Below are positions 1-64,000 of a stretch of DNA of 64,000 nt, in pieces (position 1 is the stretch's first letter; each line of letters opens with the position of its first letter). A program made the position numbers and the translations under genes. Source of the stretch: Ulota crispa (Eukaryota > Streptophyta > Bryopsida > Orthotrichales > Orthotrichaceae); NCBI GenBank assembly GCA_963920765.1, contig OY987248.1, positions 439,001 through 503,000 of the forward strand, in the 5' to 3' direction. The notes beneath the pieces were generated by a model. It made no database searches, had not been told where the DNA came from, and was given only the letters and a program-made list of their open reading frames with translations.

Positions 1-233
1 AGCTACGGATCATCATCCTCAGTAGTGAGAATATGTACGTACAGCGTTAAAATAGATGCAATGAGTTCGTGTTATTTAGACCTAAATGAATTGCAAAAAT
101 AACGACCAGCATGACGATGACCTGCGTGCCGCATAACAAACAGTTCAAATGCAACTACGGAATCTTAGACTCGCGACCAATATGTAGTGTAATACTAATG
201 AAGACTGAAAACTGACGCGTCAGGAGGCCATAC

Positions 234-282
234 CTGGAATTGAGGTGGCCAACTGAATTTCATCAATCTCCGGTGTGCCTAC
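234..282 (-). other. Possible 49-bp intron filled by a palindrome
   Basis: On the minus strand the segment starts GTAGGC and ends ATTCCAG. Most of it is one copy of the family-1 palindrome (about 238-259; core GGTGGCCAACTG on the plus strand). Reading across the joined ends keeps a frame open for about 28 codons to the left. Another short intron (55 bp, 4392-4446) in the same gene makes this size plausible. It could equally be the 3' end of the gene followed by a repeat. Confidence 0.3.
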
Positions 283-1136
283 CACATTCTGACGATGAAA
301 TGACATGACGGTGCCACCCCCGGTGGTACCGGCAAGGGATGCAACGTCCCACCCGAACCACCAAATCTCGAAAACTCGATCCCAGCTTCCACTTCCATTG
401 CCGTTGCGCCGTCCTTGGAAACGTCAAAGTTGTTCTCGATGTCACTGAGACGGACCTTTGGTGCAAGTTCACTTCTCTCCCCGGCCACCATGTCCTGCGA
501 AGAAGGTCTCGTCCAAGGAAACGTTGACGGGACATGTGCACGATCCGGTGCCTTGTGTGCATGTTGCGGGGTGCGAAACTCCGGCGTGACGTCTCCGACG
601 TACTCGCCTTGTGCATTGACCTTACTCCACTCCATGGCAAGTGCGGTCCTTGCCCTCGTGAGCCGAATCTGGCGGTCCAATTCCAGCATTTCCTTGTCGT
701 CTGGGTGCAAATCAGCTCCCCGGGGTCTCTTTCCATTACTAAATGCAGGTGCAATGACATCAGCAGACGTTGCCATTTGTATAGGGTTATGTGAGGTCCC
801 TTGGCCCACAGGCGCTACGGTCAGAGGCATCTCTGCGTCGCGTCGTTCGCCTGTATCATCACCAGGCCGCTGCTTTGGAGCTACTACTTCACGGAGAGCC
901 TGATCCCTCGACGATTCACCCCCAGGTTCCGCACCAGGAACACATGAAACACGCAATGACTGCACCCCATCCTCCGCAGCCTCGTGCATCTTGCCCTTTC
1001 CCTTGGACGGTGTCTCTGTTCGTCGGTCGACCGTTAGGAAGTCTGTGTAGTTCAAGGTTGGACCTTTACCCACAACACTCTCGAAATCATCCAGCTCGTC
1101 GTCAATAATGAAATTATAGACATGCATTTTCAACAT
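283..1136 (-). CDS. 3' coding exon of element A ParB/methylase-like gene
   Basis: An open frame of about 285 codons on the minus strand. The exon is proposed to start after a TTTGCAG acceptor and to end at a GTAGGC donor. Joined in frame to the upstream exon (1678-3075), it continues the motif FNIFGGRKLMLTCQ with MLKMHVYNFIIDDELDDFE. An acidic, Ser/Pro/Glu-rich tail follows, with an amphipathic stretch of Asp, Glu and Arg near LDRQIRLTRARTALAMEW. I recognise no domain in the tail. It is relatively GC-rich compared with the AT-rich spacer to the right. The exon junction is inferred from sequence only. The gene probably continues leftward past a 49-bp intron and out of the window. Confidence 0.5.
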
Positions 1137-1677
1137 CTGCAAATGCCAAAGCGGGCAAAAAAATTAGTCGAGTCTCCAAGCTAATATCCCAAGTCCAGAA
1201 CATGAGGGAGTCGCCAAAGCCAAGCTTATTGATTCGACTGCATTTTCCTTCTTCCCCTCTAGGCAATGCATGATTAAGGTGGCCATCTTAAATCGGTCAA
1301 GAGTGATCACTGCGACTCTCATTATAGTGAACGCTCACCAATATTAATACCCATTGTTCAATACATTACCCATGCCCTGGCGAAGAGGAAGTATCATCAC
1401 TTCCGATACCCACCCTCCGCGGTTTAAGATGACCACGTTTTTCCGTTATGCACAGCTAGATTAAGATGGCCACCTGAAACCATTCATGAGCATTCATTGC
1501 TAGTCATCGTACATTATACTATTATGTATTTCAAAACCTTGCGTTTACGACCTTACCCTTAAACCGACTCTAAGCATGCATCACATATTCACTTCCAACT
1601 ACTCTATTCATGACCTACTTGGATTAAGATGTACACCTGAAACAAGAGAGTTACAGAGATGGCGATAAACAATTTAC
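1137..1677 (-). repeat. Intron of element A gene with family-1 palindromes
   Basis: A GTAAAT donor (1672-1677 as ATTTAC on plus) and a TTTGCAG acceptor bound this interval. It has three clear copies of the family-1 palindrome, at 1272-1294 (GATTAAGGTGGCCATC then its near reverse complement), 1459-1480 and 1622-1643, and a weaker one near 1421-1440. The centres are TGGCCA or TGTACA. No long reading frame runs through it. Confidence 0.55.
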
Positions 1678-3075
1678 TTGGCAAGTTAGCATGAGCTTCC
1701 TCCCTCCAAAGATGTTGAAGACGGTTCCGTAAGTCGGGGAAATTATCTTCAGAATCCGGATATAGAAGTTCATCCTCAATTCCTTGACATACTGCCCTAA
1801 TTTCCCTTCGTTGTATGATTGCAAATCCTCGCAGCGGAAAAGGTTAGTTAGTGTTGGCATGTCCCAGTCCTTCAGCACAATGTAGAAGACAGTCACTACC
1901 TTGGACTTCACTTTTGAGTCAGATTTGAATCCTTCCATTACATCTGGGTGATAGAACCCTTCTACGATATCCGGGTGAGAGGTTGCCAGCTTCTGCTTGT
2001 GGAGTGCCCGGACTTGCTCTTTCTGATGATCGTCGCATATCCAGACCCACACTTTTGTCTCATGCCATTTCGGGATGTGAAAGTTGTCTACTTTCTTCAC
2101 AAACTCGGTCCACAACGGATTGTCCAGGGTAGCGCCGAAAAATATGCCGGGAATGAATCTGAAGTCGACAACAGCAGACCATTCCAAACCGGTCCTCTCG
2201 CGGATAGTGGCCCTAGTCAATTCACCGTGAACGACGAAGTTTCCGGCTTTAACTGCCGGTCCGGTAGGTGGCTGATAGTCACGCTTATGCAGGAGGCAGA
2301 ACCCCACATTGGCTGTAAGGCCGCCTTCTCCTGAACATCGCAGAACCTGTCGGACAGCTTCTTCAAACGCCGGAGTGACGCACCCTTTGTCGACTCTTGC
2401 TCTCCCATCGATATTGTTGAAGAACTTCGGCCCCGCGGAGAGGATCAAATTCGCCATTGTTGTGCTTGAGATCCTGTGAGCCTCTTTGAAAGTCCTCCAA
2501 TTAGCCGAGTTGACATCCTCCTCGTTGTCGTCGAGTCCTGGACATCTTGTGATGTCTATGAGCTTATGTTTCCACTCGGTCATTTGGTCAATCTGTTTCA
2601 CAACTTGGCGCTTGGTCCTCTTCCGACCCCCCCACTGCAATGCAGACATAGTTCGCCGAGATTTCGCACCCCCTCTAGCATTCAGCGGTACCACCTTTGG
2701 AAATTCTGGAAGCGGCTTTCGAAACTCGATCTGTTTGTGCAGAAGGTACTTGACAAGCTTCTCACTCTCTTTCTGTGTCAAAGATGCAAGGCACTTGAAC
2801 CAATTCTTTGAAAGTGCCGCGACGGACCTCCCAGACATCTTAAAACCTGCACTATCTTTGACCAGGTGACCGGTGTCGGCCGAAACAAGCTCGCCAGAAG
2901 TATGCTTTGTGAAGAACTCCCATTTCCTCCAACATCCCGTGCTGGCTCTGATTACTACCCACTCCTCCTTCAACAAGTTATAGTCTAGCTTCAGTGGGGT
3001 GTCGTCCTTCTTTGGTCCATCCTTCTTTGTGCACACGCTCGATAATGTCTGGGTCATAGAGTACAAAAATCGCTG
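1678..3075 (-). CDS. Large exon of element A gene; possible DNA methyltransferase-like C-terminal region
   Basis: An uninterrupted minus-strand frame of about 465 codons. The N-terminal half is basic, with a motif-poor stretch including GGAKSRRTMSALQWGGRKR. The middle holds VWVWICDDHQ and FYHPDVMEGF. The C-terminus has KVVTVFYIVLKDWDMPTL followed about 40 residues later by YGTVFNIFGGRKLMLTC. The last motif resembles motif I of beta-class N6-adenine/N4-cytosine DNA methyltransferases (hhhhFxGxG followed by a small or polar residue), which in that class lies at the C-terminal end. A canonical DPPY motif is not obvious, so catalysis is uncertain. It follows the ParB-like exon directly; in phages and bacteria ParB-like domains are often fused to such methylases. 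The function is inferred from motif shape and context. Confidence 0.4.
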
Positions 3076-3103
3076 CAGTGCCATCATCGAGAAATCGTTA
3101 GCA

Positions 3104-3230
3104 CAATTAAGGTGCCGACCTTAAACCCGTCTGTGAACAACCCTAAGACATTAGACGCTTCTGACTGCATCAAGGTGCGTGGTCCCGTGGTAATGCATAG
3201 TTATCTACTCTTAGGTGGTCAACTGAATTC
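3104..3230. repeat. Two family-1 palindromes in the intron between the ParB-like and methylase-like exons
   Basis: One copy is at 3104-3126 (AATTAAGGTGCCGACCTTAA) and a second at 3210-3230 (CTTAGGTGGTCAACTGAATTC on plus). Both sit between the two large minus-strand reading frames, in a stretch with stop codons in all minus frames. I could not settle the exact splice sites: the best donor is GTATAT at about 3273 and the best acceptor is CTGCAG at about 3076, but their phases do not match. Confidence 0.5.
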
Positions 3231-3273
3231 TCTAAAACATGTGGAGCACAATCAAACACTCATCGGCATATAC

Positions 3274-4391
3274 AAAGGGATGAAATAAATTCGGAAAGTT
3301 TGGTCATTCACGCTTACCCTCCATGTCTCTTGTTTCTTTACATCCTCGGGGGGCAGGCTACCAGAAGCATTCAGTCGGGTTCGTTCGGGGGATCCCATGT
3401 CCTCCCAGATTCGTCTGATGTGGACAACATTTTTGGCCCACGTTGGCTTAAAGGGATTGATGATGTTAGATTGATTCATATAATCCGATATCGCCTGTAT
3501 TTTCCACGCATCGTGGTCCCACACGATTTGAGATTGCCAATTTTCAAATACAGCCCTCCTGTCGTCCTTCAAATCCGGTTCTAGTAGCATCCTCTGCGCC
3601 GCCTTCACAGTATGTTGACCGTTAATTGCCCATAATCGGCATCCCTCCAACTCACCCCAACTAGACGGTGGCTCCGTCAATCCCTGGGGAAATAAGCACA
3701 ATGTCGGCTTATTTGGGAATGGCTGCGTCAGAAATTGGTTGAACATGGTCGCCACTCCATGCTCCTCGAGGACGCGTACAATAAAACTAGGAGGGTCAAT
3801 GTCAATTAAATTAACATTCACAACAAATAAGCTATTGTATCCCAGTGGAAAGTACTTTCCAAAATCCTCCTCAAAATTTTGGAATCGCCTGGTACAATCC
3901 TGAACGTCGAGTGTGCCGTCAGGATTGTAGGTATTCGGAATATTGTGTTCTCGGACTCCTTCCATTTCCACGTGCAGGTCGTCGTCGCTCGATGGGTATT
4001 CCGATGAGGGGCCACCCCTCTGCGTGCGTCCGCTGCTTTTTGACTTCGGCCTGGGTACCCGTCTTGGAGGTCCACGACCACCCTTCTTTGCAACAGCTGG
4101 GCTCTTGTCGGCCTGCCTCTGTTGCCCTAGTCCTGCTAATTGACTCCCTAGTCCTGCCAATTGATTCACGTCTTTGGCCTTGGACAACTCCGACATCCTG
4201 GCGATGACCATCTCTAGATCATCATAGATTAAGCTTGCTTTGCTGGGCTGATGCAAGAACAAATCCCCTAGGTAAACATCCAACGTGGTATCCTTCCATG
4301 CTGCTCTCAGCTCCAAGTAGTTTAGTTTGTAAACCTCGATGTTGATTAATAGAGCTTCTTCCGCACCGTTGCTTTCGCTTCTTAGAAGTAC
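3274..4391 (-). CDS. ParB/DGQHR-like domain exon of element A gene
   Basis: Minus-strand frame of about 372 codons, opening after a CTTGCAG acceptor. The N-terminal 100 residues are helical (RMSELSKAKDVNQLAGLGSQ). A Lys/Arg/Pro/Ser-rich linker with an acidic patch follows (SSDDDLHVEMEG). The second half holds YNSLFVVNVNLIDIDPP, then about 60 residues on RLWAINGQHTVKAAQRMLLE, then QAISDYMNQSNII. The GQHT-x-KAA pattern matches the conserved G-x-H-R-x-x-A turn of ParB/sulfiredoxin-fold and DGQHR proteins, which bind DNA or nucleotides; here Thr replaces Arg. The part D copy at 61924-62247 has YYYIIDGQHRVEIHKIL and SKALNQNI at the same spacing, so the two are homologous. It likely belongs to one spliced gene with its neighbours. 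No stop interrupts this exon. Confidence 0.55.
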
Positions 4392-4446
4392 CTGCAAGTA
4401 CGGTATTCTATCTCTGCAAGCAAAAATACTGTGCCCCTAGACGACC

Positions 4447-4662
4447 TCGTGCTCTTCAGCACCAACAAATCGTACAATCAGGCACGGGAAGGAAGCCTCT
4501 GCTGACTCACGAGCAAATGCCCAGCCACATCCAATGTCGACCTTGTTATTGTCAATACAGTAACTACGCTCTTTGATGCGCCTGAACATATCTTTATCGT
4601 AGTCTGGTGGACAGTTCTCTGTGACCGAGGCAATATGATGGAGGAACGGCGTAGTCGTCATC
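4447..4662 (-). CDS. Upstream exon of the element A ParB-like gene
   Basis: A 216-bp minus-strand exon proposed between a TTATTGCAG acceptor and a GAG|GTCGTC donor. It encodes DDDYAV.. or, in the frame that joins the next exon, MTTTPFLHHIASVTENCPP...FRRIKERSYCIDNNKVDIGCGW...SFPCLIVRFVGAEEHE. The 55-bp intron 4392-4446 (GTCGTC...CTTGCAG) joins it in phase 0 to VLLRSESNGAEEALL. The D copy has a comparable region (residues around LTTRLNVLEMRWLDRKSAFLVVCEM). I see no known domain. The true start codon and any earlier exon are not resolved. Confidence 0.4.
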
Positions 4663-4899
4663 CTGCAATAAGACAATCGGCTCGACATCATCCTCTGAAA
4701 TTTTAGAATGGGCAGTCTCTGGCAATGTGGGTCAAGATTGTGTTTATGTCGAGTCATTTAACCAATCGTAACTACACGCATAAGAGAAATAAGACTACAT
4801 TTCATAACTAACCAGAATGTTTTAACTCGGGCATTCAGCAGATCACCTTATTCCATTAAGGACGTTCTGCTGAAATTTTGGCGTGGTGGACAACTCTAG

Positions 4900-5600
4900 G
4901 ATTGAGTTGGTGACCTGATTATACAGCGGCGTATTCTCGTTCTATACTTCTTAAATGCTAGTGGCAGCTGCGTTAGTGATACAGGTGATTCGTAGGTGAT
5001 GACTCCACAGGTTTACCTAATGACTGGTTCACATGGAGCAAATCGTGACTAAACTACATAGTGTATGGGTTGCATACACTAGATTAAGATGATCCCCTTA
5101 CTTGAGTGAAATTCATCGCTTGAATTGGTTCACATGACGGCGTCGTCATGCCCTCAGCTTGCTTTCGGTTTCCACTAGAACTTCGTCATTACATAAGAAT
5201 GCTGGCATTGACCTAACATTTTGACGACTTCAGTTAGACAACTTACTCCCTGAATACGTCCACGTTCCAATGTGTATCAGATTTGACCTACATTCCTTAC
5301 AGATTCAGATGGTCATCTCAATCCTCAAGGACGTCCTCATTTTAGTGGATTTAAAAGGCGACCTACACTCCTCCTAGATTGAGTTGGTCAGCTGAATCCA
5401 AAGGGACGTCCTCAATTCATTGTAACTTACGGATGACCTCCTCTAAAATCCATCAGGACGTCCACAGTTCACTTTATACTGGACTCGACTTACAGTCTTC
5501 ATAGATTCAACTGGTCAACTCAATCCTCGAGACCGTCCGTAATTCCGTGTTTTTCAATAACGACCTACAGTCCTCCCAGATTGAGTTGATCAACTCAATC
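4900..5600. repeat. Family-1 palindrome array, part A
   Basis: Palindromes (22 bp) lie at 4900-4920, 5082-5103, 5302-5323, 5377-5398, 5504-5525 and 5579-5600. The last is perfect: GATTGAGTTGA followed by its reverse complement. Start-to-start spacings in the clean part are 75, 127 and 75 bp. Between palindromes the phrase GGACGTCC and a CCTACAGTCCTCC-like phrase recur, so the unit is a longer degenerate tandem repeat. The array sits just upstream of the leftward ParB-like gene. It aligns in inverted orientation with the array at 27411-28058. Confidence 0.8.
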
Positions 5601-6941
5601 CACAAGGACGTCCTGAATTCCTTGTACCTTTTAGATCACCTGAACCAAGATTACGCCACCAACAGACAACGCCTCTCTTCTGCGGCACCCTCTCGGCCGG
5701 GCTATCGCGAAGGAAACGTCCAAGGACTCAATTCGAAAATCGCGGTTTCCGTTGGCACTTCTGAATTACCCTAAACTTCTGGACAACAACCACGATTCCT
5801 TCCCCTTCCTTTCAGCGTCCCTCAACCAGCCACTCATCAAGTTCAGTTCAACGTTACTGTACCTGGACAGGTCACTCTCTGATCTTCGAAAATCTTGCAA
5901 CCGCCCTCCCGATTCAGCCGATCCAGGAAGATGGACTACTACTTGCACAATCCTCCCGATTCCTGCAATGCATCACAACCATGTCTTCAACCATCCCACA
6001 CGCCCCCGTCTACTAGCGTTCAAAGCACTTCCTTTCACTTCTCTAACACGGCCGAACCTTCTCGTGGATTACCCGGGAATATGCATCCACGATAATGGCG
6101 AACAGTTCTGAAATACTCCAGACTGTATCACAGCTGAATTCCATGCCCTCTGCACCGTTATACTCAATAGTACCGCACTATCATGGGGGACATGGTTACA
6201 CGCAACTAATGCACTAACGATCCCAAGTCCTAATTCTAATCTGTAATCACTGATTTGCAATGCCAAGACTTCAACATTGACATCTGCAGATTCCGGTACC
6301 ACTTAAGTGAAGCCTTCATACAAGAACAAATCCCCAGACATCATGGACAATCCTCTTTCACATCCTACCTAAAGCAGTTTCATTTAGCGTAAGACAAACC
6401 CTCGCACTACCACCGACTGAATTAACTGACCATTCTTTCCCAAAATTCACTGTATCAATGCATTCTTTGTTAGTATACTGCACTTTGGTATTACGCCTGC
6501 AAATCATTATCAGCGACCTGAATTCTGAATTCACGTGATCGTGTCTACCAGAATCAACGTACTTCCAGCATAAACCGCGCGCCTAAGAACCCTTTCTGCC
6601 ATTAGTTCCCACCTCATCCACCCTCAACACTTGAAGGACAACTACCACTCGCAGTCACTTCCCATTACAGCAAACACCGAACCACCATTTCCCTGCACTT
6701 CTCAGCATTTTTGGTCTGTCTAACCCTCAAACAACACATGCCTGTTCTACGTGAAAAAAGCATCCCGCTATGAAGACCACAGCCTCGCATTCTTCGTCTA
6801 CCTACAACCCTCGTTTTCTAGACCAGTTAGTGCGACCGCAGGGAACATTGAAACACTCCATCACAGTTCACTTACTTCGCATACAATTTCGCCGTCCGCT
6901 GTATTTGGACCTATCAGAATTGCTCAACGCCGGAATAATAC

Positions 6942-7160
6942 CTCCTTAGCAAACGAGTTCACACCGATGCCATTTGCACGTCCCGGACGTCGTTCCCGCA
7001 GAAGGCGCCCTCCTTGCGTGACTACGGGAGGTCTATCACGGATGCACAAATCCGCCAATTCCTTCGGGCTCCAATTCGCCAACGTCTGCCCTCTGGCGCC
7101 ACCTCCTTCCCACCAGCAATAGACGCACCGTTCTCCTCTCTCTTTCAGCACCTCCAGGAG
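6942..7160 (-). CDS. Conserved short exon with PKELADLCIRD, part A copy
   Basis: Minus-strand exon ending at AAGGAG|GTATTATTCC. It encodes TLANWSPKELADLCIRDRP, then VVTQGGRLLRERRPGRANGIG and VNSFAKEV. The B copy (25400-25628) keeps the same frame and the same donor, and encodes TLAVWRPKELADLCIRDGLV and CAKEV. Retention of frame, motif and splice donor between two diverged inverted copies argues for real coding sequence. The start codon is not evident in either copy, so an upstream exon or a non-ATG start is possible; the left boundary is approximate. Product unknown. It would be an early exon of the gene that reads away from the spacer. Confidence 0.5.
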
Positions 7161-7674
7161 AAAAGAACTACCACGCTCATCAATACGTACAACTGCGTTC
7201 CTGAGAAGTGTCCAAGCCCTAACACGAACTGAAGAACAATAGGAAACAAGGTCCCCTCAAAGCACAAGTATTCAGGTGGCACGCAAGGTATCACAGCAAC
7301 GGAGTACCAACAGCAGCGTGACATGAAAACACCTGACGAGGGAGCCAGGCGACATTGGTCCCAACCGAGGCGCGGAGTTCCACAACGCGTGCATCGGCTG
7401 ATCGGGAATGCATCGTCCACGGCGGGAACGACAGCGCCCGCGTCAACACCATCGAGGTCCCAGCAACCACTGCGACATGCAAAAATCTGGAAAACAACTA
7501 ATCCCGCCATCAAGAGGATCTTCCATGCCGGCCATGGGCAGGCGGGAGTAAATGCAACTGCCATCACAGCGATGGCGCACCTTCATGGCTGCCCTATCAG
7601 GCTATCATCAACGTTCTCCAAGTTCATGATGGCATGCATACTACTGTCACCTTTTTGGTTTTAGGGTTTATTTG

Positions 7675-8061
7675 AAGGGAAATGATATGTGCACCACACC
7701 CTTTCAATTACTGTACCACACCCCACGGGAAATTTTAGATTTCTACCAACGTAAATCTAAATTTGAGAATTTGTTTTACTCTAGAATCACAAGAGAAATT
7801 GCAATTCATCAACATCCATTATAAAGCCTAATTTTATTTTACAAATAAAAGTAAAAGAAACACTCTTCTCTCTAGCTAAACTTTTCCATTGGGTGTTGCT
7901 GAATTGCAACTTTTTTCATGGTTCTAGATTGAATCATGGTCTCTAAGTCCAAATCTAAATTCCACATTCTCAAATTTATATTCATGATGGTAGAAATCTA
8001 AAATTTCCCATGAGATGTGGCACAGTAACTGAAAGGGTTTGGTACACATATCATTTCCCTT
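7675..8061. mobile_element. MITE with ~100-bp terminal inverted repeats (copy 1)
   Basis: The left end AAGGGAAATGATATGTG is matched by the reverse complement of the right end over roughly 100 bp. Shared features include CACAC/CAAACCCTTTCA, TTACTGT.CCACA and GGGAAATTTTAGATTTCTACC. The inner part is also palindromic (TCTAGAATCACAAGAG against a degenerate partner). There is no coding capacity. A diverged relative lies at 13245-13632. A short ATTT on both flanks may be a target duplication, but this is weak. Confidence 0.75.
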
Positions 8062-11000
8062 ATTTCAAATGCCACAATACAAAAGGTCACCTACAAGGCT
8101 ATACAACATGGCTGTCTATCATAGGGAATGACTAGGGAGACAACCCCAGTTGCTACAAGGAGCCCCACCATAGGCCAACGTATTAAAATTGAAATTATCG
8201 TTATGTTCAAATATGAAGTGAAATCAAAACAATATCTTAACGCACATTGTCTCTACAAGCGTTGCTAACATACAATAAATACGTCTCATTTTTGACATGG
8301 TCAAGAATCAAACTTACTTAATTGAATACAACAACTAGTTTAATTGTTGATCATGTCACGGACAAGACACATTTGTTACATAATTGCAAAGCCTGTGAAC
8401 GCATACGTGTGCTAAATATTGTTTTCATTTCATAATTGAACTTGATTACAAACTCATCTTTAGTAGATTATGCTATAGGTGGTGTCCCCGTAGGAGTTGG
8501 GGGGTGTCTCCCTAGTCGTGCCCATAACATAAGAGGGCACACATACCAGAAAATGCCATAGCACATAAATGGATTTAGCATTGCAGCTTCAACTTTCAAT
8601 TAGTTACAGGGAAACAGATATTGGATGCCATGTGTTTCAAATCATCCACGCACTCTAAATTTAGAAAATATCCCGTTTTATCTATACAAGTCTAAATAGC
8701 CCAATATGACCAAACACGGATCATGCATGATTGATAGTACAAAAAAAATGGCATTGCATACACAAAGTCTACTAGGCCACTCAAGTCTAATTAGAGCTCC
8801 AAGTTCATCAAACAACTGGGAATTTGTGACATGACTTAAGTAACCCCACCCTTGAAAAAGTTAAAAAAACGCATTCCAAAGCACCTATCCTTGCTCGTGT
8901 GGAAATAGCACCCTCTACTAGTTGGGAATGGGACATTATTGGATACGGGTGCTTCCACCCTACAAAGGTTCCAAAAACATATCTCATCTTCTTTAAGATA
9001 CTTTCTAACTTTTCTTTGAGAATTGAAGGAAGCTGATGTTATTTTTTCTTACGATTAAATTTGATTATCAAAAAACAATTGAATTTTTTAATAACTAAAT
9101 AGGAAGTTCCAACTTCCAATAATATGACCTATAATGTAATGCAAAATTTTGAGTGTTTAAATGCAAACACAACATATGGATTTGTTAAAATTAATTCGAT
9201 TAAATAAACATCAGTAATCGAAGCTATTAGATCAATTTTATTGAAATTTTAAAAGAATTTTCCACTGTTGAAACAATGTCCTTTGTGGTACGTATCATCA
9301 TGTTTGCATTCTGATCGAACGGTTTAACACTACATTGTTGGTGGATGAAAATTGAATATTAGCAAACAAAAAGACATTTACCGTCATTTATATGAGAAAC
9401 ACTAAGACATAGAGAATCTTTATTCTCAAAAAAGTAAAATTAACATGAATTAGGGTGAGCATAATTCTCAAAGTCTAAACAATCAAAACTCCATAGATGA
9501 GTGATCAAAGCTTGAAAACCTCATTATCATAAACATATGAGACTTTTCCAACAAAGGATGATAGATTGTAAAGAGCCACACTGAAAATCTCATTAAAATA
9601 ACATCCATAATTTTAACCTTCACGTGTTGTAGAAGACGATATGAGAATAGAAATTCCAAGGCAAATGCCACTAGTAACTTTTTCTATACGGTAGTAAAGA
9701 CCAAGACTTGGTTTCAACCTTCAGTTACAATAAATTAATAAACATACTTGGCATAGTCAAATTCTTACTTCCTTCAAATAATAAGCAGCTTGGTTGTTCA
9801 CTGTTTCTGCCCAGTCCGAGTCTAGATTTTTTTCAAAAAACATCGTTTGTTTGGCCAATCCGCGGTTTTGAAAATCCATCTATATTGTCATAATGTTGGA
9901 CGTTTACATTAGTATAATAATTTGTGAAACAAGAAACCAAAATGCATAATTAATGCAATGATGTTTTTATTTGGTCGTTCATCAACTAACAATGAACTGG
10001 ATTTGAATTTTGGTTTATCCTTAGTCTTAAGAGAGGACTTCACTAAAGTTTTGACTAGCTCAAAAATAATCAACAGAATAATACTAGTGATTCGATTAAG
10101 TGAAACTTTAAACCCCAACTTAATTTATGTTTCTATAAGTTTCATGTTTTAATAAACAATCCATGATGATGAAGATAATGACAATGGAGAAAAATTTGTT
10201 AACCAATAATCATCCATGACCTTCAAGTTTTGGTGCTAAGAACAAAAGTATTATAATTATACCATGAGCCATTTTCTGATGACCTTGATGGGATCGATTT
10301 ACATCAAGTTGCTAAGTGATATGAAATAAGAGTGCAGTATTCCAAAATTTCCACAAGTTCTTACAATACACACAATCTAATAAAGGTATAGGTGATTTAA
10401 CTTGTAAGAGGCACATGTTTCCTGAAAGCAGTAGTAAGGTAGGAGGTTCTAAAATGGTGCATGCTCTAAAATGGTGCATCTCCTCAAATATACTCAAGTT
10501 GTACATGTGATTTTTCATAGTTCTTCAACAATATACATGTGGAGGTGCACTACTTTAGAGATCTATGGCCTTTCTACTTCTAAATTTCATAACTAATTCC
10601 ACTAAGCTAAAAAAAGTATGAAACATCATGGGTAAGATACCAATTCCTCTTGTCTTTTAAGAAAATTTTACTGGAAAATATTTCAACAAGTTTCACCTCC
10701 CAAAAATCAGTTTCAGCCCTTAAACGCTTCAGTTTAGAACCTCCTACCTTAGGATTCGACATACAATAATGACAATCAACCTTTGAAAACACAAATCTAG
10801 ATGAACCATTGTATATTCAATAATCCTTTAAAAAATAAATCATAGTAATGAATGCTGGTACCTAAGTATAAAAATCCAAAATAATAAACTACTTATACAA
10901 TACGTCTTGTGCAAATGCATTCTTTGTCATGTCATTTCCTTGCGCTTGAAAACATCTCATTGTTTTCCTCACAGGTAGGAACAAAGTGCGAGCCCAATTC

Positions 11001-13244
11001 ATTGATCCAGCAACAGGAGGCTCTCTAGCAAACATTTGTAGCTCTGTTACTAACGGTTTCTTCCTAAAACATAAATAATTCAATCTTGGTTGTAACATCC
11101 TTCTTAATGTATTAAAATGATAATACTTGTTCTTTGAAAAAACATAATCGTGTAATCGATAAATTCTAAACTTGGATCTGAAACCATTAACTTCATTTTT
11201 TCAAGAACATGGCCTATATTGCATCTAAGGCTATTATTAGGAAGTGATTTATTGTTTTCATCTCAACAACTAGTAGCTTCAAATAAGAGCCATACAAACA
11301 AACAAAAATTGGTATTCTTACATTAAAGAGAAGACATCATAAGCTACATGTAGTTCTCTCTGAAGAATGATTTGTACAAAATTCACATACAATGTGAGAT
11401 CTTACATTACAAAATCAACTTCAAAAACCAATGAACAAATGAAAAATACATATAATGAAAGAATTTTTAATAGGTATGTGTATATATAGAAAATCACTTA
11501 ACTATTTCAAAACAATTCTGTGATGTGCTTTGCAATGTTAGAATGACCACCTTCAGTGCATAGGTATACCCGCTATAATAAAATACAATTTCAATATTGA
11601 TTATAGCACCTAGTTCCTTGAATTAGGAGGCGTGGCCCGATCTTTTAGAAAGACCTCTCTTGTAAAGTTCATCTTCTTGAGAAACTAGTATTACACAAAC
11701 ACTAGATGCATTTAGAAACAAACTTTGGGCTTTCTGTGAGTAATACCATTATTTGCCTTGGGTTTATTTTCTTAAATTTTGATATTGAAACAATCACAGT
11801 GATCCAAAACATAAACGACATGAAAAATATTCCAATACAAATTCATTTTTATGAAACCTTTTGCTTCTATTGAAAGTTTAATCAGAATTGCTCTATTAAT
11901 TAGGTTCATCAGATTGCATAATAAAAATAAGTTGTCATGATCTCAGCACTTATGGATACTTTATAGGAATGATGTAATTTATTTTGCAATTAAAAATTAC
12001 ATATTTGAGCATCCATATAAAACGAGCCAAACATAATATTGATGCATTGATAAAGAAAAAGGATAAAACAGGATCTTCACAATCATCATTCAAGAGCTTA
12101 AGTGTAAAATATTCAAAATATGATGATGCAAAATGTTTACACAAGGAATGAAAATATATTAATTTCAAAACACACAATCTTTGATTTGCTTGAAACCTGA
12201 GAAACATCATTAGATAGATACATGTGATATGGTAGTTTCGTTGGGATATTTATTGTTTCATATTGCACAATAGCATTGCATTTGTTATTGCTTTGAGCTG
12301 TTACAAAAAAACTTGTGTATCATTCTTTGTAGTATCATTGTCCTTTAGAAAGGTAGATCTTTTCCACGCAATTTTTGAGATTTCCCTCCAATTAATTTAA
12401 GAAAGATTCAACACTAGACTGAAACACCCCACTTCAGAATACTCGACATGGTTGTATTTTCAAAATTTTGAAATGTATCGTTAAAAAGAGCCTTTCATTA
12501 AGTGTCAATATTTGGAAATTAAGGATTCTAGTATTATTTGCAAGGCAACATGAAAAGTTTACAAATCAAATAGAAGCATGAAGTTTACTGCAAGGATTGC
12601 ATACAATTGCAAGGATCTTCTCTTGAAACAACCATTAATTATCTTATTCCTCATGTGCAAAAAACTGGTTTCCATTCTTTCAATTACTAGTTGTGCTAGC
12701 AAGGTTACTTCTAAACATTTGAAATGAAATTTTGATAGTCTTTCAAGTTCGAAAAAATTGGCTGCTCGAAATTCAAATTTAAAAAATTCAACTAATATTC
12801 AGTTTCTTAGATTTTAAAAGAAACTTAACATTTGTTATACTAAAAGATGATCCATTTCATGTTCGTGAAATAAGGTAGTCAGATATTGATCTTTACACTT
12901 AAAATGGTTTACAATAAAAGTGGAGAGCTTCTGTGTTAGTTGAGTGGTAAACAAACATCAATTAGACCCTTGTGTGCTACACAATAATTTAATAAAAAAA
13001 GAAATGTTCCCAATTTTCTCTAATTCCAAGTAGTGGTAGCATTCATATTAGATGATGGATCTAAGTCCAAACCATATTTTGACACAGAATTGATATATAC
13101 TTACAATGACCAAGTTTCACTTTTTGATATGCAAACTTAAATACAAAAAATAAAAAAACTGGTAACTTGAAACCAAATCTTAATACAATTTATACTGTGA
13201 ACAATAATTTAAAATATTTAAAGAGTTTTTTGTTATAATTTTCT
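8062..13244. other. AT-rich intergenic spacer, no recognised gene
   Basis: About 5.2 kb of AT-rich sequence. The only open frames are 60-90 codons long and without recognisable domains. One 18-bp perfect inverted repeat (AAGGTAGGAGGTTCTAAA at 10436-10453, mate 10733-10750) is present. I see no RNA gene or coding exon I can support. Confidence 0.6.
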
Positions 13245-13632
13245 TAGAGAAATGATATATGTACACACAGTGTTTGTTATGTGTACACCAATGAGGGGAG
13301 GAGTGCATTTTAGATATTTACAATCAACAAGTTGAATTTCCAAAATTTAAATTAATAATTGATTTTATAAACCTTGGTTTAGTTTAGAATCACAAAGGGA
13401 GGATATAATTGAAAAATGCCAAGTGGAAGAGCTTAGGGAAAAATTTATTACTTTTACATTTGTTTGTAAAAAACATCTAAGTTCTGCCATTTGACATTAT
13501 TCAATTGTATCCTCCTTTGTGATTTTAGACTAAAGCAAGATCTCCTAATCCAAATGTGAATTTAATTTCAACTTGGTGATAATGAATATTTAAAATTAAC
13601 GCCCCCCCAGAGTGTACATAAATGAATTCCTT
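13245..13632. mobile_element. MITE with long terminal inverted repeats (copy 2)
   Basis: The ends GAGAAATGATATATGTACAC and the reverse complement of the right end (AAGGAATTCATTTATGTACAC) pair. Inner arms pair strongly, for example AGAATCACAAAGGGAGGATA with the complement of TATCCTCCTTTGTGATTTT. Length and order of blocks match the element at 7675-8061, so they are one family, diverged. Transcripts would fold into one long hairpin. Confidence 0.7.
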
Positions 13633-13956
13633 ATTTTTTTTAAAAGACAGAAACATGGATTGTTAAATATTTTGGGGATTGCATGCTGTAAGACATCAAA
13701 TAAACATGGTACCAAAATAAACCAGAAATTGTTTTTTTCCTTCCTTTTCTTTTTTTTTGAATAACGACCACTTTATTCACTAGATTCCACAATAAAGAAT
13801 ACAACCTCAAATCCACCAAAAACCCTGAGACTTTGTGAATTCAAGTAACAGAAAACTTAATTTAGAACTTCGTATAAGACAAGGTCTGGTCCTTTTTTTG
13901 GATACAATTTATTCTAACTCTTTCAATTCCAGAAGATAATCGACAGAAACCCATAT

Positions 13957-14895
13957 TTAACCCGTAAAGGCCCAGGCCATTTTTTCTGCGAAAAACAATG
14001 AAAACTGCCACTTTTGGGGGCATGAAAGGAATGGTTTTTTTGTTTGTTTCTTTTGAAATACAATTGTAAGATCTTGCTCTTGACAGCTTGAGGTATTTGG
14101 GAAAAAAAATTAAGTTTATTCCAAATGACAAGGACTAAGATGTTTACAAATGAAGTGAAGAAAAAAGTTTTTTTTTCATACTGCTTAAAAATTTCAGATG
14201 CCGTTGACCACTCCTATATCCAAAAATTTACTCTACGCAAAGTTGAGGTTCATTTTTCCCATGTAGAAGATCAAGTTAGGTATGTGTGGTAGAATTTTCA
14301 AATCAATTGGAACCATACAAGCATATGGGAAAAATCAATAAGTAAAAAGAAGTAGAGAATGGGTCAAAATACTAAATTGTTAAGAATTTAATTATTGAAA
14401 TGAAAAATGCAAATCCCAACAGTGATAATGTTGTAATAAACAATCTACTTCCTTAGGTCTAGTTTTTTTTCCAAAATATTGAAAATTGAGTAATATAAAG
14501 GACTTCAAAGTTTATTTCAGAGTAGAGAATCCATAACTGCCCGCAAACAAAAGCTCCTCAAAAATTTCATGTCATTGATTGAAATTGAATGATTCAAAGC
14601 TTCTCATGTATGAAAAAATCTAAGGAACCAGTTTCAAAATTATATTTTAAAAATATACAATTTTTAAAGAAGTTTTTGGGCTGCCTAGATGTGCAGCCCT
14701 CCCCAAAATTTCAGAAAAACACGCATAACTTCTTCAATACATGTTGGAATGAAGAAAAAATTTGATGCTTACGTAGGTCTTTGAATTCCCCATTTCCCAT
14801 AAAAGTTTCAAAAAATTACATAAAATAATTTACTCATAGGTACATGACCGAAACCCAAACGGTCCCGAAAGGACAATGGGCCTTTTAGGGGTTAA
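13957..14895 (-). mobile_element. piggyBac-like TTAA-flanked non-autonomous element (copy 1)
   Basis: Bounded by TTAA on both sides with short inverted ends: TTAACCCGTAAAGGCCCA at the left and the complement TTAACCCCTAAAAGGCCCA at the right. A hairpin GGTCCCGAAAGGAC sits just inside the right end. The whole 939 bp aligns in inverted orientation with 42588-43534 (947 bp), sharing CAGCCCAAAAACTTCTTTAA, TTGAATCATTCAA, ACCTAAGGAAGTAGATTGT and CACACATACCTAACTTG. TTAA target sites and CCC ends are typical of the piggyBac superfamily. No transposase frame is present. Confidence 0.75.
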
Positions 14896-17517
14896 AACTC
14901 ATAGTAGACGCAAGAGGAAACGTGTTTGTAAACAAATTTGACTACTATTGAAAAGTATGAGGTCATTTTTCTACTATGGTGAGTATTGAATATTTGATAA
15001 GAAAGCCTAACAAGTTTCGAAACCCATATAAAAGAAAACTATTATTTCTGGCCAAATTCACATATCAATAGAAGAATGCCACTTGGCATGAACAACAGTG
15101 TGATTTTTGCCTAGTGTTTACAGAGGCAAACCATATAAAGCAATTAAAGCCTCCATTACTTTTCTTATGAAGAAGTTTGATCTTCACCACCTCTCACTTT
15201 AGGGGCAATATCTGTTGCTTTGACACTCTTAATGCTTTAATTTTATGTGTTTTTTTACCCACACATTCTTTTGTGCACCAATTAATTAATTAATTTTAGA
15301 CTTCGAAACACCCCCTTTAAGGAAATCGTTTATTGCTGTACTATTGCCCCCTATATGAACAATTCCGTTTGCTTATATTGTTCAAATTAATCAATTTAAT
15401 ATTAAGAATGTATGATTAGAGTTTGTTTTTTTTTCAAGTGGTGCCGATTTGAGTGTCTTTAAAACCCGATTTTGTTGGAGCAAATTCTGAAAGCTTAAGC
15501 TACTTTACACTTTTTTTTAAAGGTCAGCTATTTGTACCAGGTGATCAAAGAGGCTTACATGTTGAGGGTTTACAATAACTACTACTACACGAAAATTTGC
15601 AAAAGCGTATGAGAAGATAATTTGAACCATAATGAACATATATATATATAGTAATTAAGCATACCTTCAGCACTTCGAAGTGTTGTGAAAGACGTGTCAA
15701 TGAAGGCCTTGGTGTCTTCCTCAATACTTTCTTTATCTTGGTGAAACTGAGACATGGTTGTTTTCCAAAGTGCAAGATGGGCACGGTCAAAGACATCACA
15801 TGTTAAACTTTAAATCGGTGCTACCATAGAAAGATATTTGTAAAGACATAAGCCACATAGAAAAGGGTGAAGGTGTAAGTACAATGCCCTCCAACAAGTC
15901 CTCACACACCCTATTTTGCCTTTAAAGAACTTTGCTAATATGAAAGGTAATTGGAATTTTTTTTGTTTTGAAGCATAGAAATTTGATTCTTATGCAATCT
16001 CAACCAAGCATACCAAATTTTGATTCCTCAAAACCAAAATCTTACTTTTGGTGAATTATTTTGTATTAAATTCATGGTTTTGCATGATAGTTGATTAAAA
16101 AATATTGGTGATGAATTTTTGAGAATTAATTGCATGGGTATGTAGGAAACATCCATACACACATGTTCTATGCTAAAAAGGACCCCCTTAAGTAACAAAA
16201 AAAATGATCTACAAAGATTTAAATGTAACTTGTGATATGCTCAAATTTTGTAAAATATATGTTTTTAACTTTTAACTAGCTTTTCACCAAATACACACAA
16301 CATCATGTCGAAAGATACAAACTTAGTCACAATTTATGAATCAAATAGCAAAATTTGATTATCATAGAGATATGTCTATTAGCAAAGTTCTTTGAATGGC
16401 AAACATGATGTATGAGGACTTGTTGGAGAGCATTGTACACTAGAACTTCTCTACAGTGACATGGTCGGGACTCCAAGAACTAGATTACTTTAAGGTAGTT
16501 ACTAGTTAATTTTGTGAAAGTGCTAATGAAGTAACCTTGAGGTTAGTGCCGGGATAGCATTACAAGTAGCTTTGTTTTATTATATTATGGCTCAGACATT
16601 GCGATTTGTGTTATACATTAGTATATAGAGCATATTACTTTAAAGAGGTATTAGTTTAGGGATGTTCTACTGTATATGCATTTTTGTATTTATGTACGTG
16701 TATATATGTATGTATTTTCTATTTATATATGTGTCTATACAAATGACTATAGAATCGGATATGTGTGTTTATAATTAATGGTGTTTATATATCATGGCCT
16801 CAAAACACGTATCCATAGTTGATCAAACATGGACCAAAACAACAATAAAATACATCAAACATCCAAAAAGAATGTCACATTTCGATTGTGCAATCTTCAA
16901 AAAAATTCAAATTGTTTAAGGATTGCGGTTGCAATGTTTCTCTATATGGTAGTATTATAATTGTAGTATTTGAGAATCCATTGAAATGATGCTATTATTT
17001 TATAAAAAACAAACATTTTACATTGAAGGTCAACTCTTAATTGCTTTTACCAATTGGATTTTTCAATCCAATTATGAAATTTCTTGTAGAACCGTTTTAA
17101 GGTAGCAAAGTAAGTGGGATTTTTGACCCTTTTTTCCCACTTAGCTACATCTTGTGATTGCTACTTTTGTCTATTTTGTTTGAAACTAGTCTTGTTCAAA
17201 AGGTGGCAAACCGTGCTTTCTACAAATGTAAGGCAATTCTCAATCAAAGCTTGCATGAAGCAGTGACATTCAAAACCCCACAAGCATGGAAAACTAGAGA
17301 TTTTCCATGTATGGCTCACTCAATCATTATAATATTTCACCTCCAACGGTACATCTAGCTAAAATTTTGGTATATTACAATGAACAAAGTGCCCTTCAAA
17401 TTTGTATGGTTGGATTATTCAAATTGAGTCCATATTTGATTCACATGCACATCTAATTTTATTGCCTCAAGTTTAAGTGAATTTTGGGAAAATGTATGTG
17501 GTTTTTAAATTGTTAAG
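14896..17517. other. AT-rich intergenic spacer
   Basis: No coding region that I can support. The longest frames are below 90 codons and unremarkable. Confidence 0.6.
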
Positions 17518-17751
17518 TTCAACCCTCAAGCGTCCCATGGGAATAGTGAATACGTTGGTGTATAATTAGCATTTGCTCTCAATAAGAAGCTCTAATTTGG
17601 GATCTCAAAAAACTCATTAGAACATCATTATGTACAGTCCAACTTTTTTGTTGAATTTAGATGTAATAAAGATGTGAATCCATTCCAAATACAAGAACAG
17701 TACCTTGTACTGCAGTGACAGCAGAGGGTCTTTCAAATGTTTAAGAGTTAA
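17518..17751. mobile_element. Short TTAA-type MITE (copy 1, 234 bp)
   Basis: Starts TTCAACCCTCAAGCGTCC and ends TTTCAAATGTTTAAGAGTTAA. It aligns along its length with 21356-21592: TATAATT.GCATTTGC, GGGATCTCAAA, ACTCATTAGAA, and a CCTTGTACTGCAGTG-like phrase near the end. The ends are degenerate inverted repeats next to TTAA-like sites. Confidence 0.6.
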
Positions 17752-18028
17752 ATTAAAACGACTGATTTACCCATCAAACAATCCCTTCAATTGGCCATAT
17801 AAACGTCTTTCCTTCTCTTACATTTGATTTTGGTCTTGTTCCAAGGTTGTGACAAGAGGAATTTAACCTCTATCCCTTACAAACCAAGCATTCAAACTCT
17901 TTGAATAGTGATTGAATGCATATGTCCTATGCATACATTTAATTTTTAATTTTTTGAAGCTTTGTTAAATCGTTGAGTAGGTTTTTTATTTTACTTTATT
18001 TTTTTGCCATTTGGATAGTTACATGGAT

Positions 18029-18260
18029 CCACCCCCCATTCATCCACCACATCCATCCATCACCCCCCATCCATCCATCACCCCCATCCATCCATCCCCC
18101 ATCCATCCCCCCATCCATTCATCCTCCCCATCCATCCATCACCTTCCATCCATCCATCACCCCCCATCCACCCATCACCCCCCATCCATCCATCACCCCC
18201 CATCCATCCATCCCCCATCCATCCCCCCATCCATTCATCCTCCCCATCCATCCATCCCCG
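18029..18260. repeat. CCAT/CCCC microsatellite
   Basis: Tandem CCATCCAT interspersed with CACCCCC and TTCATCC. It produces long spurious Pro/His/Ser frames on plus and Gly/Trp/Met/Asp frames on minus; these are not genes. Confidence 0.95.
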
Positions 18261-19849
18261 CACCCACCACCCTCTTACTTGTCAATCCAATAGTAATTAC
18301 CGAACGGACAAGTAAGGGAGGGCATTTTTTTATAAGTATATAGATAAAATTTTGATGTATTTTAATGAGTTTCAACAGATTCTACAAAACATCTCGAAGA
18401 TTCTATTATTATACAGAGTTGAAATATATAAATGAAAATTTGAATACACACTATCAACACATAGAGGAAAATTTTACCTTCAAAGTGTGCATCTTTGTAA
18501 TACAAAAGATCTATACAATGACGTTTCCTATATACTTGTGCAATTGAATGTTAAAAGATTATCACCTTTTTTTTTTGTTTCCAACAGATGTTTTGAAATA
18601 AATACATTTGAATTGAATAATGAACTTCATAATGAAGTGAATGCCATGTCACGATGAATGTTTAATCTCTAGTTTTTCCCAATCACAATATTTTTTACAC
18701 GTATTGCATAATTTTACATGAATTTGAAATTGTGAACTAAGAATTTATCTTGACTTGAAGAGCAATTATGAAAAATTAAATGCATTATGAGAAAAAAAAA
18801 CAATTGTAAGATACTCTGTCAAAAGTAGATGTCCAAAATCTATTCATAGACATACTTTTTGTCCAATATATTTGAATTCTTTCCCACATTTTCCTAAATC
18901 AATATATAGCAATTTTTGAAAGCTACTTTGTTTGAGTCATGTTTATTTTTTCATACTTTGATATATGTATTACATATGACAATTTAGGAGGACTTCATGT
19001 AAAAGCTTAGGTCAAGTGTATAGTTCAACATAGTCAAATCAATGCAAAAATAACTACAAGTTTAGCATATAAAATATTACGTATGAATAACCGTTTATTT
19101 GATACATTGGTAAATTTGTATTATGCTGTAAAATAGCATACTGTAATCCTATAACCGCACAAGTTTTTTTTTAATTAAAACTAAGACTTCAAAAATGATT
19201 GTTCATAACATAAACTTTGAGTGAAAATAAAAATAAAAGTACACCTTCACTTCTGTTGTATGAACTAGATGAACCGAACAAGTAAAAGCTTATGAAATAG
19301 TTGGTGAATCTTTAAAGAAGATTCAAATATCTTCAAAATATTATGAAATCATGTTTTCTTGTTTGGATTCCTTGAAATATTGATTGTATGATTGCAAGAG
19401 TTGAACTCCATGACTCCTTAAAACTCATATTTGTAAAGCTAGCAAACGATGGACGTTAGTTTAATCTAGTAAGAGTTTTGTTAACAATGAGGAGGAGTGA
19501 TTTTTTGTAAGAGATGAAACCAACCCTCAGTCGCAACAATCATTTTCAGATTTATGTATTTCAATGAAAAGGAAAAATATCAAACAAAACAATAGAAATG
19601 AATTAAAGAAATTTGTTTTCTAACACCCTCTCCATTTCTTACATAGATGTTCCAATTAAAGGAGCAAAATATGAATGTAGTTCTTACAATTCAAAGTACA
19701 AGGCATTAAATTGGTTTTTGAAGTTGTAATTTTTTGAGGAAAATTTATTTACAGGGCTAAAATAGCCTTGAAAGTCTATAGGTTGTCAAAGTAATTAAAA
19801 ACTTTCACATATAGTGTAGAAATGATTCTCTTACATTCCTATGTGCACA

Positions 19850-20000
19850 TGTGCGCTAGAGAGTGGCTTAGTGGTTATGAGTGGTGGATGACAGTATGTG
19901 AGCCACGAGCATGAGGTGGGGGCTGCGCCCTCCATTGCAGATGTTGTGAGTCGACGCCCTTCATGCGACTTTAATGCTTGCAAAAAACTTGCGCATCCAA
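19850..20000 (+). mobile_element. Possible tRNA-derived SINE fragment
   Basis: TGGCTTAGTGG fits an RNA polymerase III A box, and GTGAGTCGACGCCC, about 75 bp later, loosely fits a B box. The segment is GC-richer than its AT-rich surroundings. No poly(A) tail or target duplication was confirmed. Confidence 0.3.
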
Positions 20001-21355
20001 CTCTTTCCTTTTTGAGTCTGCATATGTTTTTTACAAATAATTGAAAAAAAAATAACACTCTAATTACAAAAGAAACGACCATAATTTTGGCAAACTGTGT
20101 TATGAAAGTGGAACTTCTTTCTCTGCAGTTGAGGAAAGACATGGTTGTTTGAGGTTGGAAAGAAGACAGAACTTATAAATGGAAGGCTAAGAAATGATAA
20201 TTGCTCGCACTAACATGCAAAAATAAGAACACTAGCATAACTATTTGAAGATTCTTCATCACCGAGTACTATACACAAAGTGCTAGAGAAATTTAATTTT
20301 GCTTGGCATAGTTTGATTTGAGCCAGTGAATTTACTTAGAAAAGGGACTCTCTATGAAGATTTCAGACCTTGGTCCTCATGGAATACAACAGATTCATCT
20401 AATATCATATTGTATATGATGAACGCCTGCTCAATCAATGATGTCTTGTAATTGGAAATGGTAAATCTAGATTAGGGAATGTAACAAATCAAATATATTG
20501 AACCTAACCGGCAATCTAGGTGTTGGAACAAAAACATGTACATCTCATTTGATTTTAATGACAACAACAAAATTGCTATTTAGAGAAGGCAAATATCCAT
20601 ATTTGAAGACATGCTTTATTTCACTTTTGGTGTTTGAAGATCAAAACAAATGGAAACCAAAGAATGTAGATTTCTTATATTTGACAACGGAGGAATGTAA
20701 GAACCATCTACCCACACAGTTGTTAGCATTGAAATTTACTGAAGGTGTTGAAAAGGTAATATTTGAAAAGTTCATTTTGTGATTCAATATCAATACAAGG
20801 GAAACTATCCAAAATGACAAGCATTTGTCCTAATTAACATGGCTAATTGTACAGAAGCTGTCTGATTTGACACTCTTTTTGTCATTTTGGACACATTTAA
20901 TCAATTTGAACATGTCTAGTAGGACACAGTTTTTTTTAGTGCAGTGACCAAAACTGTAGGATAGTAGGTAATTTTTGTGAAGATTAAATAATAGATTCAT
21001 CGTCTAATGAGAACATCCACTTAACATATAAGGAGTAACTCTTGTAATTAGTGAAGTTCGATTGAAGGGCACTTTATAACATTTGAAAATTAATGGGGTA
21101 TGGTTGGGGCTCCCATGGGCAATGCTTGGCCATAAACGTGGCCTTTCTTTGCATCCATGCATGCATTTGTTTTTCCCAATGACTAATGAGTGAAATACAA
21201 CATTGGTTATGCGTAACAAAGTGATGGTTCAGAGTGATAAGGTAAGGGTTATGAGTGCCAAGTACATGCCATTTGAATGCAAATGGTTAGGAAATTACGT
21301 GCATTGAATGGCTTGCAATAGCATGACTAAATAAACAAAGTAAATGAATTCACCA

Positions 21356-21592
21356 TTAACCCTAAAACGTCCACACAGGGCATAGTATATACACTGACGT
21401 ATAATTGTCATTTGCCAGGAATAGGAAAAATTAGTGTGGGATCTCAAATAGCTCACTAGAATCATGTCAATATATTCTCCAATTTCTCTATTGGTGTCAA
21501 ATGTAGTGGAGGTATGGGTCTAGGCCAAGTATTGGAACAATACCCCGTATTGTACTTGTTCTAGTGGCACAAGTAGACATTTAGGGGTTGAA
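21356..21592. mobile_element. Short TTAA-type MITE (copy 2, 237 bp)
   Basis: TTAACCCTAAAACGTCC at the left pairs with the complement of GACATTTAGGGGTTGAA at the right. It is homologous to 17518-17751 with nearly the same length. The ends resemble those of the ~940-bp TTAA elements, so it may be mobilised by the same transposase. Confidence 0.65.
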
Positions 21593-22489
21593 TTACCCCA
21601 AGCTTGTTACTTTCTTAGGTCTGAAGAGGATTTTGAGTGCATCATCTAAGTATTGTGGTGACTATTCAAGTGATTATTATGAGCATATGAGTGCACTAAC
21701 AACTTGAATAAGAACCCTTTTTAGTATGTAGTACACAAAGGTATGCAGTTTTAGTGAATTTAGACTTGGAGAAATATTTGTGAACAACTGATTTGAGTAA
21801 AAAAATTGAGATTCATGCCAATAATTTTGGTTTTCTTTTTTTGATTTGACTTTTTTTTTTAAGGTCCACCAAATGATAGTATCTGCAAAAGTGTGAGTTT
21901 AATGTTTCTTGGTGCTACAACCTTATGTTTTGTGTAAAGAAGATATGCATTTATTTGTCCTTTGTGCATGATTGTCTAATGTAAGTTTATACAACGCCAT
22001 AGTTTCATAGTTTTTTTTTTTTTGGAAAAGTACAAAATAGAATAAGAGAACAATCACTAGAAACTAAGGGTTTGTTTTTTCAACAAAGAATTTGTTGAAA
22101 TTTATTAGGGTAGTAGGAAATTTGGATGCTTGTCATGGAACACAGTAATCCACAATCACATTTTATATCATTCAAATGACACAATAGTATTAGAAGTATT
22201 GCCTAGTTATAAATGTCAAATAAAATTCTTCTTTCCAAGGCATTATAGTCTTAGATTTTCTATTGGCAGTGTTTATAATCACAAAATCTTTGAAGAGAGA
22301 GTTTGGTCATGTTCACCAAAAGCTTTAATGATATAACTTTCCCATATTACAAAGATATTACAATGAGGGCTGATTTATTCCGTTGTCCTGATGGAGATAT
22401 CTCCATCATGTAGATACTCGTTATATGTTTATGTTTGTATTGATTTCAATAAATCAACAGTTGAGGCAAAAGGGGTGGTCGTGGTGAGG

Positions 22490-22765
22490 ACCACGGTTTG
22501 GTGACAGCGCAGCGGCCATAGATTCCAGTGCGCTGCGCCGTCTTGTCACATGCACAGCTCAGGGGGGTAGGTAGCGGGTTGGCTGGGCCAATTTCCTGCC
22601 TCACTAGCTGCCAAGCCGTGAGCCGCCATCACCGCTTGACGAGCCCGATGGGATTTGAACCCGGATCGGCAGGCGACCAAAGACGACCGCTTCTCCAGCC
22701 AACCAAGTCCATGACTTGGCGACTGAAGACAAGCGTTTGACGCTATTATATGCTTGCAAGGGCAC
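22490..22765 (-). mobile_element. tRNA-derived SINE-like element
   Basis: On the minus strand GGTTCAAATCCCATCGG is an excellent B box / T-arm. Upstream lies TGGTTGGCTGGAGAAGCGGTCG, a degenerate A box region. The block is GC-rich against AT-rich flanks. It does not fold into a complete canonical tRNA that I can see, so it is called a SINE rather than a tRNA gene. Confidence 0.5.
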
Positions 22766-23149
22766 GTGGCCACTTTACGATGGCATTTATTTTGTAATTT
22801 AATCATTTTCATATGTTTATCTAGATGTTTTGGAAGGCTCATATATTTTGCCTTTGTTTGAATAAAAATACTAAGGGTTTAGAAGTCAATAGGAAAGGTG
22901 TGAAAGGAGAAAGGGTTTGGCATCTATGGTGGGGTTAGGATAGGGAAGGCATGGGCTGATGTGCCCCACCTCCCTACCTTAGATAGGGTCGAAATTGTGG
23001 AGGAAAGATCCCTTAGTTGTTGGAAGTTAGTGTATGAGTGTTGGTGGGAAGAAGGGGAAAAATCCCGAAACTTTGATGTGAGATTTTTTTCTGTGTATAC
23101 GTGATTTTGAATTGAAATTTGAGGAGGTTGTTCTTTGTGTGATTACCTT

Positions 23150-23880
23150 TCTAAAATGAGTTTGCAAGCTTGATTTGAAGTTGTGATGCAAAGGTTATGA
23201 GTGTTTGAATTTTGGAGTCAAAAAGCCAAACTATGAAGAAAGGCTGAGACTTTGACAAGCCATAACTTATGATCTATATATCATTTTGCAACAAGATTTG
23301 GAGAGGGTGTTTATCTTAGTCTTGGCTTTCTAGAAAGTCCTTAAATTTGAGATTTGAAGCTTGGACAAGAAAGTTATGGAGGTGTGAAGGTTTGGAGGTG
23401 GCTGCCCTTTTCTTAGGAAAGGGCTGAGATTTTGAAGAGCTACAACTTTTGGACAGTATGAAATTTCCTTCTCAAATTTTTAGGAGTGGCAGTTCGTTGT
23501 CATAGCTTTTCGAATTGTCTTTAATCATTTCATTTGAAGTTGTATTGAAGAAGTTATAGTGGGTAGAAGTTGGAGGTTTGGGTGCTCTCTAAAAAATTGA
23601 GACTCACATTTTGATTGACTAGAACTTTTGGACAGAGTTTTATTTTGAAGTGAAAAATTTAGAAGTTGTAGCCTATAATATCATCTTTCTAAATTGATAT
23701 CACGTTTTTACGGGTGATGTATAGAACAAAAGTTATAGAGGTTTTTAGAGGCAGTGTTTAGTTTGTAAAGAGGAAGAAGAGCCTCTACTTTAAACTCGTA
23801 TAACTTTTGGACAGTATCTTAGATTGAGTTGAAATTTAGAGGGATGTTAGAGGGTTAGGAGAGCTTTTCAAATTGCTATT
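23150..23880. repeat. ~180-bp degenerate tandem repeat, four copies
   Basis: The phrase ..CTATAACTTTTGGACAG.. or a variant begins near 23261, 23441, 23621 and 23799, giving spacings of 180, 180 and 178 bp. Each copy is preceded by GGCTGAGA.TTTGA.. or a variant, and followed by a .GTTATAGAGGTTT.-like phrase. Possibly part of a decayed retroelement. Confidence 0.65.
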
Positions 23881-24979
23881 ACACTTAGCATTTGAATATT
23901 TGAGCCATCTGTGGCATTAGATAGAAGGTTGCTGCCTTATCTAGGACTTGTTATTTGTGATTTTCCCCATTGTTTTTATTAAAACATGAAGACTTGAAAA
24001 CTTGAAGACATGAAGACTTGAAGACCTGAAGATATGAAGATTTCAAGAGGAATGTTTTGGGTTTATTTTTTATGTATGTGTGGGATGTGGCTTTGTTATT
24101 CCTAGCCGGTTTTAGAGGCTCGTTTGTCAATTCATTTCTATTTTGTTTTGTAAACCTTGTTGCGGGCAGTTTGAGTTAAACCAAACTTAACCCCATTTAT
24201 TGTCGTGGTGACGAAGTGGGATTGATCACCCACATGGTCGAGACTTGCTCTGTTCTCACGATCTGGAGTTTTGGCCAGCAGATTGTGAATTTGATTTTAG
24301 GATCCCGTCATACGGACGGCAGCTCGTGTCTGCTGTCCCGATCTACCCGTTCCGTATCCAGTGGGCTCTTATCCCTACCTTGACCCTTATACCCTTAGAG
24401 CCAGCCACAGGATAGGCCAACGGAAGACTGAAGACTGAAGATTTGAAGAGAAGATCAAGATTGACAACGTTTTCAGTCGGCAACGCACGATCGCAGCAAG
24501 ACACCCTGCGTGTTCCCAAGGCGCGCTCCTCTCAACCCGACACCGTCATGCTTTATAACTCTATGCACATTGAGATCAATGGAAAAAAATTGCAGTATTC
24601 ATTATAGAGCTTTGAAAAGTTTCCTGAAATACCAATAAACCTGAATGTTGGAAGAAATACCTAAAATACATTTATTTTTAAAGAAAGAGAAGTGATAATG
24701 CAGGCGGAGTGACAACTATCTATACCACTTCTTTAACCGTAAGCAAATTACTGTCAAGGTTGTAGAGTTGTAGGTTTTGTAGCCATGGAAATTATAAATG
24801 TAGTGACAAAATTTTGCCCATACTTGTATTAGAAAAATTGACGTTGTCCTTTTATTATCACATGTATTTTTGGCTTCTTGTTGTATGTTTCTTCCAAAAA
24901 AAGACAGAGTCGTCTCTTTGGCTATGTATTTCAAAAACTAGAGGCTACGGTGGTTGTCCCTGAAAATTGGAAGAAAATG
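23881..24979. other. Unassigned region with GAAGACTTGAA microrepeats
   Basis: Contains a GAAGACTTGAAGACATGAAG-type microrepeat at about 23985-24048, echoed near 24425-24455. Between them is a GC-richer stretch (24150-24550) without a long reading frame. It may be residual retroelement sequence. Nothing else is supported. Confidence 0.4.
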
Positions 24980-25399
24980 CAATGGTGCACAGTGGCTGCG
25001 TTGATATTTGCAATAATTGCAGCCTGCATGTGGCTGCTTAGAAGATCCTCATGATGGTGGGATTAGTTGATTACCAGAGTTTGTAATGTTGAAGTTGTTG
25101 GTGCAACCTCAACGCTGCCAGCACGTGCGCCGTTGTTCCTGCCGTGGACGATGCGTTCTCAAGGAGACGACGCTTGCATTTGGGACCTGCAAGTGTCGGT
25201 TGGGAGTGCAAGGACCAATTTGGCTTGTCTCCTTTGTCCCGTGCTGTGATGTTGTCCTGCTATTGGTGTTCCGTTGTTGTGGTTTCATTTGCTAAATCCT
25301 AATCCTCTTCCTTTGAAGGGACGTTGTTTTCTCCTGTGCTTCACTTCTCATTAGGGCTTGAACACATCGGGAAGGTAAATGTACTTATCGCTAAGGTCA

Positions 25400-25628
25400 G
25401 TAATGTTTCTCTTTGGGACGTTCAAAAAGACAGGATAGCGGCTCATCTAGTGCTAGTGGCGAGGAAGTGGCCCCAAAAGGGAATACCTTGGCGGTTTGGA
25501 GGCCAAAAGAGTTGGCGGATTTGTGCATCCGTGACGGACTTGTTGTAGTCATGCAAGAACAATGCTTTGTGCAGAAACAACATCCGAGACCCGCAAGCGA
25601 CATCGGTGGAAGCTGTTGTGCAAAGGAG
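25400..25628 (+). CDS. Conserved short exon with PKELADLCIRD, part B copy
   Basis: Plus-strand exon ending AAAGGAG|GTATGATCCC. It encodes SGSSSASGEEVAPKG, then TLAVWRPKELADLCIRDGLV and a Cys-containing end, CAKEV. Frame and donor match the A copy at 6942-7160. No ATG opens the frame, so the left boundary is approximate and an upstream exon is likely. Product unknown. Confidence 0.5.
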
Positions 25629-26164
25629 GTATGATCCCGGTGGTAAGCAGTTGTATGATGTTTGATTCCTGTGCACTTTGAAATTATTGGCCCAGAAATT
25701 GGTAATTGTTGCAATGTCTAATTAGTTGCGTTCCTTGAAAAAGGTCCGCAATAGAAGGGCCGTGGGCAGTCAAAGAATTTGAGGTCCTCTTTCTTGTTGT
25801 AGCTACGCGTTTGTCAGTCATGTACCAAGACTACCTGCAAAATGAGAGTTTCGCGGACCCCAAATGTTGTTCATTGCTGAAGTTTTGTCATTGGATGTTT
25901 GCTGTAATAGGAAGTGACTATGAGTGGTAGTGGTTCTTCGAGGGTTCAGTTTGGATGAGGTGGGAAGGAATGCTAGTAAGGGTTTTTGGGTGCGCAGTTT
26001 ACAATGGGAGTACGTGCTTGTTGTTGCACATGAACGTGTCACTTCACTTCAATAAAAAGGAACTGCAGATGTAATACCAAATTACAATATAGCAGGTACC
26101 GATGGATTGTTTAGAAGAGATATGGGAAGGAATGGTTACTGAAGTCAGTTGGTGGGTTTTTAGG

Positions 26165-26595
26165 ATTATTCACAAGTGCTATTCAAGCTTTAATATTTGT
26201 AACCTTAGGTGCAGCTTATATAAGGGAATCATTAGAAGATCATCATTAAATTTAAAAAAAAAAGCATATATGTAAAAATATTGTAAAGACTTTTAAACAT
26301 AACTATTTTTAAAAGAAATAATTTAATTAATTTTAGATTTAAACTATATATTATTATTATCCTATAAAAGTTTATTGAGTATAATAGTAAACAATTTTTA
26401 ATAATTAACAAAACTTATTTGAAATTTAAAATGGAAAAATAGTTTTAATTGTTATTTTATTTAATTTAATAAAATTTAAATTCTTAAATAAAAACAAGCA
26501 ATTTAAGCGATTAAAACAAAAACTTTAATTTTTTTTTTAGTGATATTATCACTTTATTAAGAGACATCTTGATGCGAGGGGTTTGCTTATCCTAA
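26165..26595. mobile_element. Extremely AT-rich insertion present in arm B but not in arm A
   Basis: Arm A and arm B align up to GGTGGGTTTTTAGG and resume at GCTAGAGGTAGGATG. The intervening ~430 bp in B is nearly all A/T with poly-A and poly-T runs, and ends with TTTTTTTTTAGTGATATTATCAC. It is an insertion or expansion after the arms duplicated. No terminal repeats were recognised. Confidence 0.55.
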
Positions 26596-27410
26596 TTGAA
26601 ATTGCTAGAGGTAGGATGCTGAAGCGGATTGCCCATGATTTGTGTGGAGTCATTCGTGTAGGAGGTTTGATTCCGTGGTAGAAGAATTTGTGGATGTAAC
26701 AGTTGAAGTTGTACATGCGGGTGGTGACCCCTGCCATTTGAATGAGGGTCCGTGTTGCAATTCTTTGATGCACATGTTATAATTGGGACTTGGGATTGCT
26801 ACTAGTGTAGTTGAGTGTAACTATGTTTCCCATGATTGTTTGGTACTATTGAGTCTGTAACAGTGCAGAAGGCATTGAGGTCAATTGTGCTACAGTCATG
26901 AATATTTCACTAGTGTTTGTCATGATCTTGGATGCATTTACCAAGTAATCCATGTGAAGGTTAGGCCATGTTAGAGAAGTGAGGAAGTGTGCAAAACAAG
27001 AGTAGACAGGGGCATGAGGGATGGTTGAAGACGTAGTTGTGATGCATTGCAAGAATTGGGAGGATTGCGATTACTAGACCATCTTGCTGGATCGGCTGGA
27101 TCGAGAGGGCAAGTGCCACATTATCAAGCAATAGAGTGACCTATCTAGGTACAGTAATGCTGAACCGAAATTGATGTATCACAGGTTGAGGTACGCCAAA
27201 AGAGAGGGAAAAGAACCGTGGTTGCTTTCCAGAATTTTATGCTGATTCAGAAGTGCCATACAAAAATGTATTTTTCAAATTGAGTCCTTGAAAATTTCCT
27301 TGGCGATAGCTCGACCGAGGGGGTGCCGCAGGGGGGAGACGTTGTTTGTTGGTGGCGTAGTCTTAGTTAAGGTGGTGTGTAGGTTACAGTGAATGCAGGA
27401 CGTCCTTGTG

Positions 27411-28058
27411 GATTTAGATGACCAACTCAATCTAAGAGGATTGTTCATAGTTATTGAGAAATAGTGAATGAAAGACGTCCTTGAGGATTGAGTTGACCAT
27501 CTAAATCTAAGTAGTGTAGGTTGTGTCTGGTATACGATGAATTGTGGCATTAGTCATGGATTATAGTTCAGGTGCTATGTAAGCTACAATAAATTCATAA
27601 TGTTATTGTTGATTGAGTTGACCAACTCAAGCTTGGAAGACTGGAGGTTGTTCTCAAAACACACTAAATTTGGGATGTCCTTGAGGATTGAGTTGACCAT
27701 TTGCATCTAAGTAGTGTAGGTCGTGTTCGGTATAAGATGAAATGTGGACTTTGCCACGGATTGTAGTTCAAGTGCTACATAGGATACAACAAATTCTAGA
27801 TGCCACGGTCGATTAAGTTGACCAACTCAATCTTGGAGGAGTGTTGGTTGTTCTTGAAACATACCAGAATTTGGATGTCCACAAAGATTGAGTTGACAAT
27901 TTGAATCTATCAGGAGATTAGGTCGTATCCAATATAAGACGTAAAGTAGACATCATTTGGGATTGAGTTCACCATCTATGTCTATGAAAAGTTTATGTCG
28001 TATCCGGTATACAATGGAATGTAGACGTCCACATGGATTCAATTGACAAGCTGAATTC
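27411..28058. repeat. Family-1 palindrome array, part B: eight phased sites
   Basis: Sites start at 27411, 27486, 27611, 27686, 27811, 27886, 27961 and 28036. Spacings are 75, 125, 75, 125, 75, 75 and 75 bp, so alternate sites repeat every 200 bp. The consensus half is GATTGAGTTGA; typical centres are TTGACCAA or TTGACAAT. GGACGTCC-like phrases recur upstream of many sites. It lies between the conserved exon and the rightward HDKMD gene. Confidence 0.85.
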
Positions 28059-28060
28059 AT

Positions 28061-29449
28061 GAGGACGCACATCTGCAAATGGAAGCAAATAGTAGTTAAA
28101 TATTAAAAACAAAATTGCATAAGTCAATAGTTACCAACCCATGCATGGAATTGATTCAACACAACTATTGCATATTGAACAATTGCCTAACCATGGACTT
28201 ATGAACTCTAATCCTAGATGTCAACTTTGTATCCAGCGTAGCTGTTATTAGTTTTTAGAACCCTAAACTAAAAGCGCCGGAGTTGAAAAAAGGTGATCAA
28301 TTCATTCCTACAGGGTCTCAATTAATGAGCTATAATGAACATTGACAATGCAATAAGGTGGTCAAGTGAGCCGCATATCAACCATCATTTGGAAGGTTGT
28401 AGTTTTCAGCTGTTTCCTTCAAAATGGTCAGATTGTATAGGTTGTGCTGTAGACCTGGTTGGGGATCATACGTCGTCAACGACACTGTGGATTACTATCA
28501 CATGCTTGGCCTTGCACAAATGAAATTTGTAGAGCATGATGTTGCAAAGACTTTAGGTAGACTGTGTGTACGGTAGGAAGCTACGCTATTCCAAGGTGGT
28601 CAATGGTGTTGCTCGTGCGTTCTTGTGACATCTAGGATGAAGTATGAGTAGTGGCAAGTTGAGGTGTCGTTTGTCATCCCAAGCCTAAGTCATGCGTAGC
28701 ACTCACTACTATAATATTCACTGCATGATGATAGTAATAGCTTCACGATTATGTGCCTGGAAGTTTGGTTGCTTATGTTTGCTGCAGTTACATTTGCCTG
28801 AAGGTAATTGTCACTGCAGTATGTTTTTGTATCGTTCTCACTAAGTTGTTAGTTTACAAATTACGTAGTTATTAGCATTGTGAGGCATGTGGGCCTTCAC
28901 AAAGAATACAGACTCTTGTTTTCGTGACATTAAAATAAAGGAGTACATAATGAATGACTACATGTTTTGCGAGAAATTCGCGGACGTACCTTGAATTTTG
29001 CGGTGTAAACGTAAACAAAAAACAGCTATGTTCTAGGCATGAGAGGGCAAATTTGGCAAACTACGGATATTCATAGAATAAGTAGGGGAGTTCCCGGAAT
29101 GCTCTTAGGAGTTCCTACAGACCAGAGCAATTGTGCCGGTCCAATATTTCTCACCTTGGAGCTTACGTCAGGATGTTGCCGCGTGTAGTTTTAGATGATG
29201 AACTGGTAAATGAGAAGTGCAAGTGCTGAGCGGGACACATCCGTGAACACAAACAACTTTGTCCGACGTGTACGACAATATTCATATGGTCAACATTGAA
29301 GTGGCCATTTCAATGTCTGCTTGCGTGAATGTTACTTGTAAAGAAACCTCCTATAAGAACTCTGCTAATCATACAGTAGCTTTTCTATTTAAGATAATTC
29401 ATGTTTGTGATTAAGATCTCTTACGTCTTTTGCAAAACATATTTAGCCA
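28061..29449. other. Interval upstream of the part B gene, no supported exon
   Basis: One further family-1 palindrome lies at 29294-29315 (CATTGAAGTGGCCATTTCAA..). Otherwise there are only short frames without recognisable domains. Confidence 0.5.
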
Positions 29450-30045
29450 TGGCAGTGGAGTTTGAAAACTTACTAGATGAGGTAATGACTTTGGTGAGAA
29501 ATTGTGAAGGCAGCGCCGTGTTGTATTACGGTTTGGTATTTCATTTTCCTAACAACTGGAGGGTGTACATCCGGAGATAGTATTTGAAGGTGAGCTCAAA
29601 GGCAATGCCATTACAGTGCCTGCAATCTTTGAAGGTAAGAGGCTTTGAAGCTTATTGTTAAGGCTTTGTCATTTTGAGGCCTATGAAAATCATCTTCAGT
29701 GATGAACCAATTAATAAGGTTTGCGCGATTTTATCAATGGTGCTGTGACAAAGTTTTGCCCTTATAATTGGAGTTTAAGAGTTTCTTTCTACAGATTTGG
29801 CTTCACAACGGTAGCGACGGGAGCCAAACTTGCCAGAAGGGTCTACTGAAATGGTTAGTACATCACAGTCAAACTTTAGACAGTCTAGTGTGTTTCTCCA
29901 AAACTTGTATTGTATTAATTGACCATTTTGTTTCTACAAAGTGAAATTGATTTTGAAGACACTTGTGACAGGGAGGACGGCATGTTAGATAATGAAGGGA
30001 AAAATCCTGCTGAGCCTATTTGTGTTCGATGTGCCAGAGAAGACT
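29450..30045 (+). pseudogene. 5' exons of the part B HDKMD-family gene
   Basis: The ATG at 29450 opens MAVEFENLLDEVMTLVRNC then EGSAVLYYGLVFHFPNNWRVYIRR and a TAG. A one-base shift recovers IVFEGELKGNAITVPAIFE up to a GGTAAGA donor. A second exon after TTTCTACAG reads IWLHNGSDGSQTCQKGLLK to a GTTAGT donor. A third after TTCTACAAAG reads EIDFEDTCDREDGMLDNEG then KNPAEPICVRCARED and a stop. Part C has comparable stretches (VDNLHAYLGRVIKKLATATF, GSLVF; CKNCDRPDNNFQGGILDEDN), which supports homology. The frameshift marks decay. Exon borders are approximate. Confidence 0.45.
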
Positions 30046-30125
30046 AGATTAATCTGGAAGTCAATATACTAAATATTGAAGGTGATAGCGTTGGTGTTGG
30101 TGTCGTTTGGGCTTGTAGGCCAACG

Positions 30126-30884
30126 GATTGAGTTGACAATAAATCACTGGGGATTCTTGACGTTGGAGTTTTTGGAATGGAGTGTATCCAGATGGATTTC
30201 TTGCCTTCAGAATGGAAGCTGATTCTAAAGCGGTGGCCAGTCAAGTCTTTGAAGTATAATGGCTGCACGTTGTATAAGTTAGGTAAAGCCTCTGAAGAGG
30301 AATTTGAACGTGAAAAAGAGAATGCGCCTCCGCAAACAACAAAAAGGTCTTATAAAACTAGCCACGTCCGCCAAATTCAGTAAGTGAATAAGCTAGAAAA
30401 GCTTTTAAGCAACTAGTCGTTGTTTGAGTTGTCACATTCAAAATGTTGTCGGAGATACTGTACGCATGATTTTGATATACTGGCAGCCAAAAGACTTTGC
30501 TACAAAATGTGGTAAGGTGATCATTGTATGCGGTTTCACATGAAACTAGAAGTGCACCGGCACATGCGGCAAACCGGAAATTGGAAGTACGTCATATTGG
30601 ACAATTGAGAGGTTTGCGTGAAAGCATGGATGATAATAATGCATGTCTCAAAAGCCAACTTCTACAGGAACCGGGTGAAGGCTATAGCCGGCGCAAAGTT
30701 GACGCCTCATGGCAATATAGGTAAAGAGAAGAGGAGGCCGGCAACCGGACAAGTTTTGGCATCCTTTGGTTGCATCATAGAGGGTGCTACTGATGTCATG
30801 CCGCACAAATACATAACCACTCCTTCAGGACAAAAGGTGGTAGAGCAAGTATTGCCGGCAGGGTCGAAGTGGACAGACATATGA
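30126..30884 (+). pseudogene. Middle exons of the part B HDKMD-family gene
   Basis: Open stretches in two frames: MECIQMDFLPSEWKLILKRW (30177-30383) and, from about 30655, KAIAGAKLTPHGNIGKEKRR then PATGQVLASFGCIIEGATDV, MPHKYITTPSGQKVVEQVLP and AGSKWTDI. The last stretch aligns with part C (NKRIKRPQVETVQVMGTMTA, QMPYQI, KYLPIGNN), the conserved region just before the HDKMD domain. A family-1 palindrome lies at 30126-30145. The exon likely ends near 30884. Joining of these pieces is not resolved. Confidence 0.45.
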
Positions 30885-32842
30885 GACAGAGTTAACAAGG
30901 TAAGGCTACAACACCAAATATTTGACGTTATGTATAGGCTGTAGAGAACTTGGTTGGGGGTGATTATCATCTAGCAGCTGCTGTAATGCAAATGTAAATT
31001 ATGAACACTTGTACAACTATTTATTAGGTATTTAATTTTTGAACACTTGTACTGCGGTTATGTATTGCAAAGTTAATATGTGAACACTTGCATTGCGATG
31101 TTCAAGTGGTAGGCAATCTACTGGGACAGCAGTAAATAAGTTTATACTCTTTGGTAGTTGTAGTACAGCGATGTTTTTGTAGAGGCTAACTTTTGGGAGC
31201 CTGTTGGCAAGGACGGAATTTTTGGAATGTTATGACTTTGGAATTTAGATGGTCCCTTGAATGTTGGATTGAGGTAGATGCCTTGATGTGGCACCAGAGA
31301 TCCGGGCAACGCTGTACAATCCGGGTGGATAGTGTCTTGCGTAGTATGTAGGTTGCTTTGGTTTAGAAGAGTGAACTTGTGATACACAATACTCCATGTA
31401 CAATATTGTGGGTAACAAACCAGATTGCTTTGTTGTTTCTCATCAATACTTCCAAACCTTCGAGGGCCGAGGTAGTGTATTAAGTGCGGTTGTGGTATAT
31501 TTGAGTTTCACCAGTTATTGATGTGTCAAAATTGCACATGGCAGTATGGTGAAACGGAGATGTTGCTGGTCCCAATGTCGAGAATTCAGTTGATAACCTC
31601 AATCCTACGCGTAGATTGATTGATTAAACTAAGACATGTAGGCAGTGCATTTATGTGGGGATGAGCATAGGTGTACCAATATATTTGTCGTTTAAAAAGT
31701 CCATAAATGTATAGTTAGAGAGGGATGCCTACCAGGATGAGCGTCGCAAGCGTGGTTGTGCAAAGTATTCTGACACTTTAGCAAGAGTTATTTAAAATGT
31801 GACGGTAATGGTTGAGCAATGGTAGTGTATGCCTTCCGTTTGTAGCGAGTACAAGATAAGTTAGGTAGTTCTAAGAGGGAATAGAGGTAGTTTGTGAAAT
31901 GGTTGACCGCAGTAGATATAGTGTTGATAATTAACTTCTCATTAGAATCAAGTATAATGGTTATGTCTATTTGGATTTCCTATGATCACCTGAACAAAGT
32001 ATTTAGTTGATCACTTCAGTGATTTCCTAGTTTGTAATGTAACCGCAAAATTGGTGACTTGTAGTGTTCTGCAAGTTGATTTGATAATCTCTATATTGTT
32101 TTGAGGTGATCATCTAAATGATGTTGCCACATGTGTAGTAGAGGTGAAGCTCAGTTATCTTCTATCCCAAATTTAGTAGATCAACTCAACTGCGTTCAGT
32201 TGATAATTGGGGTGTCACCTCCCTTGAGTAGACACATCCTTCCTTAGATTGGTTTGACACTATTTATCCACTGAATACTATAATCAGCTAATGATGTGGT
32301 AGTTAGCATTATACTTGCAACATTAGTGAATCATTTTGTTTTCATCAAGTTCATCAACCCGATACTATATTGAGGTGATCAACTGAATGATGTGACCAAC
32401 TGTTAAGTAGATCGCAAACTAAGGTCTCATATATACAAGTTTGAGTTAGTCAACATAGAACTGCATTCAGTTGATCATCTAAATGTTTCCGCTTTTGAGT
32501 GGACACTCTTTTTACGTGCGCTCCAACAAATTCTGAGAACTTTGTTGTGGCTGAACATTGCAGGTGAATGCGTCTCTTGGCCACCCCCCGGTGTTGTTTT
32601 TGACCATTAGTTTTTTATGATGAACTGAGTTCAGCGAGTACCTTATAAAGCGGCGCGGTGATATGTTTGCGCGGTGTGGCACTTGCGACAAGAACAACCA
32701 GCTTTGACGAGAACATCTAAAAAGAATTGCAACATACAAAGTTTATGATACCATACAACAGCAACATTTTGTTGAACAATCGGCACACTATTAAGCATAC
32801 TATGCATCAAAATATCACTCAATTGTAAAACTCAAACAGGTC
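30885..32842. repeat. Interval in the part B gene rich in family-1 palindromes
   Basis: Sites or half-sites at 31582-31604, 32001-32020 (TTAGTTGATCACTTCA), 32101-32120 (TTGAGGTGATCATCTAAATG), about 32171-32192, 32369-32389 (TTGAGGTGATCAACTGAATG) and 32465-32484 (ATTCAGTTGATCATCTAAAT). Here the centre is mostly TGATCA rather than TGRCCA. Spacing is irregular. It lies between the LPAGSKW exon and the HDKMD exon, so it may be a large intron or an insertion. Confidence 0.55.
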
Positions 32843-34456
32843 TTGACAACAATACACGACAAAATGGACCACTCAAAGACCGCCTCACCAAGTTTGGCAA
32901 ACAAAATCAAGAGTATAGATGGACTAATGAAACTGCCAATCTCAGTCACAAGCATGATTGCGCACAGTCATGGAGATGTCAACTTTGCTCACTATTCACT
33001 AGACCTTTACAAGGCCAACTCAAACCACACTGTTGGTTCTATTGCAAAGCTATTTTGAAATTTGGAACAGCCCAAGCAGTTTGTTTGCGGTTTACTTTTT
33101 CAAAATTCCGGAAGGACGCCATTGTTTAGAGCTATTCTTTAAGGGAAGGAGGAATGCATTCATTCCGTAGGAGCATCAGGTGCAACTCCTATGCCCCCTC
33201 TTCTTCCACCAATTCTGCACGTGCAGTTGAATAATTGCTGGAAAGACAATAAAAGCAGATTTGTCTTTGCCTTTTGGTCACTACTTGTTGCAAACAATGT
33301 ATTTGAAGAGGTTGTGATGTCTTTCCTCTTAGTGGATCATACTCATGAAGACATTGATGCTTCTTTTTGGAGATGGAGCATGAAACTAAGGGAGAAGGAC
33401 CATCCCACGATTCTTGTGCTGATGGAGTCTTACATGACTTTAGACTGTCACACTCACAAAGTTATTCTCCATTTGATCAAAGAAGTTCCCGACTTTAAGA
33501 AATTTGTTGCACCTTTTCTTCCGAGAAATGGGAATGAATTAATTGGTCACACTGGTGGCCAACCTTTCAAGTTCTTAATGCGGGAAGGGGAACCAGTAAT
33601 GCAGTTCAAAATTTGGTGCTCTAAGGATAGATGGAAGCCAGCAGAGGGCATCAAACTTTGGGACGTGGGCGAGGATGGCAAGCAGGTTTGGCCGCGTGGC
33701 GATCCAATGGCGGCTGAACCAATTCCAATGAAAAACAAAGAAGAAATTGTGAAAGGCTTGTCAGGGTACATTTCGTACTAGGAGTTGCTCGCCGCGGCTG
33801 ACACGACTGGGAAGTATCTGTCCAAGCAAGGGTCTATAACGAACTACTGGAGAGGTGTAAAGCATGCCTTAGAATTGTTTGCCCCCAATCCGGTGCCTCA
33901 GTTGGTAGAGGGATTTTGGCCGTCATCAAGAGTTCGGGGAGCTGGATTGAGGTGTTCAACTTAAATGGCTCAATTAGAGAGGAATTCGACAACAACAATC
34001 ACTTCATAGGTCCTCGTTGAAGTCGTCCAAGGCCATTATTTCGAGTTGCCCGGGATTGTTCTGAAGGGTTCATACTCCTGCTACGCCCCGGAGACGGCAA
34101 TGCAACACCAAAGCCTGTGTGGGTCGCATTAGCATTGGCGAATCCAAATTTATCTTTGGTGAGCAAAAACTACCAGAAAATATTAATTCAGTACTTCAAT
34201 CCTATTCCAAAGGATGTTGATGTGCAAAATTCTTATCGTGGATGGGATGGTGGGGATAAAAATTTCGCTAAAGTGGAAGGCTGACTCACCGCTGGCGCCA
34301 TGTTGGGTACACACAGACTCCATACTGACGGCGTGGAAGCGCAGAGTCGGCGCGGTGAACATTTCTATCCCACATGTGCACGTACTTGAGGCAAAGGACA
34401 ATCTTAGTAGATGCAATGATGGCAATGGCAATGATGGTGATGATGAACGAGAGTGA
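32843..34456 (+). pseudogene. Transposase-like HDKMD/QLDN/GHTHEDID gene, part B copy (decayed)
   Basis: Reads in one main frame: IHDKMDHSKTASPSLANKIK, PISVTSMIAHSHGDVNFAHY, PPILHVQLNNCWKDNKSRF, FLLVDHTHEDIDASFWRW, VEGFWPSS and ILLRPGDGNATPKPVWVALA, then IQYFNPIPKD. This is a plant and animal transposon-associated family (I believe catalogued as DUF7869) whose three acidic motifs suggest an RNase H-like DDE fold; that mechanism is inferred. Lesions: in-frame TGA at 33056-33058, TAA at 33140-33142, TAG at 33779-33781, and a frameshift near 34270. The usual QLDN reads QLNN, losing a putative catalytic Asp, and GHTH reads DHTH. It ends in an acidic Asn/Asp tail. Part C encodes the same protein in the opposite direction. 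Confidence 0.75.
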
Positions 34457-37390
34457 ATGTACTTTGTCAAGCTTACCGTAACTATGAATTTAGATTGTCT
34501 CCTTAATTCTTGGCCATCACGGGCTATATGTCAAAATGGACAACTACCCGTGCATGTTTCTAATGTCTATAGCTTGGTACAAGTAGAGATTCAGGTCACG
34601 CAATTGACACTAGTCGGCAGGGGATCATATTGAGGACATTGCCTCATCAAAGAGGATGTCCAACATGGGTGGGCATTGCATGTCTAAGAAATTTTGAAGT
34701 TTTGACTACCTGGCCAATGTTGCAGTCATTAGTCTTAGCGTTCTGATCATCTCGTTGTACCGTTCTGAAGCATTCAGGATTCGGAATTTGGGACTTACAA
34801 ATTATGTTGTTGATTTCATGGGCAGTAATACAAATTCAGGGACCCACCTTATTGTTCGTTTTGTTGACACGTTACCGGTTTGTCATGTGCCTCTGTACTC
34901 TTTCTTAATGTAGCATAGACGGTTTTGGAGCTGTAGTCCGCTTAAATCGTGTCGACCACTAGGATTGTTAAAGAGCAATGAAAAGTTTCCTTTCGACTTC
35001 ACATCACGCAATCGCATGATACCTCTACGAATCCGATCTCCATTAGAAGGTCAGTCGGATCTGCAACTTCTGAAGTAGGGTTACGTGATTAACCGCATCA
35101 TGGCGCCATATACACATATAACAGACATTTGAGCTGCATGGCTCTAGAATGAAGCACACTGTCGCCTAAACTGGAATTCTTGGGACCTGGAGGTACCTAA
35201 AATATTATACAGTATATGTTTGTTACATGACCTTAGTAATGATCATGCATCTCACGGACTGTCATAATTTCTAGATCATGGTGAGGGTATATCTCAAATC
35301 CTGATTGAAATACCCTAACCTGGAGATCAGCTTCTGCGCCCACTGAAATCTACAACCTCGTGCATTGTTGAACTCCACGAGTAACCGCGTGCAACAAGAG
35401 AATATTCAGCGTACAGCGCACTTGTAGTCCACCAATGAAGTCCTCTCTACCAATTAAGGAGACGTACCATTCACAAAAATGTCATTTTCAAGCTTTGAGG
35501 CTTTCATTTGTTAAATAGGGAAAACTAGATTCTCGAGTTGTACTGTAATGCGTTGTAGAAGTTTGTCAACTTATATTTAGAATGTTTAACAAGTCCCGCT
35601 TCCATGATTATGGCCAATGTAACTGTCATGAGGAGCTCAGCTGTTCGTGAAAAGTTCTGCAGAGAATTACAGTGATCACAAATTTGTTTCAAAGTTGAAT
35701 AAAATATACTTCACCATTGCTTTACATGAAACATGTTGTCCACTTCGAAGTAACCAACCAAAACACATTGAAGTAAGGACTGCAGGAAATACCCAAAAGT
35801 CGAATGCGTAAGCGGTTCTCAGCGTCCTGTTGGCTCTATAACTGGATTAAGGGGGACTTTTTAAATTCAGGTGAAAAACAATTGGGACTCATGGTTTTCC
35901 CATTTTAACGAATATCGTGTTTACTGTACATTTTCTAGAACCAAAGTTTTATAGGCATGGATTGGAAGTATCAAAAGATCTCCCCATGCACTTTACAAGG
36001 ACTGTAGATTAGTTAAAGCTTCCAACATTTTCTTTGCTTTATGGCATCATTCTTAGTTTTGTATAGGACTATTAGGCGTGATTCTAATGGTCCAATTTGC
36101 CCTGGCTTCAAATCAATTGGGATTTGGTGTTGACCTCTGTAAGTCTCGACGCACATGAGAACCCTGGTTTGTCCCAATGGGGCACACCAATAGCCATTTC
36201 TTGAGCAAGCTCTTCAAAAGCAAAGTCAGCTGAGTCAACTTCCAAGGTTCAAGCATCTTGGTAGGGTCTCCAAATTCTCGAGTATTCCTTGATACTATAT
36301 CCACACAATCTACGTAGATCTGAGATCTCAGGACATTGTTAGGAACTTACGATGTGGTACTGGACCGGACGTGGGCATTAAGAGTGTATTGGGATTTGGT
36401 AGAAGGTTGTGATCGCAGCGCCTGGTCAAAACTAACGCAATTTTGGATGAGAGGAAGGACGCGGCTGCTTTTAAAGAAATTATAATAGGAGTACTGGACA
36501 TAAGTGAAGCACCTCATGCTACAGTATTATATCAGCTGGTGACTAAATCCAGCAGCTTCAACATTTGAAGAACAAGTCACAGAAAAGCCCAATCCAGGTC
36601 AAGAAAAACATCGGAATTTTTTCAAGAAAAATAAGAGCTACAGACAGACACTAGTCACAAATTTTAGCTTTAAAAATCTGGTTCTCGTGACATTGAAGAG
36701 TCCACCACAGCATGGAATCCCGGCCCATTTGGCAGCAGCTCTGATACTTGTTGCAGTGCGAGGGATTGATTTGAGTGACGGCACATCTCTAGGCCCATGC
36801 ATGGAGAAGCATCTCTCATTGTGTGCATATTGTGCTCTCAGATATGCAATTTGATCTGACCAGCAAGTATGACTCCCAGCATATACTACACACTTGTGCT
36901 GCTTTTACGCGTAAAGTCACGATTTAACCCACATGGGAGTGATCCTTGTGTGGGAAAAACAAAGCTTTAGCACGAGACATTCATCGGAACTTGCAAACCA
37001 CAGTGATCCATGAAGAACCAGCACCTGACATGAGAGGCTCAACTTACCCTTGAACATGAGAAAAAAATGGTATATATATATATTTTGTACGTTTGGGGTT
37101 TCAACATGTTGCCTAATGGAGGGCGTGCCAAAAGTTGCAGTTCTTGTCTACCACAATACCTATTTGAATGCTTGAGTGTCCATGTACAAATTCACACGCC
37201 CAATTGAATGATACGTCCTCTAAATTCTGGATTCAGTCAGGCTCACCCTAAATTGAAGATACCTTCCTCCTCCTGTATCTTGAGAGTGGGATTTAAAGAA
37301 GCACAAGTGCCACAAGTTAAGATTTCCAGAATACCTTGGGAACCATACAGAGGGAATTGGAGATGAACCGTTAGGCAAAAACTACAAATG
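34457..37390. other. Intergenic region between element part B and the ERF gene
   Basis: Only short unremarkable frames (under 100 codons). No family-1 palindromes were noticed beyond about 32.5 kb. The outer end of part B may lie here, but I see no terminal repeat or target duplication. This region also holds the presumed 3' UTR of the ERF gene next to 37391. Confidence 0.5.
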
Positions 37391-40300
37391 CTAGCTTGGG
37401 GGAGACAGGTCATCTGGAAACCGGTCTGGAAACGGTTCCTGGAAAGGTAAACCTTCCCTTGGAGAAACCGTCTCTGAAAAAGTTGATTGCAACAACTCCT
37501 CAGGTTGGTCAAAAATCTGTTCATAAGACAATTCTACATACTGAGGAGTAGCCGTAAGAGGGGGGTTATTTACTTGGGTATCTCCAATTGGAATGCTGCT
37601 GGACATCGTTAGCGGTTGCTCTCCTAGGTCTGGTCCCTCAAAATCTACAGAGCTTGATCTACCCAATATATACTGATCATAATGTAATATAGGATCATGA
37701 GCTTGCTCTTCAGCATATACAGTTTTGTAGGACATGCTCAAGGTGGGTAGAGCGGCAGAATACATGTCAAGGTTTTGACTAGGGTTTTGTGGCAGCATTG
37801 CAAGATCAAACTGGGTAGGATGTTGCAGGGAAGGTAATACCTGGGAAGGCATGACGTTAACTAGTAGTCTACTACTACTACCCTCACCAAAGGGCGATTC
37901 AGTTTGGAAAGCTTCAGAACTACTGCTTGAAACTTGCAAGGGAAGCAAGGTGGGAGCGGACGTGGCACTGGACAACGGCGCAACAAGGGGGTAATAAGGG
38001 GAGCTGGAAGTAGGCACTTCGGAGGAGGCTCGGCTGAGCAGGTTTCGGCTCCAGTGAGTCAATTGGGTGCTACGACAAGCGGATTGTGAGAGAAAGGATG
38101 TGGAGGTGGAAGGGGTGGACACAGGAGTTGGGGTAGATTGCTCAGACAGCTGCGAACCACTGCCAGAGCTTCCTCCTGCCAACGCGACAGGGGGCATTCC
38201 ATCGGGGAAATTCAGCTTCGCTCTTAACCCTCGAAATCGGATTGCAGCTGCACGTGCCACGCAATGAACGCCAGCTTTAGAAATCACACCAACACAAACC
38301 CACTCCCCTCGTGCTCGCTACACAGAAATTTATTCTTGCTCGTAATTGACGCTACCAGAAACCACGAAGCTCATAATTGTCAAAATGGCAGTAAAATCGA
38401 CGTCGTTTCAGTCACCCTATACTGAAACCTCAACTCTACACAAGTCTAGCTATTTAACAAGTGATACTTTCAGAGTTCTGGACACGTCAAAGTTACAATT
38501 GCGGTGCTATGAAACATTCCACTTTAACAAACATGACCCGTCAATCATGTTATAACTTACTAACAGGAATTTCACTACTACAAAAAAATGATAATTTAAT
38601 TAGGACGTACTATAGCTATTCTGCCAGTGATAATTCTGATGTGAAAACTTGAAAATGCATAGGTAACAAGTCGTTGATAGGAAACCATATATGTGGATGC
38701 GTACAATCTGTCAGTTACTGGAAATTTGACGACAAAGCAGGTCATGGAGGGGCAAGCAAGCGTACCATTGTCGTAGGCAAACGCAGCTTCTTCAGCCGTG
38801 TCGAAGGTCCCCAGCCATACTCGAGCTGCCTTTTGCGGGTCACGGATCTCAGCAGCCCACTTACCCCATGGCCTTTGCCGTACGCCACGGTACCGACGTT
38901 TCTTGGGGGGCGGAGCTTGCAATTGCGAGTCTGAGGCATCTGGCCCACTGCTGCCATCACCACCGGGGCCACCAGGAATGATCGCATGCCGTTCCAAGTG
39001 CAGGCCGCGACCTGGCACAGAAAGTGATCGAGATTCAGGCTGATTCAATCCAGATCTCCGCACCATGACGACACAACTGGGAGACAGTCCATGAGACTGC
39101 TAATGCTGGGTTAGCCATCATAGAAGCACAGATCACGAGGCGGCATGTAAATTGGAGTTACTGTGATGACGTCGTGTCTCACCGACCACAGAGTGTGAGA
39201 GAGAGAGAGAAGGAGAGAGAAAAGCAGACGCAGTTGCCAAAGATGTCGTGTCCTGCACTCATCACCTTTTCCTTGAACATCTGTCCACGGGAAAGTCCGT
39301 GTCCTACACCCTAACGCTCTAAAATAGTAAAAACGTCGCCAATGAAGATTATTTCCTAGAAGCAGGGGCCCCACTTCCTGACTCAGCTTAACTAATTTTC
39401 CCTTGCGGCAGGTGTCACGGAGCATGATTCTCCTCACAGCTTGTCAAGGGTGCCGGATGCGGTGCGCACGGAACCCCACGCAATCGCAAATCACTCAACA
39501 CGTTATGCAACTGTTACCAATTCAGGAGTGCACAGTGTTTTTATCCGGCTGAAAAGTGGTACTATTACTATTACACCCTTGATGCCTGCCGTTCCTTCGC
39601 CTTGGCACAGATCGTTAATCCTCTATTTCCTACTTGCTTAAATCCTGCTTGTACAACACTCAGCCACTTGAGAGTTCACTATCAACCTTCAGAGAAATAT
39701 AAAGTGACCTAAATTTCCACAGTGTCTGTCGAAGTTGATTTCCAGGATTGTGGGTTGGGCATCACCTGATCGAGGGAAAGGAACTCATTTTGTAGCTAGG
39801 GTGATGAAACTCAAACGCGTGGGCAGCTCAATGGTTACTTTACTTTTCCGACGATTTGTTCAAAATATAAATCAACCTACAAATCATGGATTCTGTAAAC
39901 TTTAAAGCAGAAAACGCCAATTCGAGTGCCAACAACAGGGAGAGTAGTTTGTACCTTCACTAGCTGGCGGTGGTGTGTAAACGTCCGAAACAATGTTTCC
40001 GCCCCAGTCCAGTTCATGGCTGGTGAGAGGCTGTTGCGTGAGGCTTGGAGTGATTTTGTACGTGCTTCCAGATTGCTCGTCCCTTGTTGACTCCGCTTTC
40101 GAATCTAAAAGGACTGGAGCCCATGGTGCTGGCCTGCTGGCTTCTGTAACGTGAATTTGACTGGAGCTAGAGCCACCTGCTTCGTGTGGAACTGTGCTAC
40201 CTCGGCTTCCTGCCTCGTGTTTCATGCTGCCAATGGAATGCAGCGGCAGCATTTGAGGCGAAGCCACCTTCTCGGACCTTCCATGGCCTGCCTCGCGCTG

Positions 40301-40561
40301 AGCCAGCTCAGCTCGGTGCCGCTTCTGACCTGCAAATGACGCCGCTACGGCTGATTCGAGCCTGCCCGGGGCAGGATACTCGGGACCAGCTGCTGGTTGA
40401 GGATGCCGAGCGACATGCGTAAGTGAGGGGGCCATCAAGGACGACGCCTCCACCGGCGCCCGGCCGGGGCTGGTGTCGGGCGGGTCGCTGGGTGGATCCA
40501 GCTTGTCTGGTAACGGACTAATTGATCCTGGCAGTGCAGCTGGCGCCCTGCACATGATCAT
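37391..40561 (-). CDS. AP2/ERF-domain transcription factor, three exons
   Basis: Exons on minus: 39955-40561, 38766-39011, 37391-38247. Both introns are phase 1: donors GAAG|GTACAA and AATG|GTACGC, acceptors TCTGTGCCAG and CACGTGCAG. Together they give 1,710 nt, a 569-residue protein. The start [12 protein letters not shown] is fixed by a TAG two codons upstream. The single AP2 domain lies around residues 249-310: [34 protein letters not shown], then across intron 2 [15 protein letters not shown]. The Ala and Asp at the usual ERF discriminating positions (WAAEIRD...) mark it as ERF rather than DREB. A basic KKRR precedes the domain. The C-terminal ~260 residues are Ser/Pro/Thr-rich with acidic patches, typical of activation regions. 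It would bind GCC-box-type promoters in the nucleus. Domain sequence and intron position resemble the ABR1/RAP2.6 group; subgroup is tentative. Confidence 0.9.
39191..39222. repeat. GA microsatellite in ERF intron 1
   Basis: A GAGAGAGA run interrupted by AAGG, within the intron between ERF exons 1 and 2. Confidence 0.85.
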
Positions 40562-41967
40562 GCTCTATCGGCGTCACTCTTTGGCGCGCCTCGCTACAAT
40601 TGTGCCGCGCTGCAGCGGCATAGTTGCTTGGAGTTTCATCGCTGGAGTAGTACTGACATGATTCGTGAGAGTCCCGAACAAAAGTCAAAAGCTTTTCACA
40701 CGGGGTGTCATACATCTTCTCCCCAAGCCACGAGACCATCCGATCGGCTGCCTCCTGCCTGCTGTCCACGTTCACAGCTGTGTTCCAGTCACATGTACCC
40801 TCTCGTCAGCTTTCCGGGAGTCAACCAAACTGGCTGTAACGTATCAATTCCCCAAGACAACGATAACAACGATGATAACAACGATGTCGAATTTTGCTCA
40901 GCTACAGCAAGAACTAATTTGAATTAAAGGACTCACTGGTGCAACCCTATGCCTGCCTACAATCACGATAGACTCCCCTCAAACTGTCAACAGACTCCAC
41001 CTAATTGACCAACTAGCTCTCCCTCTTTAGTTGACACTCTCCCTGCTCGATCTGGAGACCTGGTTAAAATGCGTATAATAAGTCCTTCCGATCGAAGATC
41101 TCATCGACTCCAAATATTATCTCCAAAGCGGCGATCAAGAATTCAGGATGTATCAGCGTCAATCTTCAAAAGCTCAAATGAATTAGAAGGACTCACGTTC
41201 AAGCAAGAGAAGTCGCTGAATTATTCTCTCTAACTCCAAATTAGTGAAAAACATCGCACACTAAACGCTGACACGGTTGACTAGGGAGTTTGGGCTGTCA
41301 CCAAAACTGTCATCCAACGACCAACAAGCCGCACAAACCCAAACACCCACTTACATCCAATTTGCGACACCACTTACTCGACAAACTACCTGGGCTGGAA
41401 CTGCACGACAACACAGACCTTCAAGCTGCCATGCAATTCCTATTCCAGAAGCTTTCCACAGGGGCCTTCTGGTGTTGGTACCGGTGCTATAAATTTGGCA
41501 ACGCACCATCAAAGGTGCACAAAACATTGTCCGCCGTGTATTAAGCTCGAGCTGCACCGTCGGGAGGAACTCACCCCGCGCACTTTCACACCTCACACGC
41601 TCATTGCTTGCGCGCTTAATTTAATCGTCACCGGGGCCCAGCGACATTACGCTAGATATTACTGTAAGGAACAAAAGAGTCGGCGAGCCGCAAGCACATT
41701 TTGCATAATTTGCGGTCGCAAAGGAGATAGGGCTGGTTTTTGGCTTGATAGAGTAGCTAGCGTGGCGTGGATGAGAGCTGGGAAAAGAGTGCCATGAACG
41801 CATACATCAGAGTCATCAGACACCTGTTTTGGTGTCATTTGGGCTTGAAAGAAAGTGGGCCATATGAAACTCAAAAAAGTTACAGAAAGTGCCCTTCTGA
41901 TATCCTGAATTATCAAAAGCGTTCGTAACACTGGTTATTCCCTCCCAAGTCTCAACAATTCCGTTTT
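40562..41967 (-). promoter_or_regulatory. ERF upstream region (5' UTR and presumed promoter)
   Basis: Upstream of the ERF start on the minus strand. It contains several short ATG frames that look like chance frames. I could not identify a convincing TATA box or cis-element, so the promoter call rests on position alone. Confidence 0.3.
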
Positions 41968-42030
41968 ATCCAAGCTCCAAGTTCCAAGCTCCAAGCTCCA
42001 AGCTCCAAGTTCCAAGCTCCAAGCTCGAAC
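41968..42030. repeat. CCAAGCTCCAAGTT-type short tandem repeat
   Basis: About six to eight tandem copies of CCAAGCT or CCAAGTT with a 7-bp step. Confidence 0.85.
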
Positions 42031-42587
42031 CTTATTGTTGCACCTAGACTGATGCTTGGGTTTTGAAAGTGAATAACTTCAATGTTTTTATTTGTACACG
42101 AGGATATGTGAGAGGGATGTGTAGGCTTAGAGAAATGGACAAAGTAATATATATGGGTTGTTAATTAGTTGAAAGGTAGGCATGTATGTAAGTTTTTGCT
42201 AGTTCTTCTTAAGCGGTTGTTAGGCTTGATAAGAGGCTTGCAAAAGTTATGTTGATCGCCTTGCAAGTTGAATGATGTATTGTCATTTTAGATTTGCAAT
42301 CATAAGTCTTAAATTATTGGAGACTTTTGTAGGTTGCATTTGGTGTAACTTCTTTAGAAACACCCTTTTAACCTTAAAATTTGCTTTTAAAGGCATAGGT
42401 ATCCTTTTGCTAATTTGTTAAGAATTGTGTATTATTGGAGTTCAAGATGCTAGTTACTTGAGTAGATATCAGTTTACTTAGAATCTAAACTTAAGTGTAT
42501 GAAAGAAATGAGGTTATAGGGATTTTTATGTTCTATGGATGTTATAAGTTACGAGGTCCAAAGTATTGGAAATTTTAGCAAAACAAG

Positions 42588-43534
42588 TTAAACCCTAAAG
42601 GCCCAGTTGTCCCCCTAGGGGACAATTGAGATTTCGGGTATGTACCTATAGTTAATCTAGTTTTTGTGATTTTTTAAACTTTTATTGAAGGTGGGGAATT
42701 CTAAGACCTACCCAACAATCTATTTTTTTTGTCATTTAGACATTTGACGAAGAAGATATGCAATAGTTTTTGCTACCTGGGGGAGGGAGGGCAATCCGGG
42801 CAGCCCAAAAACTTCTTTAAAATTTGTGTTTTCTAAAAATAGAAATCTGAAATTGGTTCTTTAGATTTTTTTCATATGATTGTGGGAAGCTTTGAATCAT
42901 TCAACTTCAATTGATGAGATGAAAGTTATGAGATGTTTTAGTTTGTGGGCAGTTACAAATTCTCTACTCTAAAATAAATTTTGAAGTTTTTTATTTTCCA
43001 CAATTTTTAATATTTTGGAAAAAAAACAAAACCTAAGGAAGTAGATTGTATATCACAACATTATAGCCATTGGGGTTTTCATTTTTTCATTTTAATAAAT
43101 AAATTCTTAACAATTTAGTGATTTGACTCATTCTCTCCTTCTTTTTACTTACTATTTTCCCCCATGTGTTGTATAGTTCCAATTGATTTTAAAATTCTCC
43201 CACACATACCTAACTTGGTCTGCTACATGGAAAAAATAAACCTCAACTTTGTGTAGAGTAATTTCTTTCATGTAAATGTGGACAAAGGCTTCTGAAATTT
43301 TTTGGAGAGCACAAAAAAAACATCTTTTTTCACTTTAGATGTAAATATCTCCTTCCTCTCCATGTATAATGACTTGATTTTTTCCCATAAGTACCTCTTT
43401 TAGTCTAAGGCAAGATCCTACGATTGGATTTGCAAGACAAGTTACTTTATTTCTTACTTTTCCACTCATTCCCCCCAAAGTGATAGTTAACAGTGACTTT
43501 CACTAGAGAAAACTAATTGAACCTTTTGGGGTTA
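42588..43534 (+). mobile_element. piggyBac-like TTAA-flanked element (copy 2)
   Basis: Opens TTAAACCCTAAAGGCCCA and closes AACCTTTTGGGGTTAG. A perfect hairpin GTCCCCCTAGGGGAC sits just inside the left end. The body aligns with the inverse of 13957-14895 over about 940 bp. There is no coding capacity. The right flank TTAG is probably a mutated TTAA. Confidence 0.75.
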
Positions 43535-43716
43535 GAAAACAGGATTTGGATAGTAGCATGTTGCTTTGAATGCTACCAAATATAAATTTGCCACTTCTGG
43601 TTTGAAGTCCAAACCTTTGTTCCTTTGCTTTTGCCCACAATCAACCATTTATGTCGTCTGGTTTAATTCTGAAGACTTTAGAAGGACAGATAAAAATTGC
43701 AATGATCCAATCACAT

Positions 43717-44918
43717 TTAATCCCTAAAGGACTGAAGTCCCTATCGGGGACGAAATAGACTTTAAATATGTTTATATTATTGGGATTTTAAATCAAATTT
43801 TGCAACTTTTTCCGAAGGTGGCTACAAGGGCTACGTGGGGTATCATTTTTATTGGTGTAAAAGCTATGAGAGATTACTGAAAATTCTAGTTGGAGGGGTA
43901 GTCCAAGCATGCCTTTTTCTGTTAACTTCTTCCGTAAGGATATAATTAATAAAGACACAATCCTTCATTGAAGTATATTCAAAGCAATAATGTATTAGAC
44001 ATGTACATTATTTATATTAGACATTAATTTTTGAGTTGTAATAGCTACTAAAGATATAGTTCTTTTTTTTCAATCATTTTTGTTGTGGTTGTCAATAGAT
44101 CTAATTTTTTTTATTCCATTGCTTGGATACTTTTTTCAAAAAATAATTTTGAAAATTTGGTTTGTAAAAAACCTCAATGTAGTGTGATTTTCAAGCTCAT
44201 GTTTGCAATGCAAGGCCATGTAAATTGTGTTCCATGTTTCTTTTGGCCATGAAAACTTCTTATAACATGTTATTCATTAATTTGGGAAAAAAAGTAATTT
44301 TGGGACTTTTGAGCTTTATTTTCTTGAAATAGTCTTTAGTAAATAATCCTTCAAGATCAAATAACCCAAATGTCCCAACATTACTTTATTATTACCAAAT
44401 TGAATTTATTAATGAATCTTGTGTTTTGTAGAAATATGCTTAATCCTAAAAATGATTGAGGGCATGTTGAACAAATCTCTCTAACACCTTTTGTGCAAAA
44501 AAAATGCACAGCACTCATTCAAAGGGACTTGGAAAGCTTGAGCACATGTCAAAAAAAACTTATACACTAACTTCAAATGTTCACATCTCTCATGTATAGA
44601 TGCATTGTCAAACATCACAAACTTTCACTAGCTATATCTTCTTGAATAAATCTAATGCAAGATTCTACAATTAAATTTTTACTAAATAGACAAACTTGTT
44701 CTTGTTATCAAATGACCAAAAATGATAATTTGGAGCAATGTTTTTTTTTTCACCTACTAGACGCCACATGCCCTCCCACAAATGGAAAATTTTAAGAGAG
44801 ACATAAGAGGGAGAGAAGAGCATTGGTCCAATTTCTGACAAGGTGGCCTCATGAGGCCCAAAAAAAACTGGTTTGGAGTGTAATTCGGAAAATAACGGGC
44901 TCGGTCCTTTAAAGTTAA
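43717..44918 (+). mobile_element. piggyBac-like TTAA-flanked element (copy 3, diverged)
   Basis: Opens TTAATCCCTAAAGGAC with the hairpin GTCCCTATCGGGGAC inside the end, and closes GGTCCTTTAAAGTTAA, the inverted partner of the start. The body shows only weak resemblance to copies 1 and 2, so it is assigned mainly on ends, hairpin and TTAA sites. It lies 183 bp from copy 2. Confidence 0.55.
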
Positions 44919-47900
44919 CAAATTTGATTAGTTACAAAAAATTATGGATAAAGGTTTGTGGTCCTAAAAGCTGTAGCGTTTTAGTGAATATCTTTTGTGT
45001 TGATTGGATGTTTTTAACTTTTAATTCAAGTATCATGCTCAAATTTGACATACTGATATGATTTTATTATATGCAAACTATGGCCATTTTTAATCCTTTA
45101 GCTCGTAATTGAGAGCGTGGAAAGAATCAATGTGTTTGTGAGCATTTAAACTACGAGAACAGATATGTTGTTGGAGTCAACAGTTTGGACACACAAACTT
45201 GGGAAAGGAGACATTTTTGACTCCCAAAAATGTTCAAGAGTGGCATTTGGAAATTTTAGACAACTACAACGAAACCAGTGGACAGAGACGACCAGAAGTT
45301 CGAGGAAGGCGTCAAATTTATGGCCTGACTGCTGTATTCAATAACAAGAGAGACTGTGCATGAAGTTTCGTAGCGATGGGCCTGAAAGGTACTGGGAAAC
45401 TTATGAGGAAAAGTAATTTATCCGCTGTTAATAGTGCTGTCATATGCTGAGCATATGTATACAGTCATACTGTAGTTTCTATTGTCACAAGGCACCAAGA
45501 TTATACAAAGATGTTGCTGCCATTATATTAATATATATTGGTACCACGATGCAGGCAATGAACAATTGTGCAAAAGTCGGGTTGTATCTGGATGGAATAC
45601 CGTTGAAAGCTGCGATGCTGGCGGAATGGACCCTCGGTAGCATGATTCTAGACATGGCCGGTCTATTCAGACATACTCTCTTCAATTGACTCCTGCATGC
45701 AGCAATTACGTCAGCTAGCCATGGGCGTGTGCACTCCGGCGCTTGTCACTGGCAGCCGCTCTCTCTCAGGCTGGATTGTTGCTGAAATTAGCATGAATAC
45801 CCAAGTGACAGCTAGCATGTCCCTGCATTGCGAAATCATGTTCAGTCTGGCTGGACTTGGTTGGTCATCTCTGATAGTCAAGTTCCGAGTTACTCAGACA
45901 TGACTGTTCTCTGGCATCCGAGCTAGTATCTGACTACACTTGTGTCAAATCGGCTCCGTGAGATGCAACAAAGACTTCCGCGGCAGCCTGACAGTTCTAA
46001 GTCAAGGCGACTAGATATGGCCTGAATTGCTGAACCTACTCCTGCAGCAGGATTTTGAAATGGGGCAGAAAATGTGATCATGGCTAACCCTTGAAGTCTC
46101 GAAATCTTGCAGTAAGCTTAGTGACTTTCGGTCCTGGCTTTCGGTTCCGAGGAAGGTGTAACAAGTCAATATGAAAATGCAGAAACGGAGAGAGGGACAC
46201 ATGGCTCCCGGCCGCAACCTCATATTTCAAAGTGGTAAGTTTACTCCGAAATATCATGCTTGCCGGCCAAAAAGCCTGATATGGTTATTTAATTGACGAT
46301 GTACCTGCTTAAGTACACCTGGATGCCCAATTCTATGAAATAGAGTGAATTCAAGCCCTTTGGCGTACCTTCCTGGAACGGCATGTTGCAAAGTGCGGCA
46401 TGCTAGCAGTCAAGTTCAGAATACTGTAGTTGGGCGGTCCTTTGAGGTGCGCATATTCCGGCCGCCCAACATTACCTACCAAGGCATCGTCTTGTCCGAG
46501 ATGGAGGCATGCATGGAAGCATTGGAGCATTGGCATGACTGAAATGACCCCAACGAAAAGCTAGCGTTTTCCTGTTACTATTTTGTTTCAGTTGGGTAAA
46601 TGTGTAAAGTAGAAGGCAACGATTTGGTGAAGTGACTACACTGTTAGATGTTATGACCAGTACAGTACTGGTAAGTTGGACGTGCAAACACTATCTGAAA
46701 AAATTCCCGAAACTCTAGAAAATTCATCTTGTGTATTTACGCAGGGAAGGTAGAATTGGAACTACTCTTTAAGAATTTGAACTTTCCACATCATTTAGAA
46801 CCAAGGATGAACTCCCAAGCTGGTCGGTTGTAATATTTCGAGTGTGATGTCATGTAACTATCAAGCTAAATATGCAACATATGGAGATACTACACGATTC
46901 GAATATTTAAGGGTGAATGATCGTTGACTGTTGGAATACCAACGAGGCTAATGTGCCCAGATAATTTTATTTTACTGCAAATCGGATACGTCTAAAAAAA
47001 TTTGGTGCAGTTTTTGGGGAACATTAAGTTGCTGATGCGTGGTAACTGTGATTGGTTTCAGCCTGCGCCGGGAACACCATATTCGTTAAATTGGGAAAAA
47101 CAGAGGTACCAGTTTGTACTCGGGTGATGGCACGATCAGCGTACCCAAAACGGACCGCTTAACTCCGATTTGGCCATACACATGATACTTCTGCTATTTA
47201 TTATGTTTTATTTGAGAGTGATATGCTCTTAATTTTTTGGCAAGAAGTTGCTTATACTTGTAGATTAGTAAAAAAAAATACACTTTTTTGAATGATGAAT
47301 GTTATCATGTCCAAATGAGCAATTTTGTAAGAGGTTCCTGAACTGTCTTATTTTATCAAAATGAAGTAAAAGACTCATCCGGACTACAAATTTGGTTAGT
47401 AGGAATTAGGTTAATGCATTTATAGTTGTACAAGCTTCTACAATAGAACTCTTGTAAGCTAATATCCTGTAAGCTAATATGCTTTGTAAAGTAATGTATA
47501 ACAAAAATCTCAATGTTAGACCATACGTCAATCATAAACCAAAACAATTTATTCAACAGTAGTAATACTCCTTGGTGGTATCCTGACACTAACCTCAAGA
47601 TAATTAACTAATAACTTACTAAACTAATCTAGTTCTTGGGGTCCCAACCATATTAGTTTAGAGTTCTATTGTATAGTCCATGAAATTAAAGTGTATTAGT
47701 CCATAAATTATTAAAATTAATTGTGGTGAATTCTTTTAGGGACATTTTCATGTGAGATTTCCCACATCCAATAAAGAACATCAAAAATTTGTAAATTTTC
47801 TTTTTAAGTGGCAAAAGCATGCACATATACTTGTTTCTAGGTGCACGTATGGTCAAAATTATTAAAATGTTAATAGCTCATTATAGGGAGCCATTACAAA

Positions 47901-48650
47901 TTACAAGTCAAAAAAGGTTGGATTAGGGCATTTGGGTTCTAATCACTTTTACGGTGTGAAAAAAATCAAGAAAGTCCTTTTGATGGAAGGAACACTTTCT
48001 AAATGAATGTCTTAACGTAAGGAAAACTTAAGAAAAAAATCTCAATACTTGCAAGTTCAACTTCTTCTCTAAACAAAAAACTTTGGACTCACAGGATGCA
48101 AGTCTTGTCCGGAGGTTTGGCAGGCCCTTTTAGGAGTACCCTGATTGTGCCATCACCCACTCCACCTTAAACCCAAAAAGTTACTGGTATCAGATTCAAT
48201 TTTTTCCCCTTGCAAATTCCTCATCTTAGGTGAAGGCACGTGTACCAAAAAAACGCTGCAAGCTCAGTTTAGAACCTTAGGTGACCACCTAAAATTTTTA
48301 GAAGTCCCAAAATGCACTATTTTTTCCAATTTAATGAATATGGTATTCAGGATAGTTATAGTAGGCGATGGAGAGGGTAGAGGGATACCAAAATGGGCAT
48401 CAGTTTGATCCCTTGCTTAGGATACAGCTCAAATCAATATCAGAGTGTCTTCAAACATAAAGTAGTTCATAATGATTACCAAACAATAACAAAAAAAAAT
48501 TCCTTGGATGCTATATTTAACTACTTCTAAACTTTGGCATGTCTAGAATTTGTTAAGGCCACAAATCCCTCAATAGAAAGAATCACAAGAGTACTTCAAC
48601 ATGGAATGTCTTACAAATGCTTGTTGGTAGTGCAAGAATTCACATTACTG
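44919..48650. other. Intergenic region without a supported gene
   Basis: Short frames only; the longest, 81 codons at 45444-45689 on plus, has no recognisable motif. The GC content is intermediate from 45.1 to 47.2 kb and AT-rich elsewhere. Confidence 0.5.
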
Positions 48651-49675
48651 AATTGGGGATCCCCCAAAGTATATTGCAAAATACATGCAGAAAACATGAA
48701 TCCATTACACTATAATAGTATCAGTTGTATCTGGAGATCCCTTGATGTTATTCTAATGCTAGTCTGATCTTCTATGGTAACTAGCAATGTTATTTCAACA
48801 TATACAAGCGCAAGAAATAATAGGCAACCTAAAGAAATTCAGTGCAAAATCTAAAACTAGGTAATTGGCCATTATTGTGTGAAGAAGTTAATCGCGCTTA
48901 CAAAATCTGCATAAGATAATCCATGAAGCTTGTCACATAACATCACATTCTCTAATTTAATGGTTTTGAGATTTCATTCCCATAGAATGCAAAACATACT
49001 CAGCAAACAATTAGCCGAGAACCTCATCCGATTGTAATACAGTACTGAACTTGAAAGCCAGAAATCAAGCAGCAGCAGATGGGTCCAATCACTATATTTA
49101 TTTGCCTAGACATTTTGTGAAGTTCATACAGCAATATTAAGCAGAACTTTCTATATGAACTGCCTTGCCAGACTGTGTACAGTGAATGGTGGGCTAATAA
49201 AGCATGAGCGCTGCAAATAAATCTCATCTAAACTAATATCATCTAAAAACTAAAGTTCAGCACAATTCTCTTTGTGAGGGCCAAATGAAAAAAGACCAAA
49301 CTACATCCTTAGGATGCTATCTCATTTACAAGTCCATATAATCAACTAGATTAAAACATAACATAAGTAAATCTAGCTCTACGAGATCCAATCGCATAAT
49401 TGTATAGGAATATAATTGTGTTCGATAGCACAAAATCAAAGAGCCATCAAGGAATCCCTCAATAACAAGGGAATCCAAAGAGGAGAAACTTGGTAAGCAT
49501 AGAGGGATCCCTTGAAACCAATGAAATCGTGACAGCTGCAACAAGAGAATCATAAGGGATCCCTCGATGGAAGCGTAAAGATGCGAGCAAGAACTTGGGA
49601 GATATAGGGAAATCCTTGGATGGAATTGGAACTTGGCCAGTAGCATATTAGGGAGCATTGGGGGATCCCTCGATG
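48651..49675. repeat. Family-2 palindromes left of the part C gene, including a 53-bp array
   Basis: Sites at 48651-48669 (TTGGGGATCCCCCAA), 48729-48747, 49445, 49498, 49551, 49602 (degenerate) and 49656. The last five are spaced 53, 53, 51 and 54 bp. The copy at 49656-49675 reads CATTGGGGGATCCCTCGATG. The core GGGATCCC is nearly constant. The array sits just beyond the 3' end of the leftward part C gene. Confidence 0.8.
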
Positions 49676-49739
49676 ACAGTGTACCATGAGAGGAACTTAC
49701 TATATCACGGGTTTTCTGCGTTTGACCTATCCAAATTTG

Positions 49740-50378
49740 CTAATGCAGCCACCGGTAGTGTCCAAGAATTCTTCTTGTCTTTGAACTTTGGGCCTTAGAC
49801 CAATTAGAGTATACTACACAAGTAACTTTGACCCAAGTGGGTGTATTGATTTCAGGAACCCATCTTCTGGTCCAGCAGTTATGGTACTGCAATCGAAGAT
49901 CAGTCTTGGAATTATCCGGTTGCCAATACTGAAGAAGGAACTTTCTGTAATTCTCTTCCTCGACCACCCGGCAGACAGCGGACATTGCTCTTCCAAACCA
50001 AATGGCACACAAGTCAGGCTCTTCAGGTCTCAAAATAATCCATGAACCAAGGTGCACATCAACCCAGGGATTGTAGCTTTCCTAAGGCGCTTTGTTTGCA
50101 AGTTCATAGTAAGGCTCCAGCACTTCATGTTTTGGAATGACGTCCACCGGATGAACTGTCAACCTTGGACGTAAGACATCGTCACCCGCTAGCCTCTAAT
50201 TACAGATAGGCCAGAATCCTTCTGCTAATTTTGTAGGACTGTCATGCAGTGGCCAGCAGCTCCTGAAGCTCAAGTAGCACGCAATTCCAATATTGTATGA
50301 ACGGTTCAAATGCCACCCTAAATCCGTCACATTATGCCATACCAATCTTCCAGTATTGAAGGTACTTTTGTATTCCAA
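49740..50378 (-). pseudogene. C-terminal portion of the part C HDKMD-family gene
   Basis: Minus-strand stretches CWPLHDSPTKLAEGFWP, then GSWIILRPEEPDLCAIWFGR and RKFLLQYWQPDNSK, match part B (PQLVEGFWPSS; GFILLRPGDGNATPKPVWVA; KILIQYFNPIPK). The homologous order confirms that this is the tail of the same protein. Frames change between blocks, so it is split by introns or by frameshifts. Confidence 0.6.
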
Positions 50379-51573
50379 CTAACATGAAACCTTTGTTTAG
50401 TATAGCTTTGCAAGCCATTTCTTGAGCCTTCTCTTGATTGCCTGTTGAGATTGGAATTTTGTAGCCCCACATTGGTTTGAACGGAACAGACTTTGAGATC
50501 CTTGAAGGAAAAAGAGGGCGGCCGTTATTGTCTCGCTTCCAAAGGCAAACAACGGCTTTATTGGTTGGCAACCATTGAATATCAACAATGGACTTCTTGT
50601 ATCTCATGACGGGCACCTCTTCATTGTCTACATAGAACCGAAGCAGGTGCATTTCCCCTAACCCGATTAATTTAGAAGAGCCGATGCTGATGAAATCTTT
50701 CACAAAGGACTTGAAGTCACCAACTTCCTAAATAATCTCTAGAATGAATGATAACTTCTAGGAGTGCATGAAAGCTTTCATCATATTAGCAAGTATGAAC
50801 ATGTTTGTGCTCTTCAAGGCCTTTGAGAGATGACTGAAGATTGCATCGATGTCCTTGTGCGTGTGTCCGACCAAAAAAAATCCAACTTGAATCTCCTTAA
50901 AGACACTTTGAGCAATAAGAAGTGACAAAATCACCATTAAGTATTGGTTTTTGTTATCCTTTGCAGAGTTGTCAAGCTGCAAATATAAACTTCTAGGAAG
51001 TGGAACGGATCCGGCGCGTGCTTCCGGATCAACAATTTTCAAACTGTCAATACACCTAGACTTTCCCTTAAGAAGCGCTTCAAACATTGGATTTGCTTGC
51101 AAATATGGAAAGAGATCTCCAACCTTAAGTATTGGAGGACCCTCAAATCAATATTATAATCTCGCTAACAATGAGACTGTGAGGTTCAAGTCTCCCAGCC
51201 AACAAGATGGAGCATAATGAGCATATGCACCATCACAATGACCATGCACCAGAATTCCAGTTACACTAATGAGAAGCTGGCTGAGACCTTGCATTTCCTT
51301 TGGTATCACATGCATTCTCGGAATAGCAATTTTTGCAATATCCATCTTATCATGAATGATACAAAGAACTTCCCTCGGATTTTGTTTAAACTCTTCACGC
51401 CATGAAAAATACAGACGACAATAGGACATCTGATGATTCAGATGTTCGGGGTGTTGTTTCTTGAACTCCAAGTACTTAGGACTCCCCTTGGGCGATTTGA
51501 AAAGGAACTGCTCAAGGTTGGTCACATGTACTACACTTTGCAAACAAGCTTCCAACAGGCTTAATAAATACAT
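50332..51573 (-). pseudogene. Transposase-like HDKMD/QLDN/GHTHxDID domain, part C copy (decayed)
   Basis: One minus-strand frame reads HLNHQMSYCRLYFSWREEFK, LCIIHDKMDIAKIAIPRM, SVTGILVHGHCDGAYAHYAP, SLYLQLDNSAKDNKNQYL, FFLVGHTHKDIDAIFSHL and, further on, FISIGSSKLIGLGEMHLLRF. The three acidic motifs are intact here, unlike in part B. In-frame stops fall at about 51154-51156, 50758-50760 and just after (near 50725), all in the same frame as the domain, so the copy is non-functional unless introns remove them. Same family as 32843-34456. Confidence 0.75.
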
Positions 51574-51772
51574 TGTTGAAAAATTCCTTCTTGATTCTAT
51601 TTATTGTTGATTGGCTCATTGGAGGAAGTCTGTAGTTGACATTCAACTGCACATTCCAGTCATCAAAAAATCAGCCCCAACATATAAAGAATTGAATCAA
51701 ACAAGAAGGCAAGAGAACAAGATTGCAAAACGGCACCGGCAACGCAGAAAACCAATATTGACTAGACGAAGT

Positions 51773-51860
51773 CATAGAGGGATCCCTCGATAGCAGAACG
51801 ACACTAATAACGCAAAAAACAAATATTGACTAGACAAAGTCATAGAGGGATCCCCAATAG
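51773..51860. repeat. Two family-2 palindromes between part C exons
   Basis: Sites at 51773-51793 (CATAGAGGGATCCCTCGATA) and 51841-51860, spaced 68 bp, with the shared phrase AATATTGACTAGAC.AAGT upstream of each. They lie between the GIPKSTYHSY-type exon and the HDKMD exon. Confidence 0.7.
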
Positions 51861-51899
51861 CTCTAACCACAGCGGGAAAGTATAACCAAACTTACATCA

Positions 51900-52447
51900 T
51901 TGGCATCAACGCGGACTTGTTTCCTGTTGTTTCCTATCGGAAGGTACTTGAAAGTATCTACTCTATCATTGCCAATGCTACGTATCTGATAGGGCATTTG
52001 ACCGGAGTTATTATTAATGATAGCAGTCATAGTCCCCATCACCTGGACTGTTTCAACCTGGGGACGCTTAATTCTTTTGTTCTCGTTAGTGTCAATTATG
52101 ACGTCTTCCTTGTAATTGCCTATGTAACTATGATAAGTTGACTTAGGAATCTTGTAAATCAAATACCATGCGATCGTACAGACTTTAGAGCCCCCAAGTG
52201 TTATAAACTTGCAGTTCCAAATCCCTTCAATGTTATGAATCTGACCACCTGCTGCGAGACTGTATTCTCGGCAATCCTTGAATGACCTTAAGTAGTACAT
52301 TTGTCTAATCTTCAAAGTCAGCTCGTGAAAAAATAGTTGATAGCATTGACTGTCACAGCATTTCAGAGAGCTGACTTTCCAAATTTCCTCAATTTTTGTT
52401 CTACGGACAAATTGGGACTCCTTCTTGCAAAGACTAGGCTTCCGCAA
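51900..52447 (-). pseudogene. N-terminal Cys-containing and IPKSTYHSY exon of the part C gene
   Basis: Minus-strand frame with KVSSLKCCDSQCYQLFFHEL, IRQMYYLRSFKDCREYSLAA, KVCTIAWYLIYKIPKSTYHS, then RPQVETVQVMGTMTAIINNN and FKYLPIGNNRKQVRVDANDV. The Cys cluster followed by R..YYL.SF, and the conserved IPKST.H block, are typical of the region before the HDKMD domain in this transposon-associated family. The exon overlaps the preceding frame (52363-53244), so a splice or frameshift links them near 52380-52440. Confidence 0.6.
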
Positions 52448-53244
52448 AATGTAGCGGTAGCAAGCTTTTTAATCACTCTACCAAGATATGCATGGAGATT
52501 GTCAACAAGCAGTATCACCGCAAAATGATCCAGAGTCTCCTTCAGAGAGCTTCCGTTAGGAAACCAGCATAAAGAAAGAGGCCAATGCGCATGAGTCATA
52601 ATGGCGTCCTTGTTGCCGTGGAAAACATCAAGAACCGTTACCCCCATGTTGTCCTCATCTAAAATACCCCCTTGAAAATTATTGTCCGGCCTGTCACAAT
52701 TTTTGCAACGCAAGGAAAGTAGCTGTCTAAGATCATCTTTTAAGTGGACTTCCATTCCAACCCATTTATCCTGATGAACAAAGAAAGATGATCCCATTGA
52801 GGGATCCCCCAATGACTTCACTACACAAGATATCCTCCATAGAATGGTTTGGTCAGTAACATCCCGCAACATCCTCAACTCCTTTTGAGCAACGTCAATT
52901 AAAACAATACCTACAGCTAGGGTAATAGACAGGGGCCGCACCAAGGCAAAAACCCATGGCTCAAGTGGAATGACAACGCCTAGCCACTGTCTTTGTGGAC
53001 AGGCTTCTACAATAACTCCATTACCAACTTCTCCAACACCCGCTATGAAAAGGCTCACAGGGTCTCCATCGCAGATGGACTCCAATGCCCTACTAGAGTT
53101 TTGAGACTCCTCTTGAGACAAATGAAAATATCTTGCAGGTACTAAGGCATTGACAATTGATTTGTTCCGAGGGCTATCCATACTGGCCGTGAGATTTAGG
53201 ATCTCACTCGATATGAATAAATCAATCCTAATTAGTTCCTTCAA
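52363..53244 (-). CDS. 5' coding region of the part C gene
   Basis: About 290 codons open on minus, starting at MKELIRIDLFISSEILNLTA, with hydrophobic blocks (ERWLGVV..-like PLEPWVFALVRPL) and a later Cys pair, LSLRCKNCDRPD. A 54-bp palindrome-bearing segment, 52771-52824, interrupts it in frame. Near its end, VDNLHAYLGRVIKKLATATF resembles the first exon of part B (LLDEVMTLVRNCEGSAVLYY), suggesting the same gene. I recognise no domain. It could also be a separate upstream gene. Confidence 0.45.
   Translation of the reverse strand: MKELIRIDLFISSEILNLTASMDSPRNKSIVNALVPARYFHLSQEESQNSSRALESICDGDPVSLFIAGVGEVGNGVIVEACPQRQWLGVVIPLEPWVFALVRPLSITLAVGIVLIDVAQKELRMLRDVTDQTILWRISCVVKSLGDPSMGSSFFVHQDKWVGMEVHLKDDLRQLLSLRCKNCDRPDNNFQGGILDEDNMGVTVLDVFHGNKDAIMTHAHWPLSLCWFPNGSSLKETLDHFAVILLVDNLHAYLGRVIKKLATATFCGSLVFARRSPNLSVEQKLRKFGKSAL
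52771..52824 (-). other. 54-bp GT-AG segment carrying a family-2 palindrome inside coding sequence
   Basis: On minus it begins GTAGTGAAG and ends TTTGTTCATCAG, and contains the palindrome at 52795-52814. Removing it leaves RISC joined to DKWVGMEV; leaving it in keeps the frame open for 18 codons. Its size equals one 53-bp array unit. Confidence 0.4.
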
Positions 53245-53503
53245 ATCCAGTCAAAATACCGTAGTGAGAGATGTTCCAAACCTTGTCTCTGATACAAATC
53301 GATGAGTAATGTGCAATTGAACCACCTCTAAATGGGAGATGGAATATCTTGTCTGCTGGTTATAAAATCTATCTTGAACATGCAATGAAACAAGACAACA
53401 TCCCTCAAGCACTTCAAAGACAATTGCATTATACTAGCCACATACATTTCAATATTTGCTTGGAATCTAGAGTAGAAGTCATTTGTCACACTCATAATGC
53501 ACT

Positions 53504-53960
53504 AATCGGGGATCCTCCAATGAACTAATATGAGACACCCAGAATTACAATAATTCAATCAAGGAATCCCCCAATACAGTGCTTATAATGAAAAGGAAGA
53601 ACCAACAATTATTGGGCTAAGTCAATATAGAAAAGGTCATTAATGGCGGCATCTAGTACATCTATCAAGGGATCCCTCTATGACATGATTACCAATGTCA
53701 CGTTGCAAACATGACCTATCGGGGGATCCTCCAATAGAGTGAGAGCTGTATTTCTCTGAAGGCTAGCACCCACTCTCACTCAGGGAGACTTCCACCAAAG
53801 TATTATTGATTACCTGAATACAAACTGAATGAATTGAGGGATCCCCCGATAGAGATTATGCCCATATTGGTTGATACCAACCACTACAATCATATCCAAC
53901 TATGCAGTTGGAGTCAGAGGGCAAAGAAAACTAGCCTATATTGGGGGATCCCTCGATGAC
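53504..53960. repeat. Family-2 palindrome array upstream of part C gene
   Basis: Sites start at 53504, 53556, 53663, 53716, 53832 and 53939. Spacings are 52, 107, 53, 116 and 107 bp, close to one or two steps of about 53 bp. Examples: TATCAAGGGATCCCTCTATG at 53663 and TATTGGGGGATCCCTCGATG at 53939. Confidence 0.8.
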
Positions 53961-55478
53961 TTGATTGTACGGACTGTGACGATCGATTCAATTGAAATAT
54001 ATGATTAATTACTGCTCAAATGACAACCAAAACATAGACTATCCGACTCAATGTACCAAATAATCCAAATAGTTCCATGGATGAAGTCCATCATCCATTC
54101 CATAGTGAAATAAATCAATCCATGAAATTCATTCTAACATTTGAACATATACAACTCCTGCTATTGTAGTTCAATTTAACCCCTGGATCATGTGTGCGAG
54201 TCTTATAATCCACAAAATGTACTAAGTCTAAAACAATCCCTAAAGTTCTGCACCACACCAAATGAAGCAATTCACAACCATACAACAAGAGATTAGACTG
54301 AATCAGAAATGCAAACATGATCACCTGTAAATGCTTGTAATTAGCTCCGTGCGGGCTTGACATTGCACTCCGCGTTGCTTTTCACTGATACCCTGTGCTT
54401 TAGGCAATACAAAACCTGCTCTTCTCCAACGCAATGTGGCAGTATCAATACTAATTGGCTGCAGTATACACAAACTAAATTTGCAGATGCGCCATGGCAA
54501 AGCAGCACAACTCTGACACTGCAAATTGCACAATGTGTAGCGGAAATTAACTGTGAATGAGCAATTTTAGACACACAAAATATAATCAAGGAGCGGCCGC
54601 ATTTTTGGCTGCAGAACTATAGACAAACAAGTAAGTTTTGTGATTGGTGCCAAGGGTCCCAAATCCTGCCAAGCTTTGATTGAGGATGTTCTTGATTTTT
54701 GAATTTGCTCCTGCTAGTGGAATTAAAAAGTATAATTTGAAGCCATCCATGACCACACTTGCAAATGATGAACTAGAAGCCGAGCCACCATCTGGGTACA
54801 GTGAGGATGACGGCGTTGGCTAGTATTATATTCCACCATGAACGGACAACAGCATGCAATAGAAATAGACTCACTTTCTTGTGTCTAGTACTCTACTACC
54901 ACTCATTTTGAATTAGTACACCTTCTAACTACCCTAAACCAACTTCTTAGTTCCAAGACAACTACATTGTTGTTTGGTGATGCTAATCTTTGAGAATTCA
55001 TGGTGTTGCAAGAAAGTTGTATGTGCAAATCAAATTATATTACACTAAATTACAACTCAATAATGCATATTATAAATGAATAGAAGTAAGATATCAACAA
55101 TGTTGGTTAATTAAAATTAGTAAGCATTTTGAGAATACAAATAATAAATGAAAATTAATACTGTCACACCATAATTATCTCGTTAATTTGATTTGCACAA
55201 CTACAGATTATTTAATTGTTTTAACTTGATTAATTTTAACTAAAGATATGTCAATGGTAATTATACTCTACAATTACTTGAAATTGAAGTCTATGCGGAT
55301 TTTTTTTTCTGATATGTTCAATATTAATCTAACAGATCCCCTTGCAACATTGTGAATTTTTCATATTTTAATTAGGGTACAATTTACAAATGAACTAGTC
55401 ACAAACTCTTGAATATGCATTCAATCATGGAAGGTAACGTTGTGTGAATTAATGATGTTTGTCTTTTGTATAAGAACA
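53961..55478. other. Right flank of part C, no supported gene
   Basis: Short frames only. A GC-richer stretch ends near a NotI-like GCGGCCGC at 54593-54600, after which the sequence turns AT-rich; this may mark the element edge, but no terminal repeat was recognised. Confidence 0.4.
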
Positions 55479-55985
55479 CCCTCAACCCTAAACCCTAAAC
55501 CCCCTTTACCTAACCGTTTTCACTCTAGGTGAATTAGGGGGTTTATTCAAAACCAATTATGGCTGAAATTCTGAAAAGCTTGGAAAAATCTGAAATTTGA
55601 TCCACACAATCATAGTACCATAAGGGGCAATGGGTAATTTTTGTGGATTTAATTGTCGTAGCCCAAGGGGGGACCCCCTGTACCCTAAACCTTTTCAATC
55701 TAGGTGAATTTGGGGATTTATTCAAAACCAATGGTTGAAAAGCTTGAAATGCACTAAAATTTGAACCACACAATCACAGTACCATGAGGGGCAGTGGGAA
55801 ATTTTTGTGGAATTAATTAACATTGCCTCGGTGGAGATCCTCTTTACCCTAATCCTTTTCATTTGAGGTGAATTAGAGGGTTTATTCAAAACCACTAGCT
55901 CAAATGCTTGGAATGCCCTAAAAATTGAAGCACACAATCACAATACCACAAGGGGCAATGGGTAATTTTTGTGGAATTAATTGAC
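55479..55985. repeat. Telomere-like run plus three tandem ~165-175 bp repeats
   Basis: Starts with ACCCTAAACCCTAAACC (55484-55502), the Arabidopsis-type telomere unit. Three tandem copies follow, starting near 55504, 55678 and 55842. Each holds TAGGTGAATTAGGGGGTTTA or a variant, TTCAAAACCA, CACACAATCA.A.TACCA and GGGGCAATGGGTAATTTTTG. Confidence 0.8.
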
Positions 55986-56132
55986 CCATAGCTAGTATAG
56001 GCATTGCAATCCGGCCACAGTTGGTTTGTGTGCATGGTTTTATAATACCTATAATTGATTACAAAAGGTCCTACACCTTACTCACCCTTTGCCGACATGG
56101 TGAATGAAGTTTCATTGAACCCAAGTATTTTT

Positions 56133-56770
56133 GCCCTTCCATCTCAATAGATATTCCATTGCCCCTTCCTTTCAAATGGTTACCTCTAAACCCAAAACAA
56201 GGCATTGAAACCCTAACAATTCCACGTAAATTTCCACACTTCACGTACCCTATGCTTAAGTGATTGAGCAATTTTCAGGTGATTCCGTTCATGTTTTCCC
56301 TTCCATCCCAATGGAACCTCCATTTCCACTTGTTTTCAAGTGGTTGCACCAAAACCCTAATCCATCCACTCTTATCCCACACAATTCTACCAAAATTCCC
56401 AAACTGCCCTCACCTAATGCTCATAGGGTGGTGCAAATTTTAGATCAATTTGTCCAATTTTGCCCTACCACCCTCATTCACCTTTTCCATCAAATGGTGG
56501 CCTCCAAACCCTAATCGAGGCATGCGGACCCAAAAAATTATACAAAAATTCCCGCACCTTCTTTATTGTATGCTAAGGTGGTGAAGCAATTTTTAGGTCA
56601 TTCTGTCCTTTTTTGCCCTTCCATCCCAAAGGAACCCCTATTTCCCCAATTTTTCAAATTGGTTGCCTCAAAACCTGAACCCATTTGCTTTGACCTAATC
56701 GATTCTATTTAAATTCCCACACTGATCGGAAATTGTTGGAATTGTGGAAGTTTAGCCCAAATCGTTGCAA
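56133..56770. repeat. Second tandem array, four ~160-bp copies
   Basis: Copies start near 56133, 56298, 56462 and 56615 with GCCCTTCCATCCCAA. or a variant, followed by CCATTTCCCC, TTTTCAAATGGTT, CC.AAACCCTAA, AAATTCCCACAC and GTGGTG.AGCAATTTT. The unit differs from the adjacent 55.5-kb array. Confidence 0.8.
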
Positions 56771-56912
56771 GCACCACCCTTTCTCACTTTATTAATTCCA
56801 CAAGATGAAATTTATTACACATTTCCAAAGTGGTTTCTTTATTACATATTTATTTGAATGTCATGGCTATCCATATTCTAATCTTCATATAGAATGTATG
56901 TTGAGGTTGGAA

Positions 56913-56932
56913 CTAACCCTAAACCCTAAACC
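56913..56932. repeat. Short telomere-like run
   Basis: AACCCTAAACCCTAAACC, about 2.5 units of the plant telomere repeat, beyond the second tandem array. Confidence 0.7.
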
Positions 56933-58292
56933 AAATCTCCTATAGATAAAACTAAAACTATGAGTACAACTGTCTTCCGAAACATTTTTTTTGTGATTGT
57001 CACGCCTTTCCAATCTCAATTTCATTTGAAAATGATTAGGTGAGTGACACATCATGAGAAGTTTCAATATACAATAACATGCTTATCTGCATGCAACAAA
57101 TGAATCAGTTGACTCAATTGCATTCATTTGCACTCCAAGTACACAATGCATAAATTATTATCTTCAAGTTAGAGTAGTAACACCTCAACAATAATGAAAC
57201 CAGATTAAATTTATTTCAAATTGTAGTTAAATTCCAAGAGATGCATGTAGATATAAACAAATAAAAAAGAGTATGTCAAAATATATTATTGTTCAAGAAG
57301 TGTGCAAGAGTACAGTTGGAATGAAGAAGAATTAATTTTGCAATTTAAAGAAGAGTGAAGAGTCAGAGAACAAATCTTCAAGAAGATTGGGTAATTCAGA
57401 CCAACAAACTTGCACTATGAGTTTACACTTTATCTTGTAAGTATGCATAATTATCAAAAGGTGTGTAGTACACTTTGTTGTACACTTAACAATTATATTT
57501 AAGGTGAAGACACATTATTGAAAGAACTTAATCATGAACATAGAATATCATGAATGAATATCTCAAAATATATCAATCTTGCCCTATTTAGTACTATGAA
57601 TATATTTCAGTTGCAATTGAGTATTCAATAATGTTTTATCCTCAAATGAGATCTTGTTCTATTCAATTTCTTTTATAAAGAAAGCATTTCCAAATTTATA
57701 TTCCAATGTAATTCAAACTTGAGTCCATATATTGAATATTAATAAGGATTGCTTATGGGGCACCCTAATTTGCTAATGCGACAACATTGCAAGCATGAAA
57801 TTAGATAATTTAATGCTATTTTTAAATTATTCAAGTAGAAAATCACGCATTTAATCATGGCAATACCATCACCTTGAAAAGGAATACTTGAAGTACAAGT
57901 TTTTATTAAAATACTAATGCACCCAAACCGTTGTTATGTTGTTCATATGTTTTTGCTTTAACTAGTAACTCAAGAGTCCTTTATTTTAAGTTTCAAATGT
58001 TAGCACACCGATTTCTTTTTAGTATAAACTTAGTATGAAAATGGTGAAATGAAAGTGATTGAACCAAATTTTATAATCAGCATTAGAATGTCAAAATTAA
58101 AGCTTAGAGGTAGTGTCTCTTTAGAAGTTTATAGTGTCCCATTAGCAATAATTCCCTATCAATGACGATGAACTTCACCAACATTTTATATTATTTTGCA
58201 CTAGAACACATAAAATGTCCGTAAATGTGAACATTATAATAGTGCAGTATTGTAACTACAATTGATTACAACGTTCAAAGTAACTAAATTTT

Positions 58293-58702
58293 GGGAATTG
58301 ATACATGTACCACCCCTTCTTGACTATTATACATCACTCTACTATATATGGTCAATATTTACAATATTTCAATAGGTGTGGACCACAAGAAAAACATCAC
58401 TTACAAAATGACATAGAAATTGCATTTTTTAGTAAATGTTTTTAGCTTTATATCTTGCTCATATTATCAATTAAAAAATCTAAATTATGTCTAGTTTTAT
58501 ATAGATTTTTTAAATTAATTCTATGAGTAAGATTAAAAGTTGTAAATCAAAAATAAAATTATATCTTTGATGTCAAGTTGAATTTTCATATTAGTGATGT
58601 TTGTCTTGTAGCCCACACCTATTCAAATATTGTCAATATGGACCAAGTATAGTAGGGTGTGGTAGAATAGTTAAGAAGGGGTGGTAAATGTATTAATTCT
58701 CC
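58293..58702. mobile_element. MITE with ~110-bp terminal inverted repeats (copy 3)
   Basis: The left arm GGGAATTGATACATGTACC... pairs with the right arm over at least 110 bp: both read ACCACCCCTTCTT.ACTATT, TGGTC.ATATT.ACAATATTT and AATAGGTGTGG.C.ACAAGA. TAAATT flanks both ends at or within two bases and may be the target duplication. It is similar in size and layout to the elements at 7675 and 13245, though the internal sequence differs. Confidence 0.75.
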
Positions 58703-58856
58703 TAAATTAAATACCATGGAAATATTGCAACTATGACAATGTAGTGAATTGAGTAGGATGGGTGCAACAGTAGCGTATGATGTGATGATTATTTTGTAAT
58801 CATGTTTCATGAACACAAAATCCCAAATTGGATGTCTTCTTCCAATAGCGTTCACT

Positions 58857-60198
58857 TTTCAATAAGCGGCTGTCATGATGGCGTTCCCAAGACATCGTTC
58901 ACTGTGTTCCCAAACGATAACTGGACATACTAGCCAGCCGCCATTTGATCTTTGTCTTCCCATCCCCCCCTTTTGCTAGTCTCCAGCTTCCTCTCCTACG
59001 CCTCGCTAAACTGCAACCATTGCTTGATTTTGTTTCACGCTTTAGAAATTGTTGTGCGTTGGAATTCTGGACGGGGTTGAAGCTTGTCGGCGACTGTTGT
59101 CAAGGGTTTTGATTGTTGATGCGCGGCAACTTTAGGGCGAGTAGGTGCATGTTGTTGAAGAAAGCAGATTGTTGTCCGTGGTGGTTGCAGTGATCTGTGA
59201 ATCAGTTTAGCAATTGTAACAAGTGCAAAAATGATATGCTTGCTACGACGATGGCACCAACTTCTAGTCAAAGGTACACTAATCCACACGCAACTAATTG
59301 TAGTTGCATTGGAAAATTAAATTTCAGCATTTTCAGTGTCAATGTATTGAGTCTTGAACTCTGATTGCCAAATGTGGGTTCGTTGGTTAGATGCTTACAG
59401 CAACTATACTTATGATTGTGTTTGAAGGCAATGTTGAAGTGATCAAGCAATAAATAAATGTATCATTTGGGGAGTGCTTCACTGATCAATAGTTCTGCCA
59501 AACTTGAGCAATGCATCCATTCCCATAGTTGTATCTGTGGCAAGAGGCCGATCGCAATTGCATGTGAGAGAGTAGTGTCACGTGGATCCCATCTTAGGTG
59601 ATCTTTTGAATTGTTCATACATTTCACGTGTTGGCGTGTCCATACAGTTGAATAGTTACATTGATTTGGATAATAGTTTTGATGATTCAATAGTATTATG
59701 GTAATAGGCAATTTGTACAGCCAATGTGAATGAATTTGTAGTACAAAATATATTAAACCGAGATAAGAAATAATTCTAAGTAGAAGTTCGGTTTAAAAGG
59801 GTTTAGGACTACAATGATCTGTACAAATGACATGTTCCTGGAGAAAGTAACGAATGTGAGGTTTACGGTATGTACAAGAGAAGAACCTCAAAATTTTCAC
59901 TATAATACAAATAACAAGCAATTTTCGATGTGCAAAACTTGGTTGCGCCCAATTACTTGCTACAACAGTTCCACATTTTGACGAGTGTTGCTGTAAACTT
60001 TTGGACAATGGCTCGAAGATCAGCTTCACGAGACGCAACCATCCCCACTTGGGATTTGCAATAAGTCAATCTTCAAACAGTATTTGAATGTATCTATGTG
60101 TTTATTTGTATTATAGTAAGCATTGGAATCAAGAACAATTGCACAGCAAACGGCACAACACAAGGGCATGGAGCTAGGGTACTGAACCCTAATCTCGT
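58857..60198. other. Leader region of part D, no supported exon
   Basis: The sequence switches abruptly from AT-rich to GC-balanced at about 58857, next to the MITE, suggesting an element boundary. Only frames under 110 codons exist. I could not align it convincingly with the A or B leaders. Confidence 0.35.
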
Positions 60199-60921
60199 CA
60201 TGGGAGATCCTCCGATGACAAAATTCATTTGGTTTAAATGAACTTTGTTGTCCACAACAAATTTTAATGTGTATGATTCCCATTGGGGGATCCCCCAATG
60301 GAATCAATGAGATAGTTTCTTTTGTGCTCACCCCATTGGAGGATCCCTAGATACAAGATTTAAATTGCATGTAGAGTATGAACTTTTAAGTGTGGAAGCG
60401 GAAATCACACTACCTATCCGGGGATCTCCCAATTGAGTTTCCTCTGTTTGATCCTTGTAATGCCATTAGGGATTGTCAAGAACAATTGATCGAGTGTGGT
60501 GACGGAGCTGAGTGTCCATCTGAGGACCTCCTATATCTTGTCATTCATGCTAGCATGCGTAGTGTCAATGCCATTTACTACACCCGCAATGGATGCATGG
60601 TATATACAGCCTATTGAGGGATCCCTTTATAGAAGCTCACATCGCTTGAAATGGATTGCGGGTTGCCCCAGATAATGGTTTTGAAATAGTATTAGACAAC
60701 CTCACAAATGCAAACAACTCGGTATGGAGTTAGCCGTTGTTGTGTCAATCATCGAGGAATTCCTCAATGGAATAACATTGCAACGGTAGAGGTCCTGTGA
60801 CTGTATCCGGGGATCCTTGGATGATGATGACCAGCATTGAGCGTCACATTCACAGATGACAATATTAACTAGGACTGCTTCTAGAATAATGGATGCAATC
60901 TATAGGAAGATCCATCGATGG
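60199..60921. repeat. Family-2 palindromes upstream of part D gene
   Basis: Sites start at 60199, 60281, 60334, 60414, 60611, 60750, 60804 and 60900. The copy at 60281-60300 is a perfect palindrome, CATTGGGGGATCCCCCAATG. Spacings 60281-60334 (53) and 60750-60804 (54) repeat the 53-bp step. The copy at 60750 has the centre GAATTC instead of GATC, with the symmetry kept. Confidence 0.85.
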
Positions 60922-61060
60922 CTATCCTACCTTCGCTTGAGGGATGTAGTTTTGAAGCACCACAGCCATCATCGGAATGGAATTAGAGTAGTTGACCTAC
61001 AGAGATTGTAGGAGCATCTTCTAAATTGTTCTATAAAATGTATGCAGACTTGAGGTAGAA

Positions 61061-61808
61061 ATGAAAGTGGATCCCGCGCTGAAGCCACTAAGGATCTCAC
61101 ACTTCATTGACCACTGGGTGCCCTCTTTCCTCTATGTTGGAAAGCACATGCCAAATGCTATATTCCGTTGCCAAAAGAAAGTCAAGGAATGGGGATTGAA
61201 GTGGCAGCTGATGCCAAACAAGGAAACCATCATTTCCCTGCACTTGAGGTGCAACATGAGGGACCACCTCACGACTAGGCTGAATGTGCTGGAAATGCGG
61301 TGGCTCGACAGAAAATCAGCCTTTCTAGTTGTCTGTGAGATGGTGCCTGAGACCAAAGACATACAAATCTACGGGCTCATTCTTGACTTCCCGCTCTCCA
61401 AAGAACTGTGCCAATCAATGCTTGTGATTGGTCTATTGAATAGTGACAAAGATTGCTTGGAATTTTCAAAGGAGGAACTGCGGACTAAATGGGCATTGAT
61501 TTCTGCAGCCCGAGTAGCCAACAATCCAACGTCTACCGCAATTGTAACACTGGCTAAGACCCTTTCCCCGCAAAAGAAAGAAAACAAAAAAAAAGGCTCT
61601 AACCGAAGGTGTGGGCAACCCAGTGGACGAAGCCAGGCCATTGAGGAGCGCAAAGAAACAAAAATCAAATCTTGAGCTTTACGAGTACGTAAACTATGAT
61701 GAAGGAGAAATCCAAAAACTCACTAAGGACCAACTAACAAGAATGCACAACTTGTACATGGAGAATTCTGATGTACTGTATCCATGGGGGGAAGAGATTT
61801 GTAAATGA
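61061..61808 (+). pseudogene. N-terminal region of the part D ParB-like gene, with frameshift
   Basis: Opens MKVDPALKPLRISHFIDHWV and runs through LTTRLNVLEMRWLDRKSAFL, DIQIYGLILDFPLSKELCQS and LRTKWALISAARVANN to a Lys-rich AKTLSPQKKENKKKG. At a run of nine A (about 61587-61595) the sensible reading passes to another frame: KKALTEGVGNPVDEARPL, SNLELYEYVNYDEGEIQKL and MHNLYMENSDVLYPWGEE, ending in TGA at about 61806. Order and composition parallel the part A N-terminus (basic linker after a helical region). The shift may be decay, an assembly error or, less likely, slippage. Confidence 0.5.
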
Positions 61809-61923
61809 TATTGGGATGCCCTTACGAGTTCATTTTGATAAGTTGCTCAAAGCAGTAGCAGGAGATTAGGTATACAGAGGCATTCAGCAGGATCGGCTAG
61901 ATGGGATAATAAACAAGATTTGA

Positions 61924-62378
61924 GTTCACGGGAATTATGACCTTGATGACCAAAATATCTATGTCCTACCTCTCAAACAAGGTCCAACCGGTACGAGCAA
62001 GGCAATGAAGTTTTTCAAGACGGCGCCCAAAAAGGCAGACATCATCGGCAAGACATATTACTACATCATCGATGGGCAGCACAGAGTCGAAATTCACAAG
62101 ATCCTTGTAAAAAGGAATTTGATGCATCCTCAAGACATCCCAATGGCATCAACCTTCAACATTATTTTGGTATGGGCTCACAAAGACAATTGGATGTCCT
62201 TGTTTCTGTTGTCCAAGGCCCTGAACCAAAATATCGCAGGAACTTAGAAGGAGCAATGCTTCACAAAGCAGTTGCAAACTGCAAGGAAAAAGTGGAGAGC
62301 CAAGGGAAGTCCATAGCTATCTATAGAAGGACAAAAACACTTGGCAAAGTACAAAGTAAAAACCCAATCTCTCTGTAA
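61924..62378 (+). pseudogene. ParB/DGQHR-like domain of the part D gene, interrupted by TAG
   Basis: Frame reads NYDLDDQNIYVLPLKQGPTG, KTYYYIIDGQHRVEIHKILV and NWMSLFLLSKALNQNIAGT, then TAG at 62245-62247. The same frame continues as KEQCFTKQLQTARKKWRAKG SP, matching the part A order (DYMNQSNII, then VVHIRRIWEDMGSP). DGQHR-x-E is a good match to the conserved turn of ParB/DndB-like proteins. The stop indicates a dead copy. Confidence 0.55.
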
Positions 62379-62395
62379 TTGAAAGACAATCTCTC

Positions 62396-62611
62396 CATTG
62401 GAGAATCCCCCAATAATGGTAGCGTCTAGTTGTATTCTCCAAATCAAAGCTCAATTTTTCTATAAGGAGATTCTTTGATACAAGTCGCGTCGAGGAGCAT
62501 TCTGAAAATCAGAGGTCATTCTGTTCATAGGGGTATCCTTTAATAAGGATTGGGACAGTTTGCATTCTGAGTATCAGAATTTGTTTTGTTCATAAGGAGA
62601 TCCCCCAATAC
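62396..62611. repeat. Four family-2 palindromes at exact 65-bp spacing
   Basis: Sites start at 62396, 62461, 62526 and 62591, each 65 bp apart. Surrounding words recur (GCATTCTGA.AATCAGA, AAGTTGCATTC.GAG), so it is a 65-bp tandem repeat with one palindrome per unit. Palindrome arms vary: CATAAGGAGATCCCCCAATA at 62591, AAGGAGATTCTTTGATA at 62461. It lies in the apparent intron between the ParB-like exon and 62675. Confidence 0.85.
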
Positions 62612-62674
62612 AGGTTGGGTCAAGTTGCATTCCGAGAGTGTGTAAAGAACTAAATTGGTTGATCTTTATTACAG

Positions 62675-63691
62675 AGTTTTCTTCCGTCGATGATCACCAT
62701 TTTTGCAAGTAAGAATAGTGTCGACAAGAAGGAATCCAATCCAAACATACCGCTGATGTTCATGGAAAATGACGCCGACATTGACCGCTGGTTAGAGATT
62801 GAGGAGCAATTCATTGAAGGATACCTTCCCGACAACGCTGGGACAATCATGGTATCCGGTGGCGTCGACCAAAATCTGCTGACCGAATATAATTTCAAGC
62901 CACTCTATGGACTTTGCACTGAGGACATCAACTACTTGGCATCAGAGGTTGAAGCAAAGAAGTTGACTTTGAAAGGGAATATGTTAAAGAAACTAGGTGC
63001 ACGGAATGCCATCCTTTTACTTAAGGATGCTGCTTCTTGTGTTAGGTATGAGAGGGTCATGAAAAACAAGTTAATGAACCACTATGCCAACCATCCTTTT
63101 CCTGCCAAGAAGATAGAATACGTTAGGTACCTAACAATTGAGTGGGACGCTTTTATGAATATTAAACACTTTACGGAGAAGGACATCTCCCTATGGTCTG
63201 CATGGGCCCTCGACAACCCTGCAGGAAAGAAATGGTTTGATGGCCGGTTGAAGCCATTAGGGAAGACTAACAATCCGGAGGACTGCCCGGCATGGATTAA
63301 GGATATGTGGGTTGCCATGACTGAGCTTCATTGTGAAAGTCGGGTTGCGTTGGACATGGAGTTAGATTTTGAGAATTTGTACTACAGCCTCATAATGGAC
63401 TACAATGCATGGAATATGAAGAAACTCACAGCGAACGCAGACATTGCTGCCTGGCAAAAAGATTCAAAGTGGTATATGTACTTTTGCTTCATGTTCGAGA
63501 AGTCGAAGAAAGCAGGGCAACCACCGCGTGTGATGAAATTGAAGGACAGTCACCTGCGGAAATTTTTTGACGCACTAGAGATTACCCAAGCCGGTAGCAA
63601 TCCCCCTAAGATAGTTGCTCGGTCACCAAGAGTGTTTATGATAAATGAGAAAGGATTGGTGGCCATATGTAACCACCTTCAAAAGCGGTGA
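62675..63691 (+). CDS. Downstream exon of the part D ParB-like gene
   Basis: A clean acceptor GATCTTTATTACAG precedes an open frame of about 339 codons (SFLPSMITIFASKNSVDKKE...). It holds PDNAGTIMVSGGVDQNLLTE, FKPLYGLCTEDINYLASEVE, IEWDAFMNIKHFTEKDISLW and a C-terminal KIVARSPRVFMINEKGLVAI, ending in TGA. By position it corresponds to the methylase-like exon of part A, but I see only weak similarity and no FGG motif; the latter may lie beyond the window edge. No known domain recognised. Confidence 0.45.
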   Translation, partial: SFLPSMITIFASKNSVDKKESNPNIPLMFMENDADIDRWLEIEEQFIEGYLPDNAGTIMVSGGVDQNLLTEYNFKPLYGLCTEDINYLASEVEAKKLTLKGNMLKKLGARNAILLLKDAASCVRYERVMKNKLMNHYANHPFPAKKIEYVRYLTIEWDAFMNIKHFTEKDISLWSAWALDNPAGKKWFDGRLKPLGKTNNPEDCPAWIKDMWVAMTELHCESRVALDMELDFENLYYSLIMDYNAWNMKKLTANADIAAWQKDSKWYMYFCFMFEKSKKAGQPPRVMKLKDSHLRKFFDALEITQAGSNPPKIVARSPRVFMINEKGLVAICNHLQKR

Positions 63692-63724
63692 AAGGAGTCT
63701 AGAAAGAATTTTTGGTGCCATCAC

Positions 63725-63946
63725 GTGATAAATTACTATCTTCTATCAACCAAAAATTTCCCGCAACCACCCACAAGCAGCAGATACAATTGTAATGTTG
63801 TCCTCCTTTATAGATATTACAAAGACATTGCCAAGGTCAAAAGATTCAAAATTTACTTCAGTGGGTTACAAGTTATGAAACCTTTCTATCATCCGGACGG
63901 ACAGGTGAATTGCCAGACTTATTGGAAGAGGCCGGATCTTCCTTGA
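63725..63946 (+). CDS. Possible further exon of the part D gene
   Basis: Short frame with VVLLYRYYKDIAKVKRFKIY and FSGLQVMKPFYHPDGQVNCQ. The phrase FYHPDGQV recalls FYHPDVMEGF in the part A methylase-like exon (which also lies about 10 residues before a Lys/Val-rich strand), which would place it in the same domain. Weak; it runs close to the window end. Confidence 0.3.
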   Translation: MINYYLLSTKNFPQPPTSSRYNCNVVLLYRYYKDIAKVKRFKIYFSGLQVMKPFYHPDGQVNCQTYWKRPDLP

Positions 63947-64000
63947 TTGTGGGTTCAGACTCCTGTGGACATGTTCCTCTAGCACATGATCAATGATATG

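Follow-up and report, generated by a model that had tools for sequence, protein, structure and literature searches.

In bacteria, ParB-parS systems combine a ParB protein with dispersed palindromic sites. In Arabidopsis, VANDAL transposons encode the transposase VANA and the protein VANC (domains DUF1985 and DUF287), which binds a short motif and lowers DNA methylation; copies of the motif recur in introns, between genes and in the non-coding termini. The motifs are 8-9 bp long (YAGTATTAY, AGTTGTCC/AGTTGTAC), differ between related elements and often form tandem repeats (excerpts of PMC5735166). TnpA, the DNA-binding protein encoded by the CACTA elements En/Spm and Tgm, recognises motif repeats with a cis-acting role in transposition; subfamilies have different motifs, which may evolve in concert with the protein (excerpts of PMC2613891). 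A giant Sola1 transposon of Ectocarpus carries a ParB-like and DNA methyltransferase gene opposite the transposase, and its authors suggest that proteins of this kind could bind the element that encodes them and modify it (excerpts of PMC12477816). For Sola2, a 4-bp target duplication is the rule (PMC3627910). A search of open-licence PMC papers found none that contains DUF7869, and the titles listed in further searches showed no description of the elements reported here.

We analysed elements of a 64,000-nt stretch of DNA (hereafter the window) and their relatives in the same genome. As in VANDAL, a short motif is repeated in non-coding parts and differs between related elements, but the transposase candidate is here a DUF7869 protein and the sites are ~20-bp palindromes; VANC domains (DUF1985, DUF287) were absent in Pfam scans of 30 open stretches and eight ParB-like rows. 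As in CACTA, the repeated motifs are subfamily-specific and an element-encoded binder is predicted, but CACTA elements have subterminal repeats and ends that start with CACTA, whereas the present sites are spread throughout an element whose ends begin with ATGCCATA. Like Ectocarpus Sola1, this is a large transposon in which the ParB-like gene runs divergently from the candidate transposase gene (DUF7869), but no methyltransferase domain was detected in the 30 open stretches scanned, and cognate sites are not described for Sola1 in the excerpts of that paper. Terminal inverted repeats with a 4-bp target duplication, present in both copies that have both ends, are shared with Sola. A ParB-like motif together with dispersed palindromes recalls bacterial ParB-parS, but no ParB family model matches here beyond one weak one.

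The initial annotation had placed about 27 palindromes of a second family at 48.65-53.96 kb and 60.2-62.6 kb (its parts C and D) and none in parts A and B. A scan of the whole window with a symmetrised 30-column matrix bore this out: 28 family-2 palindromes (GGGATCCC core) were found at a score of at least 16, with 16 at 48645-53963, 12 at 60193-62615 and none elsewhere. The matrix was built from the very sites that it then counted, so that the fair comparison is the remainder of the window, where the best score was 13.0; 60 first-order Markov shuffles gave a mean of 0.12 sites and a maximum of 1. GGGATCCC itself occurs 13 times in the window (0.57 expected), 12 of them within parts C and D. 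The exact 20-mer CATTGGGGGATCCCCCAATG accounts for a single site and the other 27 are variants; 25 of the 28 fall outside the spans of named genes. Family-1 sites at a score of at least 16 (31 in the window) all lie at 0.2-5.6 kb and 27.4-34.5 kb, and their reported absence near parts C and D holds at this threshold, with one weak match (12.7) at 48270, outside the part C element. The description of the two families as unrelated was not rejected: their half-site matrices are no closer than column-permuted ones (0.37), a comparison that lends no support to a common origin. The half-site matrices of families 1 and 3 are more alike than permuted matrices (0.029).

Parts C and D had been treated as separate units, which is ruled out by a copy elsewhere (C1a) that aligns through both: they form a single transposon (Table 1). 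Its termini are ATGCCATATTTAACTACTTTTGGA, and two complete copies show 24-bp terminal inverted repeats and 4-bp target duplications (ATAT in copy C4, CTTA in copy C3). From the C4 copy, which is 16,528 bp long, the right end of the window's element is expected past the window edge, at ~68 kb. In C4 and the 30 kb around it, all 39 sites found fall inside those 16,528 bp. Two pieces match the DUF7869 domain, 50758-51147 with E 2e-29 and 51154-51600 with E 0.0021, the latter failing the family cut-off, and the product is probably a DDE-type transposase. It is possible, if unlikely, that this transposase itself binds the palindromes, for transpososome assembly and self-regulation, and that the ParB-like protein has another role. 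The outermost sites of C4 lie 233 bp and ~140 bp from its ends, a 264-bp non-autonomous element whose ends begin alike retains one palindrome, and DUF7869 occurs near ParB-like genes of all three types, as such binding would have it; most sites, however, are interior (5' of or between genes, or in the gap of the DUF7869 gene) rather than near the ends, and the terminal repeat, judged by eye, has no obvious sequence in common with the palindrome.

Table 1. Features of the family-2 element (parts C and D) and of family-1 comparators in the window.
Feature	Position	Strand	Remarks
ParB-like gene, type 1, family-1 element (parts A and B)	3252..4397	-	381 aa, open frame
DUF7869 piece of family-1 element	33143..33781	+	
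Candidate right end, family-1 element	35897..35920	-	terminal repeat resembles the one found in the short non-autonomous element (5 mismatches)
Candidate 1.27-kb non-autonomous element	47074..48346	.	similar ends; contains the weak family-1 site at 48270
Left terminal inverted repeat, family-2 element	48508..48531	+	24 bp, 4 mismatches against the C4 copy repeat
2 subterminal family-2 palindromes	48650..48747	.	~140 and ~220 bp from element end
5 family-2 palindromes	49445..49675	.	52-53 bp spacing, 3' of DUF7869 gene
DUF7869 (PF25273) gene, several open pieces	49740..53250	-	'HDKMD' gene of the initial annotation
2 family-2 palindromes	51773..51860	.	gap between open pieces of DUF7869 gene, probably an intron
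1 family-2 palindrome	52795..52814	.	within open frame; matching place in C11a and C4 copies also has a site
6 family-2 palindromes	53503..53958	.	5' of DUF7869 gene
8 family-2 palindromes	60198..60920	.	5' of ParB-like gene; includes the exact 20-mer at 60281-60300
ParB-like (GQH) gene, type 2	61061..62358	+	broken in window copy
4 family-2 palindromes	62396..62610	.	65-bp spacing, between ParB-like gene and next gene; first is 38 bp past the ParB-like protein match
Third gene of family-2 element	62690..63691	+	333 aa, without known domain

The name 'ParB-like' is based on a short GQH motif plus a single weak hit, to phrog_1033 (E 0.023); neither Pfam nor the PDB (types 1 and 2) nor NCBIfam (type 2 only) gave a credible match. 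The type-1 and type-2 proteins are homologous by profile comparison, and most ParB-like matches in the genome contain stops. An endogenous virus was considered and rejected: two scans of viral contigs with ParB-like alignments returned no relative, and a DNA transposon is what both the ends and the target duplications indicate. Both palindrome families were said to accompany the same two genes, and indeed DUF7869 and ParB-like genes are present with each, divergently oriented for ParB-like types 1, 2 and 3 alike, and are the only genes common to both families among those compared. The third gene has relatives in other family-2 copies and none was detected in the family-1 element; no homology was found between the downstream genes of the two families, a weak test with family-1 profiles of one sequence each.

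Across the genome, most of the family-2 sites listed (50 of 320) lie close to the element genes: 40 have a DUF7869 or ParB2 match at most 10 kb away. Among the 50 of 552 matches listed for a family-1 relative, none lies within 20 kb of such gene matches, and among the 50 of 560 listed for family 3, 15 are near. A genome-wide spread of motifs, named at the outset as evidence against element-specific sites, is thus not seen for family 2, appears on its face for the family-1 relative and for the most part for family 3. Four family-1 cases were examined, and all are in short non-autonomous elements, which explains these few.

Palindrome type follows ParB-like clade across the genome, and at loci of each of the three types a single ~20-bp palindrome is present in several copies. 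The eight ParB1 and ParB2 loci first fetched by protein match alone each contain only their own family at a score of at least 12, in line with the expectation of one motif type per gene copy. In a motif-blind search for even-length palindromes at 20 ParB1/ParB2 loci picked by protein match alone, the largest cluster was of the expected kind and beat all 20 shuffles at 19 loci, by a slim margin (3 vs 2) at L026, L029 and L047; the 20th (L040) gave a low-complexity cluster, yet contains one exact family-2 palindrome. The third clade, ParB3, has an odd-length palindrome, and an earlier conclusion that its loci lack one was withdrawn once odd lengths were allowed, a post hoc change. ParB3 loci branch within ParB1 in a query-anchored tree, on which we do not rely. 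A site soon follows the ParB-like match at 16 of 17 type-2 loci (within 102 bp), 8 of 9 type-1 loci and 4 of 4 type-3 loci, counts that come with no chance rate.

The proposal that motif type tracks the protein phylogeny held within ParB2 and not significantly within ParB1. Motif and protein distances are correlated for ParB2 (Mantel r 0.50, p 0.0001, n=16, low-complexity locus L040 dropped; r 0.34, p 0.00025 with all 17 loci, 5 of which were not chosen blind to motif), and the ParB1 correlation is not significant (r 0.36, p 0.07, n=9). Motif and protein sit on the same element, so the association is partly expected from descent. Half-site position 6 is T in 64/64 half-sites of six sister ParB2 loci (clade B) and in 1/158 of the other 11 ParB2 loci, a split with a tree support of 0.994. 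The complete genome-wide list of the exact clade-B variant holds 22 sites: 18 lie within 20 kb of the six clade-B loci, all six of which are matched, and none near the 11 other typed ParB2 loci; of the remainder, two are near one of the 18 untyped loci among the 35 of ParB2 and two ~12 kb from a DUF7869 match. Six clade-B sites sit on the DUF7869 side of the same elements. It is extremely unlikely that a silencer, insulator or transcription factor of the host binds the sites and that the elements adapt to it. Clade-B sites do seem to carry CpG decaying as methylated CpG would, but with many different palindromes in one genome, and the one variant tested genome-wide tied to one element lineage, equally many host proteins would be needed.

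Lineage versions of the palindrome are altered on both arms, at comparable places. In 5 of 9 comparisons between copies, identity is lower across the whole site than in the flanks; only the core positions surpass the flanks in conservation, in 8 of the 9, with some sequences shared among pairs. A rival view takes the palindromes as passive internal tandem-repeat units, amplified and made uniform inside each element through gene conversion or replication slippage and bound by no protein. Some sites do form 53-, 65- or 75-bp arrays, and changes between copies at half-site positions 4-6 are overwhelmingly transitions (272 vs 35 others), those of clade B resembling decay of methylated CpG. Against this, sites many kb apart in one element carry the lineage version on both arms, palindromy is maintained in three clades despite different sequences, and the core is conserved as stated, which makes passive repeats very unlikely.

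We consider it reasonably likely, from sequence comparison, that a group of large plant DNA transposons uses the palindromes as private operators, bound by an element-encoded dimer that is probably ParB-like. The initial annotation had proposed family-specific sites co-diverging with an element-encoded DNA-binding protein; the co-divergence stands, and the element-encoded binder is putative. A homodimeric protein, most likely the ParB-like one and otherwise DUF7869, would bind the palindromes, and its specificity would have shifted together with the sites, so that the targets of each lineage would be its own copies plus those short non-autonomous elements in which a palindrome persists. Least certain are two further steps, for which VANC in VANDAL elements and TnpA in Spm offer parallels: the bound protein might keep element promoters unmethylated and active, and it might help to pair or present the element ends for transposition. 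It is rather doubtful that DUF7869 elements with ParB-like genes form a superfamily with a parS-like system, in which a dimer would load at lineage palindromes and coat the element against silencing while both specificities switch jointly. Equally doubtful is the corollary that joint switching of the protein and dozens of palindromes per element gave at least three architectures and ~10 half-site versions in one genome.

It is an open question by what route a DNA-binding protein can alter its specificity in step with tens of scattered sites. One genome seems to offer a graded series of such changes: the palindromes fall into three families with several sub-versions, and these are linked to a typed protein tree. 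Specificity switching thereby becomes directly testable, and so does the idea that ParB-like proteins encoded by transposons act on the DNA that encodes them. Our comparisons suggest that each element lineage may have a DNA-binding protein of its own, dedicated to copies of that lineage, which would extend VANC-type self-recognition to elements with another transposase.

In the window, a matrix built from the initial annotation's own family-2 sites placed all 28 palindromes scoring ≥16 in parts C and D (at most 1 site per shuffle in 60 shuffles), and all 31 family-1 sites fell in parts A and B, the family-1 element; none crossed, in agreement with the confinement claimed by that annotation. 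Across the 275-Mb genome, YATYRRGGGATCCCYYRATR occurred 320 times with up to one mismatch and 0 times when read backwards. Among the first 50 of these sites (those listed), 40 lay within 10 kb of a match to DUF7869, a probable transposase, or to ParB2, the type-2 ParB-like gene (mean 1.4 of 50 for random places), and 6 of the 10 remaining ones fell within C1b and C6, two copies of the family-2 element that carry other element parts. Family-1 sites were regularly spaced, at 75 and 125 bp, in window positions 5298-5600 and 27407-28060, where GGACGTCC or a near copy adjoins several of them (by eye). An AP2/ERF-like frame was recognised by eye at window 38.6-39.1 kb and suggests plant DNA.

Parts C and D had been described as separate, but they form a single element, because the genomic copy C1a aligns from window 63130 to 48509. 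Alignment of copies gave one common end at window 48508, next to the DUF7869 gene, and a second beyond the ParB-like side, these ends being inverted repeats (ATGCCATATTTAACTACTTTTGGA). The C4 copy (16,528 bp) has perfect terminal repeats with ATAT flanking both sides, and the C3 copy (19,950 bp including an inserted repeat) is flanked on both sides by CTTA. Within 30 kb around each of these two copies, which were chosen for holding sites, 39/39 (C4) and 25/26 (C3) sites were inside the element. The family-2 element also contains a tandem repeat (unit ~160 bp, window 55500-56000), present in other copies too, and, in its right half, a NIF/FCP1-like phosphatase domain (L020:2987-3565; PF03031, E 9.4e-11). 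Elsewhere in the window, a 2.17-kb repeat (22377-24545) is 92% identical to an insert in C3.

The gene named HDKMD in the initial annotation was identified as DUF7869, with at least 157 matches in the genome; 141 places were drawn from the matches listed. ParB-like places numbered 35 for type 2 (merged from 45 matches) and, from 71 matches merged for types 1 and 3 together, 14 for type 1 and 48 for the more distant type 3. A DUF7869 place was found within 50 kb of 28/35, 12/14 and 31/48 of these, respectively (random-place means 4.8, 0.5 and 8.8), and a divergent one within the same distance of 25, 12 and 27. Comparison of profiles shows ParB1 and ParB2 to be homologous (probability 94, E 1e-7; two type-3 rows were included on the type-1 side), and a weak test gave no match between the downstream genes of families 1 and 2. 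The ParB label comes from a single weak hit together with a GQH motif; curated families and solved structures gave no credible match to the protein. Contig C11 (6.3 Mb of the 275-Mb genome) holds 31 of the 141 DUF7869 places, ~10 times the average density, and is perhaps a non-recombining or sex chromosome.

Palindrome type follows the ParB-like clade. For this comparison, 24 loci of 3 kb were picked by protein match alone (12 ParB2, 8 ParB1 and 4 ParB3). Among the first 12 loci, when sites with a score ≥12 were counted, the four ParB2 loci held family-2 sites only and the four ParB1 loci family-1 sites only, which upholds the proposed link between motif type and ParB-like gene; neither family was found at this score in the four ParB3 loci. 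When even palindromes were sought without reference to any motif, the cluster in 19/20 ParB1 and ParB2 loci was larger than that of each of 20 shuffles, by only 3 vs 2 in three of the 19. At L040, the motif-blind cluster was low-complexity only, and one exact family-2 palindrome was present. Odd-length palindromes (e.g. TTCAGCTCGAATCGAGCTGAA), sought after the even-length search had failed, were found in 4/4 ParB3 loci. ParB1 palindromes (TTTTAGTTGATCAACTAAAA, ATGTACATGATCATGTACAT and TTTGAGGTGATCACCTCAAA, for example) vary in their arms by locus around a TGATCA core, seen in 6/8 consensus sequences (exceptions L031 and L047).

The clearest case is within ParB2, where six loci (L024, L025, L027, L036, L039 and L041; clade B) are split from the others with a support of 0.994. 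Position 6 of the half-site (one palindrome arm) is T in 64/64 clade-B half-sites vs 1/158 in the other 11 ParB2 loci, 5 of which were selected in a way that was not motif-blind. The arms were concordant at this position in 32/32 clade-B sites, and the change is one switch on the tree, with a chance figure of 1 in 12376 when loci are treated as unrelated. The exact clade-B variant occurred 22 times genome-wide (0 backwards): each of the six clade-B loci had at least one site at ≤20 kb, 18 in all, the 11 other typed loci had 0 nearby, one of the 18 untyped loci had two nearby, and the last two were ~12 kb from a DUF7869 match with no accompanying ParB2 match. Paired sites on the DUF7869 side (table) indicate that, in the elements concerned, both halves carry the variant.

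The sites keep their position as their sequence diverges: the ParB-like match is followed by a site at a distance of at most 102 bp in 16/17 type-2 loci, and of at most 200 bp in 8/9 type-1 and 4/4 type-3 loci (raw counts, the type-1 pattern being loose). In nine copy comparisons with sequences in common, the site core was more alike than the flanks in eight, and whole sites were less alike than the flanks in five because arm positions 4-6 change fast (272 transitions vs 35 transversions; flanks, 531 vs 356). Clade-B positions 4-5 (n=64) read TG 30, CA 19, CG 14, AC 1 and TA 0, the pattern that decay of methylated CpG would leave, so that many copies may have methylated sites, as silenced elements do.

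The expectation that motifs are linked to genes and not spread held for family 2 but, at first sight, not for GATTNAGNTGRYCANCTNAATC, a family-1 relative that occurred 552 times with up to one mismatch (0 backwards), 0 of the 50 listed sites having a DUF7869 or ParB2 place at ≤20 kb. Of two such places fetched, one is a 264-bp non-autonomous element (L048:538-801) with one family-1 palindrome, 28-bp inverted ends beginning AATGCCATATTT and CAAT flanking both sides (by eye); the second resembles it over 215 bp. Forty copies of this element were scored, of 4922 first candidates, and two further listed GATTNAGNTGRYCANCTNAATC sites were inside scored copies. Ends that begin like those of the large elements, together with a kept palindrome, suggest that the palindrome is required in cis. 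Family 3, with 560 exact sites and 0 when read backwards, was also partly dispersed, 15 of its 50 listed sites being within 30 kb of DUF7869 or ParB3 matches, and the recurrent pairs in the table are perhaps a second short non-autonomous element.

Positions of family-3 palindrome pairs and of clade-B sites on the DUF7869 side (contig:position)
Feature	Position	Remark
Family-3 palindrome pair, 72 bp apart	C1:7614050/7614122	away from genes found
Family-3 palindrome pair, 72 bp apart	C1:8727091/8727163	away from genes found
Family-3 palindrome pair, 72 bp apart	C1:10032573/10032645	away from genes found
Family-3 palindrome pair, 72 bp apart	C1:15968481/15968553	away from genes found
Clade-B sites, DUF7869 side	C7:6304187-6305983	two sites
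Clade-B sites, DUF7869 side	C8:4056061-4057896	two sites
Clade-B sites, DUF7869 side	C11:1955593-1957402	two sites

The sites, the elements, the linkage and the co-divergence are sequence results, whereas binding, the binder's identity and its effect are inferred. A homodimeric DNA-binding protein would require this kind of site: a 20-21-bp palindrome with both arms kept that recurs throughout an element. The likely binder is the DUF7869 or the ParB-like protein, since their genes alone were seen in both families. Our first choice would be the ParB-like protein, for two reasons: almost all copies examined have a site beside its gene, and a giant Sola1 transposon of Ectocarpus offers a precedent, with a ParB-like gene opposite the transposase and the suggestion that such proteins may bind the element that encodes them and modify it (PMC12477816). 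The sites 5' of genes, between genes and in the DUF7869 gap recall those of VANC in VANDAL elements, whose target motifs differ between relatives (PMC5735166), and the sites near ends and in short non-autonomous elements recall those of TnpA, which is required for Spm transposition (PMC2613891). No description of an element with DUF7869 and ParB-like genes, long palindromes and two-arm switches was found in the open-licence PMC literature searched; element-encoded proteins with motifs differing between relatives are already known. Based on this likeness in site placement to VANC and TnpA, we propose a self-recognising regulator, which would help its own lineage to be expressed and mobilised.
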